A stretch of DNA of 64,000 nucleotides. Source: Vitreimonas flagellata (GTDB taxonomy: Bacteria; Pseudomonadota; Alphaproteobacteria; Caulobacterales; Aquidulcibacteraceae). The position numbers and the translations under genes were made by a program. The stretch is taken from NCBI RefSeq assembly GCF_004634425.1, contig NZ_SBJL01000001.1, positions 841,001 through 905,000 of the forward strand, given 5' to 3'. Each line of letters opens with the position of its first letter. The first letter of the stretch is position 1. Of the stretch, positions 1-64,000 are shown piece after piece. The notes below the pieces were generated by a model that saw nothing but the letters and a program-made list of their open reading frames with translations, ran no database searches and was not told the DNA's origin.

Positions 1-1801
1 CGGCGCGAACTTCGGCGCGCTCGGACACTTCCGGCACCGCCACGTCCCACCACCAGCCGCCGGCCTCCGTCGTCTTCAGCGGATCAGTGTCGATCACGAT
101 AACGCTCGTGTGATCCGCTTGCTTGGCGCGCGCGAGCGCGGCTTCGAGTGCTGCGATGCTGTGCGCCTTTTCGGCAATCGCGCCCATGCTGGCGGCGTGG
201 GCGACGAAATCGACGTCCGGCAATGTTTCGTGCGCGGCGTCGGCGAGCAGATTGTTGAAAGATTCGGAGCCCGTTGAGCGCTGCAGACGATTGATGCAGC
301 CATAGCCGCGATTGTCGAGCACGACGATGGTGAGCTTCTTGCCGAGCATCACCGACGTCGCGATCTCGGAATTCATCATCAGGTAAGAGCCATCGCCGAC
401 CATGACGACGACGTCGCGTTCGGGCGCGGCGATCTTCACGCCAAGCCCGCCGGCGATTTCGTAGCCCATGCATGAAAAGCCGTATTCGAGATGGTAGCCG
501 CCGGGTTTCGCCGTGCGCCAGAGTTTGTGCAGCTCGCCCGGCAGACCACCGGCCGCGCAAACAACGACAGCATTCTCGTCCGAGTTGCGTTGCACAGCGC
601 CGATGACCTGCGCGTCGCTGGGCAGCGCTTGCGTTTTGGGCGCGGCGGTCGCGGCATCGACCGCCTTGGTCCACCCGGCGACACGGCCCGCATTCGCATC
701 ACACCAAGCGCCCGGCACTTGCCAGCCTTCAAGCTTGTTCGCGAGCGCTTGGAGCACGCTCGCCGCATCACCGATCACCGCCTCGGCGCCGTGCTTGTGT
801 GCATCATGCGCCGCGACGTTCACTTGGATCAGTTTCGCGTCCGACCGCTCAAACAACGTTCGCGAGCCGCTGGTGAAGTCTTGGAGGCGCGTGCCGAGAC
901 CAACCACGAGATCGGCAGTCGCCGCCGCCTCATTGGCCGCGCTCGAACCGGTTACGCCGATGGAGCCGAGCGCACTTGGGTGATCCCATGCGAGCGCGCC
1001 TTTGCCCGCTTGCGTTTCGGCAACGGGAAGCCCCGTCGTCTTTGCGAGTTGCGACAGGATTTGTTCAGCGCCCGCATAGAGCACACCGCCGCCGGCAATC
1101 AGCAACGGCGCTTTCGCGGCGCGGATGGCGCTCGCGAGCGATTCGATATCATTCGCTTCGGCTTGCGGCTTGCGCGCGCGCCATACGCGGCGCTCGAAGA
1201 ATCTCGCCGGAAAGTCGAACGCCTCGGCCTGCACGTCTTGGCAGAACGCCAAAGTCGCCGGGCCGCAATTCACTGGATCGAGCAATGTCGCCATCGCGCG
1301 CGGCAGCGCGTCGAGCAATTGCTCTGGCCGCACCAGGCGATCGAAATAGCGTGAGACCGGGCGGAAGCAATCATTCGCCGAGATGGCGCCATCACCGAAA
1401 TCCTCGACCTGCTGCAACACCGGATCTGGACGGCGTGACGCGTATACATCGCCCGGCATCAGCAGCACCGGCAAACGATTGACGTGCGCGAGTGCGGCGG
1501 CCGTCACCATGTTTGTAGCGCCGGGGCCGATCGACGTGGTGCAGATCATCGCGCGGCGACGACGCAGCTGCTTGGCGTATGCGATCGCCGCGTGCGCCAT
1601 CGCTTGCTCATTGTGCGCGCGATACGTCGGCAACGCATCACGCGCATCGTAGAGGGCTTCGCCGAGGCAGGCGACGTTGCCATGACCGAAAATCGCCCAG
1701 ACGCCCGCAAAGTAGGGTACTTCACGACCGTCCGCCTCGACGAACTGGTTAGCGAGATAGCGGATCGCGGCTTGCGCCGCTGTCAGACGCAGCGTGCTCA
1801 T
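1..1801 (-). CDS. iolD: 3D-(3,5/4)-trihydroxycyclohexane-1,2-dione hydrolase IolD (3' end cut by window edge)
   Basis: This ThDP-dependent enzyme opens the ring of the inositol catabolism intermediate trihydroxycyclohexane-1,2-dione to 5-deoxy-glucuronate; it is cytoplasmic. About 600 codons are visible, and the family is usually 610-640 residues, so only the extreme C-terminus is missing. It starts MSTLRLTAAQAAIRYLANQF, continues with the GVWAIFGHGNVACLGEAL segment typical of IolD, and carries the ThDP motif GDGSYLMMNSEIAT near residue 467 (about 370-402 on the plus strand). The ATG at 1801-1799 lies only 2 nt after the iolC stop, so it is translationally coupled to iolC. iolE, iolB and an mmsA-type iolA are expected beyond the left edge. 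The assignment is firm. Confidence 0.95.
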   Translation of the reverse strand, partial: MSTLRLTAAQAAIRYLANQFVEADGREVPYFAGVWAIFGHGNVACLGEALYDARDALPTYRAHNEQAMAHAAIAYAKQLRRRRAMICTTSIGPGATNMVTAAALAHVNRLPVLLMPGDVYASRRPDPVLQQVEDFGDGAISANDCFRPVSRYFDRLVRPEQLLDALPRAMATLLDPVNCGPATLAFCQDVQAEAFDFPARFFERRVWRARKPQAEANDIESLASAIRAAKAPLLIAGGGVLYAGAEQILSQLAKTTGLPVAETQAGKGALAWDHPSALGSIGVTGSSAANEAAATADLVVGLGTRLQDFTSGSRTLFERSDAKLIQVNVAAHDAHKHGAEAVIGDAASVLQALANKLEGWQVPGAWCDANAGRVAGWTKAVDAATAAPKTQALPSDAQVIGAVQRNSDENAVVVCAAGGLPGELHKLWRTAKPGGYHLEYGFSCMGYEIAGGLGVKIAAPERDVVVMVGDGSYLMMNSEIATSVMLGKKLTIVVLDNRGYGCINRLQRSTGSESFNNLLADAAHETLPDVDFVAHAASMGAIAEKAHSIAALEAALARAKQADHTSVIVIDTDPLKTTEAGGWWWDVAVPEVSERAEVRA

Positions 1802-1803
1802 CC

Positions 1804-3726
1804 CTATCTCGTATGCGCTTTCTTCGCGGCGCGCCACGCTTCGACGAGACCCGCGAGATTGTTCGCCAGCGCGGCAATCGCGGCTTCGTCGTCGATCTCA
1901 CCTTTGAGCCAGCGTTCAGCGGCGGCGCTGAAGATGGTGCGGCCCACGGCGAAACCTTTAACGATGTTCGCGCGCGCAGCCGGGCCGAAGGATTGCACGA
2001 GCTGATCGTGCGGAATGGAGAGGCCCAACAACACGACACCGCGGCAATGCGGATCGTTCTTCAGAATCGCGCGTTCAATATTGGCCCAGCTTTCGCTGTC
2101 GGCGGCGGGTTCAAGCTTCCACCAATCGGGATACACACCGATGTCGTAGAAGCGCTGGATCGCACGCGCGGCGGTTTTGGAATCCACGGCGCCATTCTTC
2201 GAAGCGATGATCTCAACCAGAAGCTCATGCCCTGTCGCACGGCATGCATCGAAAAGACGCAGCGCTTGGCGTTCCTGGCGCTCGCGCAAATCGGCCGGAT
2301 CGTCGGGGTGATAGAGGAAGAGCACTTTGACGACGTGGTTGAGCGGCCATTGCGCCAGCTCCGACGCCACGTCGGCATGCCCCGTATCAAACTCAAGCGG
2401 ACACGATTGCGGCAACTCGATCGGGCGGCCGATCCAATATGGCAAATCGGCCGCCGCCTCGAGCGCGCGCATGCCGTGGCGCCCATCAAGCAACACGCCG
2501 AAGCGTTTGTCGCCCTTGGCGAGACGATCGGCGGCGCGCAAGGCGAGCAATTTGAATTGCGCGATGCGCGCATCACTCGCACCGAGTTTCTGCGCTAAGT
2601 CTTCGAATTGCGTGCGGTGATCCGTGGCGAGCACGGTGAGTTCATCATAAACCCCGCGACGGCAGCCGACCCAATGCAGATGCGCAAGCTGGCGATCTTC
2701 GCGCAACCGACGCGGGCGCGCCTTCATGGCGAGGAAATACTCCATCTCCTCCCATGTCGGCATCGCCGGCGCGCAGCCATGACGAGAGACGACGATCGCG
2801 CCAGACGCGTTGCCTAAAGTGCAGCAGCGCTCGACGCTTTCACCGCGCAGCCAGCCGCGCAGGAAGCCGGCCATGAACGCGTCCCCCGCACCCAAGACAT
2901 TGAACACCTCGACCGGGAAGCCAGCGACGATCAGCGTCTCTTCCACCGCACCGGGGATAGCGCCCTCAAACGCAGCGCAGCCTTCTGCGCCGAGCTTCAA
3001 GATGATCAGTGCAGCGCTTTTGCTACGGATGGCGCGCAGTGCAGCGATCGTATCTATCGTACCGCCGAGAATATGAATTTCTTCCGCTGTGCCGACGATC
3101 AAATCGCACTTCGGCAGCACTTGCTGAAGTTGCAATGTAACTTGCTCGTTCGCGACGAAGCGGTTTTCACCCATGTCGCGCGATTCAAGACCCCAAAGCA
3201 CCGGGCGATAATCGACATCGAACACGACCTTGCGGCCTGCGCCCTTCGCAATGTCGATCGCCCGCATGCTTGCAGCGAACACGTTCGGCTTTGAAAGATG
3301 CGTGCCGTTGACGAGCACGGCGGCGGCAGCGCTCACAAACGTCGGATCGATGTCGCTTTCATCGAGCGCCATGTCGGCGCAATTCTCGCGATAGAAAATC
3401 AGCGGAAACGTATCGGGATCGCGGAGGCCGAGAATGACGAGTGCAGTCAAACGCTCGGCATCGGTTTTTACGCCGCGCACATCGACGCCATCGCGCACGA
3501 GTTCTTCGCGGATGAAGCGGCCCATGTGATCGCCGCCGACGCGCGTGATGAGGCCGGTTTTCAAACCAAGGCGTGCGGCGCCAATGGCCGTGTTGGTCGG
3601 GCTGCCGCCGACATATTTGGCGAAACCGCCCATGTCTTCGAGACGCCCGCCGACCTGTTGGCCGTAGAGATCGATCGACGATCTGCCGATTGTGATCAGA
3701 TCAAGCGTGCGCTCTCTCTGCGCCAT
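1804..3726 (-). CDS. iolC: 5-dehydro-2-deoxygluconokinase IolC fused to a DUF2090 aldolase-like domain
   Basis: This 640-residue fusion protein carries a PfkB/ribokinase-fold kinase at about residues 5-320 that phosphorylates 5-dehydro-2-deoxygluconate. The kinase shows the substrate segment GGSPTNTAIGAARLGL and the catalytic anion-hole motif GAGDAF near residue 279. The C-terminal half, about 325-640, is a DUF2090 TIM-barrel domain often fused to proteobacterial IolC; a role in the following aldol cleavage is family knowledge and not proven by this sequence. I chose the ATG at 3726 (MAQRERTLDLITIGR) over one 18 nt upstream because family members begin just before the first beta strand. It is the first gene of the minus-strand iolC-iolD unit and is preceded by two operator-like sites (3775-3817). 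Confidence 0.93.
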   Translation of the reverse strand: MAQRERTLDLITIGRSSIDLYGQQVGGRLEDMGGFAKYVGGSPTNTAIGAARLGLKTGLITRVGGDHMGRFIREELVRDGVDVRGVKTDAERLTALVILGLRDPDTFPLIFYRENCADMALDESDIDPTFVSAAAAVLVNGTHLSKPNVFAASMRAIDIAKGAGRKVVFDVDYRPVLWGLESRDMGENRFVANEQVTLQLQQVLPKCDLIVGTAEEIHILGGTIDTIAALRAIRSKSAALIILKLGAEGCAAFEGAIPGAVEETLIVAGFPVEVFNVLGAGDAFMAGFLRGWLRGESVERCCTLGNASGAIVVSRHGCAPAMPTWEEMEYFLAMKARPRRLREDRQLAHLHWVGCRRGVYDELTVLATDHRTQFEDLAQKLGASDARIAQFKLLALRAADRLAKGDKRFGVLLDGRHGMRALEAAADLPYWIGRPIELPQSCPLEFDTGHADVASELAQWPLNHVVKVLFLYHPDDPADLRERQERQALRLFDACRATGHELLVEIIASKNGAVDSKTAARAIQRFYDIGVYPDWWKLEPAADSESWANIERAILKNDPHCRGVVLLGLSIPHDQLVQSFGPAARANIVKGFAVGRTIFSAAAERWLKGEIDDEAAIAALANNLAGLVEAWRAAKKAHTR

Positions 3727-3774
3727 AAACCAACGGCCCTGCACACCGCGCGGACGATCAGCGCGACCTCATTT

Positions 3775-3817
3775 GCAACACGTATTCCATTTTATATATC
3801 GGTGCAACATTCATTTC
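3775..3817. promoter_or_regulatory. Pair of putative IolR operator sites upstream of iolC
   Basis: Two 14-bp sites sit in the short gap between the regulator gene and iolC: GCAA-CACGTA-TTCC at 3775-3788 and the weaker GCAA-CATTCA-TTTC at 3804-3817. Their centres are 29 bp apart. They resemble the GGAA-N6-TTCC palindrome that I recall as the RpiR-type IolR site in rhizobia. An AT-rich stretch (ttttatatatc) lies between them and could hold the iolC -10 region. Binding by the neighbouring regulator is an inference. Confidence 0.5.
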
Positions 3818-3825
3818 ACACCGCA

Positions 3826-4713
3826 TCAGCTGGCTTTACGGCGCTTTCCAGCGGGCTTGCGCGCTTGCCCTTCCGCGCGCGCTGCGACGAACGCGTAAGA
3901 GATCACAAGCGCCTGCACGAGGCACATCGTGGCGGCGAGCGAGCGGAACTTTCTGATCTCCGCCTCCTTCACCTGCAGCGCCAATGTCGCAGGCTTTGCG
4001 GTGGGGCTCACGAGCGAGTCGCTGATCGAGAGCACTTTAGCCTCATGCGAGATCGCAAGCTGCACGGCCTGGATCGTTTCGTCCGCATAAGGGTGGAAGC
4101 TGACATCGATCAGCAGATCTTGCGCCGTAATCGATTGCATCTGTTGGCGCGTGAGGCCGCCAACACCGTCCACGAAGATGGTCTTCTTGTTAAGTTGCTG
4201 GAGCGAATACGCGAGGTAGGACGAAACCGGCAGCGAACGCCGAAAGCCTACAACATAAACGCTTTCAGCCTCGTCGATCAGTTCAACGGCAGCGCGTAAA
4301 TCGGCATCCTTCACCAGCTCACGCAGATTGTTGAGCGCGAGCACGTTGCCTTCCACGAACTCGGAGAGCACTTCGGCGGGCTTGCCGCTTTCGCGCGCGT
4401 GTGCGCCTTCGGCAAACTGGCGCACGCGTTCGCTGTAGCCGAGGACCGAGCTGCCCGCGATCAGGCCGTCGCGGATCACCTTCTGCATCTGGCTGGCGCT
4501 CTCAAAGCCAATGGCTTTGGCGAAGCGCACGATGGCCGAGGGCTGCACGCCGGCGCGTTCGCCGATCACGGCCAGCGTTTCGAGCGCCACCGCGTTCGGC
4601 TCGTCCAAAACATAGCGGGCGATCTGTTGGAGGCGTTTGCTCAAATCCTCGTAGCTATCGAGGATGGCGGCACGGAGCTCCTCGCTGGATTGCGGCGGGC
4701 CTTTGCTGGACAT
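3826..4713 (-). CDS. iolR: RpiR-family transcriptional regulator, probable inositol regulator IolR
   Basis: This is a 295-residue cytoplasmic DNA-binding protein. The N-terminal RpiR helix-turn-helix is at about residues 10-85 (recognition part ERAGVQPSAIVRFAKAIGF). A sugar-isomerase (SIS) ligand domain follows at about 130-265 (VYVVGFRRSLPVSSYLAYSL ... ADETIQAVQLAISHEAKVLS), and the tail is basic. The ATG at 4713 is chosen because GGAG lies 7 nt upstream and family members begin about 10 residues before the first helix; a longer in-frame start at 4827 would run through the promoter. It lies between iolC and the divergent iolG pair, the usual place for a repressor of inositol catabolism that responds to a pathway phosphate ester. 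The ligand is not visible from sequence. Confidence 0.85.
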   Translation of the reverse strand: MSSKGPPQSSEELRAAILDSYEDLSKRLQQIARYVLDEPNAVALETLAVIGERAGVQPSAIVRFAKAIGFESASQMQKVIRDGLIAGSSVLGYSERVRQFAEGAHARESGKPAEVLSEFVEGNVLALNNLRELVKDADLRAAVELIDEAESVYVVGFRRSLPVSSYLAYSLQQLNKKTIFVDGVGGLTRQQMQSITAQDLLIDVSFHPYADETIQAVQLAISHEAKVLSISDSLVSPTAKPATLALQVKEAEIRKFRSLAATMCLVQALVISYAFVAARAEGQARKPAGKRRKAS

Positions 4714-4739
4714 GGACGCTCCGGGCGGCGGAAAGTCGC

Positions 4740-4841
4740 AGAATATATTTTCCGCACCTGGAACGCAATGAACACGCTTTCCAGGGCTTGCCAATTTCAG
4801 AATTTTCGTTCCATAAGCGAGGTCCATGCAATAGGCGTTTC
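4740..4841. promoter_or_regulatory. Four evenly spaced operator-like sites in the iolR-iolG divergent promoter
   Basis: Four 14-bp sites occupy this gap: AGAA-TATATT-TTCC (4740-4753), TGAA-CACGCT-TTCC (4769-4782), AGAA-TTTTCG-TTCC (4799-4812) and a weaker GCAA-TAGGCG-TTTC (4828-4841). Centre-to-centre distances are 29, 30 and 29 bp, close to three helical turns, so all sites face the same side of the DNA. A possible sigma-70-like promoter for iolG (TTGCCA at 4788, CATAAG at 4812, 18-bp spacer) would have the third site in its spacer. The sites are read directly; binding by the RpiR protein and the promoter are inferences. Confidence 0.6.
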
Positions 4842-4898
4842 GCGCGGGGGCCGCTTTGGGCGTTGACGCGTAGAGCGCCCGCTTCCAAGCGAGGCTTT

Positions 4899-5888
4899 AT
4901 GGCGGAAAAGATCGACGTCGCAGTCATCGGCGCAGGCCGGATGGGGCAGATTCACGGGCTGAACGCGGCGCGGCATCCGGATTTGCGGCTGCGCTATGTG
5001 ATCGATAGCGATGCGGCCGCCGCTGGCTCACTGGCTGCGACGTTTGGCGCGGAAGTCGGCACGCTTGAGCAAGCGCTAGCCGAGCCGGCGATCAAAGGCT
5101 TCGTCATCGCCAGCTCGACGGACATGCATCTAGAGCACAGCCTGGCCGTAATCGGCGCTGGCAAGGCGGCCCTGTGCGAAAAGCCTATCGATCTCGATCT
5201 CGCCAAGGCTAAGGCCGCTGCGCCGAAATTCGAGGGCGCGCAATATATTCTGGGCTTCAACCGCCGCTTCGACCCGCATGTCAGCGCGCTGCGCGAGAAG
5301 ATCCAATCTGGCGCCATCGGCCAATTGGAAACCCTGACTTTGATCAATCACGATCCAGCGGCGCCGCCGCCGGCCTTCATTCCGCGCTCGGGCGGCCTCT
5401 TCAAGGATTTCACCATACACGATTTGGACTTGGCCTACGCCCTGCTGGGTGAGCCGCCAGTTGAGATTTTTGCGACCGCCTCTTGCTTGGTCGATCCAGC
5501 AATCGCCGCAGCGGGCGATGTGGACACGGCGCGCGTCATCCTGCGGGCGGCGAGCGGCAAGCTTTGCGTGATCTCCAACACGCGCCGCAGCGGCTATGGC
5601 TATGACCAGCGCGTCGAGGCCTATGGCTCGCGCGGCATGGCGGCGACGGCGAACGAACGCCTGGACGCGGTTGAGGTCTGGAATGAAGCTGGCGCGCACG
5701 CCTCGCCCATCCGGCCCAATTTCTTGAATCGCTACGCCGCCTCTTATGCCGGCGAAATGAGCCATTTTGCCGATGTGCTGAAGGGCCGTGCGAAACCATC
5801 CGTCGGCTATGCCGAGGGCCTAATGGCGCTGGCCTGGGCCGAAGCGTGCGCGGAATCGGCGCGCACCAATTCCGTGATCAAGCTCTGA
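4899..5888 (+). CDS. iolG: Inositol 2-dehydrogenase-like Gfo/Idh/MocA oxidoreductase, copy 1
   Basis: This 329-residue NAD(P)-dependent enzyme would oxidise myo-inositol or a stereoisomer to the 2-keto form, the first step of the pathway. It has an N-terminal Rossmann fold with VIGAGRMGQIH at residues 8-18, the catalytic EKP motif (CEKPIDLD) near residue 94, and the D-x3-H motif in FKDFTIHDLDLAYALLG. The start is the ATG at 4899 with a GCGAGG Shine-Dalgarno-like sequence; the reading frame stays open upstream but lacks family sequence there. It is followed after 7 nt by a second, very similar gene, so the two form an operon. Stereoisomer preference cannot be read from sequence. Confidence 0.88.
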   Translation: MAEKIDVAVIGAGRMGQIHGLNAARHPDLRLRYVIDSDAAAAGSLAATFGAEVGTLEQALAEPAIKGFVIASSTDMHLEHSLAVIGAGKAALCEKPIDLDLAKAKAAAPKFEGAQYILGFNRRFDPHVSALREKIQSGAIGQLETLTLINHDPAAPPPAFIPRSGGLFKDFTIHDLDLAYALLGEPPVEIFATASCLVDPAIAAAGDVDTARVILRAASGKLCVISNTRRSGYGYDQRVEAYGSRGMAATANERLDAVEVWNEAGAHASPIRPNFLNRYAASYAGEMSHFADVLKGRAKPSVGYAEGLMALAWAEACAESARTNSVIKL

Positions 5889-5895
5889 GGATCCC

Positions 5896-6882
5896 ATGCA
5901 AAAGATTGCTCTTATTGGCGCGGGCCGCATCGGCCGCATCCACGCCTCCAACGTCGCCGCGCATCCCGAACTGCAACTCGCTTACGTGATCGATCCGATC
6001 GCCGATGCGGCGAAGAGCGTGGCGGAGAGCTTCGGCGCGCGCACGGCCGATCTCGACGGCGCGCTGGGCGACCCCTCGGTGACGGGCGTGATCGTCGCCT
6101 CCTCTACCGACACGCACTTGGCGTTCAGCCTGAAGGCGGCGGAAGCGAGCAAGGCGATTTTCTGCGAGAAACCGATCGATCTTGATCTCGAACGCGCGGA
6201 AGGCGCGGCGTGCAAATTCGAAGTCCTGCGCGCGAAACTCTTGTTGGCGTTCAACCGTCGCTTCGATCCGAATTTCGCGACGTTGAAGCGCAAACTTGAC
6301 GCCGGCGATGTGGGCAAGCTGGAGACGCTGCACATCACCAGCCACGATCCATCGCCGCCACCGGCGGGCTACATTCCGGTCAGCGGCGGCTTGTTCAAGG
6401 ACATGGCGATCCACGATTTCGACATGGCGCGTTGGATGCTCGGTGAAGAACCAAGCGAAGTGTTCGCGGCTGGCGCTTGCCTGGTCGATCCCGAGATCGG
6501 CCGCCTGGGCGACATCGATACGGCGAAGACGATCCTACGTACGCCGTCCGGCAAGCTCTGCGTCATCTCCAACAGCCGCCGCAGCGGCTACGGCTACGAC
6601 CAACGCATCGAAGCGTTCGGCTCCGGCGGCGCGCTCCGTGCGGGCAACGTGGTCGAGAGCACCGTGGAAGCCTGGACCGAGAGCGGCGCGCAGGCCGATC
6701 AATTCCAGAATTTTTTCCTCGATCGCTATGCACACGCATATCGCCTAGAGATCGCGCACTTCGCCGACATGCTGGTGCGCGGCGCTGCGCCCAAGATTGG
6801 CTATGCCGATGGCGTGGCGGCGCTGGCGTTGGCAACCGCGGCGCAAGCGTCGGCCAGTAATGGCGCACCGGTCGCGCTCTGA
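5896..6882 (+). CDS. iolG: Inositol 2-dehydrogenase-like Gfo/Idh/MocA oxidoreductase, copy 2
   Basis: This 328-residue tandem paralogue of the preceding gene is alignable end to end by eye, with identity clearly above half. It has the same nucleotide-binding motif (LIGAGRIGRIH), EKP motif (FCEKPIDLDL), catalytic segment FKDMAIHDFDMARWMLG and NSRRSGYGYDQR block. It is expected to oxidise an inositol isomer; two dehydrogenases of different stereochemical preference (for example myo/scyllo or D-chiro) are common in inositol loci, but this is family knowledge. It starts 7 nt after copy 1 stops and ends 23 nt before a hairpin terminator, so the pair is a complete two-gene transcript. Confidence 0.87.
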   Translation: MQKIALIGAGRIGRIHASNVAAHPELQLAYVIDPIADAAKSVAESFGARTADLDGALGDPSVTGVIVASSTDTHLAFSLKAAEASKAIFCEKPIDLDLERAEGAACKFEVLRAKLLLAFNRRFDPNFATLKRKLDAGDVGKLETLHITSHDPSPPPAGYIPVSGGLFKDMAIHDFDMARWMLGEEPSEVFAAGACLVDPEIGRLGDIDTAKTILRTPSGKLCVISNSRRSGYGYDQRIEAFGSGGALRAGNVVESTVEAWTESGAQADQFQNFFLDRYAHAYRLEIAHFADMLVRGAAPKIGYADGVAALALATAAQASASNGAPVAL

Positions 6883-6905
6883 ACGATCGCTTCAGAAATG
6901 TAAGA

Positions 6906-6939
6906 GGGCGGCGATCGCGAGGTCGCCGTCTCTTTCTTT
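6906..6939 (+). terminator. Terminator after the second iolG
   Basis: A nine-pair stem (two G-T pairs) joins 6906-6914 to 6923-6931 around an 8-nt loop and is followed by TTTCTTT at 6933-6939. It sits 23 nt after the iolG copy 2 stop codon on the same strand. Confidence 0.6.
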
Positions 6940-6951
6940 GCGCACAGCCAC

Positions 6952-6977
6952 AAAAAAGCGGCCCCTTTCGGGGCCGC
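6952..6977 (-). terminator. Rho-independent terminator of the TonB receptor gene
   Basis: A perfect 8-bp GC stem (6958-6965 with 6970-6977, loop TTTC on the plus strand) is followed, reading the minus strand, by a run of six T (plus-strand A at 6952-6957). It lies 23 nt beyond the receptor stop codon. Confidence 0.85.
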
Positions 6978-7000
6978 CAGCTTGAGGATTTGGAGGATTT

Positions 7001-9400
7001 TTAGAACACCGCGCGGAACGTCACCATGACGGTCGGCGATGAGTTTTCGCGTTCGATCTCGAACTCATCGACGTCATTAGCGAGCATCGCGTCACGCAAT
7101 TCTTCGGCGCTGTCGCCATCGAAATTGCGCTCGGACTGGATGCTGTCCGCGTCGAGCAGATTGTTACCGACCAGACGCACGACCATGTTTTCGGTCAAGC
7201 GATGCTCAAGGAACACTTCGAGGTTTGCATCGTACCATTGATCCTCGATCTCGCCGAGGAACAGCGAACGCGACATGCCCTGCTTGCGATAGGAGAAGCC
7301 GAAGCTCGTGTTCCACGCATCCATGTTGTGCGACAGACCCCAATTGTAAACGTACTCGGGCTGCGCATTGAAGGTCGTGGTGATGCCAGTAAACGGATCG
7401 GTGCGCTCGGATTCAAGGCTCGTGTAGTTCGCAAAGAAGCCCGTATCCGGCAGCCCGATGAAGCCGAGCGGCGTCGAAACGTCGACCTCGTAGCCCCAGA
7501 CTTCACCATCGCCGATATTGTCGTAGGTGTAGAGACCTCCGTCGCAAGCGCAGACGTCTGGCGTGCGCACCAAGCTGATCAAATCGCTGACTTGGCGGTG
7601 GAAATAGTTCACGCCGATGATGCCGCGCTGACCGATGCGGTGCTCGTAACCGATATCGATGCCCCACGCGGTTTCCAGACCGAGGTCCGGATTGCCGACG
7701 GTGATATCGTCATCGCCCGGGCTCTCTTCATCTTCGAACGGCACAACCTGATCGAGCGACGGACGACGCGCGGTGCGTGCGACCGAAGCACGGATCTGGC
7801 CGTTGGTCCAAACATCCCATTGCACGTGCGCTGACGGATAGAATTCCGCGACCTCGTTCGAAATCGCAGCGCCGCCCGGCAGCGAGGCTTCGGTTTCTGT
7901 CGTTTCCACCCGCGCGCCAGCTTGGAACGTGAGCGTTTCGGAGAGACCGAGTTCAACTTGCGTGTAAGCGTCGAGGCGGCGCTCTTCGAACTCGAAATTG
8001 CCGCTGGCGTTGGGATTGGTTTCCTCTTCACCCGGATCGGAGAAATCGAGATCGTTGTCGTCTTCGAACACGCGTAGGCTGTAGTCGCGCGTTTTCACCT
8101 TGCCGGCGACGCCGAACTCCCATTCGAAGCTGGCCAGACCGATAAGTTGCGCGAACGCGTCCGAATTGAACGTCAGAGCGCCATCGAGCGACAATTCTTG
8201 GTCGTCGCTATCGATCAGCTCGCGCTCGCCTTCGGTTGGGTCGCCGTCGTAGACCGGCGTCGTGAAGGTATCTTGGGTGTTGTTTTCCAAGAATTGCGCG
8301 AAGCGGAATTGACTCTCGAACGACCATGACGACGTCAGCGCGCCCTCATAGAGCGCGGAAATGCCATAGCTATCCTGCTCGATTTCTTGCGCCTGGGTTT
8401 CCGTCTCATTCAGCTCCCACGGATCGTCGGAGACGTCGTCGTTGTCGTTGCCGCCGCCCGGATCGTCGCCGGAATCATCGTTGCGGAAATAGTTTTGCGT
8501 ATCTTCCGTCTCATCGCGACGCGTGCTCAGATAGAACGCATCCAAGCGCACGCGATGACCTTGCGCCATCTCGACGGTGAGATCGCCATTGAAGGACAAG
8601 TCCACGCTTTCGCGCGTATCGACTTGGTCCTGGTGCTCGATCGCATTGGTCGACGGCGTCGAGGCGTCAAAATCATCCGGTTGGAACATGCTTAAGCCGT
8701 TCGACAGCGGATTAAAGCCCGGCGACGTGTCGTCAAACAGCTGCTGATCCAGCACCTTCGTGTTGTAGCGCTGTTGTGCGTCGAACGTGGCCGACCAGGC
8801 GAAGCGACGATTATCCGTCCGACCGGACATGGAGATCGCGCCGAGGCCGCCAAGCTCTTCGTTGTCGACGTCATAAACGCCGCCGACGCGCGCGATCACA
8901 CCCGGCGGAAGGCTCGCGCCGTCCTTCAGGATGATATTGATCGTCCCGCCGATGCCGCCGGAATCGATGTTGGCGCTTGGCGCGCGCACGATTTCGATGC
9001 GATCGATGATTTCGGCCGGAATGCGGTCCACGAACACGGTGCGGTCGTTGCCGGCGCCTGGAATTGGACGGCCGTTGACGAGAACCTGCGTGAAGCCTTC
9101 GCCCAAACCGCGCATTTGCGGCGCATCGCGCTCACCGATGTCGCTCGTGAACGCAACGCCAGGAACACGTGAGAGCTGGTCGCCGACCGAGAGCGGCTCG
9201 AACTGCTCAAAGAATTGCTGGTCGTACACAAGCTCCGGCGCGACCGTGTCCGTACGGTTGCGATATTGGATTTCGCCCGTGATGACAATGTCTTCGAGAT
9301 CTTCTTCCGGCTGTTGATCCTGCGCCAGGGCAACGCCCGGCATCGTCAGGCAGCACGACAAGAGCAGCGTCCGCAGCGCCGCCTTTCGCGTGAACTTCAT
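7001..9400 (-). CDS. TonB-dependent outer-membrane receptor, candidate phytate/inositol-phosphate receptor
   Basis: This 799-residue outer-membrane protein begins with a cleavable signal peptide (MKFTRKAALRTLLLSCCLTM ... ALAQ). A TonB-box-like DIVITGE follows. The plug domain, about residues 40-160, includes VLVNGRPIPGAGND, RIEIVRAPSANIDSGGIGG and INIILKDG. A 22-strand-type barrel ends in a phenylalanine (TFRAVF). The start at 9400 has a strong GGAGGA Shine-Dalgarno. The barrel holds unusually acidic, Asp-rich loops, most strikingly at residues about 305-330 (8411-8488), and a CAC motif (7540-7552). It diverges from a phytase gene across 217 bp containing two IolR-like sites. Receptor class is certain; the substrate, phytate or its calcium complex, is inferred from context. 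Confidence 0.85.
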   Translation of the reverse strand: MKFTRKAALRTLLLSCCLTMPGVALAQDQQPEEDLEDIVITGEIQYRNRTDTVAPELVYDQQFFEQFEPLSVGDQLSRVPGVAFTSDIGERDAPQMRGLGEGFTQVLVNGRPIPGAGNDRTVFVDRIPAEIIDRIEIVRAPSANIDSGGIGGTINIILKDGASLPPGVIARVGGVYDVDNEELGGLGAISMSGRTDNRRFAWSATFDAQQRYNTKVLDQQLFDDTSPGFNPLSNGLSMFQPDDFDASTPSTNAIEHQDQVDTRESVDLSFNGDLTVEMAQGHRVRLDAFYLSTRRDETEDTQNYFRNDDSGDDPGGGNDNDDVSDDPWELNETETQAQEIEQDSYGISALYEGALTSSWSFESQFRFAQFLENNTQDTFTTPVYDGDPTEGERELIDSDDQELSLDGALTFNSDAFAQLIGLASFEWEFGVAGKVKTRDYSLRVFEDDNDLDFSDPGEEETNPNASGNFEFEERRLDAYTQVELGLSETLTFQAGARVETTETEASLPGGAAISNEVAEFYPSAHVQWDVWTNGQIRASVARTARRPSLDQVVPFEDEESPGDDDITVGNPDLGLETAWGIDIGYEHRIGQRGIIGVNYFHRQVSDLISLVRTPDVCACDGGLYTYDNIGDGEVWGYEVDVSTPLGFIGLPDTGFFANYTSLESERTDPFTGITTTFNAQPEYVYNWGLSHNMDAWNTSFGFSYRKQGMSRSLFLGEIEDQWYDANLEVFLEHRLTENMVVRLVGNNLLDADSIQSERNFDGDSAEELRDAMLANDVDEFEIERENSSPTVMVTFRAVF

Positions 9401-9485
9401 CCGATATTCCTCCCCTCGAGGTCCCCTCGCTCGGGCAAGGCGTACGGGCCTGGCCACGGCAAGATGTCATGACCCGGGGATGTTA

Positions 9486-9529
9486 CGAACGAAAATTCCA
9501 TTTGGCAACCATTTTGGAATTTTTCTTGC
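9486..9529. promoter_or_regulatory. Two operator-like sites in the receptor-phytase divergent promoter
   Basis: CGAA-CGAAAA-TTCC (9486-9499) and GGAA-TTTTTC-TTGC (9516-9529; read in reverse, GCAA-GAAAAA-TTCC) have centres 30 bp apart, the same spacing as in the iolG promoter. Together they build a larger dyad: AAAATTCCA at 9492-9500 is the exact reverse complement of TGGAATTTT at 9515-9523. The position between two divergent genes suggests shared control of both. The sites are seen; regulator identity is inferred from the iol promoters. Confidence 0.55.
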
Positions 9530-9617
9530 GAACCGGGTTTGCAGATGGCAGCTTAGGTGTGCGGAAACTGTCACAAACCGCCTGTAGGCACGCGGGCGCG
9601 CAACGGGAATCATAACA

Positions 9618-11669
9618 ATGCAAAAGACTTGGCTCGCTGGATTGTTCGCAACCGCAGCGCTCGCAGGCTGCGCGAGCGGCGGCGCGACGACCACGCCCTC
9701 TCTCACCGCGATCGCCGAAACCGCGCCGACAGAACAATCCGACGCAAACACCGCGCTCATCGTGCCACGCGCGAATGGCGGCGGCTTGATCATCGGCTCA
9801 AGCGAAACCACCGGCATCGAGCTCTATGGCCTCGACGGCGCGCGCGTGGGCGCGATCGCTGCGGGCGCCGCTGTCGGTGTTGACGCGCGCTATGGCGCGC
9901 CAGCTGTGAATGCCTGGGTTGTCGCCACACTTGATGGCTCGACCAACCAATTGCGCTTGTTCGAGCTGAACGCCGAAACTGGCGTTGGCCGCGAACGCAC
10001 GGCGCGTGCACTGCCCGTGGGCTTCTCTGGCGAGAGCCTCTGTCTCTATCGCGATGCGCGCGACCAAACGCTCTATGCGTTTGCGCTCGGCGGCGCGGGC
10101 CAAGTCGCGCAATACATGATTGGCGAACGCAATGGCGGCTTTGACGCCACGCTCGTGCGTGAGCTGCGCCTCGCCTCGGAAGCCTCCTATTGCACCGCCG
10201 ACGACGCCACGGGCGACCTCTATGTCGCCGAACAAGGCGTAGGCTTTTGGCGGTTTGACCCTGACCCCGAAGCGGAAGTTGTGCCGCAATTGATCGACGC
10301 CGTGCGCCTCGGCCACATCACCGAAGAAGCTGGCGGTCTCGCAGTCTATAATGCGGGCGCCGCGAGCTATCTCGTCGGTTCCGACGCCTCAGCCAATCAA
10401 TTCCACGTCTATGATCGCAACAACGATCACACCTATGTCGGCAGCTTTACGCTCGCCGCTGGCGCCACCATCGACGGCGTCGAAGCTGCGGGTGGTCTCA
10501 ACGCATCAAGCTTCGCGTTTTCGCCAAGCTTTACGCAAGGCGCGCTCGTCGCCACGGATGACGAAAACGACGGCGGCACGAATTACAAATTGATCTCGTG
10601 GGCCAACATCGCCGGCGCGCTCAATCTCAGCGCTGGCACGGCGCAAGATCCGCGCACGCCGCCGCAATCCTCGATGGCGATTGTACATCCGATCACGGAA
10701 ACCGCGCCGGTCGAAACCGACGGCGACAGCGCTGACGATCCCGCCATCTGGGTCGATCGCAACGATCCGTCGCGCAGCATCATCATCGGCACGCAAAAGC
10801 AATCGGGCCTCTACGTGTACGATCTCCAAGGCCGTGTGCTGCAATTCCTGCCAGACGGGCGCATGAACAATGTCGACGTGCGCGACAATTTCCGCCTCGG
10901 CAATCAGACGGTTTCACTCGTGACGTCAAGCAATCGCACGACAGACGGCATTTCCATCTATCGCGTTGATCCAAATACGCGCCGCTTGATCGATGTCGCC
11001 GATGGCGTGCAGCCGACGGGCTTCACCGATCCGTACGGCCTTTGCATGTACACCAGCGCCCGCACCAACGACACGTACGTGTTCGTCAACGGCGATGTCG
11101 GCACAATGCGCCAATATCGCCTGACCGATGCCGGCAATGGTCGCGTGCGCGCAACGCAGGTCCGTGAAATCCCATTCGCCAGCCAAACCGAGGGCTGCGT
11201 CGCCGACGACGAAGCTGGCGTGCTTTACATTGGCGAAGAGGATGTCGGCCTCTGGCGCATCAGCGCCGAGCCCGATGGCGGCGCGGTCCCGACTTCGTTC
11301 GCCACCGTCGAAGCCAACGATGCGCTGAAAGACGATCTTGAAGGTATTGGCCTTTATGATCTCGGCGGCGGCCGCGGCTACCTGATTGTGTCAAGCCAGG
11401 GCAACAACACGTACGCCGTGTTCAACCGTCAAGGTAACAACGAATATGTCGGCACCTTCGCTGTGCTGGCCGACGCCGCGCGCGGCATCGACGGCATTTC
11501 TGAAACCGATGGCTTGGAAGTGTTGAGCGACAATCTCGGCGGGCCGTACGCCGGCGGTATCTTCATCGCCCAAGACGGCCGCAACATCGCGCCACAGCAG
11601 TACCAGAATTTCAAGCTGGTCCCGTGGTCCGCGATTGCCGAAGCGCTCGATCTGGAGACGCGGCAGTAA
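9618..11669 (+). CDS. Two-domain beta-propeller phytase lipoprotein
   Basis: This is a 683-residue beta-propeller (3-phytase type) phytase that releases phosphate from phytate with calcium. The N-terminus is a lipoprotein signal ending in the lipobox LAGC, with Cys near residue 18, so it is membrane-anchored facing the periplasm or surface. The C-terminal domain, from about residue 352, is the catalytic type: DGDSADDPAIW at residue 368, the IIIGTQKQSGLYVYDL block, DPYGLCMY and DDLEGIGLYDLG. The N-terminal half, about 25-335, repeats the same fold with matching blocks (TTGIELYGLDG, ESLCLYRD, YKLISWANIAGALNLS) but has lost the acidic metal-site motif. Dual-domain phytases with an incomplete first domain are known. 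It is divergent from the TonB receptor and ends 3 nt before the convergent second receptor. Confidence 0.9.
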   Translation: MQKTWLAGLFATAALAGCASGGATTTPSLTAIAETAPTEQSDANTALIVPRANGGGLIIGSSETTGIELYGLDGARVGAIAAGAAVGVDARYGAPAVNAWVVATLDGSTNQLRLFELNAETGVGRERTARALPVGFSGESLCLYRDARDQTLYAFALGGAGQVAQYMIGERNGGFDATLVRELRLASEASYCTADDATGDLYVAEQGVGFWRFDPDPEAEVVPQLIDAVRLGHITEEAGGLAVYNAGAASYLVGSDASANQFHVYDRNNDHTYVGSFTLAAGATIDGVEAAGGLNASSFAFSPSFTQGALVATDDENDGGTNYKLISWANIAGALNLSAGTAQDPRTPPQSSMAIVHPITETAPVETDGDSADDPAIWVDRNDPSRSIIIGTQKQSGLYVYDLQGRVLQFLPDGRMNNVDVRDNFRLGNQTVSLVTSSNRTTDGISIYRVDPNTRRLIDVADGVQPTGFTDPYGLCMYTSARTNDTYVFVNGDVGTMRQYRLTDAGNGRVRATQVREIPFASQTEGCVADDEAGVLYIGEEDVGLWRISAEPDGGAVPTSFATVEANDALKDDLEGIGLYDLGGGRGYLIVSSQGNNTYAVFNRQGNNEYVGTFAVLADAARGIDGISETDGLEVLSDNLGGPYAGGIFIAQDGRNIAPQQYQNFKLVPWSAIAEALDLETRQ

Positions 11670-11672
11670 GAG

Positions 11673-13739
11673 CTAGAATTGCCCGCTCGCGGAGAGGCCG
11701 AACATGGGGCCCTCTCCGCGGGCGCGGTAATCCAAACCATCGAAGAGTCCGAGCCGGTCCGCATCATAATGGCGGCGATCACGCGTTTCTGCGTCGTCAG
11801 TGAGATTCGAGCCCCACGCGCGCAGCTTCAACCCAGCGAAAGCGGTCGTCTCGATCCATAAGGTCAAATCTTCCGCGTCGCGTTCAAGTTCAATTTGATC
11901 GAGCTGATACGATGGCGTCTCCGTCTCGCGCTCGTAGTCGAGCCCCCAAGCGAAAATTGAGAAGTCCTGGCGAAGGCCCATCGTCAGCGCGCTTTCGTCG
12001 ATCTCCGAAAGCTCACGCTTGACGCCTGTGAGCGGATCGGTCGCTTGCGAGCGCTGCTCCATGAAATCAATGCGCAGCGACGCGCCCCATGTGAGCGGGA
12101 TCGAGGTGGAGACGCGAAACCCGTTCATTTCCGCATCGCCAATATTGCCCGGCGCGTCGAGCTGATCGCCCGGCGGGCCAACCGGCACGACGTCGAGCGC
12201 ATCTTCGATCGCCCAATGATAGAGCGTGACGCTCAGCGCCCCATCCTCGCCAAAGCGCCAATCGCCCGCCGCTTCCGCACGCCAGGACGTTTCCGGACGC
12301 AGCCCCGGATTGCCAGCGATAACGACAGACGACGTAATATCCGCCGCCGAGACAAAATCCTCGAAATCCAGCTGACCCACATCGCGAAAAAGGCGGAAGC
12401 GCACTTGGTCGCGCTCGCCCAGGCTGCGCGTGAGCTGCAACGACGGTTTCCAATATTCGAGCACCGTTTCGCGATCGGAATCGCCACTCTGCGTGAGATT
12501 TGAGAACTCAACTGACGCGCCCGCCTCCAGCGACCATCGCGGCGACAGCTGTCCAGCAAGCATCGCGCCGAACTCCGCGCGCACTTCCTCCACGCGCACA
12601 TTGGCGGACGGCAGCACCACTGGTGCAGGCCCTGCGCCGTCGTCTTCAACCAGCGCCAAGCGCTGCTCCAACGTGTTGAGCGCGCCTTCAGCGCTCAGCT
12701 CAACGCTCCAATCGCGCGGCAGATCGCGGCGCAACGCGGCGCGGGCAATAGTTTCGCCACTCTCCAGGCTCTGGCTTTGCCACGCCGCCTCTTCGAGGAC
12801 GCCGCCCGCATCGCGTTCGACCGTCGCCTCATCGCCCTCGTACCAGCGCCGCGTCGCGACGCCGCCAAACTCCGCGCGCCAGGGCCCAAACTCGCGCCGC
12901 AGCGCGACGCTGAGCTCGGCAATATCTTCGCGTTCAGCCAAATCTCCCTCGACAGCGCCGTCGCTCACGCTGAACGCATCAAACATCTGCGTTGCTTCCC
13001 GCTCGTCACTTTCACTCCGGCTGATCTGCGCATTGAGCGCCGTATGCCAACCAAACAGCGGAAACGACGCCTCACCCGCGAGCACGCCTTCGCGTCCGTC
13101 CAGCGGAATACGCTCAACGCGGCGCTCGTCCAGCTCGCCCGATTCATCACGATCGACGCGCAAACCGCGCACGGGCGCATGCGCGACATCGAGATCAAGC
13201 GAAAGCCCGTATTCAAGCGCGCCACGGCGCCCCGACCATGCGGCCCCAACGCTCGGCGACACGCGCCCCTCCTCGGCGCGCTCCGCGGAGAGCGACCAAA
13301 TGCCTTCGCCTTCGCCTTCGCCGCCGCGCCGCACCACGTTGACATGCATGCTCTGCGCACTGCCCGCACTCGCGCCACCGCCACGGATCAGCTCGATCCG
13401 CTCCACGTCACGTGCCGGAATGCGCGCCAGGATGTCGTCAATCTCTTGCGCCTTCGATGTCGGCGGCTCGCCATTGATCAACACGTTGCTCTGCGCGCCT
13501 GCAAAACCCCGCCGCTCCGCGCCCTCATCCAGCACAAATCCCGGCACCCGCTCGATCATGTCGAGCGCGGTACGCGGAGAGAATTGCGCGAAGAACGCGG
13601 CATCGTAAACGACAGCGCCGACGGCGTCGGCCGCCGCACTCTGCTCCTGTGCAAAAGCAGCGCTCGACGCGAAGATCGCCGTCGAAGCCGCGAGAGCGCA
13701 CCGCAATGAAGCGTGCGCGTGAAACTTGCCCTTGTGCAT
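11673..13739 (-). CDS. TonB-dependent outer-membrane receptor, second copy of the locus
   Basis: This 688-residue outer-membrane receptor has a signal peptide ending around AAFAQEQ. The plug domain contains VLINGEPPTSKAQEIDDIL, RIELIRGGGASAGSAQSM and VNVVRRGG, and the barrel ends with SASGQF, a terminal phenylalanine. The plug opening YDAAFFAQFSPRTALDMIER matches YDQQFFEQFEPLSVGDQLSR of the first receptor, so the two are paralogues. The ATG at 13739 is preferred because the basic signal-peptide n-region begins there; an ATG 24 nt upstream is possible. Its stop lies 3 nt from the phytase stop. A related substrate such as a partly dephosphorylated inositol phosphate is plausible but unproven; only a partial operator-like half (GGAA-N6-TT at 13753) is seen upstream. 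Confidence 0.82.
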   Translation of the reverse strand: MHKGKFHAHASLRCALAASTAIFASSAAFAQEQSAAADAVGAVVYDAAFFAQFSPRTALDMIERVPGFVLDEGAERRGFAGAQSNVLINGEPPTSKAQEIDDILARIPARDVERIELIRGGGASAGSAQSMHVNVVRRGGEGEGEGIWSLSAERAEEGRVSPSVGAAWSGRRGALEYGLSLDLDVAHAPVRGLRVDRDESGELDERRVERIPLDGREGVLAGEASFPLFGWHTALNAQISRSESDEREATQMFDAFSVSDGAVEGDLAEREDIAELSVALRREFGPWRAEFGGVATRRWYEGDEATVERDAGGVLEEAAWQSQSLESGETIARAALRRDLPRDWSVELSAEGALNTLEQRLALVEDDGAGPAPVVLPSANVRVEEVRAEFGAMLAGQLSPRWSLEAGASVEFSNLTQSGDSDRETVLEYWKPSLQLTRSLGERDQVRFRLFRDVGQLDFEDFVSAADITSSVVIAGNPGLRPETSWRAEAAGDWRFGEDGALSVTLYHWAIEDALDVVPVGPPGDQLDAPGNIGDAEMNGFRVSTSIPLTWGASLRIDFMEQRSQATDPLTGVKRELSEIDESALTMGLRQDFSIFAWGLDYERETETPSYQLDQIELERDAEDLTLWIETTAFAGLKLRAWGSNLTDDAETRDRRHYDADRLGLFDGLDYRARGEGPMFGLSASGQF

Positions 13740-13813
13740 CAACCCATCCCTGGGAATGCACATTAAGTCTGGGCTGCTGACGCGCCGCTGACGGTGAAAT
13801 CCGCTCGTTTAGT

Positions 13814-14269
13814 TCAATTTGCCGCCGCAGCGGGCGCGCTGGCCTGCACATTGATGCGCGCGACACGGCGCATGGGTTGGATTGCGCCATCGGCTGTCAC
13901 GGCCCCGGCTTCGCCGGCCGCGAGCGTTTGGAAATTGTCGCGCGACCAGCCAGGCTCACGTTCCATGTATTGCGCGATGTAGAGCGCGCGGCGCGCCGAG
14001 AGATCGAAATTCTCTTGCGGACCACCGGCAGCGCCGGCGAGACCCAGCACACGCACGCTGTCGATCCGACAGCCGCGCAATTGGCGCTGCACCGTGTCGA
14101 TCGCTTCACGCGCCGGCGCGTTCAGCTGATCTTCTTGGCTCTCGAAGTAAATTTCGAACGACCGCTCGTAGCAGGCGCTTGGATCAAAGTTGGCGGGAGC
14201 CGCCGGTTCGGAGGTGGCGCAGGCGCCGAGCGCAAGCAGAGCCATCACGGAAACGAGCTTCGCTTTCAT
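13814..14269 (-). CDS. OmpA-like lipoprotein
   Basis: This 151-residue lipoprotein has a signal ending LLALGACATS, lipobox Cys near residue 17. An OmpA C-terminal-like domain follows, recognisable from FEIYFESQEDQLNAPAREAI, the VRVLGLAGAAGG segment and LSARRALYIAQYM. These normally position a domain that holds peptidoglycan, although the usual Asp and Arg ligands are not all obvious here. The start at 14269 is supported by GGAGGA 5 nt upstream. It follows ihfA by 22 nt and is probably the last gene of the plsX-fabH-ihfA transcript, at a place where many alphaproteobacteria carry a merR-type gene. The exact role is unknown. Confidence 0.7.
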   Translation of the reverse strand: MKAKLVSVMALLALGACATSEPAAPANFDPSACYERSFEIYFESQEDQLNAPAREAIDTVQRQLRGCRIDSVRVLGLAGAAGGPQENFDLSARRALYIAQYMEREPGWSRDNFQTLAAGEAGAVTADGAIQPMRRVARINVQASAPAAAAN

Positions 14270-14291
14270 GCCGTCCTCCAATTTCTTGATA

Positions 14292-14606
14292 TTAGTTCTT
14301 CGCGCGACCCTTGCCGCCTTTTTCCACGAATTCACGCAGCATCTGTGAGGGACGGAACGTCACCACGCGACGCGGCGTGATCGGCACTTCTTCGCCCGTC
14401 TTCGGATTGCGGCCGACGCGTTGGCGTTTGGCGCGCACGTTGAAGTTGCCGAAGCGCGACAGCTTCACAGTATCGCCGTCCACCAGCGAGTCCTGAACCA
14501 TTTCGAGCATGCGCGTGAGCAGGCGGTTTGCATCGGCGCGTTGCATATTGGCGCGGCGCGCCAGCGCCTCGACCAGATCAGCACGGGTAATCGTCTTGCC
14601 AGGCAC
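14292..14606 (-). CDS. ihfA: Integration host factor alpha subunit
   Basis: This 104-residue nucleoid protein pairs with IhfB to bend DNA in transcription and recombination. It shows the HU/IHF fold: TITRADLVEALARR at the start, VKLSRFGNFNVR, the DNA-contact arm GRNPKTGEEVPITPRRVV and TFRPSQMLREFV. I prefer the GTG at 14606, which has a GGAGG ribosome site 8 nt upstream and begins one or two residues before the conserved KTITRADL; an ATG at 14630 would add eight residues. The gene follows fabH by about 85 nt, the conserved alphaproteobacterial order plsX-fabH-ihfA. Confidence 0.93.
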   Translation of the reverse strand: MPGKTITRADLVEALARRANMQRADANRLLTRMLEMVQDSLVDGDTVKLSRFGNFNVRAKRQRVGRNPKTGEEVPITPRRVVTFRPSQMLREFVEKGGKGRAKN

Positions 14607-14691
14607 CGGAGCCCCCTCCGTCGCGCGCATCCCCGCGCGAGTTCGGAAAAGCTAGTCGCCCCCGAGGGTTAGGTCAAATCTTGCGACGCAA

Positions 14692-15651
14692 TTAGAGGCG
14701 AACCAGCGCCGCCCCCCAGGTCAAACCACCGCCCAGGGCCTCCATCAGCACCAATTGACCCGGTTTGATTCGCCCATCCTGCACGGCCGCGTCCAAGGCG
14801 AGCGGCACCGAGGCGGCCGAGGTGTTGCCATGCACGCCCACGGTGGAGACCACTTTATCCACCGGAATGCCGAGCTTGCGGGCTACGCCATCGAGGATGC
14901 GCTGGTTGGCCTGGTGCGGTACAAACCAATCCACAGCGTCGATCGATACCTGCGCGCGCGCGCAGGCTTCCAGCATGGCGCCGGAGATATGCTCGACCGC
15001 TTGGCGGAATACAGCGTTGCCGATCATGCGCACCTTGCCGGTGGTCTGCGTCTGAGATGGGCCGCCATCGACATAGAGCAGATCGTGCATGCGACCGTCG
15101 GTGCGAATGAAGGTCGAGATCACGCCGCGATCGCCCGCGTCCGCTTGGGCCTCCAGCACGACAGCGCCTGCGCCATCGCCGAACAACACGCACGTGCCGC
15201 GATCTTCCCAATCGAGCAGACGCGAGAACGTCTCCGCGCCAATCACGAGCGCCGTCTTGGCCTGACCGCGCGCGAGAAAATTGTCCGCCGTCGCCAGCGC
15301 AAAAATGAAGCCGGAACACACCGCCTGCAGATCGAACGCGGCGCCCTGATGCACATCGAGCGCAGCTTGCACGCGTGCCGCCGTTGCGGGGAACGTCAAA
15401 TCCGGCGTCGTCGTCGCCACGATGATGAGATCAATGTCTTTGGCTTCACGGCCCGCGGCTTCCAGAGCTTTGCGAGACGCGTCGATCGCGAGATCCGAAG
15501 TACGTTCACCCTCCGCCGCAATATGGCGTTGGCGAATGCCGGTGCGCTCGCGAATCCATTCGTCGCTGGTGTCGACACGCTTTGCCAATTCCGCATTGGT
15601 AAGGACGCGCGTCGGCAGATAGCTGCCTACGCCAAGCATGACTGACCGCAT
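14692..15651 (-). CDS. fabH: Beta-ketoacyl-ACP synthase III (FabH)
   Basis: This 319-residue cytoplasmic enzyme starts fatty acid synthesis by condensing acetyl-CoA with malonyl-ACP. The catalytic triad is complete: Cys112 in DLQAVCSGF, His246 in [10 protein letters not shown] and Asn276 in [12 protein letters not shown]. Length equals the family norm. It starts 3 nt after the plsX stop, so the two are coupled in one transcript with ihfA downstream. Confidence 0.97.
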
Positions 15652-15654
15652 GAT

Positions 15655-16707
15655 TTAACCAGCGTCCTCGACTTTGGCGGCGACCGGAGCGCGCGACAGG
15701 CGCTCTAGGTTGCGCGCGATTTCTTCGCGATAATGGCTGCGCGCCATCTTCTCGGCCACGCCGATCGCTGCGGCGTACCCGCTGCCGTTGGCGCTGCCGT
15801 GGCTTTTCACCACAAGACCATTGAGGCCCAAAAACAAAGCGCCGTTGAACGTGCCGGGGTCCATGCGCGCGCGCAATTGCTTCAGCGCCGGATATGCGAT
15901 CAACGCGCCGAGTTTCGCCAAGATCCCGCTGGTCAGAGATTCGCGCAGCAATTGGCCAACGAGCCGCGCCGTGCCCTCGCCTGTCTTCAGCGCGATGTTG
16001 CCGGTGAAGCCATCGGTGACGACGACATCCACCGTGCCTTTGGAAATGTCGTCGCCCTCGGCGAAGCCGCGAAAATCCATGTCGACGCCGCTTTCGCGGA
16101 TCAGCCGCGCTGCAGTGCGAATTTCCTCGTGACCCTTTTGATCTTCAGAGCCAACGTTTAGCAAACCGACCGTCGGGCGCTCTTTCCCCGACACCGCGCG
16201 CTGAAACGCTTCGCCCATGATGGCGAACTCAACGAGTTGTTCGCCGTCCGCTTCCACATTCGCACCGACGTCGAGAATGACGACATAGCCGCCATTCGCC
16301 GCCGGCCAACGCGCCGCAAGTGCGGGGCGATGCACGCCCTCCATCGTCCGCAGACGAAACATCGCGATCGCCATGTAGGCGCCGGTATTGCCCGCCGAGA
16401 CGACCGCATGCGCTTGGCCGGTCTCGACGGCCGCGACCGCGTTCCAAAGACTTGAGCCCTTGCCCTGGCGCAACGCCTGGCTCGGCTTCACTTCCATGCC
16501 GATAGCTTTTTCAGCCGGCACGATTTCAGACACAGCTTTCGCTTCGGGATATTTATCGAGCAGCGCCTTCAAACGCGCTTCGTCGCCATGAATGAGAAAA
16601 CGCAGTTCGTTGCGTTTGCGCGCAACGATATCGACCCCCTCCACCACGATGTCGGGCGCGTTGTCGCCACCCATCCCGTCAATCGAGAGAACGAGACCGT
16701 CGGCCAT
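15655..16707 (-). CDS. plsX: Phosphate acyltransferase PlsX
   Basis: This 350-residue peripheral membrane enzyme makes acyl-phosphate from acyl-ACP for phospholipid synthesis. Diagnostic segments are LSIDGMGGDNAP at the N-terminus, AVVSAGNTGAYMA, the glycine-rich GLLNVGSEDQKGHE and FNGALFLGLNGLVVKSHG near the C-terminus. It heads the plsX-fabH-ihfA cluster. In many relatives rpmF or a DUF177 gene precedes plsX; here only 86 bp separate it from the cytochrome chaperone gene and neither is present. Confidence 0.96.
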   Translation of the reverse strand: MADGLVLSIDGMGGDNAPDIVVEGVDIVARKRNELRFLIHGDEARLKALLDKYPEAKAVSEIVPAEKAIGMEVKPSQALRQGKGSSLWNAVAAVETGQAHAVVSAGNTGAYMAIAMFRLRTMEGVHRPALAARWPAANGGYVVILDVGANVEADGEQLVEFAIMGEAFQRAVSGKERPTVGLLNVGSEDQKGHEEIRTAARLIRESGVDMDFRGFAEGDDISKGTVDVVVTDGFTGNIALKTGEGTARLVGQLLRESLTSGILAKLGALIAYPALKQLRARMDPGTFNGALFLGLNGLVVKSHGSANGSGYAAAIGVAEKMARSHYREEIARNLERLSRAPVAAKVEDAG

Positions 16708-16793
16708 GCGTGGTAGATTTCCTAGAACCGGCCGCCCGGGGGCCGCAGGGCGCGGACCATAGTCCCGGCGCCTTAGATTGCCAAATTGAGCTT

Positions 16794-17312
16794 TCAGCCT
16801 TGGTAAGCTGGCCAGCCCTCCGAAGTGAACAGGGCGTCAAGTTCGCCGCCAGCTTGCGTCTCTGCGGTACGCGCGGCGTATGCGGCGAGAGCCGGCGCGA
16901 ACGCATGCGCCTCAGCAGCGAACACATTGCGCGCGATCACCGTCGCCAAGGCCTCTGGCGACGTCAGCGCTTCGCCGTAAGCGCTGAGGCGCCCGTAAAA
17001 CGAAGCCGCAAGCTTGCGCATCCTCTTCGGTACGACAAGGTCGCCCACGCCGTCTTCGCGGAGGCCGGCGTCCCAGAGCCGAAACAATTTGTCGGTAAAG
17101 GCTTGCGCCAAGCTCTCTACGCCCTGCGCCTCGCGCAATCGGATCAGCGCCAGGCTGGCGTTGAGCGCCATGAGTTCAAATCGCCCCTCAAGTGTGTCCG
17201 GAATGCGGCCTTCGCCGAACAGGGCGGGCTGACGGCTGGTCTGGGTCACAGCCTCGAGCAGACGTTTCGCATCGATATCGGCCTTCGACCGCTTGAATGG
17301 CCAAACCGGCAT
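16794..17312 (-). CDS. Ubiquinol-cytochrome c chaperone family protein (CBP3-like)
   Basis: This 172-residue protein belongs to the family related to mitochondrial CBP3/UQCC1, which helps assemble cytochrome b of the bc1 complex. Typical features are the N-terminal RSKADIDAKRLLEAVTQ, the central LRLxDAG-type segment (RLWDAGLREDGVGDLVVPKR) and an all-helical composition, with WPAYQG at the end. It is divergent from the BamE-like gene across 82 bp, a pairing conserved in alphaproteobacteria. The assignment is by recall of the family, without alignment. Confidence 0.8.
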   Translation of the reverse strand: MPVWPFKRSKADIDAKRLLEAVTQTSRQPALFGEGRIPDTLEGRFELMALNASLALIRLREAQGVESLAQAFTDKLFRLWDAGLREDGVGDLVVPKRMRKLAASFYGRLSAYGEALTSPEALATVIARNVFAAEAHAFAPALAAYAARTAETQAGGELDALFTSEGWPAYQG

Positions 17313-17394
17313 GTGGTCCCCTCTTGCCCCTCGGCGCGCTCCGCCTTACCCCTGACGCCCGGTTTTGGGCGGTTTCGCCCGCGAGGTGGGATAC

Positions 17395-17877
17395 ATGAAT
17401 CGCGGATTTTTGCGCTTCTCGGCGATTGCCGTTGCACTAGCGGCTGGCGCTGCGGCCTGCGCGCCGGTGCAGTCCTATAATGGCTTCCGCGCCGACCGCA
17501 ACAATGAGGAAATTCCCGACCCGCAAGTCGGCGTCGATACGCGTGACACGGTCGTGCAACGCTTCGGCTCGCCATCCACCAGCGCCGTGTTTGATCAAAC
17601 GGCCTGGTATTATGTCGGCTCGGTCCAGGAGCGCGTTGCCTTCTATACGCCGCGCATCACCGAGCGCCGCGTGATGGTCGTGCGCTTCGATGGCGATGTG
17701 GTCTCGGGCGTCGAAAAGTACGGTATGGAGCGCGGCCGCATCATTTCTTATGACGATAACGAAACGCCGACGCGCGGCCGTGAACTCGGCGTGCTGGAGC
17801 AATTGCTCGGCAACGTGGGCTCCACACCGCCAATCCGCGCCGACGAAGAAGATCAGGGCCCACGTCGCCGCAACTGA
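17395..17877 (+). CDS. bamE: BamE/OmlA-family outer-membrane assembly lipoprotein
   Basis: This 160-residue lipoprotein has a signal ending GAAACAPVQ, with the lipidated Cys near residue 22. A SmpA/OmlA domain of the BAM complex follows: GFRADRNNEEIPDPQVGVDT, RDTVVQRFGSPSTSAVFDQTAWYYVG and the strand RVMVVRFDGDVVSGVEKYG. It would sit on the periplasmic face of the outer membrane and stabilise BamA-BamD. The ATG at 17395 has GAGGTG 7 nt upstream; an upstream in-frame start at 17365 would spoil the signal peptide. It ends at a strong bidirectional terminator shared with hppA. Confidence 0.88.
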   Translation: MNRGFLRFSAIAVALAAGAAACAPVQSYNGFRADRNNEEIPDPQVGVDTRDTVVQRFGSPSTSAVFDQTAWYYVGSVQERVAFYTPRITERRVMVVRFDGDVVSGVEKYGMERGRIISYDDNETPTRGRELGVLEQLLGNVGSTPPIRADEEDQGPRRRN

Positions 17878-17911
17878 CCGGTCCGTCGCTAGCGAGACTT
17901 CCAACAAAGAA

Positions 17912-17940
17912 AAACGCCCCGGCCAGAAGCCGGGGCGTTT
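17912..17940. terminator. Bidirectional terminator between bamE and hppA
   Basis: A 12-bp perfect stem (17912-17923 with 17929-17940, loop CAGAA) has A-rich sequence before it (aaagaaaaa) and T-rich sequence after it (tttgctttt). It can therefore terminate both the plus-strand bamE and the minus-strand hppA transcripts. Confidence 0.92.
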
Positions 17941-17963
17941 GCTTTTGTAGGTGTAGCTTCCGC

Positions 17964-20132
17964 TTAGCCGGCGTGCGCGAGCACAGCGAGCAGCAGCAGA
18001 GCCACGATGTTGGTGATCTTGATCATCGGGTTCACGGCCGGGCCCGACGTATCCTTGTAGGGATCGCCGACCGTATCGCCCGTGACCGACGCCTTGTGCG
18101 CGTCAGAGCCCTTCTTGTGGACCACGCCGTCCTTATCCTTGAAGCCGTCTTCAAACGACTTCTTGGCGTTGTCCCAAGCGCCACCGCCCGAGGTCATCGA
18201 GATCGCGACGAACAGACCCGTCACGATCACGCCGACCAGCAGCGCGCCGAGAGCCGCAAACGCCATCGAGACGCCCGCAATCGCCCACACTGCGAAGAAC
18301 AGCGCGATCGGCGCGAGCACCGGCAACAGCGACGGCACGATCATTTCCTTGATCGCCGCTTGCGTCAGGATGTCGACAGCGCGGCCGTAATCCGGCTTCG
18401 CCGTGCGTTCCATGATGCCAGGGATTTCCTTGAACTGGCGGCGCACTTCCGCGACCACCGATTCAGCCGCGCGACCGACGGCCGTCATCGACCAGCCACC
18501 GAACAGATACGGCAGCAGACCACCGATGAAGAGGCCGACGATCACGTACGGGTTCGAGAGGCTGAAGTCCGGCACGATGCCGTTGAAGAACGGATACTCC
18601 GCAGCGTTCGAGGCGTAGTATTTCAGGTCTTCCGTGTAGGCGGCGAAGAGCACAAGAGCGCCGAGACCGGCAGAACCGATCGCATAGCCCTTGGTCACGG
18701 CCTTCGTCGTGTTGCCCACTGCGTCGAGCGCGTCGGTCGTCTTGCGCACTTCCGGCGGCAATTCGGACATTTCGGCGATACCGCCGGCGTTATCCGTAAC
18801 TGGGCCGAACGCGTCGAGGGCGACGATGATGCCCGCGACCGAAAGCATTGTCGTGACCGCGATGGCGATACCGAAGAGACCCGCGAGCGTGAAGCACGCC
18901 ACGATACCCGCGACGATCGTCAGCGCCGGCAGCGCCGTCGATTCCATCGAGACCGCGAGGCCTTGGATCACGTTCGTGCCGTGACCCGATACCGAAGCCT
19001 GCGCCACCGAACGCACCGGGCGGAAGTTCGTGCCCGTGTAGTATTCCGTGATCCAGACGATGGCGCCGGTCACCAGCAGGCCGATGAGGCCGCAGATGAA
19101 GAGGTCTTGGCCCGAGATGCCGCCGAGGTCGGACGTCGGCCCGAGGCTCGGCGCAATCGACGCCCAACCCGTCGTGACGTGGATGGCAATCGCCAAGCCG
19201 CCGATGGCCAGAAGGCCGGCAGCAATGAGGCCCTTATAGAGCGCGCCCATGATGTTGTTGGACGAGCCGAGCTTCACGAAATACGTGCCGATGATCGACG
19301 CGATAATCGCCGTGCCGCCAATCGCGAGCGGCAGCAGCATGATCGCCGAAACTTCAGCCGCTTCGCGGAACAGGATCGAGCCCAGCACCATGGTCGCGAC
19401 CGCCGTCACCGCATAGGTTTCGAACAAGTCAGCGGCCATGCCGGCGCAATCGCCCACGTTGTCGCCGACATTGTCGGCGATCGTGGCCGGGTTACGCGGA
19501 TCGTCTTCCGGGATGCCAGCTTCGACCTTACCCACCATGTCGCCGCCAACGTCGGCGCCCTTGGTGAAGATGCCGCCGCCGAGACGCGCGAAGATCGAGA
19601 TCAGCGAAGCGCCAAAGCCCAACGCGACCAGCGAATCGACAACCGTGCGGCTTGTCGGCTCAAGGCCCAGGAACGAGGTCAGAATGAGATAGTACGCCGC
19701 AACGCCGAACAGCGCGCCGCCGGCGACGAGCATGCCCGTCACAGCGCCCGCATCGAACGCCATTTTGAGGCCGCCCGCGAGGCTTGTGCGCGACGCCTCC
19801 GCCGTGCGGACGTTCGCTTGCACCGACACGTTCATGCCGATGAAGCCGGCCGCGCCCGACAGAATGGCGCCGATTAGGAAGCCGACTGGAATCTGCCATG
19901 TCGGCCAGAACGCGATCGCCAGCACGATCACGACGCCGATGCCGACCCAGCCGATCGTGGTGTATTGGCGGTTCAAATATGCGCGCGCGCCTTCTTGAAT
20001 GGCGGCGGCGATTTCTTTCATCCGGTCGGTGCCGGCGCTTGCCTTGGTGATGGCTTGCGTTTGCAGCCAGCCGTAGATCGCGGCGAGGACGCCGCTGGCT
20101 ACGACCAGCCAAAGGATCAATTCTTGGCTCAT
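17964..20132 (-). CDS. hppA: K+-independent proton-translocating membrane pyrophosphatase
   Basis: This 722-residue integral membrane protein, about 16 helices, couples PPi hydrolysis to proton export. The catalytic block [20 protein letters not shown] and the acidic [19 protein letters not shown] segment are intact, as is the C-terminal [20 protein letters not shown]. The position that sets potassium dependence reads GNTTKA: Lys instead of Ala, the signature of the K+-independent subfamily. The start at 20132 has GAAGG upstream; the longer frame would add a non-conserved, Pro-rich leader. A terminator shared with bamE follows. It is isolated from obvious partners. Confidence 0.96.
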
Positions 20133-20283
20133 GGGACCTTCATCCTGGGCGCGGAACCGCGCCGGTTGGGGAATGGGTTGGCCGCCCCGCGACATTCAGT
20201 CAGCGACGACGCTTCCCCCAAAGGTGGCCGCTTACTGCCAAAAGCCGCGCGCTTAGGCAATGCATGGGCGAAATCAAGGCAGA

Positions 20284-20745
20284 CTAAATGCCCGAGCCCT
20301 GGCTCGAATAGGTCGCCACGATCGACACCCCGGCTACCGCCTGTGCGCCTAATGCTTGCGCGGCGGCGGCCCGATACACCTGGATGGCGCGCGCCTCGTT
20401 GAGGGCGTTGTTGTTCTGCGGATCGGAGAGATCGTTGGCGTGGCTGGCGCGGACCAAAGCGTCACGCAGGAAATGCGCCTTCTCGCGCGTCTGCCAAAGG
20501 TCTACGCCCTGGGCGATTTCGATGCGGATGGAGACGAACAGGTAATTCACCAGCACGCCGTCGCGCATCACCGGCACGGCCAGATACGGCGCGTCCATCG
20601 AGCGCGACGAGGTCGCCCCCTCCTCGCCTTCTTCGGCCTTACCCTTTTCCTTGGCCGGCGAGCCAGACGCGTTGGCGAGCCCCGCCAGCAATGTGGACGC
20701 AATCATCGCAGCAGCGATGGCGCGGGCGAAAGTGTTCGGCTTCAT
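20284..20745 (-). CDS. Secreted protein of unknown function
   Basis: This 153-residue protein has a signal peptide (MKPNTFARAIAAAMIASTLL, cleavage near ANASG), a charged linker rich in Glu and Lys (about 28-45) and a folded domain (about 50-150). The domain contains YLAVPVMRDGVLVNYLFVSI and EKAHFLRDALVRASHANDL. The strand pattern (V-x-V-x-V before a helix with paired basic residues) is loosely like the periplasmic part of FliL, but I would not name it so. It is 36 nt downstream of thiL on the same strand and may be cotranscribed. Function unknown. Confidence 0.65.
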   Translation of the reverse strand: MKPNTFARAIAAAMIASTLLAGLANASGSPAKEKGKAEEGEEGATSSRSMDAPYLAVPVMRDGVLVNYLFVSIRIEIAQGVDLWQTREKAHFLRDALVRASHANDLSDPQNNNALNEARAIQVYRAAAAQALGAQAVAGVSIVATYSSQGSGI

Positions 20746-20780
20746 CTGCGCCAGCTTGGGGTGCGTCGGTTATCGGCGCG

Positions 20781-21854
20781 TTAGCGACCAAGCTGATGCG
20801 AATATCCCGTTTCCGAAATGGGAATCGCATTGCCGTTCCAATCGACCAGAGAAACACCCGCACCCGCTTCGACGCGCCCGATGCGCGCGAGGCGCAGCGA
20901 TTTATCCGGATCGGACGCCAGCAGCGCGCCGCGCGCATCTGGCGACGCCGTGAACAGCACGACGTAATCGTCTCCGCCCGTTACCAATTTGCGGAAGTCG
21001 CCACCCGTCTGCGCCCAGCGCTGCGCCGGGATGGAGAATGGAATCGCGTTGGCCTCGATGCGCAACGCCACACCAGACGCCGCCGCCAGCTTGCCCGCAT
21101 CCGCCACCAAACCGTCTGATACGTCCATCGACGCGCCGGCAAACCGCGCCACGATCGACGCACTCTCCAAGCGCACGAACGGAGCCAGATACGTGGACAT
21201 CAGCCACGCCGCATCCGCGTCGAAGTCCTGCCCCGGCAGCGTCAGATAGTCCGGCATCTGCCCGGCGAACGCGCGGTTGTTGCGCTCCGCCTCGACCTCG
21301 TCACGCTCGCGCTGAATCTCCGCCAGCGCAATAGCGCCCGTGCGCACCTGCAGACCAAGCCACGCCGAACCAATCTCGCCGCCGACGAGCCAGACATCAT
21401 CGCCGACCTTCGCATCCGTGCGCGATGGAATACGCACGCCGAGCGGCTCGCCGAAGGCTGTGATGGTGATTGTCAGCGGCCCCGGCGTCGACGTCGTATC
21501 GCCACCCAGCAAGCTCATACCGAAGCCCTGAAGGTCACGCCCCAAGGCTGCGGCGAATTTCGCGATCTCTTCCGATGGCCGATCTTTCGGCCACGTCAAA
21601 TTCAGCAGCGCCGCCACCGGCTTCGCGCCCTTGCCGACGAGGTCGGAGACGTTCGCGCGCAGCGCCTTCATCGCGATCGTATCGATCGGGTCGCCGGCCA
21701 AGAAATGCACGCCTTCCACAATGGTGTCGGTCGTCACCACCATTTTGCCGAAGCTCGGCAGCACGGCCGCGTCGTCGCGCAAGCCGCGCGCGCCTTCATG
21801 CGTCGCCAGCGGCGCGAACAGGTCTCGGATCAGGTCGAATTCATCAGCGGACAT
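20781..21854 (-). CDS. thiL: Thiamine-monophosphate kinase ThiL
   Basis: This 357-residue enzyme phosphorylates thiamine monophosphate to the active coenzyme. PurM-like fold motifs are present: DDAAVLPSFGKMVVTTDTIV, VSDLVGKGAKPVAALL, GGDTTSTPGPLTI, MDVSDGLVADAGKLAA and TGGDDYVVLF. A 40-residue stretch (about 175-215) is longer than in the E. coli enzyme. It begins 9 nt after nusB, the common nusB-thiL arrangement. Confidence 0.95.
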   Translation of the reverse strand: MSADEFDLIRDLFAPLATHEGARGLRDDAAVLPSFGKMVVTTDTIVEGVHFLAGDPIDTIAMKALRANVSDLVGKGAKPVAALLNLTWPKDRPSEEIAKFAAALGRDLQGFGMSLLGGDTTSTPGPLTITITAFGEPLGVRIPSRTDAKVGDDVWLVGGEIGSAWLGLQVRTGAIALAEIQRERDEVEAERNNRAFAGQMPDYLTLPGQDFDADAAWLMSTYLAPFVRLESASIVARFAGASMDVSDGLVADAGKLAAASGVALRIEANAIPFSIPAQRWAQTGGDFRKLVTGGDDYVVLFTASPDARGALLASDPDKSLRLARIGRVEAGAGVSLVDWNGNAIPISETGYSHQLGR

Positions 21855-21863
21855 GGGGCCCGC

Positions 21864-22331
21864 TTATGCGCCCTCGTCGGCCGGACGCAAGTCATGCGCG
21901 CACGCATCGAGTGCGGCATTGATGAAACCTGGTTCAGGCCCTTCAAAGAACGCCTTCGCGATCTCGACATATTCGTCGATCACCACGGCGGTCGGGATGT
22001 CCTTGCGCTGCTCCAGCTCTGCGGCGCCCGTACGCAGGATCGCACGCGCCACAGCGTCAATGCGCTCAAGCCGCCAGCCCCTGGAGAGATTGCGTGCGAT
22101 GGCGCGGTCATAGGTGGCCTGGCGATCGACCGCCTTTTCCACCAGAACTTTGAAGAGATCGAGATCGCCTTCGCTCTCGGTGTAGCTCGCCTCGGTTTCG
22201 CGCGGCAGCTTGCCGGCGGTGAAGTCCGCGATCACATCCGCGGTAGTCGCGCCGGAAACTTCCATCTGATAGAGCGCCTGCACCGCGCCCAAGCGCGCTG
22301 CACTGCGCGCCGCAATTTCACCGGCCTTCAT
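21864..22331 (-). CDS. nusB: Transcription antitermination factor NusB
   Basis: This 155-residue all-helical RNA-binding protein acts with NusE in rRNA antitermination. Recognisable parts are ARLGAVQALYQMEVSG at the N-terminus, RIDAVARAILRTGAAEL, and VIDEYVEIAKAFF ... PGFINAALD at the C-terminus. It overlaps the ribH stop by 4 nt (ATGA), so its translation is coupled to riboflavin synthesis genes. Confidence 0.95.
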   Translation of the reverse strand: MKAGEIAARSAARLGAVQALYQMEVSGATTADVIADFTAGKLPRETEASYTESEGDLDLFKVLVEKAVDRQATYDRAIARNLSRGWRLERIDAVARAILRTGAAELEQRKDIPTAVVIDEYVEIAKAFFEGPEPGFINAALDACAHDLRPADEGA

Positions 22332-22819
22332 CGAGCCGTCTCCGCGAAACGGCGCTTCAGCAAGATCATCGAAAGCGCCGCCTTCGTCGCCTCGCCGCCC
22401 TTATCGCCACGCTCAGGCTTCGCGCGCTCTTCGGCTTGCGCGATATTTTCAACCGTCAAAATGCCGTAGCCGATCGCCAAACCGCCCTGCACCGACAGAT
22501 CCATCAACGCCCGCGCGCTCTCGCCGCAAACATAATCATAATGGCTCGTCTCGCCGCGCACGACACAACCGAGGCCCACGAAGCCCTCATACAAATTCGT
22601 CTTGGCCGCATGCGCGATCGCGGCCGGCACCTCAAACGCGCCCGGCACGAACACGCGATCCAAAGTCGCGCCAGCTTCAGCCGCAGCCGCTTCCGCGCCG
22701 CGCTGCATGTAATCAGCGATGTCGCGATAATAGGGCGAAATCACCATCAGCAGCCGCGCGCCGGGCACTTTCGGCGTCGGGGTTTTCTCGATGTCCTTCA
22801 CGCTTTGAACCCGCGCCAA
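22328..22819 (-). CDS. ribH: 6,7-dimethyl-8-ribityllumazine synthase
   Basis: This 163-residue subunit of the icosahedral or pentameric lumazine synthase joins 5-amino-6-ribitylaminouracil with dihydroxybutanone phosphate. Motifs: VPGAFEVPAAIAHAAKT, GLGCVVRGETSHYDYVCGE (catalytic His in SHYD) and the C-terminal GGEATKAALSMI. It overlaps the upstream ribBA gene by 22 nt and the downstream nusB by 4 nt. Confidence 0.95.
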   Translation of the reverse strand: MARVQSVKDIEKTPTPKVPGARLLMVISPYYRDIADYMQRGAEAAAAEAGATLDRVFVPGAFEVPAAIAHAAKTNLYEGFVGLGCVVRGETSHYDYVCGESARALMDLSVQGGLAIGYGILTVENIAQAEERAKPERGDKGGEATKAALSMILLKRRFAETAR

Positions 22820-23925
22820 CCTTCGATCGTCAAACCGTAGCCTTCCAAACCAACCAGTTTCTGCGGCGTGTTGCCGAGCACGACCATGCGCCCGACGCCC
22901 AGCTCGTGCAGAATTTGCGAACCCAAGCCAATCACACGCAACTCGTCCTCGCCTTCCAGCTCAGCCGGCACGCCGCTCAAACGCCGCGACACCGCATCCG
23001 GCACCAGATCGCGCAAGATCACCAGCACGCCCGCGCCTTCCGCTTCGATCTCCGCCATAGCTTTGTCGATCATGTTTGCGCGTTGCCCGAACCCGCCCAT
23101 GACGTCGGCGGCGAAATCGACGCGGTGCACCCGCACCAAAGTAGGCTTGTTCGGATCAATCGCGCCCTTCACGAGCGCCACGTGCTCGATGCCATCCAAG
23201 CAATTGCGCAGCACCACGGCGCGGAAGCCTGAACCGACATGGGTGTCGAAAGGCTGCTCCTGCACCTTCTCGATGTAGCGATCATTGGCGCGGCGATAGG
23301 CGATCAAATCGTCAATCGCGCCGATCTTCAGATTATGAAATTGCGCGAACGCGATCAGTTCCGGCAGGCGCGCCATCGTGCCGTCGTCGTTCATGATCTC
23401 GCAGATCACGGCCGACGGATTGAGCCCCGCTTGGCGCGCAATATCAACGCTCGCCTCGGTATGGCCGGCACGCACCAGCACGCCGCCGTCGCGCGCCATC
23501 AGCGGAAAAACGTGGCCAGGCGAGACGATATCCTCCGCACCCTTGCTGGCATCGATCGCCACCGCGATCGTGCGCGCACGATCCGCCGCCGAGATGCCCG
23601 TCGAAATGCCTTCACGCGCCTCGATTGACACGGTGAACGCCGTGCCGAGACGCGCCTGATTACGCGGCGCCATCGGCTCTAGCCCCAAATCGCGCGTGCG
23701 CTCCGCCGTCAGCGCCAAGCAGATCAAACCACGGCCATGCTTGGCCATGAAATTGACCTGCGCCGGCGTCGCGAATTGCGCGGGAATGATGAGATCGCCC
23801 TCGTTCTCGCGGTCTTCCGCGTCGACGAGAATGAACATGCGCCCTTCGCGCGCTTCCTCGATGATCTCCGCGATCGGCGAGATGGCGCGCTTGAGTTCTG
23901 AAATGGGGGACGGCTGTGCCGTCAT
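22798..23925 (-). CDS. ribB: 3,4-dihydroxy-2-butanone-4-phosphate synthase fused to a decayed GTP cyclohydrolase II domain
   Basis: This 375-residue protein has an intact RibB domain (about 12-212): DAEDRENEGDL, HGRGLICLAL, GHVFPL and GHTEASVDIARQAGL. The C-terminal part (about 215-375) has the RibA fold outline (THVGSGFRAVVLRN, HELGVGRMVVL, GYGLTI). However, the place where the zinc site C-x10-C-x-C belongs reads VRVHRVDFAADVMGGFGQ, without any of the three cysteines. The GTP cyclohydrolase II activity is therefore almost surely lost; such RibB-RibX proteins are known in alphaproteobacteria. It overlaps ribE by 4 nt (ATGA). Confidence 0.93.
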   Translation of the reverse strand: MTAQPSPISELKRAISPIAEIIEEAREGRMFILVDAEDRENEGDLIIPAQFATPAQVNFMAKHGRGLICLALTAERTRDLGLEPMAPRNQARLGTAFTVSIEAREGISTGISAADRARTIAVAIDASKGAEDIVSPGHVFPLMARDGGVLVRAGHTEASVDIARQAGLNPSAVICEIMNDDGTMARLPELIAFAQFHNLKIGAIDDLIAYRRANDRYIEKVQEQPFDTHVGSGFRAVVLRNCLDGIEHVALVKGAIDPNKPTLVRVHRVDFAADVMGGFGQRANMIDKAMAEIEAEGAGVLVILRDLVPDAVSRRLSGVPAELEGEDELRVIGLGSQILHELGVGRMVVLGNTPQKLVGLEGYGLTIEGWRGFKA

Positions 23926-24536
23926 GATTGATTTCTCCGCGCTTCAATCAGTCGCGCCGCATAGCGCGCCATCATATCGGCTTCCAAATTGACCTTATCG
24001 CCAGCCTTCAGCCGAGACAAAGTCGTGACTGCCCAAGTGTGCGGGATGATCAGCACGCCGAAGCCCTCGTCGTCGACCTCATTAACTGTAAGCGACACAC
24101 CGGCGATGGCGATCGAGCCTTTACCGGCGATCAGATGCTCGATCGCGTGCGGCGGGCGGATGCGGATGCGATAGCCCTCGCCGTCCTGCGTCACCGAAAG
24201 CACCTCGCCCAGGCCATCGACATGGCCCTGCACGATATGCCCGCCAAGCTCGTCGCCCAGCCGCAGCGAGCGCTCGAGATTAACGCGATCGCCAACCTTC
24301 AACTCGCCCATCGTCGTGAGCGCCAAGCTCTCAGCCGCGACCTCGACGACATGGCTCATGCCGCCCTGATGGCCCTCGGTCGAAACCACGGTCAGGCACA
24401 CGCCGTCATGCGCCACGCTCGCGCCGATCTCGACGCCGGCGGCGTCGTACGGACTGGCGACAGTGAGGCGCACGAGCCCGTCCTTGCGCTCGACCGCCTT
24501 CACCTCGCCCAGCGCGGTGACAATGCCTGTAAACAT
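23922..24536 (-). CDS. ribE: Riboflavin synthase alpha subunit
   Basis: This 204-residue enzyme dismutates two lumazines into riboflavin. The start MFTGIVTALGEV at 24536 is the universal N-terminus of the family; a longer frame from 24575 would overlap ribD. Two repeated lumazine-binding halves are visible (VAHDGVCLTVVS at about 45 and IAGVSLTVNEVDD at about 143, plus GGHIVQGHVDGLGEV). It starts 14 nt after ribD and ends overlapping ribB. Confidence 0.96.
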   Translation of the reverse strand: MFTGIVTALGEVKAVERKDGLVRLTVASPYDAAGVEIGASVAHDGVCLTVVSTEGHQGGMSHVVEVAAESLALTTMGELKVGDRVNLERSLRLGDELGGHIVQGHVDGLGEVLSVTQDGEGYRIRIRPPHAIEHLIAGKGSIAIAGVSLTVNEVDDEGFGVLIIPHTWAVTTLSRLKAGDKVNLEADMMARYAARLIEARRNQS

Positions 24537-24550
24537 GCAGCTTTCGCCTT

Positions 24551-25213
24551 TCAGGCTCGCTCGTAGCTTTCCCAAAGATCGGGGCCAAGCTCACGCAACG
24601 CCACGCGCTTCCATGTAGGCGCTTCCGCCAGCCGCGCCAATGCAAGCGCCGCTACGGCAGGCCGCCCTTCGGCGCCTAACACGATCGGCGCGCGAAACCA
24701 TTCGAGGCGATCTACGGCATCCGCCGCGATCAGCGACGCCGCCACTTGCCCGCCCCCCTCGGCGAACACGCTTCCGATGCCAGCGCCCATCAAGATCGTC
24801 AGCGCCGCTTCCGCATCAATGCCCGCCGGCCCACGGCCTACACCCAATGTCCGCGCGCCAGCACCCTCCAGCACGGCACGGCGCTTGCCGTCGGCATCGT
24901 CGGCGCCGATCACGATGATCTCCGCGCGATCCAAGCTCGCGAACAGCCGCCCGCCCGGTTGCAGAGAAAATTCGGTGTCGAGGATCACGCGCGCTGGCTG
25001 GCTCGCTGGCGGCGGCTCGGTGCGCGCAAGCAATTCTGGATCGTCCGCGCGCGCGGTGCCGATCCCCACCATCACCGCATCATGCGCGGCGCGCATGTTC
25101 TGCACTTCCGCGCGCGACGCTTCACTCGTAATCCAGCGGCTTTCGCCCGATGCGGTCGCGATGCGCCCGTCGAGCGAAGTCGCAAGTTTGAGGGTGACGC
25201 GCGGCCGGTTCAT
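24551..25213 (-). CDS. ribD: RibD reductase domain only (5-amino-6-(5-phosphoribosylamino)uracil reductase)
   Basis: This 220-residue NADPH-dependent reductase of riboflavin synthesis starts MNRPRVTLKLATSLDGRIA and shows TSEASRAEVQNMRAAHDAVM, GIGTARADDPELLAR, RVILDTEF and VFAEGGGQVAASLIAADAVD. Normal RibD is about 360 residues with an N-terminal zinc deaminase (HAE and PCxxxGRTPPC motifs). None of that is here: the gene starts 70 nt after nrdR. The upstream in-frame stretch to 25378 is antisense-like, Arg-rich sequence overlapping nrdR and is rejected as coding. The deaminase must be separate. Confidence 0.9.
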   Translation of the reverse strand: MNRPRVTLKLATSLDGRIATASGESRWITSEASRAEVQNMRAAHDAVMVGIGTARADDPELLARTEPPPASQPARVILDTEFSLQPGGRLFASLDRAEIIVIGADDADGKRRAVLEGAGARTLGVGRGPAGIDAEAALTILMGAGIGSVFAEGGGQVAASLIAADAVDRLEWFRAPIVLGAEGRPAVAALALARLAEAPTWKRVALRELGPDLWESYERA

Positions 25214-25283
25214 CGCCTGCCTTATGGACCGCCGGCGTCTCGCCGGCCAGCGCCGAACCCTGCCGCGCGAAGCCGAGTTTTCG

Positions 25284-25748
25284 CTAGCTCTTGCCCTTCG
25301 GCCTGCCAGCTTCCTCGATGAAATCGGCGAAATCGCTGGCTTCGCGGAAATCACGGTAAACCGAGGCGTAACGCACATAGGCCACCGGATCGAGCACGGC
25401 CAAAGCTTCCATCACCATCTCGCCGATGGTTTCGGAATTCACTTCGCTTTCGCCTTGGCTCTCAAGCTTACGCACGATGCCGGAGATCATCTGCTCGATC
25501 TGATCCTGCTCAATCGGGCGCTTGCGCAGCGCAATCGACAGCGACCGCGCCAGCTTATCGCGATCGAACGGCACGCGCCGCCCCGAGCGCTTCAGCACCA
25601 CCAGATCGCGCAATTGCACGCGCTCGAACGTGGTGAAGCGCGAGCCGCATTTATCGCACTGACGCCGACGCCGGATCGCCGCGCCGTCCTCGGTCGGACG
25701 GCTGTCTTTCACCTGGGTGTCTTCGTTTTGGCAGAACGGGCAACGCAT
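25284..25748 (-). CDS. nrdR: Transcriptional repressor NrdR
   Basis: This 154-residue regulator represses ribonucleotide reductase genes according to the ATP/dATP ratio. It has an N-terminal zinc ribbon with Cys3, Cys6, Cys31 and Cys34 ([17 protein letters not shown] ... [17 protein letters not shown]) and an ATP-cone (about 49-140) with [16 protein letters not shown] and [13 protein letters not shown]. The glyA-nrdR-rib order is a common alphaproteobacterial arrangement. Confidence 0.97.
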
Positions 25749-25770
25749 TTGGGCTCGCTAACGCTCGCAG

Positions 25771-25856
25771 GCATTGGGCAATGGGGCTTGGGCAATGGGT
25801 TCTAAGCGGAGTCGCGCCGCTCACCTATTGCCTACTGCCCACTGCCCACTGCCTCA
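25771..25856. repeat. Short repeats and inverted repeats between glyA and nrdR
   Basis: Within about 85 bp the sequence TTGGGCAATGGG occurs twice in direct order, and the other side has CTGCCCA repeated in tandem (CTGCCCACTGCCCACTGCC). The two halves are roughly inverted copies. It is probably a slipped or amplified intergenic repeat; if transcribed from glyA it could form a hairpin. No coding potential. Confidence 0.6.
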
Positions 25857-27152
25857 GTAAATCGGAAACCGCGCGGTCAAGGCTTCGACTTTCGCCGCCA
25901 CAGCAGCTTCAGTGGCGGAGTTATCGCCGTTCGACTTCGACAGCCCATCCAGCACTTCGCAGATCAGATCCGCGACCTGACGGAATTCGCCGGGGCCGAA
26001 GCCGCGCGTCGTGCAAGCCGGCGTGCCCAAGCGCACGCCCGAGGTGATCATCGGCTTTTCGGTGTCGAACGGGATGCCGTTCTTGTTGCAAGTGATGAGC
26101 GCGCGTTCGAGCGCTTGCTCGCCCGCTTTGCCCGTCACGCGCTTCGGCCGCAGATCGACCAGCATCAAATGGCTGTCCGTGCCGCCCGAAACGACCGCAA
26201 GGCCGTTCTCGATCAAGCGCTCGGCCAGCGCTTTCGCGTTCTCGACGGTGCGCTTCGCATAGAGCTTGAATTCAGGCTGCAGCGCCTCGCCGAAGCTCAC
26301 GGCTTTCGCCGCGATCACATGCATCAGCGGGCCGCCTTGTAGGCCAGGGAAAACCGCTGAATTGATGCGCTTTCCGAGCTCTTCGTCGTTCGACAAGATC
26401 ATGCCGCCACGCGGGCCGCGCAACGTCTTGTGCGTCGTCGTCGTCACCACGTGCGCATGCGGCAGCGGCGAAGGATAAACCCCGCCCGCGATCAAGCCCG
26501 CATAGTGCGCCATGTCCACCATCAGATACGCGCCGACCTCGTCCGCGATCTTGCGGAAGCGCGCAAAATCGATCGCGCGAGAATAGGCCGAGGCGCCGGC
26601 CAGGATCAGTTTCGGCTTTTCGCGGTGCGCGATTTCCGCGACCTGATCGTAATCGATCAGATGATCGTCTGGTCGCACCGTGTAGGAGACGGGCTGAAAC
26701 CATTTGCCGGAGAAATTCGCCGGCGCGCCGTGCGTGAGGTGTCCGCCCGCGGCGAGGTCCATGCCGAGGAATTTGTCGCCCGGCTGCAGCAGCGCGAAGA
26801 ACACCGCCTGGTTGGCGTTGGCCCCGGAGTGCGGCTGCACGTTCACGAACTTACAATCGAACAAGCGCTTCGCCCGATCGATCGCCAGCCGCTCCACCTC
26901 GTCCACGAATTCGCAGCCGCCATAATAGCGGCGGCCCGGATAACCCTCGGCGTATTTGTTGGTCAGCACCGAGCCCTGCGCCTCCAGCACAGCGCGCGAG
27001 ACGATGTTTTCCGACGCGATCAGTTCGATCTGACGCTGCTGGCGACCCAATTCCGCATCGATCGCCGCTTTCACGTCATGATCGGCGCGCTCCAATGCGG
27101 CTTCGAAAAAGCGGTCGCGGCCCGCGGCGGCGCTAGCGGCGGCTTCAGTCAT
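25854..27152 (-). CDS. glyA: Serine hydroxymethyltransferase
   Basis: This 432-residue PLP enzyme converts serine and tetrahydrofolate to glycine and methylene-THF. The PLP lysine is Lys242 in [16 protein letters not shown]. Other signatures are [50 protein letters not shown] and [10 protein letters not shown]. It heads the minus-strand glyA-nrdR-rib block and also supplies glycine for the nearby Shemin-type hemA. The 216 bp upstream (27153-27368) hold no gene, only the divergent promoter region with mucR; I see no glycine riboswitch there. Confidence 0.97.
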
Positions 27153-27368
27153 AGGCGGTCAGGTCCTTTGGGGTGGAATCTGCCTCGGAACATAGTTCGA
27201 CGCGGCTCAGTAAGCAAAGTTACTCCCCAGAAGGAGAAAAGCGGAACAACTTTACAGTTTTCGGAAGCTGAAACTGTAATATGTCGATAGTAATACTTGC
27301 CGAATCCACAATGTATGACGTAGATGTGATGTTGAGGGCGTTGTATTCATTAAGGAAAAGGCGCGGGT

Positions 27369-27800
27369 ATGCGTGACGATGATGAAGTCGCGGCCAATGG
27401 GCGCGGCGACGCCATGCGCATGACTACGGACATCGTCGCCTCCTTTGTCAGCAACAATAAAATTGCCTCTGACGAACTCGGCGATCTGATCCGCACCGTC
27501 CACAAAACACTCTCTTCGCTCTCTGGCGAACAAGCGTTGGCGCCCAGCGAACGCCCGAAACCTGCCGTGCCGATCAACAAATCCGTGCAGCACGATCACA
27601 TCGTCTGTCTGGAAGACGGCAAGAAGCTGAAAATGCTCAAGCGTTACTTGCGCTCGACTTACAACATGTCGCCTGACGACTATCGCCGTCGTTGGGGTCT
27701 GCCGGCGGATTATCCGATGGTGGCGCCGGCGTATGCTGCGCGTCGTTCTGAGTTCGCCAAGAGCATCGGCCTCGGCAAAGGCGTGCGCCGTAAAGACTAG
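27369..27800 (+). CDS. mucR: MucR/Ros-family transcriptional regulator with decayed zinc site
   Basis: This 143-residue H-NS-like pleiotropic regulator has N-terminal helices (about 15-55; TTDIVASFVSNNKIASDELG) that mediate oligomerisation and a Ros/MucR DNA-binding part at about 75-125 (VCLEDGKKLKMLKRYLRSTY ... DYRRRWGLPADYPMVAPAYA). In zinc-binding members this region reads C-x2-C-x9-H-x4-H. Here only the first Cys remains, the others being Asp, Tyr and Thr, as in zinc-free members. It diverges from glyA and its stop overlaps the small convergent gene by 4 nt (CTAG). Confidence 0.9.
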   Translation: MRDDDEVAANGRGDAMRMTTDIVASFVSNNKIASDELGDLIRTVHKTLSSLSGEQALAPSERPKPAVPINKSVQHDHIVCLEDGKKLKMLKRYLRSTYNMSPDDYRRRWGLPADYPMVAPAYAARRSEFAKSIGLGKGVRRKD

Positions 27801-28030
27801 ACGAGCTTGCCCGGGCGCGGCGGCGGCGTGCTTTCGTCACCTTCGTCGCCCGCCAGCGCGCGCTCCAATTTCCGCAACGCCAACGCGCGCACGTCCGCCA
27901 GTGCTGCATTCGCAGGCGCTTGAATCACGACTTCAACGCCCGTCGCCGCATCGATCGCTGCCACACGTTGCACATCGCCGATGCGCACAATTTCAAAGAT
28001 AACTTCGCCCGCGTCTTCGCGGTCGCTCAC
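27797..28030 (-). CDS. Small conserved protein, DUF6898-like
   Basis: This 77-residue protein starts at a GTG that overlaps the hemA stop as GTGA, so it is translated by coupling to hemA. The core [21 protein letters not shown], followed by [13 protein letters not shown] and [10 protein letters not shown], resembles a small alphaproteobacterial family (DUF6898 as I recall it) of beta-beta-alpha form. Charged, Pro-rich residues close the C-terminus. Its coupling to hemA suggests a link to haem synthesis, but the function is unknown. Confidence 0.7.
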
Positions 28031-29250
28031 GCAGCGCGCCCGATCACGTACTTGGCCCAAACCGCGTTCAACGCGGCGACCAATTGCTCCATCAGTGCAT
28101 CGTCATGGAACGGCGACGGCGTGATGCGCAGACGCTCCGTGCCGCGCGGCACAGTGGGATAATTGATCGGCTGCACATAAATGCCGTGCTCGAACAAAAG
28201 CGCGTCCGACACTTGCTTGGCCAGCGCTGCGTCGCCCACCTGCACCGGCACGATATGCGTCGTCGATTCCGCCATCACCGGCAGCCCAGATTCACGCAGC
28301 AACGCCTTCAAGCGCTCAGCACGCTCGGCCAAACGATCGCGCATATGCGGGCATGCCTTCACCACGCGCACGCTTTCCAGCGCAGCAGCGGCAATCGAAG
28401 GCGCCAGTGAGGTCGTGAAGATAAAACCCGAAGCCGTCGAACGGATCGCGTCGATCGCCGCGGCCGGGCCGGTCACGTAGCCGCCCATCGTCCCGAACGC
28501 CTTCGCCAGCGTGCCTTCGATGAAATCGACGCGGTGCATCACGCCATCGCGTTCGGCGACACCGCCGCCATTGTGCCCGTAGAGGCCAACGCCGTGCACT
28601 TCGTCCAGATACGTCATCGCGCCATATTGCTGGGCGATGTCGCAAATCGCTTCGATGGGGGCGGTGTCGCCATCCATCGAATAGACGCTCTCGAACGCGA
28701 TCAGCTTCGGCGCATCGGCCGGCGCTTCGTTGATCAAAGCTTCGAGGTGCTGAATGTCGTTGTGACGGAAGATGCGGCGCTCGCACTTGGCGCGCTTGAT
28801 CCCTTCGATCATCGACGCATGGTTTTGCGCGTCGGAGAATATCCAGAGATCCGGAAAGAGCTTCGCCAACGTCGAGAGCGTCGCGTCGTTCGACACATAG
28901 CCCGACGTGAACAGCAGCGCGCCTTCCTTGCCGTGCAGGTCCGCGAGCTCCTTCTCCAGATCGACGTGGTAAGAGGTCGTGCCGGAGATGTTGCGCGTGC
29001 CGCCGGCGCCAGCGCCGACCTTGTCCAAAGCCGCATGCGCCGCATCGAGCACTTCGGGGCTCTGGCCCTGGCCCAGATAATCGTTTGAGCACCAGACGAC
29101 GATGTCGCGATATTCGCCGTCGCCCACCCGCAAGCGCGCATGGGGAAAACGCCCGCGCTCGCGCATGATATCGGCGAAAACGCGATAGCGTCCTTCGTCG
29201 CGGATGGCCGCAACGGCGTCTTCGAAGACCTTTTTGTCCTCTTCTCTCAC
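28027..29250 (-). CDS. hemA: 5-aminolevulinate synthase (Shemin pathway)
   Basis: This 407-residue PLP enzyme condenses glycine and succinyl-CoA to 5-aminolevulinate, the first haem step in alphaproteobacteria. Motifs: [49 protein letters not shown] and the PLP lysine Lys250 in [14 protein letters not shown]. It is divergent from hemB across 119 bp, so the first two haem steps can share a control region. A small gene follows with a GTGA overlap. Confidence 0.97.
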
Positions 29251-29369
29251 GGTCGCGCCTCTGCTTCGGCCCGGCGGGCGTCGTTCGAATTATTATATGC
29301 TAGTTCAGGCCTCCAAGGTAACTGGGGGCCGACGGCGCATTTCAGCGCAGAAAGTTGCGAACGGTTCGC

Positions 29370-30380
29370 ATGAACTTCACTGGACGATACCCTAACTCCC
29401 GCCCGCGCCGTTTGCGCCAACACGATTGGGTCCGCCGCCTCACGCGCGAAAACCGCCTGAGCGTCGATGATCTGATCTGGTCGCTGGTCGTGCACGAGGG
29501 CGTGGAGCCGGAAATCCCCGTCGCCTCCATGCCTGGCACGGCGCGACTTTCTGTGCGCGCCGCCGCGGACGCCGCCAAGCGCGCCGCCAAGCTCGGCATC
29601 CCCAGCATCGCCGTTTTCCCGTTCATCGACGGCGCCAAGAAAGACGCCAGCGGCAAGGAAGCGCTCAATCCGAACGGCCTCGTCTGCAACGCGGTGCGCG
29701 CGATGAAGGACGCCGCACCGGAGGTGGGCGTGATGGTCGATGTCGCCCTCGATCCCTTCACCGATCACGGCCACGATGGTCTCCTGCGCGATGGGCGCAT
29801 CCTCAATGACGAGACCGTAGCGGTGCTCACTGAGCAAGCGTTGATACAAGTCAAAGCTGGCGCAGACATTGTGGCCCCCTCCGACATGATGGACGGCCGC
29901 GTCGGCGCCATTCGCACAGCCCTTGATGCAAACGGCCATCAAGACACGATGATCATGTCCTACGCCGCGAAATACGCGTCGGCCTTCTATGGCCCCTATC
30001 GCGACGCGATCGGCTCAGGGAAACTCGGCACGGGCTCTGTCGCCAATCCCGGCGACAAGCGCACCTACCAGATGGATTACGGCAACACCGACGAAGCCAT
30101 TCGCGAAGTCGCGATGGATGTCGCCGAAGGCGCCGACATGCTCTTGGTGAAACCGGGCCTGCCTTATCTCGACATTGTCGCGCGCGTGAAAGCCGAGTTC
30201 GGCATGCCGACCTACGCGTTCCAGGTCTCCGGCGAATACGCGATGATGAAAGCCGCCGCCGCGAACGGCTGGCTCGACGAAAACCGCGCCATCATCGAAA
30301 GCCTCACCGCCTTCAAACGCGCCGGCGCCGACGGCATCGTGACATACTTCGCGCCGAGGGCCGCGGAGTTGCTCGGCTGA
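29370..30380 (+). CDS. hemB: Porphobilinogen synthase (delta-aminolevulinate dehydratase), magnesium type
   Basis: This 336-residue enzyme joins two 5-aminolevulinates. Both Schiff-base lysines are present (MIMSYAAKYASAFYGPYR and MLLVKPGLPYLD). The metal loop reads VALDPFTDHGHDG, with Asp in place of the zinc-site cysteines, so it is the Mg/K-dependent type. The ATG at 29370 (MNFTGRYP) fits family starts better than an upstream TTG. Its stop codon is embedded in the possible CTG start of the next gene. Confidence 0.96.
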   Translation: MNFTGRYPNSRPRRLRQHDWVRRLTRENRLSVDDLIWSLVVHEGVEPEIPVASMPGTARLSVRAAADAAKRAAKLGIPSIAVFPFIDGAKKDASGKEALNPNGLVCNAVRAMKDAAPEVGVMVDVALDPFTDHGHDGLLRDGRILNDETVAVLTEQALIQVKAGADIVAPSDMMDGRVGAIRTALDANGHQDTMIMSYAAKYASAFYGPYRDAIGSGKLGTGSVANPGDKRTYQMDYGNTDEAIREVAMDVAEGADMLLVKPGLPYLDIVARVKAEFGMPTYAFQVSGEYAMMKAAAANGWLDENRAIIESLTAFKRAGADGIVTYFAPRAAELLG

Positions 30381-30829
30381 CTCCCACCATCTTCATCGAC
30401 GCGGACGCCTGCCCCGTGAAGGAAGAGGTTTACAAAGTCGCGCGCCGCACCGGCTGCCCGGTGCACGTCGTCGCCAATGCCTTCATGCGCACGCCGCCGG
30501 ATGTTGAGTTCGTTGTCGTTGATGCAGGCCCCGACATCGCCGACGATTGGATCGCCGAACGCGTACAGCCTGGCGACATCGTCATCACCAACGACGTCCC
30601 GCTCGCCGATCGCACGCTCAAAGCCAAAGGCTATGCCCTCGCAGGCAATGGCAAAACCTTCTCACCCTCATCAATCGGCGTGGCGATGGCGCAGCGCGAA
30701 TTGATGGAGCATCTGCGCTCGTTCGGCGAAGCCAGCGGCGGGCCAAAGCCCTTCTCGCAGCGCGACCGCCAGCAATTCCTCAACGCACTCGACGCGCTCG
30801 TGCAAAAGGCAAAACGCGAGACGCGTTAG
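30377..30829 (+). CDS. YaiI/YqxD-family (DUF188) protein, probable CTG start
   Basis: This is a NYN/PIN-like small protein of unknown function. The conserved N-terminal strand [18 protein letters not shown] lies before the first ATG/GTG/TTG start (GTG at 30416), which would delete the DADACPV acidic motif. The only in-frame candidate that keeps it is CTG at 30377, which overlaps the hemB stop as CTGA. That start gives 150 residues, the usual family length. Further motifs: [20 protein letters not shown] and [12 protein letters not shown]. The stop overlaps the convergent CaiB-type gene (TTAG). Confidence 0.85.
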
Positions 30830-31938
30830 TCGAGCGCCGCCTCGATCACGCCCGCATCGACGCCCCAATCGCGCAACACGTCGCGCGTATGCACGCCCGT
30901 CTTTGGCGGAGGCGAACGCACGCGGCCCGGCGTTTCCGAAAAGCGCGGCGCAGGCGCCGGCATCAAAGCGCCGCCGACATCGATGAAGGTCTCACGCGCT
31001 GCATTGTGTTCATGGCGATGCGCTTCTTCCAGATCGAGCACCGGCGCGAAGCACACGTCAGTCCCGCCAAGCAAAGCCGTCCATTCATCGCGCGTGCGCG
31101 TGGCGAAGATCTCCTCCAGACGCTTGCGCTGTGCTGGCCAAAGCGTGCGGTCATGCTGCGCATCGAACAATGGCTCCGTCGCGCCCACCTTCTCACGCAA
31201 CAGCGCGTAGAATTGCGGCTCCAGCGACCCGATCGACACCCATTTGCCGTCCGCGCATTTGTACACGCCATAAAACGGCGCGCCGCCATCGAGCAGATTG
31301 ACCTGCCGCCCATCGCGCCATTGGCCAGCTTTCAAGCGGCCGAAGATCGTCGTCATCAACGAGGCCACACCATCCGTCATCGCCACATCGACAACCTGCC
31401 CGCGCCCCGTCTCGCGCGCATGCGTCAGCGCTGCGAGCATGCCGAACGCGAGATAAAGCGCACCGCCGCCAAAATCACCGATGAGATTGAGCGGCACAGC
31501 CGGCTGCTCTTTCAGGCCGATCGCGTGCAACGCGCCCGAGAGCGAAATGTAATTGATGTCGTGGCCAGCCGCGTGCGCGTACGGCCCTTCCTGTCCCCAG
31601 CCCGTCATGCGTCCATAGACAAGCTTCGGATTGCGCGCGAGCGCCACATCCGGCCCAAGCCCCAAGCGCTCCATCACGCCCGGCCGAAAGCCTTCGAATA
31701 GCAAATCAGATTGCGCAGCGAGTTGCAGGCACGCTTCCACCGCCTCGGGCTTCTTCAGATCAAGCGCAACGGACAAACGCCCGCGATGCGCGAATTGCTC
31801 ATAAGCCGGCTCAAACCCGGCGCGATCGATGCGCACGACCTCGGCGCCCAAATCGCAAAGGAGCATGCCACAGAACGGGCCCGGCCCGATGCCGCCGAAC
31901 TCCAACACACGCACGCCCGTTAGTGGTCCGTCCGACAT
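30826..31938 (-). CDS. CaiB/BaiF-family CoA enzyme, probable alpha-methylacyl-CoA racemase
   Basis: This 370-residue class III CoA-transferase-fold protein carries [69 protein letters not shown] and [19 protein letters not shown]. The GHDINY and GDFGGG motifs with His and Asp are those of alpha-methylacyl-CoA racemase (branched-chain and bile-acid type acyl-CoA), rather than formyl-CoA transferase. The start at 31938 is an ATG; an in-frame start 15 nt upstream is possible. No partner acyl-CoA genes are adjacent. Confidence 0.85.
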
Positions 31939-32003
31939 TGTTCCTCCACGCATTTTGCGCGGAAGCTATCGACCGACCTTCAAGCGATCAAGCAAACGGA
32001 GAC

Positions 32004-32891
32004 TTAGGCGGCCTTCTGCATGGCTGCCTTAGCGACAGCCTGGCGCACGCCTTCGGCGATTTCTTCGCGCTTGGCGCCTTCGTCGAGCTTCAAGCGCGCC
32101 AATTCAGTCACCGCGTTGACGCACGCATCGAGCGCCACACGCGCCACATCGGCAGGCAAACTCTTCGTCGCAATGATCTGCTGCGCAAACGCGGCGCACG
32201 CGCGCATCATCGGCTGGTCTTTGCCCGCCACCGCGTAGGCCTGCACGAAACGCAGCGCCGCTTCGCAGGTCGCAGCCGCGCTCGGATCCACTTTGAATTG
32301 GTTTGTCGCTGCAGCCAACGCGCCGACCGCTTGTTCGAATGTCAGCGAAGGCATACCGCCCGCTGCAGGCGCGGCCGCCGGCTTCTCAACCGGCTTGTCA
32401 GCCTTACGACGCTTGCTCGTGCTGCCCGTTGCACCGGTTCCGGCGGTCACAATGCCGGCGCGGCGGCACGGGCCAACATAACCTTCTGCGTCGATAAATT
32501 CACGCGGTGCGCTCAGCACCTTCTTGATCGTGTCGAGCAGCGCCTTGTTCGAGATCGGCTTGCCGATCAGCGCATTCGCGCCGGCATGGCGGCAGGTTTC
32601 CGCCAGCGAGCGCGAGAACGAGCCCGAGAGAATAAACACCGCAGCCTTGCGGTTGGCGGCGCGATGATTGCGACGGAAAGCGCGCGTCCAGGCCGCGGCA
32701 TCCTGCTTGCCGAGTTCGAATGTCGCCAATACGATGTTGGCGTTGAACCCTTCCAGCGAATCCATCGCCAGCGCCGCATCCGTAAACACGCGAATGTTCG
32801 GCACGCCGGCATTCCACAACATGTCCTGCACAATCTGCGCTTCGTACTTATTCGGTTCGATGACGCAGACCGACCAAAGCTTCTCGTTCAT
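32004..32891 (-). CDS. Receiver-domain protein lacking the phospho-acceptor aspartate
   Basis: This 295-residue protein has an N-terminal receiver fold (about 5-125): VCVIEPNKYEAQIVQDML, ANIVLATFELGKQD and the conserved-Lys end ANALIGKPISNKALLDTIKK. The residue aligned with the phosphorylated Asp is Thr or Ala (around 56-57), so phosphorylation is unlikely. A low-complexity Lys/Pro/Ala linker (about 150-180) leads to a helical C-terminal domain of unknown type (about 185-295). It may act as a phosphorylation-independent adaptor. No histidine kinase is near. Confidence 0.75.
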   Translation of the reverse strand: MNEKLWSVCVIEPNKYEAQIVQDMLWNAGVPNIRVFTDAALAMDSLEGFNANIVLATFELGKQDAAAWTRAFRRNHRAANRKAAVFILSGSFSRSLAETCRHAGANALIGKPISNKALLDTIKKVLSAPREFIDAEGYVGPCRRAGIVTAGTGATGSTSKRRKADKPVEKPAAAPAAGGMPSLTFEQAVGALAAATNQFKVDPSAAATCEAALRFVQAYAVAGKDQPMMRACAAFAQQIIATKSLPADVARVALDACVNAVTELARLKLDEGAKREEIAEGVRQAVAKAAMQKAA

Positions 32892-32980
32892 TGCCGCACC
32901 GGCCCCCAAGTCGAAGATTGGAAGCTAGCGCGTTCAGCTTAAAAGACTTTGAAAATGACTGCGAAATGCGCACTACAGGA

Positions 32981-33847
32981 TTAACGCGGCGGGCGCTCCA
33001 AGCGCGCGATCAAGCTCGACGTATCCCAACGTTTTCCGCCCATTGCTTGCACATCAGCGTAAAAACCATCGACCAGTCTGGTTAATTCGAGTTGCGCGCC
33101 ATTGAGTTCGGCCTCTTCCAACACGAGACCCAAATCCTTCCGCATCCAGTCCACCGCGAAACCAAAGTCGAACTTGCCGTCGACCATCGTCTTCCAGCGA
33201 TTTTCCATCTGCCAGCTTTGCGCAGCACCCTTGGAAATCGCCGCGATCACCTTCTCCGCATCGAGGTCCGCGCGCTTGGCAAAATGCAGCGCTTCCGCCA
33301 GCCCCTGCACCACGCCCGCGATACAGATTTGGTTCACCATCTTCGCAAGTTGCCCCGAACCCGCAGGTCCAATCAGCGTCATGTTGGCCGCATAAGCGCG
33401 CATCACCGGCTCGACTTCCGCGAACACGCCCGGCGCGCCGCCCGCCATCACGGTCAGCCGCCCCGTTTCCGCACCCGCTTGCCCGCCCGATACCGGCGCA
33501 TCGAGAAAACCCAGGCCGCGCTCTTCGGCGCGCTCCGCCAGTTCGCGGGCGAGCCCCGCCGACGCCGTCGTGTGATCGACGAAGATCGCGCCCTTGCGCA
33601 TCGCCGGAGCGGCCGCCTCGAACACCTCACGCACGTCGCGATCAGCGCCCACGCAGGCAAATACGATGTCTGCGCCCTCAGCCGCGCCCGCCACCGTCGA
33701 ATAGGTGCGGCCCTCATTCTTCTGCGCCCAGTCGCGCGCCTTCTCTTCGGTGCGATTGAACACCGAGACGACATGACCAGCGCGCGCGAGATGGCCCGCC
33801 ATCGGACCGCCCATCACCCCCAACCCAATGAACGCAGTCTTGGCCAT
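32981..33847 (-). CDS. 3-hydroxyisobutyrate dehydrogenase-family beta-hydroxyacid dehydrogenase
   Basis: This 288-residue NAD(P)-dependent enzyme has the Rossmann motif FIGLGVMGGPMAGHLARAGH, substrate segment FLDAPVSGGQAGAETGRLTV and catalytic-Lys segment GSGQLAKMVNQICIAG. It oxidises a small beta-hydroxyacid such as 3-hydroxyisobutyrate, tartronate semialdehyde or a related acid; the substrate cannot be fixed. Its ATG (33847) overlaps the flavin reductase stop as TGATG, so the two are coupled. Confidence 0.88.
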   Translation of the reverse strand: MAKTAFIGLGVMGGPMAGHLARAGHVVSVFNRTEEKARDWAQKNEGRTYSTVAGAAEGADIVFACVGADRDVREVFEAAAPAMRKGAIFVDHTTASAGLARELAERAEERGLGFLDAPVSGGQAGAETGRLTVMAGGAPGVFAEVEPVMRAYAANMTLIGPAGSGQLAKMVNQICIAGVVQGLAEALHFAKRADLDAEKVIAAISKGAAQSWQMENRWKTMVDGKFDFGFAVDWMRKDLGLVLEEAELNGAQLELTRLVDGFYADVQAMGGKRWDTSSLIARLERPPR

Positions 33848-34341
33848 CACTTGCTCCCGGACTGAGGCTCGTCAGCACGCCCGTAGCGGCTGCGGAAATA
33901 GGTGAGTGCGGCTCCCGGCGCGCTGCGGCACGCCAACACTTCGCCCACGATGATCAAATGGTCGCCCGCTTGCCGGCGATCAAACGTGCGGCAAGCAAAA
34001 TGGGCCACGCCGCAGCGCAACACCTGCGCGTCGCCGAAAAGTTCGGCCTCATCCCGCGCGATTGTCTCCGTCTCGGCGCGGGCAAAGCGCCGCGCCAACA
34101 CCTCGTGATCGGCGCCCAGCACCGTCACGCCCCAAACGTCAGCGCCCGCGAACACGTCATAGCGCTCGGACTGATCGCCCAAGCACCACAACAGCAAGCG
34201 CGGCTGCAGCGACACTGAAGTCAGCGAATTGACCGTCATCCCGGACAGGCTCCCGTCGCCCCGCGCCGCGGACACCACGGTCACACCCGTGGCGAACGCG
34301 CCCATCGCGCGCCGGTATTCCTGTTCCTGATCGATTTCCAC
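33847..34341 (-). CDS. Flavin reductase-domain protein (FMN-binding split barrel)
   Basis: This 164-residue protein is of the flavin:NADH reductase type that supplies reduced flavin to two-component monooxygenases. Motifs: RRAMGAFATGVTVVSA, GMTVNSLTSVSLQPRLLLWCL, and GDHLIIVGEVLACRS before an Arg-rich tail. No monooxygenase partner lies next to it; it is coupled to a hydroxyacid dehydrogenase. Its specific partner is unknown. Confidence 0.85.
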   Translation of the reverse strand: MEIDQEQEYRRAMGAFATGVTVVSAARGDGSLSGMTVNSLTSVSLQPRLLLWCLGDQSERYDVFAGADVWGVTVLGADHEVLARRFARAETETIARDEAELFGDAQVLRCGVAHFACRTFDRRQAGDHLIIVGEVLACRSAPGAALTYFRSRYGRADEPQSGSK

Positions 34342-34421
34342 CCAGATCTCCGCTTCACGCTCAACACGATCTTAACGCTGTTCGGCGAATGTCGCGCCCT
34401 CTCCGCCAGAATGGACGGACA

Positions 34422-35339
34422 ATGACGTCTGCGACCAATCAACGCCCTATCATTATCAAGAAAATCAAAAAGGGCGGCGGCGGTGGTCACCACGGCGGCG
34501 CCTGGAAGGTCGCGTACGCCGACTTCGTGACCGCCATGATGGCCTTCTTCCTTTTGATGTGGCTGATCAACACCACAAGCCCTGAACAACGTCGGGGTAT
34601 TGCCGAATTCTTCGCCCCAGCGAGCGTCAGCCGGGTCTCCTCAGGTGCGGGCGGTCTCTTGGAAGGCACCAGTTTCGCCGAGGAAGGCGTGCGCCACGGC
34701 CACTCCGCGCCGGTCGCACCCGCCTCGGAGCCGCAATACACCTCGAACGCCGCGTCCGAAGAGGCGTCCGATGGCCAATCCTCTCCGGGCGGCGAGCAAT
34801 CGCCCAGCGCCGAAGCGCTCAACCGCGCCCGCACTTTGCGTGAGAACGCCGACTTCACCCGCGCCGAGATGGCGATCCGTCAGGCCATGAACGACATGCC
34901 CGACATCGCCGAGCTCTCCCGTAACGTCATCATGGAGCAGACGCCCGATGGCCTGCGCATCCAGATCATCGATCAGGAAGGCCGCTCGATGTTCAATCCG
35001 GGCGACGCCGCCCCCAACGATCGCGCACGCCGTTTGCTCGTGGCCATTTCTGGCGTGCTGCAGCAATTGCCGAACCGCATGACCATCTCCGGCCATACCG
35101 ACGGCTCACAGCCCGGCGGCCGTTACGCCTCGAACTTTGAACTGAGCGCCGCCCGCGCCAACGAGGCCCGCCGCATCATCGCCGCCCAAGGCATCCCGTC
35201 CGAACGCTTCTACGAAGTCGCCGGCCGCGCTGACAGCGAACCCATGTTCATTGACGACCCGAGCCTGCCCGGCAATCGCCGCATCGCCATCACGCTGCTG
35301 CGCGAAGCGCCGCCGCTGCCAACCGATCATTCTTTGTAA
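34422..35339 (+). CDS. motB: Flagellar motor stator protein MotB
   Basis: This 305-residue inner-membrane stator subunit has one transmembrane helix with the essential proton-binding Asp34 in KVAYADFVTAMMAFFLLMWL. The periplasmic linker is Ser/Ala/Pro-rich (about 75-145). The OmpA-like peptidoglycan domain (about 165-295) shows MTISGHTDGSQPGG, NFELSAARANEARRII and GNRRIAITLL. The start at 34422 has GGACGGA nearby; an ATG 33 nt upstream is less likely. motA is not adjacent, as is usual in Caulobacter relatives. Confidence 0.95.
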   Translation: MTSATNQRPIIIKKIKKGGGGGHHGGAWKVAYADFVTAMMAFFLLMWLINTTSPEQRRGIAEFFAPASVSRVSSGAGGLLEGTSFAEEGVRHGHSAPVAPASEPQYTSNAASEEASDGQSSPGGEQSPSAEALNRARTLRENADFTRAEMAIRQAMNDMPDIAELSRNVIMEQTPDGLRIQIIDQEGRSMFNPGDAAPNDRARRLLVAISGVLQQLPNRMTISGHTDGSQPGGRYASNFELSAARANEARRIIAAQGIPSERFYEVAGRADSEPMFIDDPSLPGNRRIAITLLREAPPLPTDHSL

Positions 35340-35388
35340 ACCACACCGCCACACGCGGCCTTAACTGGGCCCCGTGCACAATGCGGCC

Positions 35389-35778
35389 ATGTCGACCATC
35401 GTGACCAATTCCCGGCGCGCGGTTCAGGACCATTTTGAACCCGAAGCCATGCTCGATCCCCAAGAGCAACGCCGCTTGCGCGGCCATCTCGATCAGATCG
35501 ACTACGCCGCCTTCGCCGCCAACCGCGAAGTCATCGGCAAAACCCTCGGCGCCACGGACATGGCGAAGTTCGAGCGCTTGGCCGTCTGCGCCGCGCACGC
35601 GCGCGCTGAATGGGTGGGCGCAGCGCTTGCCGTCACCGAACACACGCACACGCCGAGCGACGCCGAGATCGCCCGCCTCGCCGCTTTGCGCACAGCTTAT
35701 GACGAGCTGGCCGAAGCCTACGAAGCCATGCGCCGCATGGTCGAGCGCGGCTATTTGAGCTTCAGCGCAAATAAGTAA
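35389..35778 (+). CDS. Conserved-looking small helical protein of unknown function
   Basis: This 129-residue protein without signal peptide or membrane segment is predicted mostly helical: EQRRLRGHLDQIDYAAFAAN, GATDMAKFERLAVCAAHARA and IARLAALRTAYDELAEAYEA. It lies 50 nt after motB on the same strand. Codon use resembles its neighbours, so it is likely real, but I recognise no family. A motility link is only positional. Confidence 0.6.
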   Translation: MSTIVTNSRRAVQDHFEPEAMLDPQEQRRLRGHLDQIDYAAFAANREVIGKTLGATDMAKFERLAVCAAHARAEWVGAALAVTEHTHTPSDAEIARLAALRTAYDELAEAYEAMRRMVERGYLSFSANK

Positions 35779-35781
35779 GTC

Positions 35782-35859
35782 GGAGCTCGGGTCTTCAGAC
35801 CCGCGTCAGCGCAACCTTTCAGGCCGGAGCAAAAACGCGCGTCTGAAGACGCGCGCTCC
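35782..35859. repeat. Nested palindromic intergenic repeat
   Basis: Two 25-nt arms (35782-35806 and 35835-35859) are inverted copies matching at 22 of 25 positions. Each arm also contains its own perfect palindrome (GGGTCTTCAGACCC and CGCGTCTTCAGACGCG). The arrangement resembles REP/BIME-type elements. It starts four bases after a stop codon, typical of such elements. Confidence 0.75.
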
Positions 35860-36051
35860 ACGCGCTCTATCCCACACCAAACCCCACAAAAACCCAAGCG
35901 CCACAATGCCCGGCGCAAAATCAATCCGCCCCTCCGCCGGCGCGCATGCAATCGCGCCCATGAACCAGATCCCTTCCTCCTCACCAAGCAAAAGCTCGAC
36001 CGCTACGGCGCGGCGCTCTTTGCTTGGCTGGCGTGGGCGGCGTTTCCGGTC

Positions 36052-36444
36052 ATGCGTTTGGGCGTCAACGCGCATCGCAGCAAACGCCTGAAGCGCGTCA
36101 TCGCGCGCTGCGAGCGTTTCGTGCACGCCTTTCTCATCTGCAGCGCGCTCTCGCGCGTGCATCGCGCCAGGCACGCAAGCCCGATCAATGCGGCGCCCGG
36201 CCTCCACATCGGCAAACCACATCTGCGCTTGCTCGCGCGCTCGATGCGCTCGCGCAGCAAGAGCTTCTACAAGCGTATCCTCCACGCGCTGCATAGGTTC
36301 GCGAGCCCTGAGCCTTTCATCGCACGGCTCACGCGCAAAATCCGCAGCGGCGCCCGCTTCCTGAACCTCATCCTGGCGGCGCCGATCGCCGACGCCATCC
36401 GCAGCGCCGAACCGCGCGCCATCGCCTGCGCCGACAGCTCCTAA
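36052..36444 (+). CDS. Probable conserved hypothetical protein, start unclear (possible frameshift)
   Basis: The 130 codons from the first in-frame ATG encode a basic, helical protein ending RAIACADSS. The same frame continues upstream with what looks like real protein: PDPFLLTKQKLDRYGAALFA and AWAAFPVMRLGVN. This upstream part has no ATG, GTG or TTG start back to the stop at 35776. An ATG at 35960 would fit (M-N-P-D-P-F) if one nucleotide were restored after ATGAA. So it is either frameshifted, mis-sequenced, or starts unusually. I recall similar basic proteins in Caulobacterales but cannot name a family. Confidence 0.5.
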   Translation: MRLGVNAHRSKRLKRVIARCERFVHAFLICSALSRVHRARHASPINAAPGLHIGKPHLRLLARSMRSRSKSFYKRILHALHRFASPEPFIARLTRKIRSGARFLNLILAAPIADAIRSAEPRAIACADSS

Positions 36445-36454
36445 TCTTCGGACC

Positions 36455-36507
36455 GCCGGCTTCCAGCCGGCCCAGCACCGCCCAAACCGTGTGAAGCTCC
36501 GCTTCAC
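36455..36507. repeat. Two hairpins after the hypothetical gene
   Basis: GCCGGC-TTCCA-GCCGGC (36455-36471) and GTGAAGC-TCC-GCTTCAC (36491-36507) form short perfect stems. Neither is followed by a T-run, so a role as intrinsic terminator is doubtful; they may be intergenic repeats or slow the two convergent transcripts. Confidence 0.45.
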
Positions 36508-36529
36508 GCGGCCAAACGTGCTGCGCGCT

Positions 36530-38509
36530 TCAATTTCTCGCCGCTTGCACCGCCCGTGACGCGGTTTGCGTGGCGCGCACCCGCGCCAGGATTTCCCGCT
36601 GCGCCCGATCGTTCAGATCGCTGTTGTAGGCGAATTGATTGAACGGCCCACGCACCGCGAACGGAAACACCAAGCCGCCACGCGGCGAACGCGGCGCGAG
36701 CCGCACGTCCAAGCGCCGCTGCGGCAGGTCGATCACGCCGATGCCCGGGATGCGCAGATCGGTCGTGTTGAAGCTCAAATTGTCCGAGCCCAACACGCCA
36801 TCCGCGATCGCGAACGTGGCGGAGAAGCCTTGGAACGGCGTCCGCGCTTCGGGCGCTATCAATTCGCCGCGCAAAGCATTGCGGATCGTCGTCGCCACAC
36901 CGCCGAGATCGACGCCGTGCAATGTGCCAGAGACGACTTCGAGATGCGTTTGGCCATCGACGCCCGCGATCAATTCGCTCTGCGTCGCGCCTTGCGTGAC
37001 GAGGTTCAAGCTCAGTTCCGCGCGGCCCTCGATGCCGCCGAAATTTATCGCGTCGCTCAGGAAGCGCTGCGCGTCCAAGCCGGTGAAAGCCAAATCCTGC
37101 ACGATACGCACACTTGGCTGACGCGCATCGATCTCAAACCGCCCGCGACCGGAGCCGCCATAGAGGCTCGTGTTGTGCAACGTCGCCGCCATGTAGCCGT
37201 CGTTCAGCACCAGGTTCAGCCGCGCACTATCGAGCCGCATGTGCTGAATGAGCACCGCGTGCGTCACCAATTCGAGGTCAGCATTCAGTATGTGCAGGCC
37301 AGACCAATTGATCGGCGTTTCGCTCGCTTCAGCTTGCACATCGAGCGCACGGGGTGCGGCTTCCACCGCAGCGATCTGCGCGTCCGGCGCGCTTTGCACC
37401 GCGTCCGGCATAGCAGCGGCGACTTCCACTTGCTCCACAGCCGGCGCCGGCGGCGCTTGGCCAGAGAGATATGGATTTAGATCAAAGTCAAAGAGCTCAA
37501 GGCGTCCGCTCAGATACGGCTTGTTGCGGAGAGAGGAGAGCACGAAATCGCCACGCCCGCGGATGAGATCAAGCGCAAAGCCCGCGTTCGAGAACGCATA
37601 ACGCCCGCCGCCAATTTCCATGCGGCCCGACACAGCAAACGCCTCAAGCCCCACACCGCCTTGGATCGGCGATCCACCCCAAGCCGCCAGCTGCCGCAAG
37701 CTCGGTCCCGACGCGCGCACTAAGCCCGCAATCTCGCCCGAAGCCGCCAGGGTCTGGCCTTCGAAATGCATGTTCAGCAATTCGCTCTGCACATCGATGT
37801 TCAGCGGCATGCGCTCGCCGCGCGCCAACGCACCAGGCCGCCCCATCTCCAACGCAAGCTCAACTGGCTTGTCGGCGTAACGCACCGAACCGCTGACTTG
37901 CATCGGCTCTTCCATGCCGGCGAACGCGGTGGTCAGATCGACATCGCCAACAACCCAGCCCACACCACGGCGCGCATCGAAGAAGCTCGCTTCGCCATCG
38001 ATGATACGAATTTCACGCAAGCGCGTTTGCGCTACATCGACGGGCGCGGGGGAAGGTGTCGTGGTCGGCGGCGGTGTGGTCGTGGGCGGCGGCGTTTGCC
38101 CCCCCGGCCGGCGCGGCGCGAGAATCCAATTCGGCCGCCCCTCGGCGCTCACTTCGAGCGCAATGTTCGGTCGCTGCAGCACGAGGCGGCTGACCACAAC
38201 TTGGCGATCCAGAAGCGGCCGCAGCTCGACGCCGATATCGATCTCGTCAGCGGTGATGAAAGCGGGCGCGCGGCCGTCCTCCACATTGGCCAACGTCGTC
38301 TGCTCGGCCCGCAGGCCAAGCACTGGCCAGAAGCTCAAGCCGACATCGCCGGCAATCGTCAGGTCGCGCCCGGTTCCGTTCTCAACCGCCCGCTCGACCT
38401 CGGCCCGGATATCCAGCCGCAGGATCAGATAGGCGAGCACACCCGCCCCCAGGATCGCCGCCGAGATCAGGCCGCCACCGATCAGCAGAACCCACCGCTT
38501 CCAGCTCAT
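36530..38509 (-). CDS. AsmA-family inner-membrane-anchored protein
   Basis: This 659-residue protein has one N-terminal transmembrane helix (VLLIGGGLISAAILGAGVLA) and a large periplasmic region of the AsmA/VPS13-like bridge type. AsmA-N features are GRDLTIAGDVGLSFWPVLGL and PLLDRQVVVSRLVLQRPNIA; AsmA-C lies at about 440-640 (GGSGRGRFEIDARQPSVRI ... GVIDLPQRRLDVRLAPRSP). A Pro/Thr-rich linker sits near 135-155. It probably assists outer-membrane lipid or protein homeostasis. The start at 38509 has GGAGAG; it diverges from the CobW gene across 70 bp. Confidence 0.88.
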   Translation of the reverse strand: MSWKRWVLLIGGGLISAAILGAGVLAYLILRLDIRAEVERAVENGTGRDLTIAGDVGLSFWPVLGLRAEQTTLANVEDGRAPAFITADEIDIGVELRPLLDRQVVVSRLVLQRPNIALEVSAEGRPNWILAPRRPGGQTPPPTTTPPPTTTPSPAPVDVAQTRLREIRIIDGEASFFDARRGVGWVVGDVDLTTAFAGMEEPMQVSGSVRYADKPVELALEMGRPGALARGERMPLNIDVQSELLNMHFEGQTLAASGEIAGLVRASGPSLRQLAAWGGSPIQGGVGLEAFAVSGRMEIGGGRYAFSNAGFALDLIRGRGDFVLSSLRNKPYLSGRLELFDFDLNPYLSGQAPPAPAVEQVEVAAAMPDAVQSAPDAQIAAVEAAPRALDVQAEASETPINWSGLHILNADLELVTHAVLIQHMRLDSARLNLVLNDGYMAATLHNTSLYGGSGRGRFEIDARQPSVRIVQDLAFTGLDAQRFLSDAINFGGIEGRAELSLNLVTQGATQSELIAGVDGQTHLEVVSGTLHGVDLGGVATTIRNALRGELIAPEARTPFQGFSATFAIADGVLGSDNLSFNTTDLRIPGIGVIDLPQRRLDVRLAPRSPRGGLVFPFAVRGPFNQFAYNSDLNDRAQREILARVRATQTASRAVQAARN

Positions 38510-38579
38510 GCCGGCTCTCCCCACCTTTGGCCGCACCCTAGCCGCTGGCGTCCGGGGCCGGAATAGCTATCTAGGAGCC

Positions 38580-39626
38580 ATGACCCAACCCGTTCCCGTC
38601 ACCGTGCTCACAGGCTTCCTAGGCGCGGGCAAAACCACCCTTTTGAACCGTATCCTGACCGAGCAGCACGGCAAGAAATACGCCGTCATCGTCAATGAGT
38701 TCGGCGAGATCGGCATCGACAACGACCTCATCGTCGACGCCGACGAAGAAGTGTTCGAGATGAACAATGGTTGCGTCTGCTGCACCGTGCGCGGCGACCT
38801 CATTCGCATCATCGAAGGCCTGATGAAGCGCAAGGGCCGCTTCGACGCGATCCTGGTGGAAACCACCGGCTTGGCGAAGCCCGCGCCCGTGGCGCAGACC
38901 TTCTTCGTGGACGCTGACGTGCGCGCGAAAACGAAGCTCGACGCCATTGTCACCGTGGTCGACGCCAAGCACGTCGCCGGCCAACTCGCGAGCCAGGAAG
39001 AAGCCGCCGAGCAGATCGCGTTCGCCGACGTGATCCTGCTGAACAAGACCGATCTCGTTTCGCCGGAAGAACTCACGGCCGTGGAGCGCCAAGTCCGCGC
39101 CGTGAACGCGACCGCCCGCATCCACCGGATGAATCGCGGCGACATAGCGCTGGATAAAATCCTCGACGTCGGCGCCTTCGACCTGGACCGCGTCACCGAG
39201 ATTGATCCGCACTTCCTGCCCGATCACGATTGCGACGACGCCTGCGCGCATCACCACGATCATGATCACGACCATCACGGCCACGATCACCACCATCATC
39301 ACCATGACGAGCACGACCATGTCGCGGCTTCCGGAATCGCCAGCGTGTCGCTCTCAACTGAGAAACTGATCGATCCGCAAAAGCTACTGCCTTGGTTGAA
39401 TGACCTCACCCAGCAACGCGGCCCGGACCTTCTGCGCCTCAAAGGCATCCTCGCGTTCCCGGACGAACCCAAGCGCTTCGTCGTCCAAGGCGTCCATATG
39501 ATCATTGAAGGCGATACGCAGCGCGATTGGCGCGAGGGTGAAAAGCGCATTTCGCGCCTCGTCTTCATCGGCCGCAATCTTGACCGGGCCGAACTCGAAA
39601 CCGCCTTCGCGGCCTGCGCAGCGTGA
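38580..39626 (+). CDS. CobW/COG0523 G3E GTPase with His-rich metal-binding loop
   Basis: This 348-residue metallochaperone-type GTPase has Walker A GFLGAGKTT (12-20), the metal-binding motif C65-V-C67-C68 in NNGCVCCTVR, GTPase Walker B-region ILVETTGLAKPAPV and NKTD. A very His/Asp-rich stretch (about 218-246, with runs of up to six His) separates the GTPase from the CobW C-terminal domain. COG0523 members deliver zinc or other metals; the loop and CxCC suggest zinc. The ATG at 38580 has GGAG 5 nt upstream. A WD40 gene is coupled by GTGA overlap. Confidence 0.92.
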   Translation: MTQPVPVTVLTGFLGAGKTTLLNRILTEQHGKKYAVIVNEFGEIGIDNDLIVDADEEVFEMNNGCVCCTVRGDLIRIIEGLMKRKGRFDAILVETTGLAKPAPVAQTFFVDADVRAKTKLDAIVTVVDAKHVAGQLASQEEAAEQIAFADVILLNKTDLVSPEELTAVERQVRAVNATARIHRMNRGDIALDKILDVGAFDLDRVTEIDPHFLPDHDCDDACAHHHDHDHDHHGHDHHHHHHDEHDHVAASGIASVSLSTEKLIDPQKLLPWLNDLTQQRGPDLLRLKGILAFPDEPKRFVVQGVHMIIEGDTQRDWREGEKRISRLVFIGRNLDRAELETAFAACAA

Positions 39627-40615
39627 CCGCGCAAGTTTACGAAAACGGCCGCCGCTTAGCGCTCGGCGCGGGCGCGACCTCGATCCACTGGATCGGCGAT
39701 GAGGCCCTCTTTGCACTGAGCGATGGCCAAGTGCTCGCCGCCCCCCGCGAAGGGGAGGCCCGCCGCATCCAGGCGCATGATGGCGTGATCCTAAGTGCGG
39801 CGCTCCATCCAGACGGCAAACGCATCGTCACCGGTGGAGACGATGGCCGCGTTAAGGCCATCGCGCCGAACGGCGATGTGCGCACGCTCACTGAAGGCCG
39901 CAAATGGGTCGATCATCTCGTCACCAGTGCGGCGACCAATCTCATCGTCGCGGGAGTCGGCAAGGAAGCGATCGTTTTCCAAGCCGACAAGGAAACGCAT
40001 CGCTTCGCGTATCCCACCAGCGTCGGCGGCTTGGCGCTTGATGCGAAGGGCCGTCGTCTCGCGGCCAGCCATTATAACGGCGCGACCTTGCGCTACGTGC
40101 TGACGGCCGGCGACAAAGGCACGGCGATGAATTGGCAAGGGTCGCACCTCGCCATCACCATCTCGCCTGACGCGCAATATGTGATCACCGGCATGCAGGA
40201 AAATTCGCTGCACGGCTGGCGTATGCCCGAGAAAACCGATCTGCGCATGGACGGCTATCCGTCCAAGACGCGCTCCTTCTCATGGGACAAACGCGGGCGC
40301 TGGCTCGCCACCTCCGGCGCCAACGCCGCGATCGTCTGGCCGTTCGTCGGCAAGCTCGGGCCACAGGGAAAGCCGCCGCTGCAACCCGGCGAACGCGAGG
40401 CCTTGGTGACAGCGGTTTCATTTCATCCGACTGAAGAAGTGCTCGCGATCGGCTATTCAGACGGCGCGGCCATCGTCGTGCGCTTTGCCGACAGCATGGG
40501 CATGGAGCTTGATGAGCCCGGCGAAGGCGCCGTCACCGCGCTCGCTTGGAGCGCCGATGGCAATCGCATCGCCATCGGCGACGAAGCCGGTCGCGGCGCG
40601 ATCATCGATCTCTAA
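39623..40615 (+). CDS. WD40-repeat protein coupled to the CobW GTPase
   Basis: This 330-residue beta-propeller is made of about seven degenerate WD40 blades (HDGVILSAALHPDGKRIVTG, LALDAKGRRLAASHYNG, LVTAVSFHPTEEVLAIGYSD, AVTALAWSADGNRIAIGDEA). It has no signal peptide, so it is cytoplasmic. The GTG start overlaps the CobW stop as GTGA. This pairing recurs in alphaproteobacteria as I recall; it may scaffold the metal-delivery GTPase. It ends flush with the convergent LysE gene, with no gap. Confidence 0.85.
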   Translation: MTAQVYENGRRLALGAGATSIHWIGDEALFALSDGQVLAAPREGEARRIQAHDGVILSAALHPDGKRIVTGGDDGRVKAIAPNGDVRTLTEGRKWVDHLVTSAATNLIVAGVGKEAIVFQADKETHRFAYPTSVGGLALDAKGRRLAASHYNGATLRYVLTAGDKGTAMNWQGSHLAITISPDAQYVITGMQENSLHGWRMPEKTDLRMDGYPSKTRSFSWDKRGRWLATSGANAAIVWPFVGKLGPQGKPPLQPGEREALVTAVSFHPTEEVLAIGYSDGAAIVVRFADSMGMELDEPGEGAVTALAWSADGNRIAIGDEAGRGAIIDL

Positions 40616-41245
40616 TCACCGCGTCTCCCACGCGAGCCACAGCGCGATTAGCGCAATGCCAATCGCCAGCACACGTCGCGCCGTGGACGCATGTGAGGTC
40701 GCAGCAATCAGCTGACCTGCGCGCGCGGCGCCCAGCACGATCAGACCGTGAATTATAAATGCGACGACGAGGTGCGCCATGCCCAGGATCAGCGCTTGCA
40801 GCCAAAACGCCGCATGATCGTCGGCGATGAAGCCCGGCAGCAGCGTCACATAGAATACCGCGGCTTTCGGGTTCAGTACATTGGCGATGAAGCCGCGCCA
40901 GAACGGCTTGTGATCAGAATTGCCCGCATGACCTGGCGATGTCTCACGCGCGCCGCGCCACGCTTCCCACGCCAGATACAGGAGGTAGAGCACGCCCGCC
41001 CAACGCAGCGCGCCATAGACGAGCGGCGCCGCCGCGATCAGCTCGGCCACGCCAAACACGGCGAGCAGCATGTAGAACGCGAGCCCCGCCGTGACGCCGA
41101 GCACAGCTCTAAAACCGGCCACACGGCCTTCGCTCGCAGAGAGTGCCGCCAGATAGCCCATGTTCGGCCCCGGCGTGAGTTCGATCAAACTCACAGCCAG
41201 TAAGAACGGCACGATCACCGTGGGCTCGACGGGAAATGATTCCAT
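40616..41245 (-). CDS. LysE/RhtB-family amino acid exporter
   Basis: This 209-residue inner-membrane protein has about six hydrophobic helices. The family signature SLIELTPGPNMGYLAALSAS is at the N-terminus and GFIANVLNPKAAVFYVTLLPGF in the middle. It exports amino acids or similar small molecules; the substrate is not predictable. It follows the DUF3137 gene with a 1-nt gap, so they share a transcript. Confidence 0.9.
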   Translation of the reverse strand: MESFPVEPTVIVPFLLAVSLIELTPGPNMGYLAALSASEGRVAGFRAVLGVTAGLAFYMLLAVFGVAELIAAAPLVYGALRWAGVLYLLYLAWEAWRGARETSPGHAGNSDHKPFWRGFIANVLNPKAAVFYVTLLPGFIADDHAAFWLQALILGMAHLVVAFIIHGLIVLGAARAGQLIAATSHASTARRVLAIGIALIALWLAWETR

Positions 41246-41246
41246 C

Positions 41247-42224
41247 TCAGCGCGGTCGCGTGTTTTGCGCCGTGAGCACTTGATCCATCACCTTCACTAC
41301 GTTCGCGATCTCATCGACAATGCGGCGCGCGCGTGAGGGATCGACCAAAGGTTTGAAGAGATCGCCCGGTTCGAAGAGATTGCCGCCTTCGACGGCCACG
41401 AGCAGATCGCCATTCTCGAAGGCGCACCGGATGCGCTTGCCGTGCAAGCCGGTCTCCAGCGCAATCAAGCGCTCCATCATCACTGGATGCAGCAGATAGC
41501 GCGCTTCGACTTGATCCGTGCCCCAGACCTCAAACGCCTTCTCAAACTCCGACGACACAAGCCGCACGCGCTCCAGTTGCCGGCCCTCAATCTTGCCACC
41601 CCCAAAGACGTTGAACACGCCTGCATCGCGCCGCACGATCGTGACGCCCAAGAACTCGATCGGGAAATGCATGCGGATCAGCTGGCCGCGAAACACCGTG
41701 GTGTAGCGCGTGCGCCCTTTACTGTCAGTCGAGCGTTGCTCGAGATGCGCTTCGTAGAGATCAAACGAACAATCCTTGTAATTGCCGTGAAACCAATCTT
41801 CGAACTTGGAGCGCGCAAAACTGGGCACAAGCTGTAGCTGCTGGAGGCGCGGAAACGCGGGCGGGCTGAAACCGCCAAGATAGAACGACGCGCCCATCGC
41901 CTCGGCGATCGCTGCGCAATATTGCTTCTTCAGCGTTTGCCCGATTTTCGCGAGCGGCTGATAGGCGAGCACGCCGCCCACCACCAACACGGCGAGCCCA
42001 AACATGAGGCCGTGCACGATTTGTTGCGTGTAAGCGAACAGCGCGACAGCGATCGCGAGTGCGATGCCGGCCGTAACCCACATCCACTTCTTGAACGACG
42101 CGACCGCCGCGAGCCGATCGGTCTCGTTCGCGACGAAGCACGGCTCGATCCGCTCCTTGTAGAGGCGGTTGAATGTCGCGTCGTCGAGACGGGCGAGGTC
42201 GATCATTTGCGTCTGTGCGTCCAC
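41247..42224 (-). CDS. DUF3137 membrane protein
   Basis: This 325-residue protein has two adjacent transmembrane helices (about 46-92: WVTAGIALAIAVALFAYT and LMFGLAVLVVGGVLAY). The DUF3137 cytoplasmic region follows, recognisable from YCAAIAEAMGASFYLGGF, the SKFEDWFHGNYKDCSFDLYE block, VFRGQLIRMHFP and FEVWGTDQVEARYLLHPVMM. The GTG start at 42224 has AAAGGGA upstream. Function of the family is unknown. Confidence 0.85.
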   Translation of the reverse strand: MDAQTQMIDLARLDDATFNRLYKERIEPCFVANETDRLAAVASFKKWMWVTAGIALAIAVALFAYTQQIVHGLMFGLAVLVVGGVLAYQPLAKIGQTLKKQYCAAIAEAMGASFYLGGFSPPAFPRLQQLQLVPSFARSKFEDWFHGNYKDCSFDLYEAHLEQRSTDSKGRTRYTTVFRGQLIRMHFPIEFLGVTIVRRDAGVFNVFGGGKIEGRQLERVRLVSSEFEKAFEVWGTDQVEARYLLHPVMMERLIALETGLHGKRIRCAFENGDLLVAVEGGNLFEPGDLFKPLVDPSRARRIVDEIANVVKVMDQVLTAQNTRPR

Positions 42225-42315
42225 GGCGAATCCCTTTGGGCCTTCGGGTCGTTCCTAGCCTGCTCTATGTCGCGCGCCTATTGCCACCGGTTTCCGATCG
42301 CGCCAATTTTCGTCC

Positions 42316-43875
42316 ATGCAGATAGACCGCCGCGCCATCCTGGCCGCCTCGCTCGCCGCCGCAGCCCCCGCTCCAGCGTTCGCGCAAGCCGCCCCCATCG
42401 CCCGCACGCAACATGGCCGCGTGCGCGGCGCGACGATCGACGGCGTGCATGTATTCAAAGGCGTGCGCTACGGCGCCGACACCGCCCCGCGGCGCTTTCA
42501 GGCCCCGCTCGCGCCACGGCGCTGGTCCGGAGTGCGCGATGCGCTAGGCTATGGTGCGGCGTGTCCGCAACGCGGCTTGGCGAACGAAACACAAAGCGAA
42601 GATTGCCTCTTCCTCAATGTCTGGACGCGCGGTCTGCGCGACAACGCGCACCGACCAGTGATGTTTTACATTCACGGCGGCGCCTATTCATCAGGTTCCG
42701 GCTCCGATCCACTCTATGATGGCGTGCGGCTTGCGCAGCGGGGCGACGTCGTCGTTGTGACGATCAATCATCGTCTGAACGCCTTCGGCTATCTCTCGCT
42801 CGCGCGGCTTGGCGATTTCCCAGACAGCGGCAATGCCGGACAGCTCGATATCATACTCGCGCTGCATTGGGTGCAGGAGAACATCGCGGAATTCGGCGGC
42901 GATCCGAATTGCGTCATGGTGTTCGGCCAATCCGGCGGCGGCGCGAAGATCGCGACGATGATGGCGCAGCCAGCGGCGGCAGGCCTATTTCACCGCGCTG
43001 CGACCATGAGCGGGCAACAAGTCACCGCGTCGGGACCGCTGAACGCGGAGAAGCGAACGCTGGCGTACATGGAAGCACTTGGTTTGGCGCGCGGCGATGT
43101 CGAGCAATTGCGCACGCTGCCGGTGCAGCGCCTCGTCTCGGCCCAATCCGCGCGCGATCCGATCCTCGACAATAGCGGGCTCTATTTCGGGCCGGTGCTG
43201 GATTTCATGCATCTGCAGCGGCACCCATTCTATCCAGACGCCGCGCCGCAATCGCTGCACATCCCGATGATACTCGGCAATACGCGCGACGAAACGCGGG
43301 GCTTTACGGGTCAGGATCGGGCGCCATTCAGTTACACCTGGGAGCAAGTGGCGCCCGCGCTCGCCACGCAGATGCGGATCGACACCGACCCCGCACACGT
43401 CGTCGCCGCCTATCGCCAACGCTTCCCGGATTGGACGCCAAGCGAGGTGTATTTCGCCGCCTCCACGGCCGCGCGCTCCTGGCGCGGCCAAGTGATCGAA
43501 GCGGAGGAGCGCGCCCGTGCTGGTGCGCCAGCTTATGTGTATCAGCTCGATTGGCGCAGCCCGCGCGAAGGCGGCATTTTCCGCGCGCCGCACACGCTCG
43601 ATATCCCGCTCGTGTTCGCCAATCTCGAAGCGTCGAGCTTCATCGGCGAACGTACCGAGGCTGGCGAAGCGATGTCTGCACGCATGATGGAAGCGTTCAT
43701 CGCCTTTGCACGCACGGGCGATCCGAATTGCGCTGCGATCCCGCGCTGGACGCCGCATAATCTGCCGACGCGTGAGACGATGGTGTTCGACACCAACACG
43801 CGCATGGAAAACGACCCACGCCAATGGGAACGCGAATTCTTCGCCGCGATCCCCTACGTGCAGCCGGGGACTTAG
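42316..43875 (+). CDS. Secreted type-B carboxylesterase
   Basis: This 519-residue alpha/beta-hydrolase has a twin-arginine-like signal (MQIDRRAILAASLAAAAPAP, cleavage near AFAQA). The nucleophile Ser is in VMVFGQSGGGAKIATMM, the acid in GNTRDETRGF and the His in FRAPHTLDIPLVF. It also has the type-B hallmark SEDCLFLNVWTRG. It would hydrolyse carboxylic esters in the periplasm or outside. It is alone on its strand and overlaps the convergent SDR gene by 4 nt (TTAG). Confidence 0.92.
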   Translation: MQIDRRAILAASLAAAAPAPAFAQAAPIARTQHGRVRGATIDGVHVFKGVRYGADTAPRRFQAPLAPRRWSGVRDALGYGAACPQRGLANETQSEDCLFLNVWTRGLRDNAHRPVMFYIHGGAYSSGSGSDPLYDGVRLAQRGDVVVVTINHRLNAFGYLSLARLGDFPDSGNAGQLDIILALHWVQENIAEFGGDPNCVMVFGQSGGGAKIATMMAQPAAAGLFHRAATMSGQQVTASGPLNAEKRTLAYMEALGLARGDVEQLRTLPVQRLVSAQSARDPILDNSGLYFGPVLDFMHLQRHPFYPDAAPQSLHIPMILGNTRDETRGFTGQDRAPFSYTWEQVAPALATQMRIDTDPAHVVAAYRQRFPDWTPSEVYFAASTAARSWRGQVIEAEERARAGAPAYVYQLDWRSPREGGIFRAPHTLDIPLVFANLEASSFIGERTEAGEAMSARMMEAFIAFARTGDPNCAAIPRWTPHNLPTRETMVFDTNTRMENDPRQWEREFFAAIPYVQPGT

Positions 43876-44825
43876 AGCGTCCGCAGCCCCTTCTCGACGC
43901 TGATCACCGGCGCGTAACCCATCTCGGCGCGGGCTTTGTCGTCTTTCAGGATCGCGTCCCGCGACATGATCATGGCGCTGAAGCGGGTCAACGGCGGCTC
44001 GCCTTTCATCGGGAACGTGCGCCAGAGCATTTCGCAGGTGGCGCCGATAGCGTCGGCGACCCAGCCGGGTACAGATTTGTCGGCGAGCGTGATGCCGCGC
44101 GAGGCGGCCATGCCGCTCATCATCTCACGCATCGGGCGGACGCCGTCATCGAGGATGAAATAGGCTTCGCCCGCACGGCCTTTGGTGAGCGCAAGCTCGA
44201 TCGCGTGCACGAGATTGGCGATGTGCGTGGTGGAGGTCATAGCGCGGCCGCCGTTGACCCACATGAATTGGCCGCTCTTGGCCATGGCTTCGATCACCGG
44301 CAGCAATGTCGTATCGCCCGGCCCCCAAATAAAGCGCGGGCGCAGCGCGATCGTCTCAAAGCCCGGCGCATTGGCGGCGCGCACCAATTGCTCTGCTTGC
44401 GCCTTTGTAGATGAATAGGGATAGGGCGAATGCGGCGCGAGCGGGTAAGTTTCGTCCACACCGCGCAGATGCTGGCCGTGAAACAGCGCCGCTTCCGTGC
44501 CGATATGGATGAAGCGCTTCACGCCCGCGTCACGCGCCGCCGCCAGCATGCGCGCTGTGCCATCGACATTGTAGCGCTTCCACGCGTCGCGCGGCCCCCA
44601 TTGCTCCACGAACGCGGCGCAATGGATCACCGCTTCTGCGTCGCCGATATGGGCAGCCGTCACGTCTTCCAGATCGCAGCGCACCGGTTTGCCGCCGAGT
44701 GCTGCGATCTTTGCGTCAGACTTCTCCGAGCGCGACATAGCGCAGACATCGTGCCCGGCCGCCGCAAGCTTCTCCGTCGCCGCCCCGCCGACAAAGCCCG
44801 ACGCGCCGGTGACGAAGATTCGCAT
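43872..44825 (-). CDS. NAD-dependent epimerase/dehydratase-family (extended SDR) protein
   Basis: This 317-residue protein has the Rossmann motif VTGASGFVGGAATEKLAAAG and catalytic Y-x3-K in PYPYSSTKAQAEQLV. Segments such as VIHCAAFVEQWG and LRPRFIWGPGDTTLLP resemble the 3-beta-hydroxysteroid/NSDHL-like SDR branch. The substrate is unknown. Its ATG overlaps the valS stop as TAATG, so it is translated after valS although functionally unrelated. Confidence 0.87.
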   Translation of the reverse strand: MRIFVTGASGFVGGAATEKLAAAGHDVCAMSRSEKSDAKIAALGGKPVRCDLEDVTAAHIGDAEAVIHCAAFVEQWGPRDAWKRYNVDGTARMLAAARDAGVKRFIHIGTEAALFHGQHLRGVDETYPLAPHSPYPYSSTKAQAEQLVRAANAPGFETIALRPRFIWGPGDTTLLPVIEAMAKSGQFMWVNGGRAMTSTTHIANLVHAIELALTKGRAGEAYFILDDGVRPMREMMSGMAASRGITLADKSVPGWVADAIGATCEMLWRTFPMKGEPPLTRFSAMIMSRDAILKDDKARAEMGYAPVISVEKGLRTL

Positions 44826-47554
44826 TAGACGCCTCCACCAATCTGTTTCAGCGCGTGCGAGAGTTTTGTCACCGACGTCGTCGCGTCCTCGCGCCGCTCG
44901 CGCAATTCTTCGACAACCTCTTCCGGCGCCTTCTTGATGAACTCGGCATTATTCAGCTTCGCGTCCATCTTGCCGATTTCCGCTTCGAGCTTGCCGATCT
45001 CCTTCGCCAAACGCGCTGACTCCGCCGGCAGATCGACGACCCCCTCCAGCGGCAACGCCACCGTCGCGCCGTCGAGCACGAATGTGACCGAGCCCTTCGG
45101 CGCATCCTTGGCGCTGGTCGAGTATTCGAGCCGCGCCATGCGATCGATCAGATCTTGGTAACGCTCGAGCCGCGCTTCGGTGGCCGCATTCGCGCCGATC
45201 AGGAGCAACGGAATTTTCGCGCCGGCCGGCACGTTGAGCTCGGAACGGGTGGAGCGCGTCTCTTCGATGAGGCGCACCATCCAATCGATCTCGGCTTCGG
45301 CGTCCGCATCGATCAGATCATCACCCAGGCGCGGCCAGCTTTCGGCGATCAGCATACGCTCGCGCTTGTGGCCGTACTCGCCCATGCGCGTCCAAATCTC
45401 TTCGGTGATGAAGGGCATGAACGGGTGGAGCATGATCAGGATTTGATCGAGCACCCAGGAGGCCGTGCGCCGCGTCTCAAGCTTGGCCGCCTCGTCTTCA
45501 CCGTTCAGCAACGGCTTGATGAATTCGAGATACCAATCGCAATAGACGTTCCAGACGAATTTATAGAGCGCGCCCGCCGCTTCGTTGAAGCGCCGCGCTT
45601 CCAGTTCGCGCGTCACGGACGCTGCCGCCTTCGCTGTTTCGCCGATGATCCATTTGTTGACGATTTGCTGCGGCGAGCGCGGGTCGTAGCTATCCCACAC
45701 CGCGCATTCGTTCATCTGCGCGAAGCGGGCGGCGTTCCAGAGCTTGGTGCCGAAATTGCGATAGCCCTCGATGCGCTGTTCGCTGAGCTTGATGTCGCGC
45801 CCCTGCGCCGCCATCGCCGCCAGCGTGAAGCGCAACGCGTCCGCGCCGTACTTATCGATCAGGTCCAAGGGGTCCATCGTGTTGCCCTTGGACTTGGACA
45901 TCTTCTGGCCCTTCGCATCGCGGACCAGCGCGTGGATATAGACTTCGTGGAAGGGGACCTCCTTCATGAAGTGCATGCCCAACATCATCATACGCGCGAC
46001 CCAGAAGAAGATGATGTCGTGCGCGGTGACGAGCGTGGACGTCGGATAGAAGCGATCAAGCTCCTTGGTCTTGTCCGGCCAGCCCAAAGTCGAGAACGGC
46101 CACAGGCCTGACGAGAACCACGTGTCGAGCACGTCTTCGTCTTGGCGAAGTTCGGTCTCCTTGCCGTAATGCTTCTTTGCTGCGGATTGCGCCGCCGCTT
46201 CGCTCGCTTCGACGAACACGTGGCCGTCCGGCCCGTACCAAGCTGGAATGCGATGGCCCCACCAGAGCTGGCGCGAGACGCACCACGGCTCGATGTTGCG
46301 CATCCATTGATAGTAGGTTTTCGTCCACGCTTCCGGCACGAACTTGGTGCGGCCGTCTTCGACGGCGGCGATCGCGTCCTTTGCGAGTTCACCCGCATTG
46401 ACGTACCATTGGTCCGTCAGCATCGGCTCGATGACGACGCCGGAGCGATCGCCAAACGGCTGCATGATCTTCTTGTTCTCAACGCCCGCCAGCAGACCAA
46501 GCGCTTCGATGTCGGCAACAACTTGTTTACGCGCTTCAAAGCGATCGAGACCGCGATACTTCGCCGGCACATGCTCGGCGTCGGCCATACGGCCCTTCGT
46601 ATCCATCAGGATGTACATGGGCAGATTGTGCGCGCGCGCGACCTTGTAGTCGTTGAAATCGTGCGCGCCGGTGATCTTCACCGCGCCCGAGCCAAAACCC
46701 GGATCGGGATATTCGTCGGCGATGATCGGGATGTAGCGATCCGCGAGCGGCAGCAGTACGCGCTTGCCTACGATCGGCGCATAGCGCTTGTCGCTCGGAT
46801 GCACCGCCACGGCGCCGTCGCCGAGCATCGTTTCCGGACGCGTCGTGGCGATGGCGATGTAATCGCGCGTTTCCCATTCGGTCGGATTGCCTTCTTCGTC
46901 GTAGGCGATCGGGAATTGGTAGGTCTCGCCGTTCTCAAGCGGATATTTGAAGTGCCAGAAATGGCCGGCGACCTCCTTGTTCTCGACTTCGAGATCGGAG
47001 ATCGCCGTTTCAAAATGCGGGTCCCAATTCACAAGGCGCTTGTCCTTGTAGATCAGGCCTTCCTTGTAGAGCTGCACGAACACTTTCAGCACCGCGGCCG
47101 ACAAGCCTTCGTCCATCGTGAAGCGTTCGCGCGACCAATCGCACGAGGCGCCCAAGCGGCGCAGTTGCTGGAAGATCATCCCGCCGGATTCTTCCTTCCA
47201 CGACCAAACGCGCTTCAGAAATTCTTCACGACCGAGCGAGCGGCGATCTTCGTTCTTACCAGCCTGCGCGAGTTGACGCTCGACCACCATCTGCGTGGCT
47301 ATGCCGGCGTGATCCATGCCTGGCTGCCAAAGCACGTTCTTGCCGCGCAGGCGTTCAAAGCGGCAGAGCACGTCCTGCAGCGTGTTGTTGAGCGCGTGGC
47401 CGATATGAAGCGAGCCGGTGACGTTGGGCGGCGGGATGACGATGCAGAACGCCTCGGCGTTCGGATCGTCCTTGGGCTTATAGGCGCCGGATTTCTCCCA
47501 AGCCTCGCTCCAGCGCGGCTCGACTTCCTTCGGATTAAACGTGGTCTCAATCAT
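44825..47554 (-). CDS. valS: Valyl-tRNA synthetase
   Basis: This 909-residue class I synthetase has the HIGH-type motif PPPNVTGSLHIGHALNNTLQ, the editing domain (ATTRPETMLGDGAVAVHPSD), the zinc-free catalytic core WFSSGLWPFSTLGWPD, KMSKS as GQKMSKSKGNTMDPLDLI, and the C-terminal coiled-coil arm (AKEIGKLEAEIGKMDAKL). The ATG at 47554 (MIETTFNPKEVEPRW) is the family start; the frame is open 46 codons further but through a terminator. popZ precedes it as in Caulobacter. Confidence 0.97.
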   Translation of the reverse strand: MIETTFNPKEVEPRWSEAWEKSGAYKPKDDPNAEAFCIVIPPPNVTGSLHIGHALNNTLQDVLCRFERLRGKNVLWQPGMDHAGIATQMVVERQLAQAGKNEDRRSLGREEFLKRVWSWKEESGGMIFQQLRRLGASCDWSRERFTMDEGLSAAVLKVFVQLYKEGLIYKDKRLVNWDPHFETAISDLEVENKEVAGHFWHFKYPLENGETYQFPIAYDEEGNPTEWETRDYIAIATTRPETMLGDGAVAVHPSDKRYAPIVGKRVLLPLADRYIPIIADEYPDPGFGSGAVKITGAHDFNDYKVARAHNLPMYILMDTKGRMADAEHVPAKYRGLDRFEARKQVVADIEALGLLAGVENKKIMQPFGDRSGVVIEPMLTDQWYVNAGELAKDAIAAVEDGRTKFVPEAWTKTYYQWMRNIEPWCVSRQLWWGHRIPAWYGPDGHVFVEASEAAAQSAAKKHYGKETELRQDEDVLDTWFSSGLWPFSTLGWPDKTKELDRFYPTSTLVTAHDIIFFWVARMMMLGMHFMKEVPFHEVYIHALVRDAKGQKMSKSKGNTMDPLDLIDKYGADALRFTLAAMAAQGRDIKLSEQRIEGYRNFGTKLWNAARFAQMNECAVWDSYDPRSPQQIVNKWIIGETAKAAASVTRELEARRFNEAAGALYKFVWNVYCDWYLEFIKPLLNGEDEAAKLETRRTASWVLDQILIMLHPFMPFITEEIWTRMGEYGHKRERMLIAESWPRLGDDLIDADAEAEIDWMVRLIEETRSTRSELNVPAGAKIPLLLIGANAATEARLERYQDLIDRMARLEYSTSAKDAPKGSVTFVLDGATVALPLEGVVDLPAESARLAKEIGKLEAEIGKMDAKLNNAEFIKKAPEEVVEELRERREDATTSVTKLSHALKQIGGGV

Positions 47555-47615
47555 CGGGAGGCTATAGCAGGCCCCGATGCTGCATTGCGAGAGGGCCAGG
47601 TCACCCCAAAAGCGC

Positions 47616-47647
47616 AAAAGAATACGCCCCGACCTGGGCCGGGGCGT
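47616..47647 (-). terminator. Terminator after popZ
   Basis: An 8-bp stem (47624-47631 with 47640-47647) lies 25 nt beyond the popZ stop. Reading the minus strand, it is followed by the T-rich tract ATTCTTTT (47623-47616). valS therefore needs its own promoter in the 62 bp that remain before its ATG. Confidence 0.75.
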
Positions 47648-47672
47648 CCTCAAAATCTCAAAGCTGACGAGC

Positions 47673-48191
47673 TTACCGCGCCAAGCGGGCAATCCGTTCC
47701 AGCTCGGCCTCGACCCGCGATTCCACGATCGCCGGCAAATTCTTGTCGAGCCATTCCTTGAGCATGGGCTTCAAGAGTTCGCGGACCACGCCCTCGATCG
47801 TCTGGTTCGGTGCATCCGAAATGCGCAACGTGCCAGCCAAGCGCGCCATGGCGCCGGCGGCCGCGCTTGCGCTCGGCGGCGAGAGAATGGTGTCGACGCT
47901 CGCGAGATCGACGCTCGGCGGCGGCGTATAAACTGGCGCCGCTGGCGCAGCCGCCTGATAAGTGGGCCCGGGAGACGGCTCTTCATCAAAGACGATATCG
48001 TCATCGCTCGGTGGCGGCGCAACGGCAGCCGCTGTAGCCGCTGGCGCAGGCGCAGGCGCGGGCGCTTCCGATTGCGTCAGGTCGAGCACCGGCTCCGGCG
48101 CCGGCGCCTGTTCTTCTTCGGAGATGATCCGGCGGATCGACGCCAGAATTTCTTCCATTGAAGGTTCGGCTTGCGGGTCCTGCAGCGCCAT
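47673..48191 (-). CDS. popZ: Polar organizing protein PopZ (DUF2497)
   Basis: This 172-residue scaffold forms a polar matrix and anchors the chromosome origin in Caulobacter-type bacteria. It has the conserved N-terminal helix EPSMEEILASIRRIISEEE, a long acidic Pro/Ala-rich linker (about 28-95) and the C-terminal oligomerisation part TIEGVVRELLKPMLKEWLDK, NLPAIVESRVEAELERIAR. Length is near that of C. crescentus PopZ. In C. crescentus a tolC-type gene lies between pcm and popZ, as I recall; here that place is a 201-bp gap (48192-48392) in which I see no gene. Confidence 0.93.
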   Translation of the reverse strand: MALQDPQAEPSMEEILASIRRIISEEEQAPAPEPVLDLTQSEAPAPAPAPAATAAAVAPPPSDDDIVFDEEPSPGPTYQAAAPAAPVYTPPPSVDLASVDTILSPPSASAAAGAMARLAGTLRISDAPNQTIEGVVRELLKPMLKEWLDKNLPAIVESRVEAELERIARLAR

Positions 48192-48392
48192 TTCCTGCCT
48201 CGTGAGTTCAAACGAGTCGCGTGACTCGCAGGAAGATTATTGATGCGATTGATTCCCGTCCATCAAAGCGCGTGCGCAAATGCGCGCGCATGCGGACAAG
48301 AATCGACCGCGCGAAAGCATGCGCAGCGTTGCGTCCGATAAAATAAGAGGACGTTAATTCCCGCTCGTTTCGCTTGGCTAACGCAAGCTAAC

Positions 48393-49043
48393 TCAAAGCC
48401 TGAAAATCGCGGGCTTCTGCAGGCCGGCGACGATCGGCGGCGCGGCATCGAACGCCGTACGATAGGCCGCTGTTTCGCCCGCGCGCGTGTAAATGCGCGC
48501 AGAGCCCGCCGCCCCCTGGCGTACGATCACGCCCAAGCGCCCGCCAGGCGCCAATTGCTCCAACCAAGCATCCGGCACGAACTCCGTTGCGCCATTGAGC
48601 AAGATCACATCGTACGGCCCATCATCACGCCAGCCTTCAGCGGCGGCGATCGTGACCGCCTTCGCATTGGTGAGCCCGCATGATTCGAGCGTGGCGCGCG
48701 CGCTGAAGGAGAGGTCTGGATTGATGTCGTGCGCCACGACCTCTTTGCAGATCGTCGCCAACACAGCCGCGCCATAGCCGGTCGCGCCGGCGATTTCCAA
48801 AGCGCGCTCATGCTTTTGCGGCGCGAGTGCTTGCAGCAGTTTCGAAAGATCACGCGGCCGCATCAGAAAACGGCCCGGCGCCACTTCGACTTCGAGATCG
48901 CCATATGCAATCTCCCGCTTCTGCACCGGAACGAAGCGTTCGCGCGGCAGCGTACGCATGGCGTGCGCGATACGCGGGTCCGTCACGTCGGCTGTGCGGA
49001 CTTGGCTTTCGACCATCATGTCGCGGGCGCGCGCGAAATCCAT
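48393..49043 (-). CDS. pcm: Protein-L-isoaspartate O-methyltransferase-like protein
   Basis: This 216-residue SAM-dependent methyltransferase-fold protein starts MDFARARDMMVESQVRTADV with the ideal ribosome site AAGGAG. Family marks: MRTLPRERFVP, LMRPRDLSKLLQAL, the SAM motif ALEIAGATGYGAAVLATICK (the usual G-T-GSGY reads G-A-TGYG), VILLNGATEFVP and LAPGGRLGVIV. The variant SAM loop and the alphaproteobacterial popZ neighbourhood suggest a divergent subfamily whose isoaspartyl repair activity is not certain. Confidence 0.85.
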   Translation of the reverse strand: MDFARARDMMVESQVRTADVTDPRIAHAMRTLPRERFVPVQKREIAYGDLEVEVAPGRFLMRPRDLSKLLQALAPQKHERALEIAGATGYGAAVLATICKEVVAHDINPDLSFSARATLESCGLTNAKAVTIAAAEGWRDDGPYDVILLNGATEFVPDAWLEQLAPGGRLGVIVRQGAAGSARIYTRAGETAAYRTAFDAAPPIVAGLQKPAIFRL

Positions 49044-49117
49044 GAAACTGCTCCTTATCCGCCCGGTTAAGCCGCCCCGCCGCGAACCGCAAGCCGCACG
49101 GGTGACGCGGGGGGCCT

Positions 49118-49834
49118 CTACCGGCACATGTCGTCCCGGCCCAGATCGAAATGAAGGTGGTCGCGGTGCGCGCGATTGTAGTCAGGGGAGAGCACGGCCT
49201 GGAAATAATCGCAGGCCCCGTCCCGGACATCGCGCAGGAACGCCCGCTCCGCCTGCGAACCGCGCCAGCCGGCCGAGATCGTGACCCGGCGCCCGTCCGC
49301 CAGGGTGAAACCGGCAATATCCACGGCGTTGGCGCTGGCGTGCTCGCTCAAGCGGCCGTCGCGGCGGCCGGCGATTGGACGGCAAGAATAGGACGAGCCG
49401 GCGAGGTCGATCCGGGTTACCGCCTGCCCGAACCGCTTTTCCGAGGCTGGAGCTACGACATCCCGCTCCCACAGCACCAGGGCCGCCGCGACCGCGCACG
49501 TGGTCGCCACCGGCTCTGAATAGGCATGGACGGATTGTGTGAGCTCGACCGCGTCGTCATAGCCGCAGCGCCCTTCCTGCAGATCCGGCAACCGCTCCGT
49601 CGCAAAGCCCGCGCCCGCCAATGCCGCGCGGCAGGCCGGCACGTCGTCCTCAAACACCGTAATCTGCGCCGTCCGCAGCGCTGGCGGCATCAGATCGGCC
49701 TCTTCAGGCGGCGGCGAGCCGATCAGCAACATCAGCATAAAGAGCGCCAGAACCGCCAAAGCGCCCGCGGCCCAGATGCGGGCGCGTTGATGCTCCTCCT
49801 TGGAGGGCGGCGGGATCAGACCAAATTTGCGCAT
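49118..49834 (-). CDS. Extensin-like C-terminal domain protein, membrane anchored
   Basis: This 238-residue protein has an N-terminal membrane anchor (WAAGALAVLALFMLMLLIG) and a periplasmic extensin-like domain (about 65-238). It carries the metal-peptidase-like motifs SEHASANAVDIAGFTLADG (H-x6-D) and HRDHLHFDLGRDDMC and several cysteines likely to form disulfides. The fold is related to D-Ala-D-Ala carboxypeptidase/MepA-like enzymes, so a role in cell-wall remodelling is plausible but unproven. It is 74 bp upstream of pcm on the same strand. Confidence 0.85.
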   Translation of the reverse strand: MRKFGLIPPPSKEEHQRARIWAAGALAVLALFMLMLLIGSPPPEEADLMPPALRTAQITVFEDDVPACRAALAGAGFATERLPDLQEGRCGYDDAVELTQSVHAYSEPVATTCAVAAALVLWERDVVAPASEKRFGQAVTRIDLAGSSYSCRPIAGRRDGRLSEHASANAVDIAGFTLADGRRVTISAGWRGSQAERAFLRDVRDGACDYFQAVLSPDYNRAHRDHLHFDLGRDDMCR

Positions 49835-49911
49835 GGAAAGCGGCGTCCGCCTTGACCGATTCCATGTGACGCGCCTAGGAGTGCCGCCCCAGCGCGTCTG
49901 CGCAGGACTTG

Positions 49912-49985
49912 GCCTCGTGGCGGAGTGGTGACGCAGCGGACTGCAAATCCGTGCACCCGAGTTCGATTCTCGGCGAGGCCTCCAA
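49912..49985 (+). tRNA. tRNA-Cys (anticodon GCA)
   Basis: A complete cloverleaf is visible: acceptor GGCCTCG pairs with CGAGGCC, the anticodon loop is CTGCAAA with anticodon GCA, the T-arm is CCGAG-TTCGATT-CTCGG, the discriminator base is T, and CCA is encoded (49983-49985). Confidence 0.95.
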
Positions 49986-50127
49986 GTCCCCTCAGAATAA
50001 ATCCCCTACAAAGCAAGACTTTGGCGACCTTGGTGAACATGACGTTCGCCATTAATGCTTCCTTTACCGGTTAGGGCGATATTCACCTTGTCTTCCCTTG
50101 GAGACACCCCACCATACCCAACGCCTT

Positions 50128-50160
50128 CGAGGGCCCCGCAAGGGGCCCTCGTTTTCCTTT
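50128..50160 (+). terminator. Strong terminator between the two tRNA genes
   Basis: A perfect 10-bp GC-rich stem (50128-50137 with 50142-50151, loop GCAA) is followed by TTTTCCTTT. It lies 143 nt after tRNA-Cys. The 49986-50127 stretch before it holds no ORF I trust and could be trailer or a small RNA. The rest of the gap to tRNA-Asn (50161-50270) holds only that tRNA's upstream region. Confidence 0.85.
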
Positions 50161-50270
50161 AGGGCCTGGGTGTGCAAGTGAAAATTCAACTCCACACGGG
50201 GCTTTCCCGGCGGACGCGAACTTGGTAGGAAGCGCGCCTTCGCGGGCCCGGCTCGCGAAGAATGAGATGT

Positions 50271-50345
50271 TCCTCGGTAGCTCAGTGGTAGAGCAATCGA
50301 CTGTTAATCGATCGGTCGTAGGTTCGAATCCTACCCGGGGAGCCA
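50271..50345 (+). tRNA. tRNA-Asn (anticodon GTT)
   Basis: The acceptor TCCTCGG pairs with CCGGGGA (one T-G pair), the D-arm is GCTCAGTGGTAGAGC, the anticodon loop is CTGTTAA (anticodon GTT), the T-arm is GTAGG-TTCGAAT-CCTAC, the discriminator is G and CCA is encoded (50343-50345). Confidence 0.96.
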
Positions 50346-50385
50346 TTCTCCTTTTTGCATCTTTCTAGTGTTGGTTGGATTTTCT

Positions 50386-50419
50386 AACCCCGCAGGCGAC
50401 GGCCGGCGGGGTTTTGTTT
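50386..50419 (+). terminator. Terminator after tRNA-Asn
   Basis: Stem AACCCCGC (50386-50393) pairs with GCGGGGTT (50406-50413) and is followed by a T-rich tract (TTTTGTTT, 50412-50419). It lies 40 nt after the tRNA. Confidence 0.75.
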
Positions 50420-50528
50420 CGCCCTAACCCGTGTTTGCACAAGCGGCGGGCGCCTGCTGTGACGCATCCGCGCTATGCGGTTAAACAGGTTGAGCGCCGC
50501 TCCCGGAACAGCCAAGCGTGCTGGAACG

Positions 50529-51656
50529 ATGAGCACAGCAGAAACCAGTGGGGCAGTGCGCCGCCCGACCCGTCAGGTGTCGGACAGCATCGCCATCGCG
50601 CGCGTGCTCTGCATCACGGGCATGGTCTATGCCCACGCCTGGACCGGCCTGAACTACGCCCACCTCGTTGAAGCCGCGCACACCGCTCAAGGCGTGCTGC
50701 GCTGGCAACTCATGGAATTCCTGGGCCGCAGCGCCGTGCCGTTGCTTAGCATTGTCGCCGGCTGGCTCGCCGCGAGTTCGGCGCTCAATCAAAACTGGGG
50801 CAGCTTCGTCGCCAACAAAGCGCGCACCGTGCTGACGCCGATGCTGCTCTGGAACGGCTTGTCCATTGCGATCGTCGGTGGCTTGGCGTTCGCGGGTTTG
50901 CTCGCCGCGCCCGCACCACGCGAATGGCTCTGGACGATCGAGGAATTGTTCGCGTTTACGCAGCCCAACGACATCAACGTGCAGATGCCGTTCCTGCGCG
51001 ATCTCTTCGTGTGCATGCTCTTCATCCCATTCCTCGCGCGCATGCCGTCGTCGGTGTTGTTTGGCGTTCTCGCGATCGCTTTGGTGTGGGCTGTCACCGA
51101 ATTCAAATTCGTATTGCTGCTACGTCCGTCGATCCTTGTGTTTCTGTTGATCGGCATGTTGGCGCGCCGCAGTGACCTCGCTGAGAGCGTCGCCGCCAAA
51201 CCAATCGCTTTGCTTGCAGCACTCTTCGTCGCCACGGCATGCCTGAAGGCTTGGGTGATGTATGGCGCCGGGCCATTACCGCGCGCCGCGCACGCAAGCG
51301 CCGACATCGTGCTGCGCCTCGCTGCGGCCGCCTTCTTCTGGCGCCTGGCGTGGGCCGTTTCCAAATCCAAATTCGCGGATCGCGTAAAAGCGCTTGAGCC
51401 TTACATGTTCCTGCTCTTCTGCGCGCACATGATCATGATCTGGCTGTTTGGTCCGCTCATCGGCCTGATCACCGGCCCACTTGGATCGCCGCTCTATCCA
51501 ATCTTCCTGATCGCCCAGCCCTTCCTCGTCCTCGGCGGCACGATCCTGCTCGGCAACGCGCTGGCGCAGGTGGCGCCGAACGCGGCGCAGATATTGAGCG
51601 GCGGCCGCATGGGTGGCAGCGAAACCAGCAAAGCAGCCGCACGCCAAGGCGCGTGA
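50529..51656 (+). CDS. Acyltransferase-3 family integral membrane protein
   Basis: This 375-residue protein has about ten transmembrane helices. It opens with the family pattern SIAIARVLCITGMVYAHAWT, with the catalytic-type His in the first helix, followed by RSAVPLLSIVAGWLAASS. It ends with helices FLLFCAHMIMIWLFGPLI and PFLVLGGTILLGNALAQV. Such enzymes acylate surface sugars (O-antigen, exopolysaccharide, osmoregulated glucans). The substrate is unknown and no polysaccharide genes are near. The start at 50529 is ATG; an in-frame ATG 54 nt upstream is less likely. Confidence 0.85.
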   Translation: MSTAETSGAVRRPTRQVSDSIAIARVLCITGMVYAHAWTGLNYAHLVEAAHTAQGVLRWQLMEFLGRSAVPLLSIVAGWLAASSALNQNWGSFVANKARTVLTPMLLWNGLSIAIVGGLAFAGLLAAPAPREWLWTIEELFAFTQPNDINVQMPFLRDLFVCMLFIPFLARMPSSVLFGVLAIALVWAVTEFKFVLLLRPSILVFLLIGMLARRSDLAESVAAKPIALLAALFVATACLKAWVMYGAGPLPRAAHASADIVLRLAAAAFFWRLAWAVSKSKFADRVKALEPYMFLLFCAHMIMIWLFGPLIGLITGPLGSPLYPIFLIAQPFLVLGGTILLGNALAQVAPNAAQILSGGRMGGSETSKAAARQGA

Positions 51657-51699
51657 GTGTGCTTGCGGGCGGGCGTGTTCCACGCCATGACCCGTGCCC

Positions 51700-53337
51700 A
51701 TGCATGATGTAATCATTATTGGCGGGGGCCATAACGGCCTGGTTTGCGCGGCTTATCTGGCCGAGGCCGGGCTTAAGGTGCTCGTGCTCGAACGACGCGA
51801 TGTCGTCGGCGGCGCGGCTGTCACCGAAGAATTTCATCCGGGCTTTCGCAATTCGGTGGCGAGCTACACCGTCTCGCTGCTGAACCCCAAAGTGATCAAA
51901 GACCTCGATCTCGCACGCCACGGCCTGCGCGTGGTCGAGCGCAAAGTCTCGAACTTCCTGCCGCTGCCCGACGGGCAATATTTCATGTCCGCGCCGGGCA
52001 TCACGCAAAGCGAAGTTGCGCGTTTCTCCAATCACGACGCCGTGCGCCTACCCGAATACGAGCGGCGCCTCGAAGTCATCGCCGACTTGGTGCGCGGGCT
52101 GCTGCTGGAGCAACCGCCGAACCTTATCGAACACGGCTTGGTGCGCGGCATCGAAGAAGCGTTGCGCGCGGCCGAACTTGGCGGGCGCCTCAACAAGCTC
52201 GACATCACCGCCAAGCGCGATCTGCTCGATCTCTTCTCCGAAAGCGCCGGCGATTGGCTCGACGGCTGGTTCGAAAGCGAGCCGATCAAAGCGTTGTTCG
52301 GCTTTGACTCCATCGTCGGCAATTACGCGAGCCCCTACACGCCGGGTTCGGCCTATGTGCTGCTGCATCACGTGTTCGGCGAGGTGAACGGCAAGAAGGG
52401 CCTCTGGGGCCACGCTATCGGCGGCATGGGCGCGATCACGCAAGCCATGGCCGCCTGCTGCCGCGAGCGCGGCGTCGAAATCCGCACCGGCGTCACGGTG
52501 AAGGAGCTTGTGATCGATCACGTCGCGCAAATGGCCGGCGGCGTGCGCGTTGGTGAAACCTCACATGCGCGCGGCGTTGTGACGGCGAAGGGCGAGGTGC
52601 TGCGCGCGAAAGCGGTGATCTCGAACCTCAATCCGAAGCTGCTCTACGAGCGCATCGTGCCGGAAGGCGCGTTGCCCGCCGATTTTCAAGAACGCATCAC
52701 GCGCTATCGCAACGGCTCGGGCACATTCCGTATGAACGTGGCGCTCTCGGAGCTGCCCCGCTTCACCTCAAAGCCGGAGCCGGGCGATCACCTCACCGCC
52801 GGCATCATCATCGCGCCCTCCATGCGTTACATGGAAAAAGCTTACGACGATGCGCGCGCGTTCGGCTGGTCGCGCGAACCCATCGTGGAAATGCTGATCC
52901 CGTCGACGCTGGACGATAGCCTCGCCCCACCCGGCAAACACGTCGCCAGCCTCTTCTGCCAGCACGTGCAGCCGCAACTCTCCGACGGCCGCTCGTGGGA
53001 CGATCATCGCGACGAGGTCGCCGACTTGATGATCGCCACCGTCGACAAACACGCGCCCGGCTTTGCGAAAAGCGTGCTCGGCCGCCAAATCATGTCGCCA
53101 CTCGATCTCGAACGCACGTTCGGCCTCGTGAACGGCGATATCATGCACGGCAGCCTCTCGCTCGATCAGCTGTTCAGCGCCCGCCCCGTGCTTGGCCACG
53201 GCGATTATCGCGCACCGATCGCCGGCCTCTATATGTGCGGCGCCGGCACGCACCCAGGCGGCGGCGTCACCGGCGCGCCGGGGCACAATGCAGCGAAGGT
53301 CGTGGCGCGTGATTTCAGGAAAGGCGTGGTGAACTAG
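51700..53337 (+). CDS. FAD-dependent oxidoreductase, phytoene desaturase/PYROXD2-like
   Basis: This 545-residue flavoprotein has the dinucleotide motif VIIIGGGHNGLVCAAYLAEAG, the following LVLERRDVVGGAAVTEEFHP, central GGMGAITQAMAACCRERGVE, and the C-terminal FAD motif YMCGAGTHPGGGVTGAPGHN. The last motif is typical of the PYROXD2-like branch rather than true carotenoid desaturases. No carotenoid genes are near. The start ATG 51700 (MHDVIIIGGG) follows a possible GTG at 51694. Its stop shares CTAG with the convergent TPR gene. Substrate unknown. Confidence 0.88.
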   Translation: MHDVIIIGGGHNGLVCAAYLAEAGLKVLVLERRDVVGGAAVTEEFHPGFRNSVASYTVSLLNPKVIKDLDLARHGLRVVERKVSNFLPLPDGQYFMSAPGITQSEVARFSNHDAVRLPEYERRLEVIADLVRGLLLEQPPNLIEHGLVRGIEEALRAAELGGRLNKLDITAKRDLLDLFSESAGDWLDGWFESEPIKALFGFDSIVGNYASPYTPGSAYVLLHHVFGEVNGKKGLWGHAIGGMGAITQAMAACCRERGVEIRTGVTVKELVIDHVAQMAGGVRVGETSHARGVVTAKGEVLRAKAVISNLNPKLLYERIVPEGALPADFQERITRYRNGSGTFRMNVALSELPRFTSKPEPGDHLTAGIIIAPSMRYMEKAYDDARAFGWSREPIVEMLIPSTLDDSLAPPGKHVASLFCQHVQPQLSDGRSWDDHRDEVADLMIATVDKHAPGFAKSVLGRQIMSPLDLERTFGLVNGDIMHGSLSLDQLFSARPVLGHGDYRAPIAGLYMCGAGTHPGGGVTGAPGHNAAKVVARDFRKGVVN

Positions 53338-54437
53338 CTCGGACGCAAGCGAAAGTGCTGGTAGAAACCCGGCGCGTCAGCCGAGAGCAACGTAGCCGCG
53401 ATCAAATCTTGATCACCCCCGCTCAGGTTGAGTTGACGGCGCGCGAGTCCGCGCCCGTAGAGCGCCAACGCGACATTGTATCTAGCCATCGCAGCTTCAA
53501 TCGTGAGCGCGGCCCCCTCGACGTTCGGCGCACTACCCAGGACATTTTCGAAATCGGCCAGCGCCCTGCGCGCATCTCCATCGCGAAGCGCCGCCACGCC
53601 GTGATTAACGCGATGCGACATCTCAACAGGGAAAAACGCGATCGCCGCATCACATGCGGCCAACACCGCGTCCAAGTTGACCGATGTCCGGAGGCGATTG
53701 CCACAAAGCACCTCCATCTCTGCTCCAGCATGGGGATCAAGCGCGAGGGCGCGATCGCGCAACTGAACGGCAAGAGCGGTCTCACCAACGCTGTAGAGTG
53801 AGGTCGCGCGCAGCATGTTGAGCTTTACGATCCATGTGTCCGAGTCGAACGACGTCGGATCTTCAGAGGAGGGCTCAAACCCAGCGTGGCGTACCGCCTC
53901 CTCGCGTCTGGTCTCGGCGATGTCGAGATCATCTAGCAGATCTTGGAACCGAGCGGCGGCGCGTTGGTACTCTCCACGCTCAAACCAGAGAATCCCCTCG
54001 AAATACCGAATGTGAAAATCGCCCGGCTTGAGAGTCATCGCGCGCTGCAAATCTACCGCCGCCTCTTCAACGTCGCCGACGGTCAGCCGCGCTTCCGCTC
54101 GGTACGCATATGCGTACGCGTTATTTGCGTCCAACTCCGCGGCCAATGAATAGTCGCTGATACGTGCTGCCGCATCTTCCGGCTGCGCGCGTGCACGCTG
54201 CATGTACGCAGCGGCACGATGCTCGGGGCGCTCATGTTCATCGGCGCCGCGCGCCGAACACCCGGCGTTCGCAATTGCCGCATCCGGCCCATAGCATTGT
54301 CGCCACTCAAGAGCGCGCTGCCGCTCCGGACCGCTCAGCACGCGTGCAGCAACCTGGTCGACGATTCCTCGACCGACGCCCATGCCGAAGGCAATTGCGA
54401 TTGCAACTGCAACGCCTACGAAAATTCTGCGCCACAT
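53334..54437 (-). CDS. Membrane-anchored TPR-repeat protein
   Basis: This 367-residue protein has an N-terminal hydrophobic segment (IFVGVAVAIAIAFGMGVG) acting as anchor or signal, then tetratricopeptide-like repeats: RISDYSLAAELDANNAYAYA, AVDLQRAMTLKPGDFHIRYF, FERGEYQRAAARFQDLL, and RDGDARRALADFENVLG. Such proteins serve as periplasmic scaffolds. It lies 62 nt downstream of the ABC exporter gene on the same strand and may be cotranscribed. Specific role unknown. Confidence 0.75.
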   Translation of the reverse strand: MWRRIFVGVAVAIAIAFGMGVGRGIVDQVAARVLSGPERQRALEWRQCYGPDAAIANAGCSARGADEHERPEHRAAAYMQRARAQPEDAAARISDYSLAAELDANNAYAYAYRAEARLTVGDVEEAAVDLQRAMTLKPGDFHIRYFEGILWFERGEYQRAAARFQDLLDDLDIAETRREEAVRHAGFEPSSEDPTSFDSDTWIVKLNMLRATSLYSVGETALAVQLRDRALALDPHAGAEMEVLCGNRLRTSVNLDAVLAACDAAIAFFPVEMSHRVNHGVAALRDGDARRALADFENVLGSAPNVEGAALTIEAAMARYNVALALYGRGLARRQLNLSGGDQDLIAATLLSADAPGFYQHFRLRPS

Positions 54438-54499
54438 GGTAAATTCTTCGCTTCCTTGCACGAAGACTACCACCGGTTGCTTTAGGGCTTATTAGCGGA

Positions 54500-56335
54500 T
54501 CACTCCGCCGCGACATTTTCCGGTTCTTCGGCCTGGCGCTTCCACAAGCCTGCATAGAGCCCGTCTTTGGCGATGAGTGCTGCGTGCGTGCCGCGTTCGA
54601 CGACGCGGCCGGCCTCTAACACCACGATCTGATCGGCGTTCGCGATGGTGCTCAAGCGGTGCGCGACGACGAGCGTCGTGCGGCCGCGTGAGGCTTCTTC
54701 CAAAGCATCCTGCACCTCGGCCTCGGTGCCGCTGTCGAGCGATGAGGTGGCTTCGTCCAGGATCAGGATCGTCGGGTTCTTGAGCACGACGCGGGCAATG
54801 CCGACGCGCTGCTTCTCACCGCCGCTCAGCTTCAAGCCGCGTTCACCCACGCGCGTATTCCAGCCCTGCGGCAAGCTTTGGATGAACGTCAACAGCTGCG
54901 CGCGCGACGCGGCCTGATCCAATTGCTCCTGCGTTGCTTCAGGGCGACCATAGGCGATGTTGTAGCGGATCGTGTCGTTGAACAGCACGACATCCTGCGG
55001 CACCAGCCCCAGTGCGTTGCGCAGGCTGGTTTGCGTGACCGCGCGCAAGTCCTGCCCATCAATGCGCACAGCGCCGCTGGCGGGATCGTAGAAGCGGAAG
55101 AGCAGCTTCAGCACTGTGGACTTGCCCGCGCCCGAAGGGCCGACGATCGCCGTCGTCTTGCCAGCTGGCGCGGTAAACGAGACGCCATCGAGACCTTGAT
55201 CGCGGCCCTCGTGCGCAAAGCCCACATTGTCGAATACGACTTCGCCCGGCCCCGGTTTCAGGGCGACCGCGTTCGGCGCATCGGCGACGTCCGGCGTTTC
55301 ATCCAACAGCACGAACATCTTTTCCATATCGATCGAGGTCTGTTTGATCTCGCGATAGGCAAAGCCCAAGATGTTCAGCGGCGCGTAGAGGTTCGTCATG
55401 ATGAGAATGACGGCGGTGATGTCGCCCGGCCCCATGGGCCCGCGCGCCACCAGAAAGCCAGCCGCCAGCACCATCGCCACCAAACCGACGTTCATGACGA
55501 GGTTCTGCAGCACGTTGAGCATGACAAGCGATGTGTTCGAACGCACCGCCGCACTGGCGTAAGACGACAGTGCTTTGTCGTAGCGCTCACTCTCGCGCGC
55601 CTCCGCGGCGAAGCTCTTTACGGTTTCAAAATTCAGCAGTGAATCCACTGCCCGGCCTGCGGCTTCGCTGTCGGCCTCGTTCATCTCACGGCGATGCTTC
55701 AAGCGCCATTCCGTCACGCCAAACGTGATCCAAGCGTAGATCACCACCGTGAGCGCCGCGATTAACGAGAACGACCAGCCGTATTTGAAACCAAGCACGC
55801 CGGCAGCGAGCAGCAGCTCGATAATGGTCGGGGCGATGTTGAAGGCCAGGAAGCGCAGCAGAAAATCGATCGCGCGGACGCCACGCTCGATCGTGCGATA
55901 CACAGAACCTGTGCGCTTCGATTGATGGAAGCGCACCGAAAGTCGGTGCACGTGCGAAAAAACATTCGTGCCGGCGCGGCGCTGCGCTTCTTCGCTGATC
56001 GGCTGGAAGATCGCGTCGCGCAATTGCGGGCCTGCCGTTGAGGCAAAGCGCAACGCAGCCCAGAAGCCCGCCAGACCGATGAAGGTTTGCAGCGCGCCGC
56101 CTGCATCACCTTCGCTCAGGCGATTGATGCCGTCGGCCAAGACGAGCGGCGAAAACACCGCCAACACTTTGCCGACCAGTGTCAGCAGAAAAGCCGCCCA
56201 CAGCCGCAGGCGGTAGCCTGGCCCTTCAAGGCCGCCGATCAGCCGCATAAGGCGCGCGATCGTCCGCAGGATCGGCGGCGACGCGTCCGCGACGACCTCC
56301 GGCTGCCCAACCTGCTTATGCTCGCCACGCGCCAT
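54500..56335 (-). CDS. Atm1/HMT1-like ABC exporter (fused permease-ATPase)
   Basis: This 611-residue half-transporter works as a homodimer in the inner membrane. Six helices (about 35-320) are followed by an ATPase with Walker A GPSGAGKST, signature LSGGEKQRVGIARV, Walker B ILILDEATSS and H-loop VVAHRLSTI. SVRFHQSKRTGSVYRTIERG and EMNEADSEAAGRAVDSLLNF are typical of the Atm1/heavy-metal-tolerance branch, which exports glutathione-linked compounds. The ATG at 56335 has AAGGA upstream; longer frames would run into the divergent LOG promoter. Confidence 0.92.
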   Translation of the reverse strand: MARGEHKQVGQPEVVADASPPILRTIARLMRLIGGLEGPGYRLRLWAAFLLTLVGKVLAVFSPLVLADGINRLSEGDAGGALQTFIGLAGFWAALRFASTAGPQLRDAIFQPISEEAQRRAGTNVFSHVHRLSVRFHQSKRTGSVYRTIERGVRAIDFLLRFLAFNIAPTIIELLLAAGVLGFKYGWSFSLIAALTVVIYAWITFGVTEWRLKHRREMNEADSEAAGRAVDSLLNFETVKSFAAEARESERYDKALSSYASAAVRSNTSLVMLNVLQNLVMNVGLVAMVLAAGFLVARGPMGPGDITAVILIMTNLYAPLNILGFAYREIKQTSIDMEKMFVLLDETPDVADAPNAVALKPGPGEVVFDNVGFAHEGRDQGLDGVSFTAPAGKTTAIVGPSGAGKSTVLKLLFRFYDPASGAVRIDGQDLRAVTQTSLRNALGLVPQDVVLFNDTIRYNIAYGRPEATQEQLDQAASRAQLLTFIQSLPQGWNTRVGERGLKLSGGEKQRVGIARVVLKNPTILILDEATSSLDSGTEAEVQDALEEASRGRTTLVVAHRLSTIANADQIVVLEAGRVVERGTHAALIAKDGLYAGLWKRQAEEPENVAAE

Positions 56336-56408
56336 ATGGAACAATCCTTGAGGTTCGGACTTAGGCGCGCTGGTTTTCGCCCGCAATGCGCCGTATTGGC
56401 TAAGTGTG

Positions 56409-56993
56409 ATGAGCCCCATGGCCGATTCCAGTGCAGCGAGCGCCAAAGTGCGTTCCGTGTGCGTCTATTGCGGGTCGTCGGAAACGACGAAGCCCGAATA
56501 TCTCGATCTCGCGACGCGGTTCGGAACGGCTTTGGCTGAACGCGGCCTGCGCCTCGTCTATGGCGGCGGCGGCGTCGGCCTCATGGGTCGTTGCGCAAAA
56601 GCCGCGGCCGACGCGGGCGGCGAAGTGCTGGGCATCATGCCGAACTTCCTGATGCAGCGCGAACGTGTGCTGGAGGCCGTGCCGCATCGCATGGTCGATA
56701 CGATGCACGAGCGCAAACACATAATGTTCGAGGAATCGGACGCATTCGTCGTGCTGCCTGGCGGCATCGGCACACTCGAAGAAGCGGTGGAGACGCTTTC
56801 CTGGCGCCGGCTCGACCTGCACTTCAAGCCGGTCGTCTTCCTCTCCGAAGACGATTTCTGGGATCCGTTCTTCCATCTGATCCAGCATACGGTCGACGCC
56901 AACCTGACCCCTGCGAGCTTTCACAACGCCGTCGCCAACGTGCGCACGATCGAAGATTGTTTCGCCGCGCTCGCCGCTCCGGTCCGAGTTTGA
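56409..56993 (+). CDS. LOG-family protein (cytokinin riboside 5'-monophosphate phosphoribohydrolase type)
   Basis: This 194-residue protein carries SVCVYCGSSETTKPEYLDLA, RLVYGGGGVGLMGRCAKAAA, the nucleotide-binding catalytic motif VVLPGGIGTLEEAVE, and HERKHIMFEESDAF. The family hydrolyses nucleoside monophosphates such as AMP or cytokinin ribotides to release the base. It diverges from the ABC exporter. ATGs at 56409 and 56418 and a GTG at 56406 are all possible starts. Confidence 0.9.
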   Translation: MSPMADSSAASAKVRSVCVYCGSSETTKPEYLDLATRFGTALAERGLRLVYGGGGVGLMGRCAKAAADAGGEVLGIMPNFLMQRERVLEAVPHRMVDTMHERKHIMFEESDAFVVLPGGIGTLEEAVETLSWRRLDLHFKPVVFLSEDDFWDPFFHLIQHTVDANLTPASFHNAVANVRTIEDCFAALAAPVRV

Positions 56994-57049
56994 ACCTTCG
57001 GTTAACGACGCTGCGTTAGCGTTCGGCCCGTTCAGCCTTTGGACGGGCC

Positions 57050-57724
57050 ATGAGTTTCGGGAAGAAGCCGCCTTCCGCGCCACCGGGCAGCGCGCCTGTT
57101 GCATCACCCGCACCAGCGCCGCGCGATCCCTATGGTCGGCGTAAAGTCATTCCAGACGAAGTCTGGGACGGCCCCAAGGGCAAATTTCTGCGCGAACTGG
57201 GCTTGAGCCCCGACGACGAAAGCAATCTCATCCCCAACGAAGCCTCGATCGCCGCACGCATCGAAGAAGGCCGCGCGCGTCACGAAGAACGCAACGCACT
57301 GGCGCAACGCAGCATCGAAACACGTCTAGCCGGCGCAAGGGTGCGCCCGTTCTTCCTAATCCCCGATCCGTGCTGGAACGGCGCGACTGGCCTCTTCCTG
57401 ATGACGTCGCTCGATCTCTATCCGTACGACGATTGGAACGTGATGTATTTAGCCGCCGACGAACGCACAGCACTCGTCGCCGATATCGCCATGCATCCTA
57501 ACGGCAATGTGCCCGCCTTCGTGGAAGCCGCGGCGAAATTCATGGTCCGCGCACAGGAGCAGATGACCAAGGCGCACGAAGCCGCCACTATCACCCACGA
57601 TTTCGCCACCTACCAAACTACGCGCGACGACGTGCAAATGCGCGTCAAAGCGTTGGCGATGCAATTTTCCCGCACATTGATCGAAGCCTGGGAAAAGAAC
57701 GGCCCGGCGGGGCGCGGGCGTTAG
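57050..57724 (+). CDS. Hypothetical cytoplasmic protein
   Basis: This 224-residue protein has a Pro/Ala-rich N-terminus (1-30) followed by a likely folded region: VIPDEVWDGPKGKFLRELGL, RPFFLIPDPCWNGATGLFLM and DWNVMYLAADERTALVADIA, and a C-terminal helical part. It has no signal peptide or membrane helix. I recognise no family. It lies between the LOG gene and the sigma factor on the same strand, with 39-57 nt gaps. Confidence 0.6.
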   Translation: MSFGKKPPSAPPGSAPVASPAPAPRDPYGRRKVIPDEVWDGPKGKFLRELGLSPDDESNLIPNEASIAARIEEGRARHEERNALAQRSIETRLAGARVRPFFLIPDPCWNGATGLFLMTSLDLYPYDDWNVMYLAADERTALVADIAMHPNGNVPAFVEAAAKFMVRAQEQMTKAHEAATITHDFATYQTTRDDVQMRVKALAMQFSRTLIEAWEKNGPAGRGR

Positions 57725-57763
57725 GCCTTGTAAGAAACCCACGCCACCTCCGACTATAGGAAT

Positions 57764-58288
57764 ATGGCTGGGAATACCGACCAAGATCAGCGCTATCTGG
57801 CCGCGGTCGCTGAGTTCGGCGGGGCCATGCAGCGGCTCGCGCGCGCGACGGAGGCAAATCCGGAGCGGCGGCGCGATTTGCTACAAGACATGCATGTCGC
57901 GCTTTGGCGTAGCTTGGCCACCTTCGACGGCCGTTGCGCCCTGCGGACCTGGGTCTATCGCGTCGCGCACAACGTGGCTGCAAGCCATGTCGGTCGAGAA
58001 CGCCGCATGCGCGCCGGCGCCGCGACGCTCGACGAGATCGAGCATTTGCCGGACTCGCGTGATCTCCGCGACGATCACGAGTCCAACGAGGCGCTAGAGC
58101 GTCTGCACAAGCTCATACGCGCACTGAAGCCGCCAGATCGGCAAATCATCACGCTTTACCTCGAAGGCGTCGACGCCGCAGCGATCGCCGACATCACCGG
58201 CTTGAGCGCAGGCGCTGTCGCCACGCGCATCTCCCGCCTCAAATCCTCTTTCGCCCAACACTTTCAATCCGGCTCACCCCATGACTGA
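57764..58288 (+). CDS. ECF-type RNA polymerase sigma factor
   Basis: This 174-residue sigma-70 family protein has region 2 (about 33-75; RRRDLLQDMHVALWRSLATF, CALRTWVYRVAHNVAASHVG) and region 4 (about 120-170; LKPPDRQIITLYLEGVDAAA, ITGLSAGAVATRISRLKSSF). The linker is short and lacks region 3, as in ECF factors. It overlaps the next gene, a membrane protein, by 8 nt, the usual layout for a sigma and its anti-sigma. Trigger unknown. Confidence 0.88.
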   Translation: MAGNTDQDQRYLAAVAEFGGAMQRLARATEANPERRRDLLQDMHVALWRSLATFDGRCALRTWVYRVAHNVAASHVGRERRMRAGAATLDEIEHLPDSRDLRDDHESNEALERLHKLIRALKPPDRQIITLYLEGVDAAAIADITGLSAGAVATRISRLKSSFAQHFQSGSPHD

Positions 58289-58868
58289 CCGCGATCCCCT
58301 CCAAGACCTTTGGACCAATCAAGCGCAGGAGCCATTCGACATGAAACTGGACGATATCCGTGCGCAGGCCACGCGCTTCCAGGCGCGCATTCGCCAGCGC
58401 AATTTGCTCGAATACCTAGCGGGTGTTTTCGTTGTCGGCGTGTTCGGGTGGTTTGCCTTCGCCATTCCTGCGCCGGTGGCGCAATTGGGCGCTCTGATGA
58501 TTGTGCTCGGCGCGCTCTACGTGTGCTGGAAGCTGCACACACTCGCACGCGCCGTCGACGCCAACGCACCCGACACAGCGCAAGCTTGGACAGATTTCCA
58601 GCGGCGCGAACTTGAGCGCCAGCGCACAGCGCTCGCGACCGTTTGGAGCTGGTACCTTGCGCCATTTGCACCAGGAGTTCTGGCATTTCTCGCGGGTGTC
58701 GCCTTTGCGCCGGAAGCGCCCATGCCCCTGGCGGCGCGTCTCACCCTTTTTGGCGCGGGCGCTTGCGTCATGGGCGCGGTCTTCGCGGCGATCGCGTGGC
58801 TGAACGCTCAAGCCGTGAAGATGCTTGATCGCGAAATCGCCACGCTCGATCAGATGCGCCAAGCGTAA
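58281..58868 (+). CDS. Membrane protein coupled to the ECF sigma factor, candidate anti-sigma
   Basis: This 195-residue protein has a cytoplasmic N-terminal segment (1-40; DPLQDLWTNQAQEPFDMKLD) and four hydrophobic helices in two pairs (about 45-85 and 120-175). The translational overlap of 8 nt with the sigma gene and a cytoplasmic head before membrane helices fit an anti-sigma factor. However, no zinc-type HxxxCxxC motif is present, and sequence alone does not prove the function. Confidence 0.6.
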   Translation: MTDRDPLQDLWTNQAQEPFDMKLDDIRAQATRFQARIRQRNLLEYLAGVFVVGVFGWFAFAIPAPVAQLGALMIVLGALYVCWKLHTLARAVDANAPDTAQAWTDFQRRELERQRTALATVWSWYLAPFAPGVLAFLAGVAFAPEAPMPLAARLTLFGAGACVMGAVFAAIAWLNAQAVKMLDREIATLDQMRQA

Positions 58869-58879
58869 CTGACGGCGTC

Positions 58880-60217
58880 TTAAGCCGACTGCCCCAGCAG
58901 CCGCTTGCGCGCGCGCTCTTCACCGATCAGGGGGAAGAGCGCGGCCATTTCCGGGCCGTGATCCATGCCGGTGAGCGCTTGGCGTAGCGGCATGAAGAGC
59001 GCTTTGCCTTTGGCGCCCGTCTTTTCCTTCACGGCGTTAGTGAACGCGCTCCAGGTCGTTGTATCATAAGCGCCGCTCGGCAGCACTTCGGCGGCGGCTT
59101 GCGCGAATTCGGCATCCTGCACGACGGGCGCGATCGGGCCGTCAACGATCTTGGCCCATTCCTGCACGTCGGGCAGCAGCACGAGGTTCGCGCGCACCGC
59201 GTTCCAGAACGCTTCACCCTTGTCCGCGCCAAGCTTCGCGAGGCGCTCCTTCACGGTCGTGTACTCGTATTGATGCAGCAGCGCCGCGTTCACCCGCTTC
59301 AATTCTTCCGGATCGAAACGCGCCGGCGCGCGGCCGATCTTCTCGAACGCGAACTCGGACGCCAATTGCTCCAAGCTCGTGCGCGCCTCCACCGGATCAG
59401 AGGTGCCGATCTTGGCGAGGTGCGAGAGGATGGTCATCGGCTCGTAGCCTTCAGTAGCGAGTTCACTCACACCGAGCGAACCAATACGCTTCGACAGCGC
59501 ATTGCCGTCCGCGCCAACGAGCAATGGGAAGTGGCCGAACGCCGGCACGTCGCCGCCCAACGCTTCGAAGATCTCGATCTGCACGCCTGAATTGGTGACG
59601 TGATCTTCGCCGCGCACGATATGCGTGATCTTGAAGTCGATATCGTCCACCACGCTCGGCAGCGTGTAGAGGAAAGCGCCGTCTTCGCGAATGAGCACCG
59701 GGTCCGAGAGCGAGCCCGTATCGATCGATTGCGGCCCGCGCACGAGATCGACCCAATCCTTGCGCGCGCCCGAAAGCTTGAAGCGCCAGTGCGCGCGGCG
59801 GCCTTCGGCTTCCAGCTTTGAGCGATCAGCGTCGGTCAGCTTCAAGGCGGCACGATCATAGATCGGCGGCTTGTTCGTCGCTTGCGCGATCTTGCGCTTG
59901 CGATCGAGTTCGTCTTCCGTCTCGTAGCAGGGATAAAGCAAGCCCGCGGCCTTCAGCTTCTCGGCCGCCTTCTCATACACATCGAAGCGATGCGATTGGT
60001 TGGCGCGCTCGCTCCAGGGCAAGCCCAGCCACGCCAGATCGTCGACGATGCTCTGCTCGAACTCTTTCGTGGAGCGCGCGATGTCGGTATCGTCGATCCG
60101 CAGCAGCACCTGCCCGCCTTCGCGAACAGCAAACAGCCAATTCATCAGCGCCGTACGGACATTGCCGACATGGATGCGGCCCGTGGGCGACGGCGCGAAA
60201 CGGAGACGGATGGACAT
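58880..60217 (-). CDS. gltX: Glutamyl-tRNA synthetase (GltX, short alphaproteobacterial type)
   Basis: This 445-residue class Ib synthetase has the HIGH region RFAPSPTGRIHVGNVRTALM, the KMSKS loop reading NALSKRIGSLGV, EDHVTNSGVQIEIFEALGGD and the anticodon-binding C-terminal part ending ERARKRLLGQ. Alphaproteobacteria often have two gltX genes, one charging tRNA-Gln for the amidotransferase; which one this is cannot be decided here. The 218 bp upstream (60218-60435) hold no gene I can see. Confidence 0.94.
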   Translation of the reverse strand: MSIRLRFAPSPTGRIHVGNVRTALMNWLFAVREGGQVLLRIDDTDIARSTKEFEQSIVDDLAWLGLPWSERANQSHRFDVYEKAAEKLKAAGLLYPCYETEDELDRKRKIAQATNKPPIYDRAALKLTDADRSKLEAEGRRAHWRFKLSGARKDWVDLVRGPQSIDTGSLSDPVLIREDGAFLYTLPSVVDDIDFKITHIVRGEDHVTNSGVQIEIFEALGGDVPAFGHFPLLVGADGNALSKRIGSLGVSELATEGYEPMTILSHLAKIGTSDPVEARTSLEQLASEFAFEKIGRAPARFDPEELKRVNAALLHQYEYTTVKERLAKLGADKGEAFWNAVRANLVLLPDVQEWAKIVDGPIAPVVQDAEFAQAAAEVLPSGAYDTTTWSAFTNAVKEKTGAKGKALFMPLRQALTGMDHGPEMAALFPLIGEERARKRLLGQSA

Positions 60218-60435
60218 TGTTTTAGTTTCTGGTTTTTGGTCGCGAGAAGGGCCGGGTTATGCGGCGCGCCGCCCGGAAATGTCCAGCGTCGGCCTCCTTA
60301 TCAGACGCCGCAGGCTCAGTTTGGCTTGGCCGGATGTTGTTTTCGGTTAGAAAAGCCCCTACGTCCCGCGCCCGCAAAGCGCCCCTCTACCTCCGCTAAA
60401 AGGACCAACCGGCCAACAACCGGTTCACGAGACAC

Positions 60436-61326
60436 ATGAGCCAACGCCTCTTCCAAGCCTATGTGATGGTCGATTGGAGCGCCGCCTCCAAGCCGACGAC
60501 TGGCCCGGACTCGATCTGGGTCGGCGTGCTGAAGCGCAATGTGCGCTTCCAGATGGCGTTTGAGTCTCACAACCCCGCCACCCGCCTCGACGCGGAAAAG
60601 CTGCTCACCAATGTGCTCGATGATCTGAAACGCAAGGGCGAGCGCACGCTCGTCGGCTTCGACTTCCCGCTCGGCTTTCCGCGCGGCACGGCGGCGGCGT
60701 TGCAGCTGGTTGGTGAGCCCTGGCGCGCGCTGATCGATTTCGCGGCCAAGGAGGTGAAGGACAAGCCCGACAACACCAACAATCGCTTCCAAGTCGGCGC
60801 CAAGATGAACCGGCTGATGACCGGCGAGGCGTTTCCGTTCTGGGGCGCGCCGGCGCGCGATGAGCAGACCATGCTCTCGGCCAAGCGCCCGCGCGAACAT
60901 GGCGAAGGCGATCTGCCGGAATTGCGCTTGGCTGAGCAGGCGATAAAAGGCCCCTCGTCGATCTGGAAGCTTTACTATCAAGGCTCCGTTGGCGGTCAGG
61001 CGCTGACGGGTCTGCCGGTGATCAAACGCCTCGCAGAGAAGCGTGCCGCGAAGTTCTGGCCGTTTGAAACGGGCTGGAAGCCGCTGACGCCGGCCGATCT
61101 CTCCGAGGTCGAATGCGTATTCGCGGAAATCTATCCGAGCATGCTCGGCGCCAAACCCGCAGCCGGCGAGATCAAGGATCAGGCGCAAGTCCGCACCGCG
61201 TGCGAACGCTTCAATGCGCTGGATGATAAAGGTCAGCTCGCTTCGATGTTCGGTCCGGCCAAGGACGATCCGCGTCGTGAAGTCGTGGAGCGCGAAGAAG
61301 GCTGGATCCTTGGCGCGCCAGCTTAA
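60436..61326 (+). CDS. Conserved protein, RNase H-fold (DUF429-like)
   Basis: This 296-residue cytoplasmic protein shows an RNase H-like opening with an acidic strand (AYVMVDWSAASKPTTGPDSI), a second acidic strand TLVGFDFPLGFPRGTAAALQ and a late Glu strand VECVFAEIYPSMLGAKP. Together these give the D...D...E layout of DUF429-like proteins. Relatives in alphaproteobacteria carry uncertain cofactor-biosynthesis labels that I do not adopt. The stop shares TTAA with the convergent MATE gene. Confidence 0.65.
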   Translation: MSQRLFQAYVMVDWSAASKPTTGPDSIWVGVLKRNVRFQMAFESHNPATRLDAEKLLTNVLDDLKRKGERTLVGFDFPLGFPRGTAAALQLVGEPWRALIDFAAKEVKDKPDNTNNRFQVGAKMNRLMTGEAFPFWGAPARDEQTMLSAKRPREHGEGDLPELRLAEQAIKGPSSIWKLYYQGSVGGQALTGLPVIKRLAEKRAAKFWPFETGWKPLTPADLSEVECVFAEIYPSMLGAKPAAGEIKDQAQVRTACERFNALDDKGQLASMFGPAKDDPRREVVEREEGWILGAPA

Positions 61327-62657
61327 ACGCTGGCGTTTGCTTCAACCGGCGGCAGCCGATTACGCAGGAAATACCAGCGCGCCAGCAGCACCGCCGCGCT
61401 CAGCACGCTTGCCCAGAAGATCGCGAACAACAGCCCGGCGACACCCATGCCTTCATGCTCGGCCAGCCAATAGCCGATAAGCGGCATGACCACCGCGTAC
61501 GCGGCAATGTGGCTGAAGGTCGGAAACCAATTGTCGCTGCGCGCGCGTAAAGCGGACGCGGCGACGACTTGCGTACCGTCCGGCAACAGCACGAGCGACG
61601 CGATCCACATCAAAGACGCAATGAGCGCGGCGAGGCCGACGTCAGCCGTATAAACACGGCCAATCGGTTCGGCGAACAAAAGGATCACGACGGCGGCGAC
61701 CAACATCGCAATCGCGTTCAGCCAAATACCCGTCCAGCCTGCACGCACCGCATCTTGCGGCGCTTGCCGCCCTACTGCTTCGGAGACCAGCACTGCTGTC
61801 GCCGCAGATATGCCAAGCGCCAGCATGAACACGAGTGCGAGCAGATTGAGAATGATCTGATAGGCCGAGACGACATCCGCACCTATGCGGCCCGCAATGA
61901 CGGTCATCGCGGAGAACGCGCCAGCTTCAACGGCCTGGCTCACAGCTGCTGCAATGCCGACCGCGAGCAAGGCGCGATAGCTCGGCCCTCCCGCACCCAT
62001 TTTGCGCACGCCATAGCGCGCGCCTTCGCGCAGCATGAAGATCGCGAGCAGCAAAGCGCCCGCGAGAAACACGCGCGCGCCCACTGTGGCCCACGCCGAG
62101 CCGACAGCGCCATGCTCCGGCACCCACCACAAATTCAGCGCGAGGTTCACGCCGTTCGCCAGCCACATCACGGCCGTCGAAATGCCGGGCTTCTTGATCG
62201 CTTCCAGAAAGTACGTGCCGGCGATGTACATCAAGTGCAGCGGGATTGAGAGGGCAAGCACCGACATCACCGGCGCCGATGGCCCGGCCAAGCTCTCCTC
62301 GATGCCAAACACCGTGAAGAGATTTTTGCCCGCGGCCCACATCGCCAACGCCGACACGATGCCGGCGACCACCGCGATCACCAAGCCACGACGCAACGCA
62401 ACGCCTGCGCCCTCCGCATGGCCTTCGCCCAACGAGCGCGCAGCCAACACTTGCACGCCTTGCAGCAAGCCAATCGCGGCGACCAAGAACACGGCGGTCG
62501 GCGCCCATCCGAGCGCCTGGTGCGGCAGCTCGTCCGGCGCCAATTGGCCGACAACGACCACGTCCACCAACGCCATGCCGATAATGCCGAGCCGCGCGAG
62601 CGCGGTCGGTCCGGCAATGCGCAGCAAAGGCGCGACGTATGAGCGTGTCGACCGCAT
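61323..62657 (-). CDS. MATE-family multidrug/toxin exporter
   Basis: This 444-residue inner-membrane protein has twelve predicted helices in two homologous halves: LLRIAGPTALARLGIIGMAL opening the first, and LLAVGIAAAVSQAVEAGAFS opening the second. Further marks are MALVDVVVVGQLAPDELP, LALNLWWVPEHGAVGSAWA and the GISAATAVLVSEAVGRQ segment. It couples ion entry to export of cationic compounds. The adjacent minus-strand membrane gene lies 42 nt upstream. Confidence 0.92.
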   Translation of the reverse strand: MRSTRSYVAPLLRIAGPTALARLGIIGMALVDVVVVGQLAPDELPHQALGWAPTAVFLVAAIGLLQGVQVLAARSLGEGHAEGAGVALRRGLVIAVVAGIVSALAMWAAGKNLFTVFGIEESLAGPSAPVMSVLALSIPLHLMYIAGTYFLEAIKKPGISTAVMWLANGVNLALNLWWVPEHGAVGSAWATVGARVFLAGALLLAIFMLREGARYGVRKMGAGGPSYRALLAVGIAAAVSQAVEAGAFSAMTVIAGRIGADVVSAYQIILNLLALVFMLALGISAATAVLVSEAVGRQAPQDAVRAGWTGIWLNAIAMLVAAVVILLFAEPIGRVYTADVGLAALIASLMWIASLVLLPDGTQVVAASALRARSDNWFPTFSHIAAYAVVMPLIGYWLAEHEGMGVAGLLFAIFWASVLSAAVLLARWYFLRNRLPPVEANASV

Positions 62658-62699
62658 GGGGAGGCGCCGTTTAGCTGAACGGCGAGAGTCGGTCGAGGC

Positions 62700-63569
62700 T
62701 TAAGCGGCGGATTGCTGCGCCGCAGCAGGCTTTAGGCCGCGATACAAATACGTCGAAAGCCCTGCTTCGAGTGAGGAATAGAGGGCGAAGGTTATGAAGC
62801 TCGTCACGAACACGTAGCCGATAAAGAGCACTGGATTGCTCTGCGCGACGGCGGCCGTCGCCATCGGGTCCAGCGCGTTGATGCCGGCGATGGCGGCGAC
62901 AACGTAATCAAGCGCCGCGACCAGCACATAGGCTGGCCCAAGCAACATCAGCCGCGCTGCCGTGATGCGCAGCATCGAGCCTTTGGTCCACGCCCATGTT
63001 TCAAACGTGAGAATGCGCCCGGCTTCGACGCTTGCAGGCGCCGCCAGATAGAGGCGCGATGTGAGCAATATCCACACGATTGTGTAGAAGAGCGCAAAGC
63101 TCACGAGCGCACCCGGCTGCTCTTGAACGAAGCGCGTCATGACCGAAATCACCGCCGCCTGATCCGAACCAGCGCGCTCAAGATCGCCGATATAAGGCGC
63201 CATCGGTCCGGCGAAGAGTGCGATCATCCCGGGGATCAGCAGCACGAACATGACGATGCACATGAAGAAGCCGACGACCGCCATCGCCGCCCACACGCGC
63301 AAGCCGTCATTCAGAACACGTTGCTGTGCGCTTGCGGCGAGGCCGAAGGCCGCCACGATAAACGCGGCGTAGGTGATCGCGCGCACGAACATCGCGCCAA
63401 CCGCCGTCAGCAGGCCGACCTGCGGCACGAACAACGCCAACCCGGTCACCAAGGCGAGCACAAGCGCGCAGATCAACGAGGCGCTCAGCACGAACCGCAG
63501 GTTCGACCGCACGCTCGCCAGAGCCGCCCCAACGCTTTCCTGAACTGGCACCGCGCCGCCTTCGGCCAT
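62700..63569 (-). CDS. Polytopic membrane protein of unknown function
   Basis: This 289-residue protein has about six hydrophobic helices (for example FVLSASLICALVLALVTGLA, AMAVVGFFMCIVMFVLLIPG, FALFYTIVWILLTSRLYLAA, LFIGYVFVTSFITFALYSSL). The layout and the LYLAAPASVEAG segment resemble alphaproteobacterial glycerophosphoryl-diester-phosphodiesterase-membrane-domain-like hypothetical proteins, but no motif fixes a function. The ribosome site AAGGGAG supports the ATG at 63569. It is upstream of the MATE gene on the same strand. Confidence 0.7.
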   Translation of the reverse strand: MAEGGAVPVQESVGAALASVRSNLRFVLSASLICALVLALVTGLALFVPQVGLLTAVGAMFVRAITYAAFIVAAFGLAASAQQRVLNDGLRVWAAMAVVGFFMCIVMFVLLIPGMIALFAGPMAPYIGDLERAGSDQAAVISVMTRFVQEQPGALVSFALFYTIVWILLTSRLYLAAPASVEAGRILTFETWAWTKGSMLRITAARLMLLGPAYVLVAALDYVVAAIAGINALDPMATAAVAQSNPVLFIGYVFVTSFITFALYSSLEAGLSTYLYRGLKPAAAQQSAA

Positions 63570-63658
63570 GATTTTTCTCCCTTACGAGGCGCTTATGCCT
63601 GCATTTGCCGCCGCCCGCGAGGCTTGAAGGCGCTGGCCCGGCGCGGCATGTGATCGCC

Positions 63659-64000
63659 ATGAAACCTGTTCACGTCGTCGGCGGCGGTATGGCCGGATCG
63701 GAAGCCGCTTGGGCGCTGGCGAATGCTGGCGTGCCGGTGGTGCTGCACGAGATGCGGCCGGTGGTAAAAACCGACGCGCACCATACCGATAAGTTCGCGG
63801 AACTGGTCTGCTCCAATTCGTTCCGCAGCGACGATTGGCGAGGCAATGCCGTCGGCCTGTTGCACGAGGAAATGCGCCGCCTGGGCTCGCTGGTGATGGC
63901 GAGTGCAGGTCCCGCGCAAGTGCCGGCGGGCAGTGCGCTGGCGGTGGACCGCGATGTGTTCAGCGATGCGGTGACCGCCGCACTGACGGCGCACGAATTG
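63659..64000 (+). CDS. trmFO: Methylenetetrahydrofolate-tRNA-(uracil-5-)-methyltransferase TrmFO (5' part)
   Basis: The first 114 codons run to the window edge. This folate/FAD-dependent enzyme makes m5U54 in tRNA. It shows the FAD motif [72 protein letters not shown] and [19 protein letters not shown], all diagnostic of TrmFO. The remaining two thirds or more lie outside the window. Confidence 0.95.

Follow-up and report, generated by a model that had tools for sequence, protein, structure and literature searches.

The beginning of this stretch of the Vitreimonas flagellata genome raises the question of why a phytase and two TonB-dependent receptors should sit directly beside genes for inositol catabolism. 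We consider it very probable that the genes form a phytate-to-inositol catabolic island under an RpiR-type repressor, IolR. The window, the whole stretch analyzed, comprises 64,000 nt of contig NZ_SBJL01000001.1 (positions 841,001 to 905,000). Its minus strand encodes an iolD-like TPP-dependent enzyme (2..1801; Pfam TPP_enzyme N, M, and C domains; 3' end outside the window; 61–82% identity across the compared loci), a fusion of iolC (5-dehydro-2-deoxygluconokinase) with a DUF2090 aldolase (1804..3744; NF047869, 759 bits against a cut-off of 600), and, adjoining the iol genes, the RpiR family regulator iolR with HTH_6 and SIS domains (3826..4716). IolR is 84% identical to its equivalent in genome G032, 65% to IolR of the C. 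crescentus-like genome G152, 60–67% in Brevundimonas, Phenylobacterium, and Xanthomonadales loci, and 50–54% in Asticcacaulis. Two IolG-type dehydrogenases lie on the plus strand, an inositol dehydrogenase-like protein of the Gfo/Idh/MocA type (dehydrogenase 1, 4899..5888; 342 bits against TIGR04380, slightly below the cut-off of 355) and inositol 2-dehydrogenase (iolG, 5896..6882; 414 bits, above it). The TonB-dependent receptor TBDR1 (7001..9400, minus strand) is divergent from a tandem beta-propeller phytase (9618..11669, plus strand), and a second receptor, TBDR2 (11673..13763, minus strand), is convergent with the phytase. Domain and family matches bear out the gene list of an earlier sequence-only reading, which named a phytase lipoprotein, two TonB receptors, two dehydrogenases, an RpiR regulator, iolC-DUF2090, and iolD.

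The window phytase is a beta-propeller phytase by PF02333 and by its DDPA motif, and its activity is predicted. PF02333 scores 452 bits against a cut-off of 21 and matches in two stretches (330 and 132 bits), the C-terminal domain being canonical and the N-terminal one weaker. Residues 356–677 align with 1poo (E = 2.5e-79). By eye, GDSADDPAIW is present in the second domain and missing from the first; we take DDPA to be the beta-propeller phytase motif. An N-terminal lipobox, LAGC, was also identified by eye. The protein resembles the Bacillus beta-propeller phytases (1poo and relatives) in its C-terminal domain and differs from them in its tandem structure, weaker first domain, and lipoprotein-type start.

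An RpiR-type IolR that uses GGAA-N6-TTCC sites to control the iolC operon and inositol dehydrogenase is known from Caulobacter crescentus (Boutte et al. 2008, PMC2597717), where the two sites of the iolC promoter are 59 bp apart, that is, 2 × 29.5 (PMC2597717). We found the motif before iolC and inositol dehydrogenase in the window, together with a pair before the phytase and TBDR1, the latter being an extension made here, outside the published definition of the IolR regulon. Eight sites are predicted, with 16-mers at 3774 and 3803 (iolC, spacing 29 bp), at 4739, 4768, 4798, and 4827 (iolR/dehydrogenase, spacings 29, 30, and 29 bp), and at 9485 and 9515 (TBDR1/phytase, 30 bp), which confirms for the window the eight 14-bp-type sites in 29–30 bp phase reported previously. 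Each has one or two mismatches to the published core, those of the phytase promoter having imperfect outer halves (CGAA/TTGC). A scan of the organism's own genome for targets with perfect GGAA-N6-TTCC was discarded, having returned 56 places against 28 in a reversed control. Because this pattern is too weak, and no perfect copy occurs in the 64-kb window, we relied on a matrix trained on iol promoters and on paired sites (28–31 bp apart, score ≥15, each site ≥5). The training set included the window's iolC and iolR/dehydrogenase regions, not its phytase region.

Qualifying pairs in the 64 kb are confined to three intergenic regions: a predicted operator pair before iolC (3774..3818; pair score 32.1; retained in G032), four predicted sites forming three overlapping pairs between iolR and dehydrogenase 1 (4739..4842; scores 26.5–29.1; three of the four sites retained in G032 within one mismatch), and a predicted double operator common to TBDR1 and the phytase (9485..9530). 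With the window excluded from training, 0 of 1000 dinucleotide shuffles of the phytase promoter reached the pair score. That these are chance AT-rich palindromes of promoters is extremely improbable, because although single sites of comparable strength occur at 45538 and 55311, there are no other pairs in the window, and sequence and 30-bp spacing are conserved across classes. The matrix scan found no IolR pair upstream of TBDR2, so the earlier suggestion of operators on both receptors holds for TBDR1 and fails for TBDR2, which we rejected as a regulon member via its own promoter.

The positions of the two TBDR1/phytase sites suggest how they might act. The predicted TBDR1 promoter (9480..9508, minus strand) consists of a -35 TTGCCA (9508–9503), a 17-bp spacer, and a -10 TAACAT (9485–9480); the TTG of the -35 and the TA...T of the -10 are invariant in 18 of 18 aligned rows, and the equivalent in locus L123 reads TTGACA-N17-TAACGT. 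The phytase promoter predicted by eye (9526..9554, plus strand) is weaker, with a -35 TTGCGA (9526–9531) and a weak -10 CAGCTT (9549–9554). Since the site at 9485–9500 fills the spacer of the former and that at 9515–9530 overlaps the -35 of the latter, repression of both genes by occlusion is likely.

The double operator is conserved well beyond this genome. Among iol-linked phytase/receptor promoters of Caulobacterales and Xanthomonadales, the pair was present at 30 bp in 18/18 with the tested locus left out of training, which amounts to fewer than 18 independent events because the loci are mutually related; 0 of 1000 shuffles reached the pair score in any of them. These 18 are the 30 loci minus 12 without phytase and receptor in view (L064, L068, L070, L072, L081, L083–L087, L089, and L091); L092, a 28% match and not an IolR relative, was excluded from the counts. 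The receptor in 7 of the 18 is merely 23–28% identical to TBDR1. Five further divergent promoters outside the training set, encountered via profile matches (G108, G222, G287, and two in G245), also have the double operator at 30 bp (0 of 500 shuffles each). No divergent phytase/receptor lacking the pair was found in the iolR neighborhoods of 14 of the 15 genomes of the order with IolR; the neighborhood of the fifteenth, G085, which is without phytase, was left out. The position-weight-matrix check proposed in the sequence-only reading therefore finds the sites retained wherever phytase and receptor are divergent beside iol (18/18), and its central idea, that one regulator's operators couple TBDR1 and phytase to inositol catabolism, extends as a prediction to orthologous promoters in two classes. 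The 29–30 bp phase is a less general property: it stands in relatives for the phytase/receptor promoters and for iolC (a pair at 28–31 bp in 29/30 loci) and not for the iolR/dehydrogenase region (7/29), where many relatives have about 24 bp. The iolR upstream regions of L130 and L132 give p = 0.018 and 0.024 for the 28–31 bp pair.

The sites also follow the regulator. Across 28 phytase upstream regions from family genomes without an IolR ortholog (31 with a phytase match, minus G000 and G032 [IolR] and the fragment G046), the best pair scored 15.2, against 19.6–30.6 in the 18. The operator profile, R1, matched its own genome once (E = 2.5e-14) and 7 of 249 genomes of the order at E < 1e-5, all within the 15 with IolR (hypergeometric 6e-10; 7e-5 when the four genomes used to build the profile are removed). 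In the phylum it matched 4 of 398 genomes, each of which encodes an IolR of ≥59% identity. Searches over more than 40 genomes used strict filters under which weak matches can be lost; weak matches in the IolR-less G019 and G022 (E ~0.007) were taken as chance.

It is possible in principle that the sites mainly control TBDR1, which would serve as receptor for inositol or inositol phosphates, with the phytase carried along passively. TBDR1 has the better promoter and the spacer site is the better conserved; in G493 the operator precedes a receptor and the phytase gene lies ~5.8 kb away without its own pair, in L070 it precedes a receptor that has no phytase gene beside it, and in Asticcacaulis L083 and L086 site pairs precede another receptor. 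We consider this reading unlikely, however, given that the phytase-side site is present in 18/18 promoters and overlaps the likely phytase -35. The operator is immediately before the likely start, 13331, in L144, and no pair was found in L153 at its likely start. No pair was found at nine phytases whose genomes carry IolR but which lack the divergent linkage (L126 and L146–L153; best 4.1), or at the iol-adjacent phytase of G152 in the 431 bp scanned between genes; the two motifs that were tested in C. crescentus are both present in the iolC promoter of G152. For G052 we rejected decay after IolR loss as the cause of site absence, because homology ends between phytase and operator, indicating one breakpoint.

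Phosphate control was assessed with Pho-box scores against a general consensus, CTGTCA-N5-CTGTCA, not one derived from these genomes. A degenerate Pho-box-like element, GTGTGCGGAAACTGTCAC (9557..9574, plus strand; 9/12 positions, p = 0.09), lies 44–61 nt before the phytase start and differs by one base in G052, which is without IolR. Pho-like elements facing the receptor occur in G032 (10/12, p = 0.01) and G493 (11/12 with three half-sites, p = 0.003), and a phytase is reported to belong to the PhoB regulon in C. crescentus (PMC11208175, partial text). These observations make dual control, with IolR gating TBDR1 and phytase by carbon status and PhoB acting there too, a serious possibility, though one we lean against: only two of the 24 iol-linked promoters have a Pho box at p ≤ 0.05, where 1.2 would be expected, and the window element itself falls outside that threshold. 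The corresponding figure for other phytase promoters is 5/28. In one genus, IolR-controlled and other phytases seemed to differ in their Pho boxes, but the overall difference is not significant (Fisher 0.43) and we do not claim it. Control by inositol status in place of phosphate status, the inference of the sequence-only reading, is accordingly a conjecture. All five stand-alone single-domain phytase/receptor pairs of the same genus (L056, L057, L058, L060, and L061) have a Pho-like TGTGATG-N4-TGTCA, three at p ≤ 0.05. These pairs and the C. crescentus regulon would suit plain phosphate scavenging under PhoB with a coincidental iol adjacency, but we regard this as quite improbable for an island conserved in two classes, with IolR-type double operators in 18 of 18 iol-linked promoters that are restricted, at E < 1e-5, to IolR-bearing genomes.

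The content of the iolC operon fits control by IolR as part of a phytate pathway. It runs on, on the same strand, with iolE, iolB, a GlpT/UhpC-family transporter, an inositol-monophosphatase-family gene, and a PhoD-like phosphatase, and the last three suit inositol phosphates as judged from their families. The transporter is homologous to GlpT (1pw4, E = 5.7e-56) and retains the equivalents of R45, H165, and R269, presumably the Arg/His/Arg of the GlpT phosphate site, in 25/25 loci (two of which repeat already counted genomes). It shares homology and this triad with the GlpT, UhpC, and PgtP organophosphate transporters, whereas it scores under the NCBIfam curated cut-offs for GlpT, UhpC, UhpT, and PgtP (best 270 bits vs. 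564, for UhpC), making this a homology-level assignment. The inositol-monophosphatase-family gene (PF00459, 190 bits against a cut-off of 27) has its DP(L/I)DGT motif as DPLDGT in 22/22 loci and does not reach the specific NCBIfam equivalogs. By hand count of loci with both sides in view, the transporter is present in 19/21 with a linked phytase vs. 2/14 without. This count leaves out L064, L066, L068, L070, L075, L081, and L126, where one side lies beyond a contig end or outside the retrieved sequence, and does not count L123, L124, and L125 separately, their genomes being already counted; for L083–L087, L091, L118, L121, and L127–L132 the view past iolB is ~4 kb, so that a farther transporter would be missed.

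From the gene content, the conserved site pairs and their overlap with promoters, the co-occurrence with IolR, and the conservation of the cluster, we infer how the island would work. IolR would bind GGAA-N6-TTCC-like pairs at the iolC operon, iolR/dehydrogenase, and divergent TBDR1/phytase promoters, occluding both of the latter, and would be released by an inositol-pathway metabolite, probably phosphorylated because IolR has a SIS domain. The phytase lipoprotein would remove phosphates from phytate, TBDR1 may carry lower inositol phosphates through the outer membrane, the PhoD-like phosphatase, GlpT-like transporter, and inositol-monophosphatase-family enzyme would finish the dephosphorylation and import, leaving the ring to be degraded by the Iol enzymes.

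IolR and its motif were already known from C. crescentus; in the freely accessible literature we found no earlier paper that extends them to a phytase. The C. crescentus regulon shares the regulator type, motif, and iolC/dehydrogenase targets and comprises catabolic genes and an ABC transporter, phytase occurring once in the main text of that source, in a reference title (PMC2597717, partial text). The window differs in having predicted operators also at the phytase and TonB receptor and in an operon that additionally encodes a GlpT-like transporter and two phosphatase-type proteins. The PhoB-controlled phytase of C. crescentus is likewise grouped in one regulon with TonB receptors, but its input is phosphate starvation (PMC11208175), and the iol-adjacent phytase of G152 has no IolR pair. 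A phosphate-insensitive phosphatase, going by the title of the report, also sets organophosphate use apart from phosphate starvation; it is a different enzyme, with no inositol link seen in the accessible part of that source (PMC8812569).

A bolder proposal, to which we give just short of an even chance, is that this is a self-contained, horizontally moving phytate-as-carbon island. Phytase, TonB uptake, a phosphate-exchange transporter bringing in inositol monophosphate rather than inositol, inositol monophosphatase, and the Iol pathway would all be derepressed via IolR by one inositol-pathway signal, making the phytase carbon-catabolic and phosphate a by-product available to the cell and its neighbors.

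Among the organic phosphorus stores of soil, phytate is a major one, and the usual view of phytases is that they scavenge phosphate. If IolR controls the phytase, phosphate release from phytate would track carbon status and could continue when phosphate is plentiful, which would change how phytase genes are interpreted in metagenomes from soil and water. The TBDR1/phytase promoter offers a directly testable case, and the island suggests inositol phosphates as a candidate substrate path for one subfamily each of TonB receptors and GlpT-like transporters. Plant phytate may thus serve these bacteria as a carbon source, and not as a phosphate source alone.

The 3.9-Mb Vitreimonas flagellata genome holds the window at C1:841001-905000, with an iolD-like gene, iolC-DUF2090 and iolR (an RpiR-type regulator) on the minus strand and two IolG-type dehydrogenases on the plus strand. 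A TonB-dependent receptor, TBDR1 (7001-9400, minus), is divergent from a tandem phytase (9618-11669, plus), which converges on a second receptor, TBDR2 (11673-13763, minus). Three intergenic regions hold eight sites, each with one or two mismatches to GGAA-N6-TTCC, the Caulobacter crescentus IolR operator according to the available part of PMC2597717. A 16-bp matrix was made from 76 sites (51 unique) of iolR/dehydrogenase and iolR/iolC regions, 30 loci being taken and 27 yielding sites. Its pairs at 28-31 bp fell in the window only at 3774, at 4739, 4768 and 4798, and at 9485, that is, in the regions before iolC, iolR/dehydrogenase and receptor/phytase to which the sequence-only reading had assigned a common pattern.

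IolR used as query against named genomes yielded 29 loci (28 at ≥50% identity), among them Caulobacterales (Brevundimonas, Phenylobacterium, Asticcacaulis) and Xanthomonadales (Pseudoxanthomonas, Luteimonas, Rhodanobacter, Arenimonas and others). Phytase and receptor were both in view in 18 of a 30-locus set that includes the window and its family relative G032; all have the phytase divergent from the receptor and the dehydrogenases divergent from iolR-iolC-iolD, and in seven the receptor is distant (23-28% identity to TBDR1). Orthologous phytase/receptor promoters do keep the sites: with the matrix trained without the tested locus, a pair at exactly 30 bp was present in 18/18 of these iol-linked divergent promoters, and none of 1000 shuffles scored as high. 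Profile matches led to five further divergent promoters with a 30-bp pair (one each in genomes G108, G222 and G287, two in G245; 0/500 shuffles each). As a check on selection, iolR neighbourhoods were inspected in 14 of the 15 IolR-bearing genomes of the order, leaving out G085, which lacks a phytase, and every divergent phytase/receptor pair seen there had the operator. In family genomes that lack an IolR ortholog, none of 28 phytase upstream regions had the operator, the best pair scoring 15.2 versus 19.6-30.6 in the 18.

Related arrangements were also observed. The fragmented G245 assembly has two phytase/TBDR1/TBDR2 copies with operators (contigs C384 and C451; loci L121 and L123), and a phytase-type double operator precedes a TonB receptor at L070:3586-6014 with no phytase in view. 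In two Asticcacaulis iol clusters without a linked phytase, IolR-type pairs lie close to where another TonB receptor, a large one, begins (L083:20040, 1036 residues by Pfam; L086:20324, a 1023-residue frame at the same place, identified as a frame only).

A sequence profile built on the operator (57 positions) matched once in the V. flagellata genome and in 9/249 order genomes; seven matches, at E<1e-5, were all within the 15 genomes with IolR, and two weaker ones (E about 0.007) fell outside them. It also matched 4/398 phylum genomes, all with IolR at ≥59% identity, a level reached by five genomes, of which only G085 lacked a match. Hypergeometric probabilities were 6e-10 for the order (7e-5 after removing the four genomes behind the profile) and 7e-5 for the phylum (0.008 after removing G000, the V. 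flagellata genome, and G097); each sample is drawn from a larger group, and stricter filters apply when >40 genomes are searched.

Within the family, an IolR ortholog occurs in only 2/60 genomes, V. flagellata and G032 (84% identity), other matches being 21-43% identical. In G032 the block is complete, and its three operator regions are all conserved between diverged flanks. A 94% identical phytase and TBDR2 also occur in G052, whose fetched stretch lacks iol genes, TBDR1 and sites; homology 5' of its phytase stops short of the operator. The G043 phytase (80% identical) is without these neighbours and sites. Since the window phytase clusters with those of G052 and G043 in a midpoint-rooted tree, with G032 outside, the simplest reading is that G052 and G043 lost the iol genes and operator, the sites perhaps in one deletion.

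In the 18-row alignment, the invariant parts of the receptor promoter are the TTG of the -35, a 17-bp spacer and TA...T of the -10 (TTGACA-N17-TAACGT in L123). The spacer is itself an IolR-like site (GGAATNTTTGTTCG in its majority form), and the second site overlaps, by eye, a TTGCAA-like -35 directed at the phytase. This arrangement of sites and promoters is the one expected for repression by occlusion, in which IolR, presumably answering to an effector, would bind both sites and block the TBDR1 and phytase promoters. Derepression of iol promoters on iolR deletion in C. crescentus (PMC2597717, available part) is in line with this layout.

The proposal that one regulator couples phytase and receptor to inositol catabolism is supported by sequence at the 18 linked divergent promoters and does not extend to several other phytases. 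Unlinked phytases in IolR-bearing genomes (L146-L153) have no pair. In G493 the operator precedes a receptor, and the phytase, about 5.8 kb away, has no pair of its own. The C. crescentus-like genome G152 retains in its iolC promoter both motifs mutated in the C. crescentus study; its one tandem phytase, adjoining a dehydrogenase gene, has no IolR pair upstream. The C. crescentus PhoB regulon includes a phytase (PMC11208175, available part), probably the counterpart of this iol-adjacent gene, and these two observations indicate that IolR-phytase coupling is not universal. That PhoB target also speaks for IolR and PhoB acting together at phytase/receptor promoters. Pho-box scores pointed clearly neither way, reaching p≤0.05 in 2/24 iol-linked and 5/28 other phytase promoters, with p 0.09 in the window, which leaves such dual control a possibility. 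Near the IolR-type double operator before the G493 TonB receptor (L142:8130-8258) we observed three Pho-half-site-like repeats, CTGACAC-N4-CTGTCAA-N4-ATGTCAG, possibly a combined carbon and phosphate gate.

IolR control of a phytase was not found among the open-literature matches listed, including those for phytate as sole carbon source, Caulobacter phytase, and phytase with iolC/iolG/iolD; subscription papers and regulon databases, outside this scope, may hold earlier notice. Nor did it appear in the available parts of PMC2597717, PMC9430895, PMC9414882, PMC11208175 and PMC10782981. Open-literature searches combining phytase, inositol catabolism, TonB and regulon, and likewise for dual-domain phytase, returned no matches.

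Xanthomonadales IolR sequences are nested within alphaproteobacterial ones (nodes 0.99, 0.67 and 0.96), their own node, including L064, being without support, and their phytases adjoin those of Brevundimonas (0.96). These placements, in midpoint-rooted trees without an outgroup, suggest that the island of phytase, receptor and iol genes moved between classes. The IolR of L064, from a MAG labelled Phenylobacterium sp. SCN 69-14, clusters with Rhodanobacter L066/L090 (support 0.98), and this contig is perhaps misbinned.

Past the window edge the iolC operon runs on, tightly packed on the same strand, through iolE and iolB to three final genes (L001:14640-18216 = G000:C1:835640-839216). These encode a transporter of the GlpT/UhpC family, a PF00459 protein of the inositol monophosphatase family and a PhoD-like phosphatase whose RRSLLKR start looks Tat-like by eye. 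All three accompany the linked phytase in both classes. The transporter falls below cut-offs for GlpT, UhpC, UhpT and PgtP, and retains the GlpT Arg/His/Arg in 25/25 loci. It occurs in 19/21 loci with a linked phytase versus 2/14 without (Fisher 8e-6; loci with both sides in view), and an IolR pair lies ~100 bp before it in L064, L067, L073, L081 and L090. At L065:6532-7866 a gene of the histidine phosphatase superfamily (PF00328) sits directly downstream of TBDR1, with the dehydrogenases on its other side; it may encode a further phosphatase of the island that acts on inositol phosphates. The tie of transporter and phosphatase-type genes to the linked phytase favors a route in which inositol phosphate would be taken up and then dephosphorylated in the cytoplasm.
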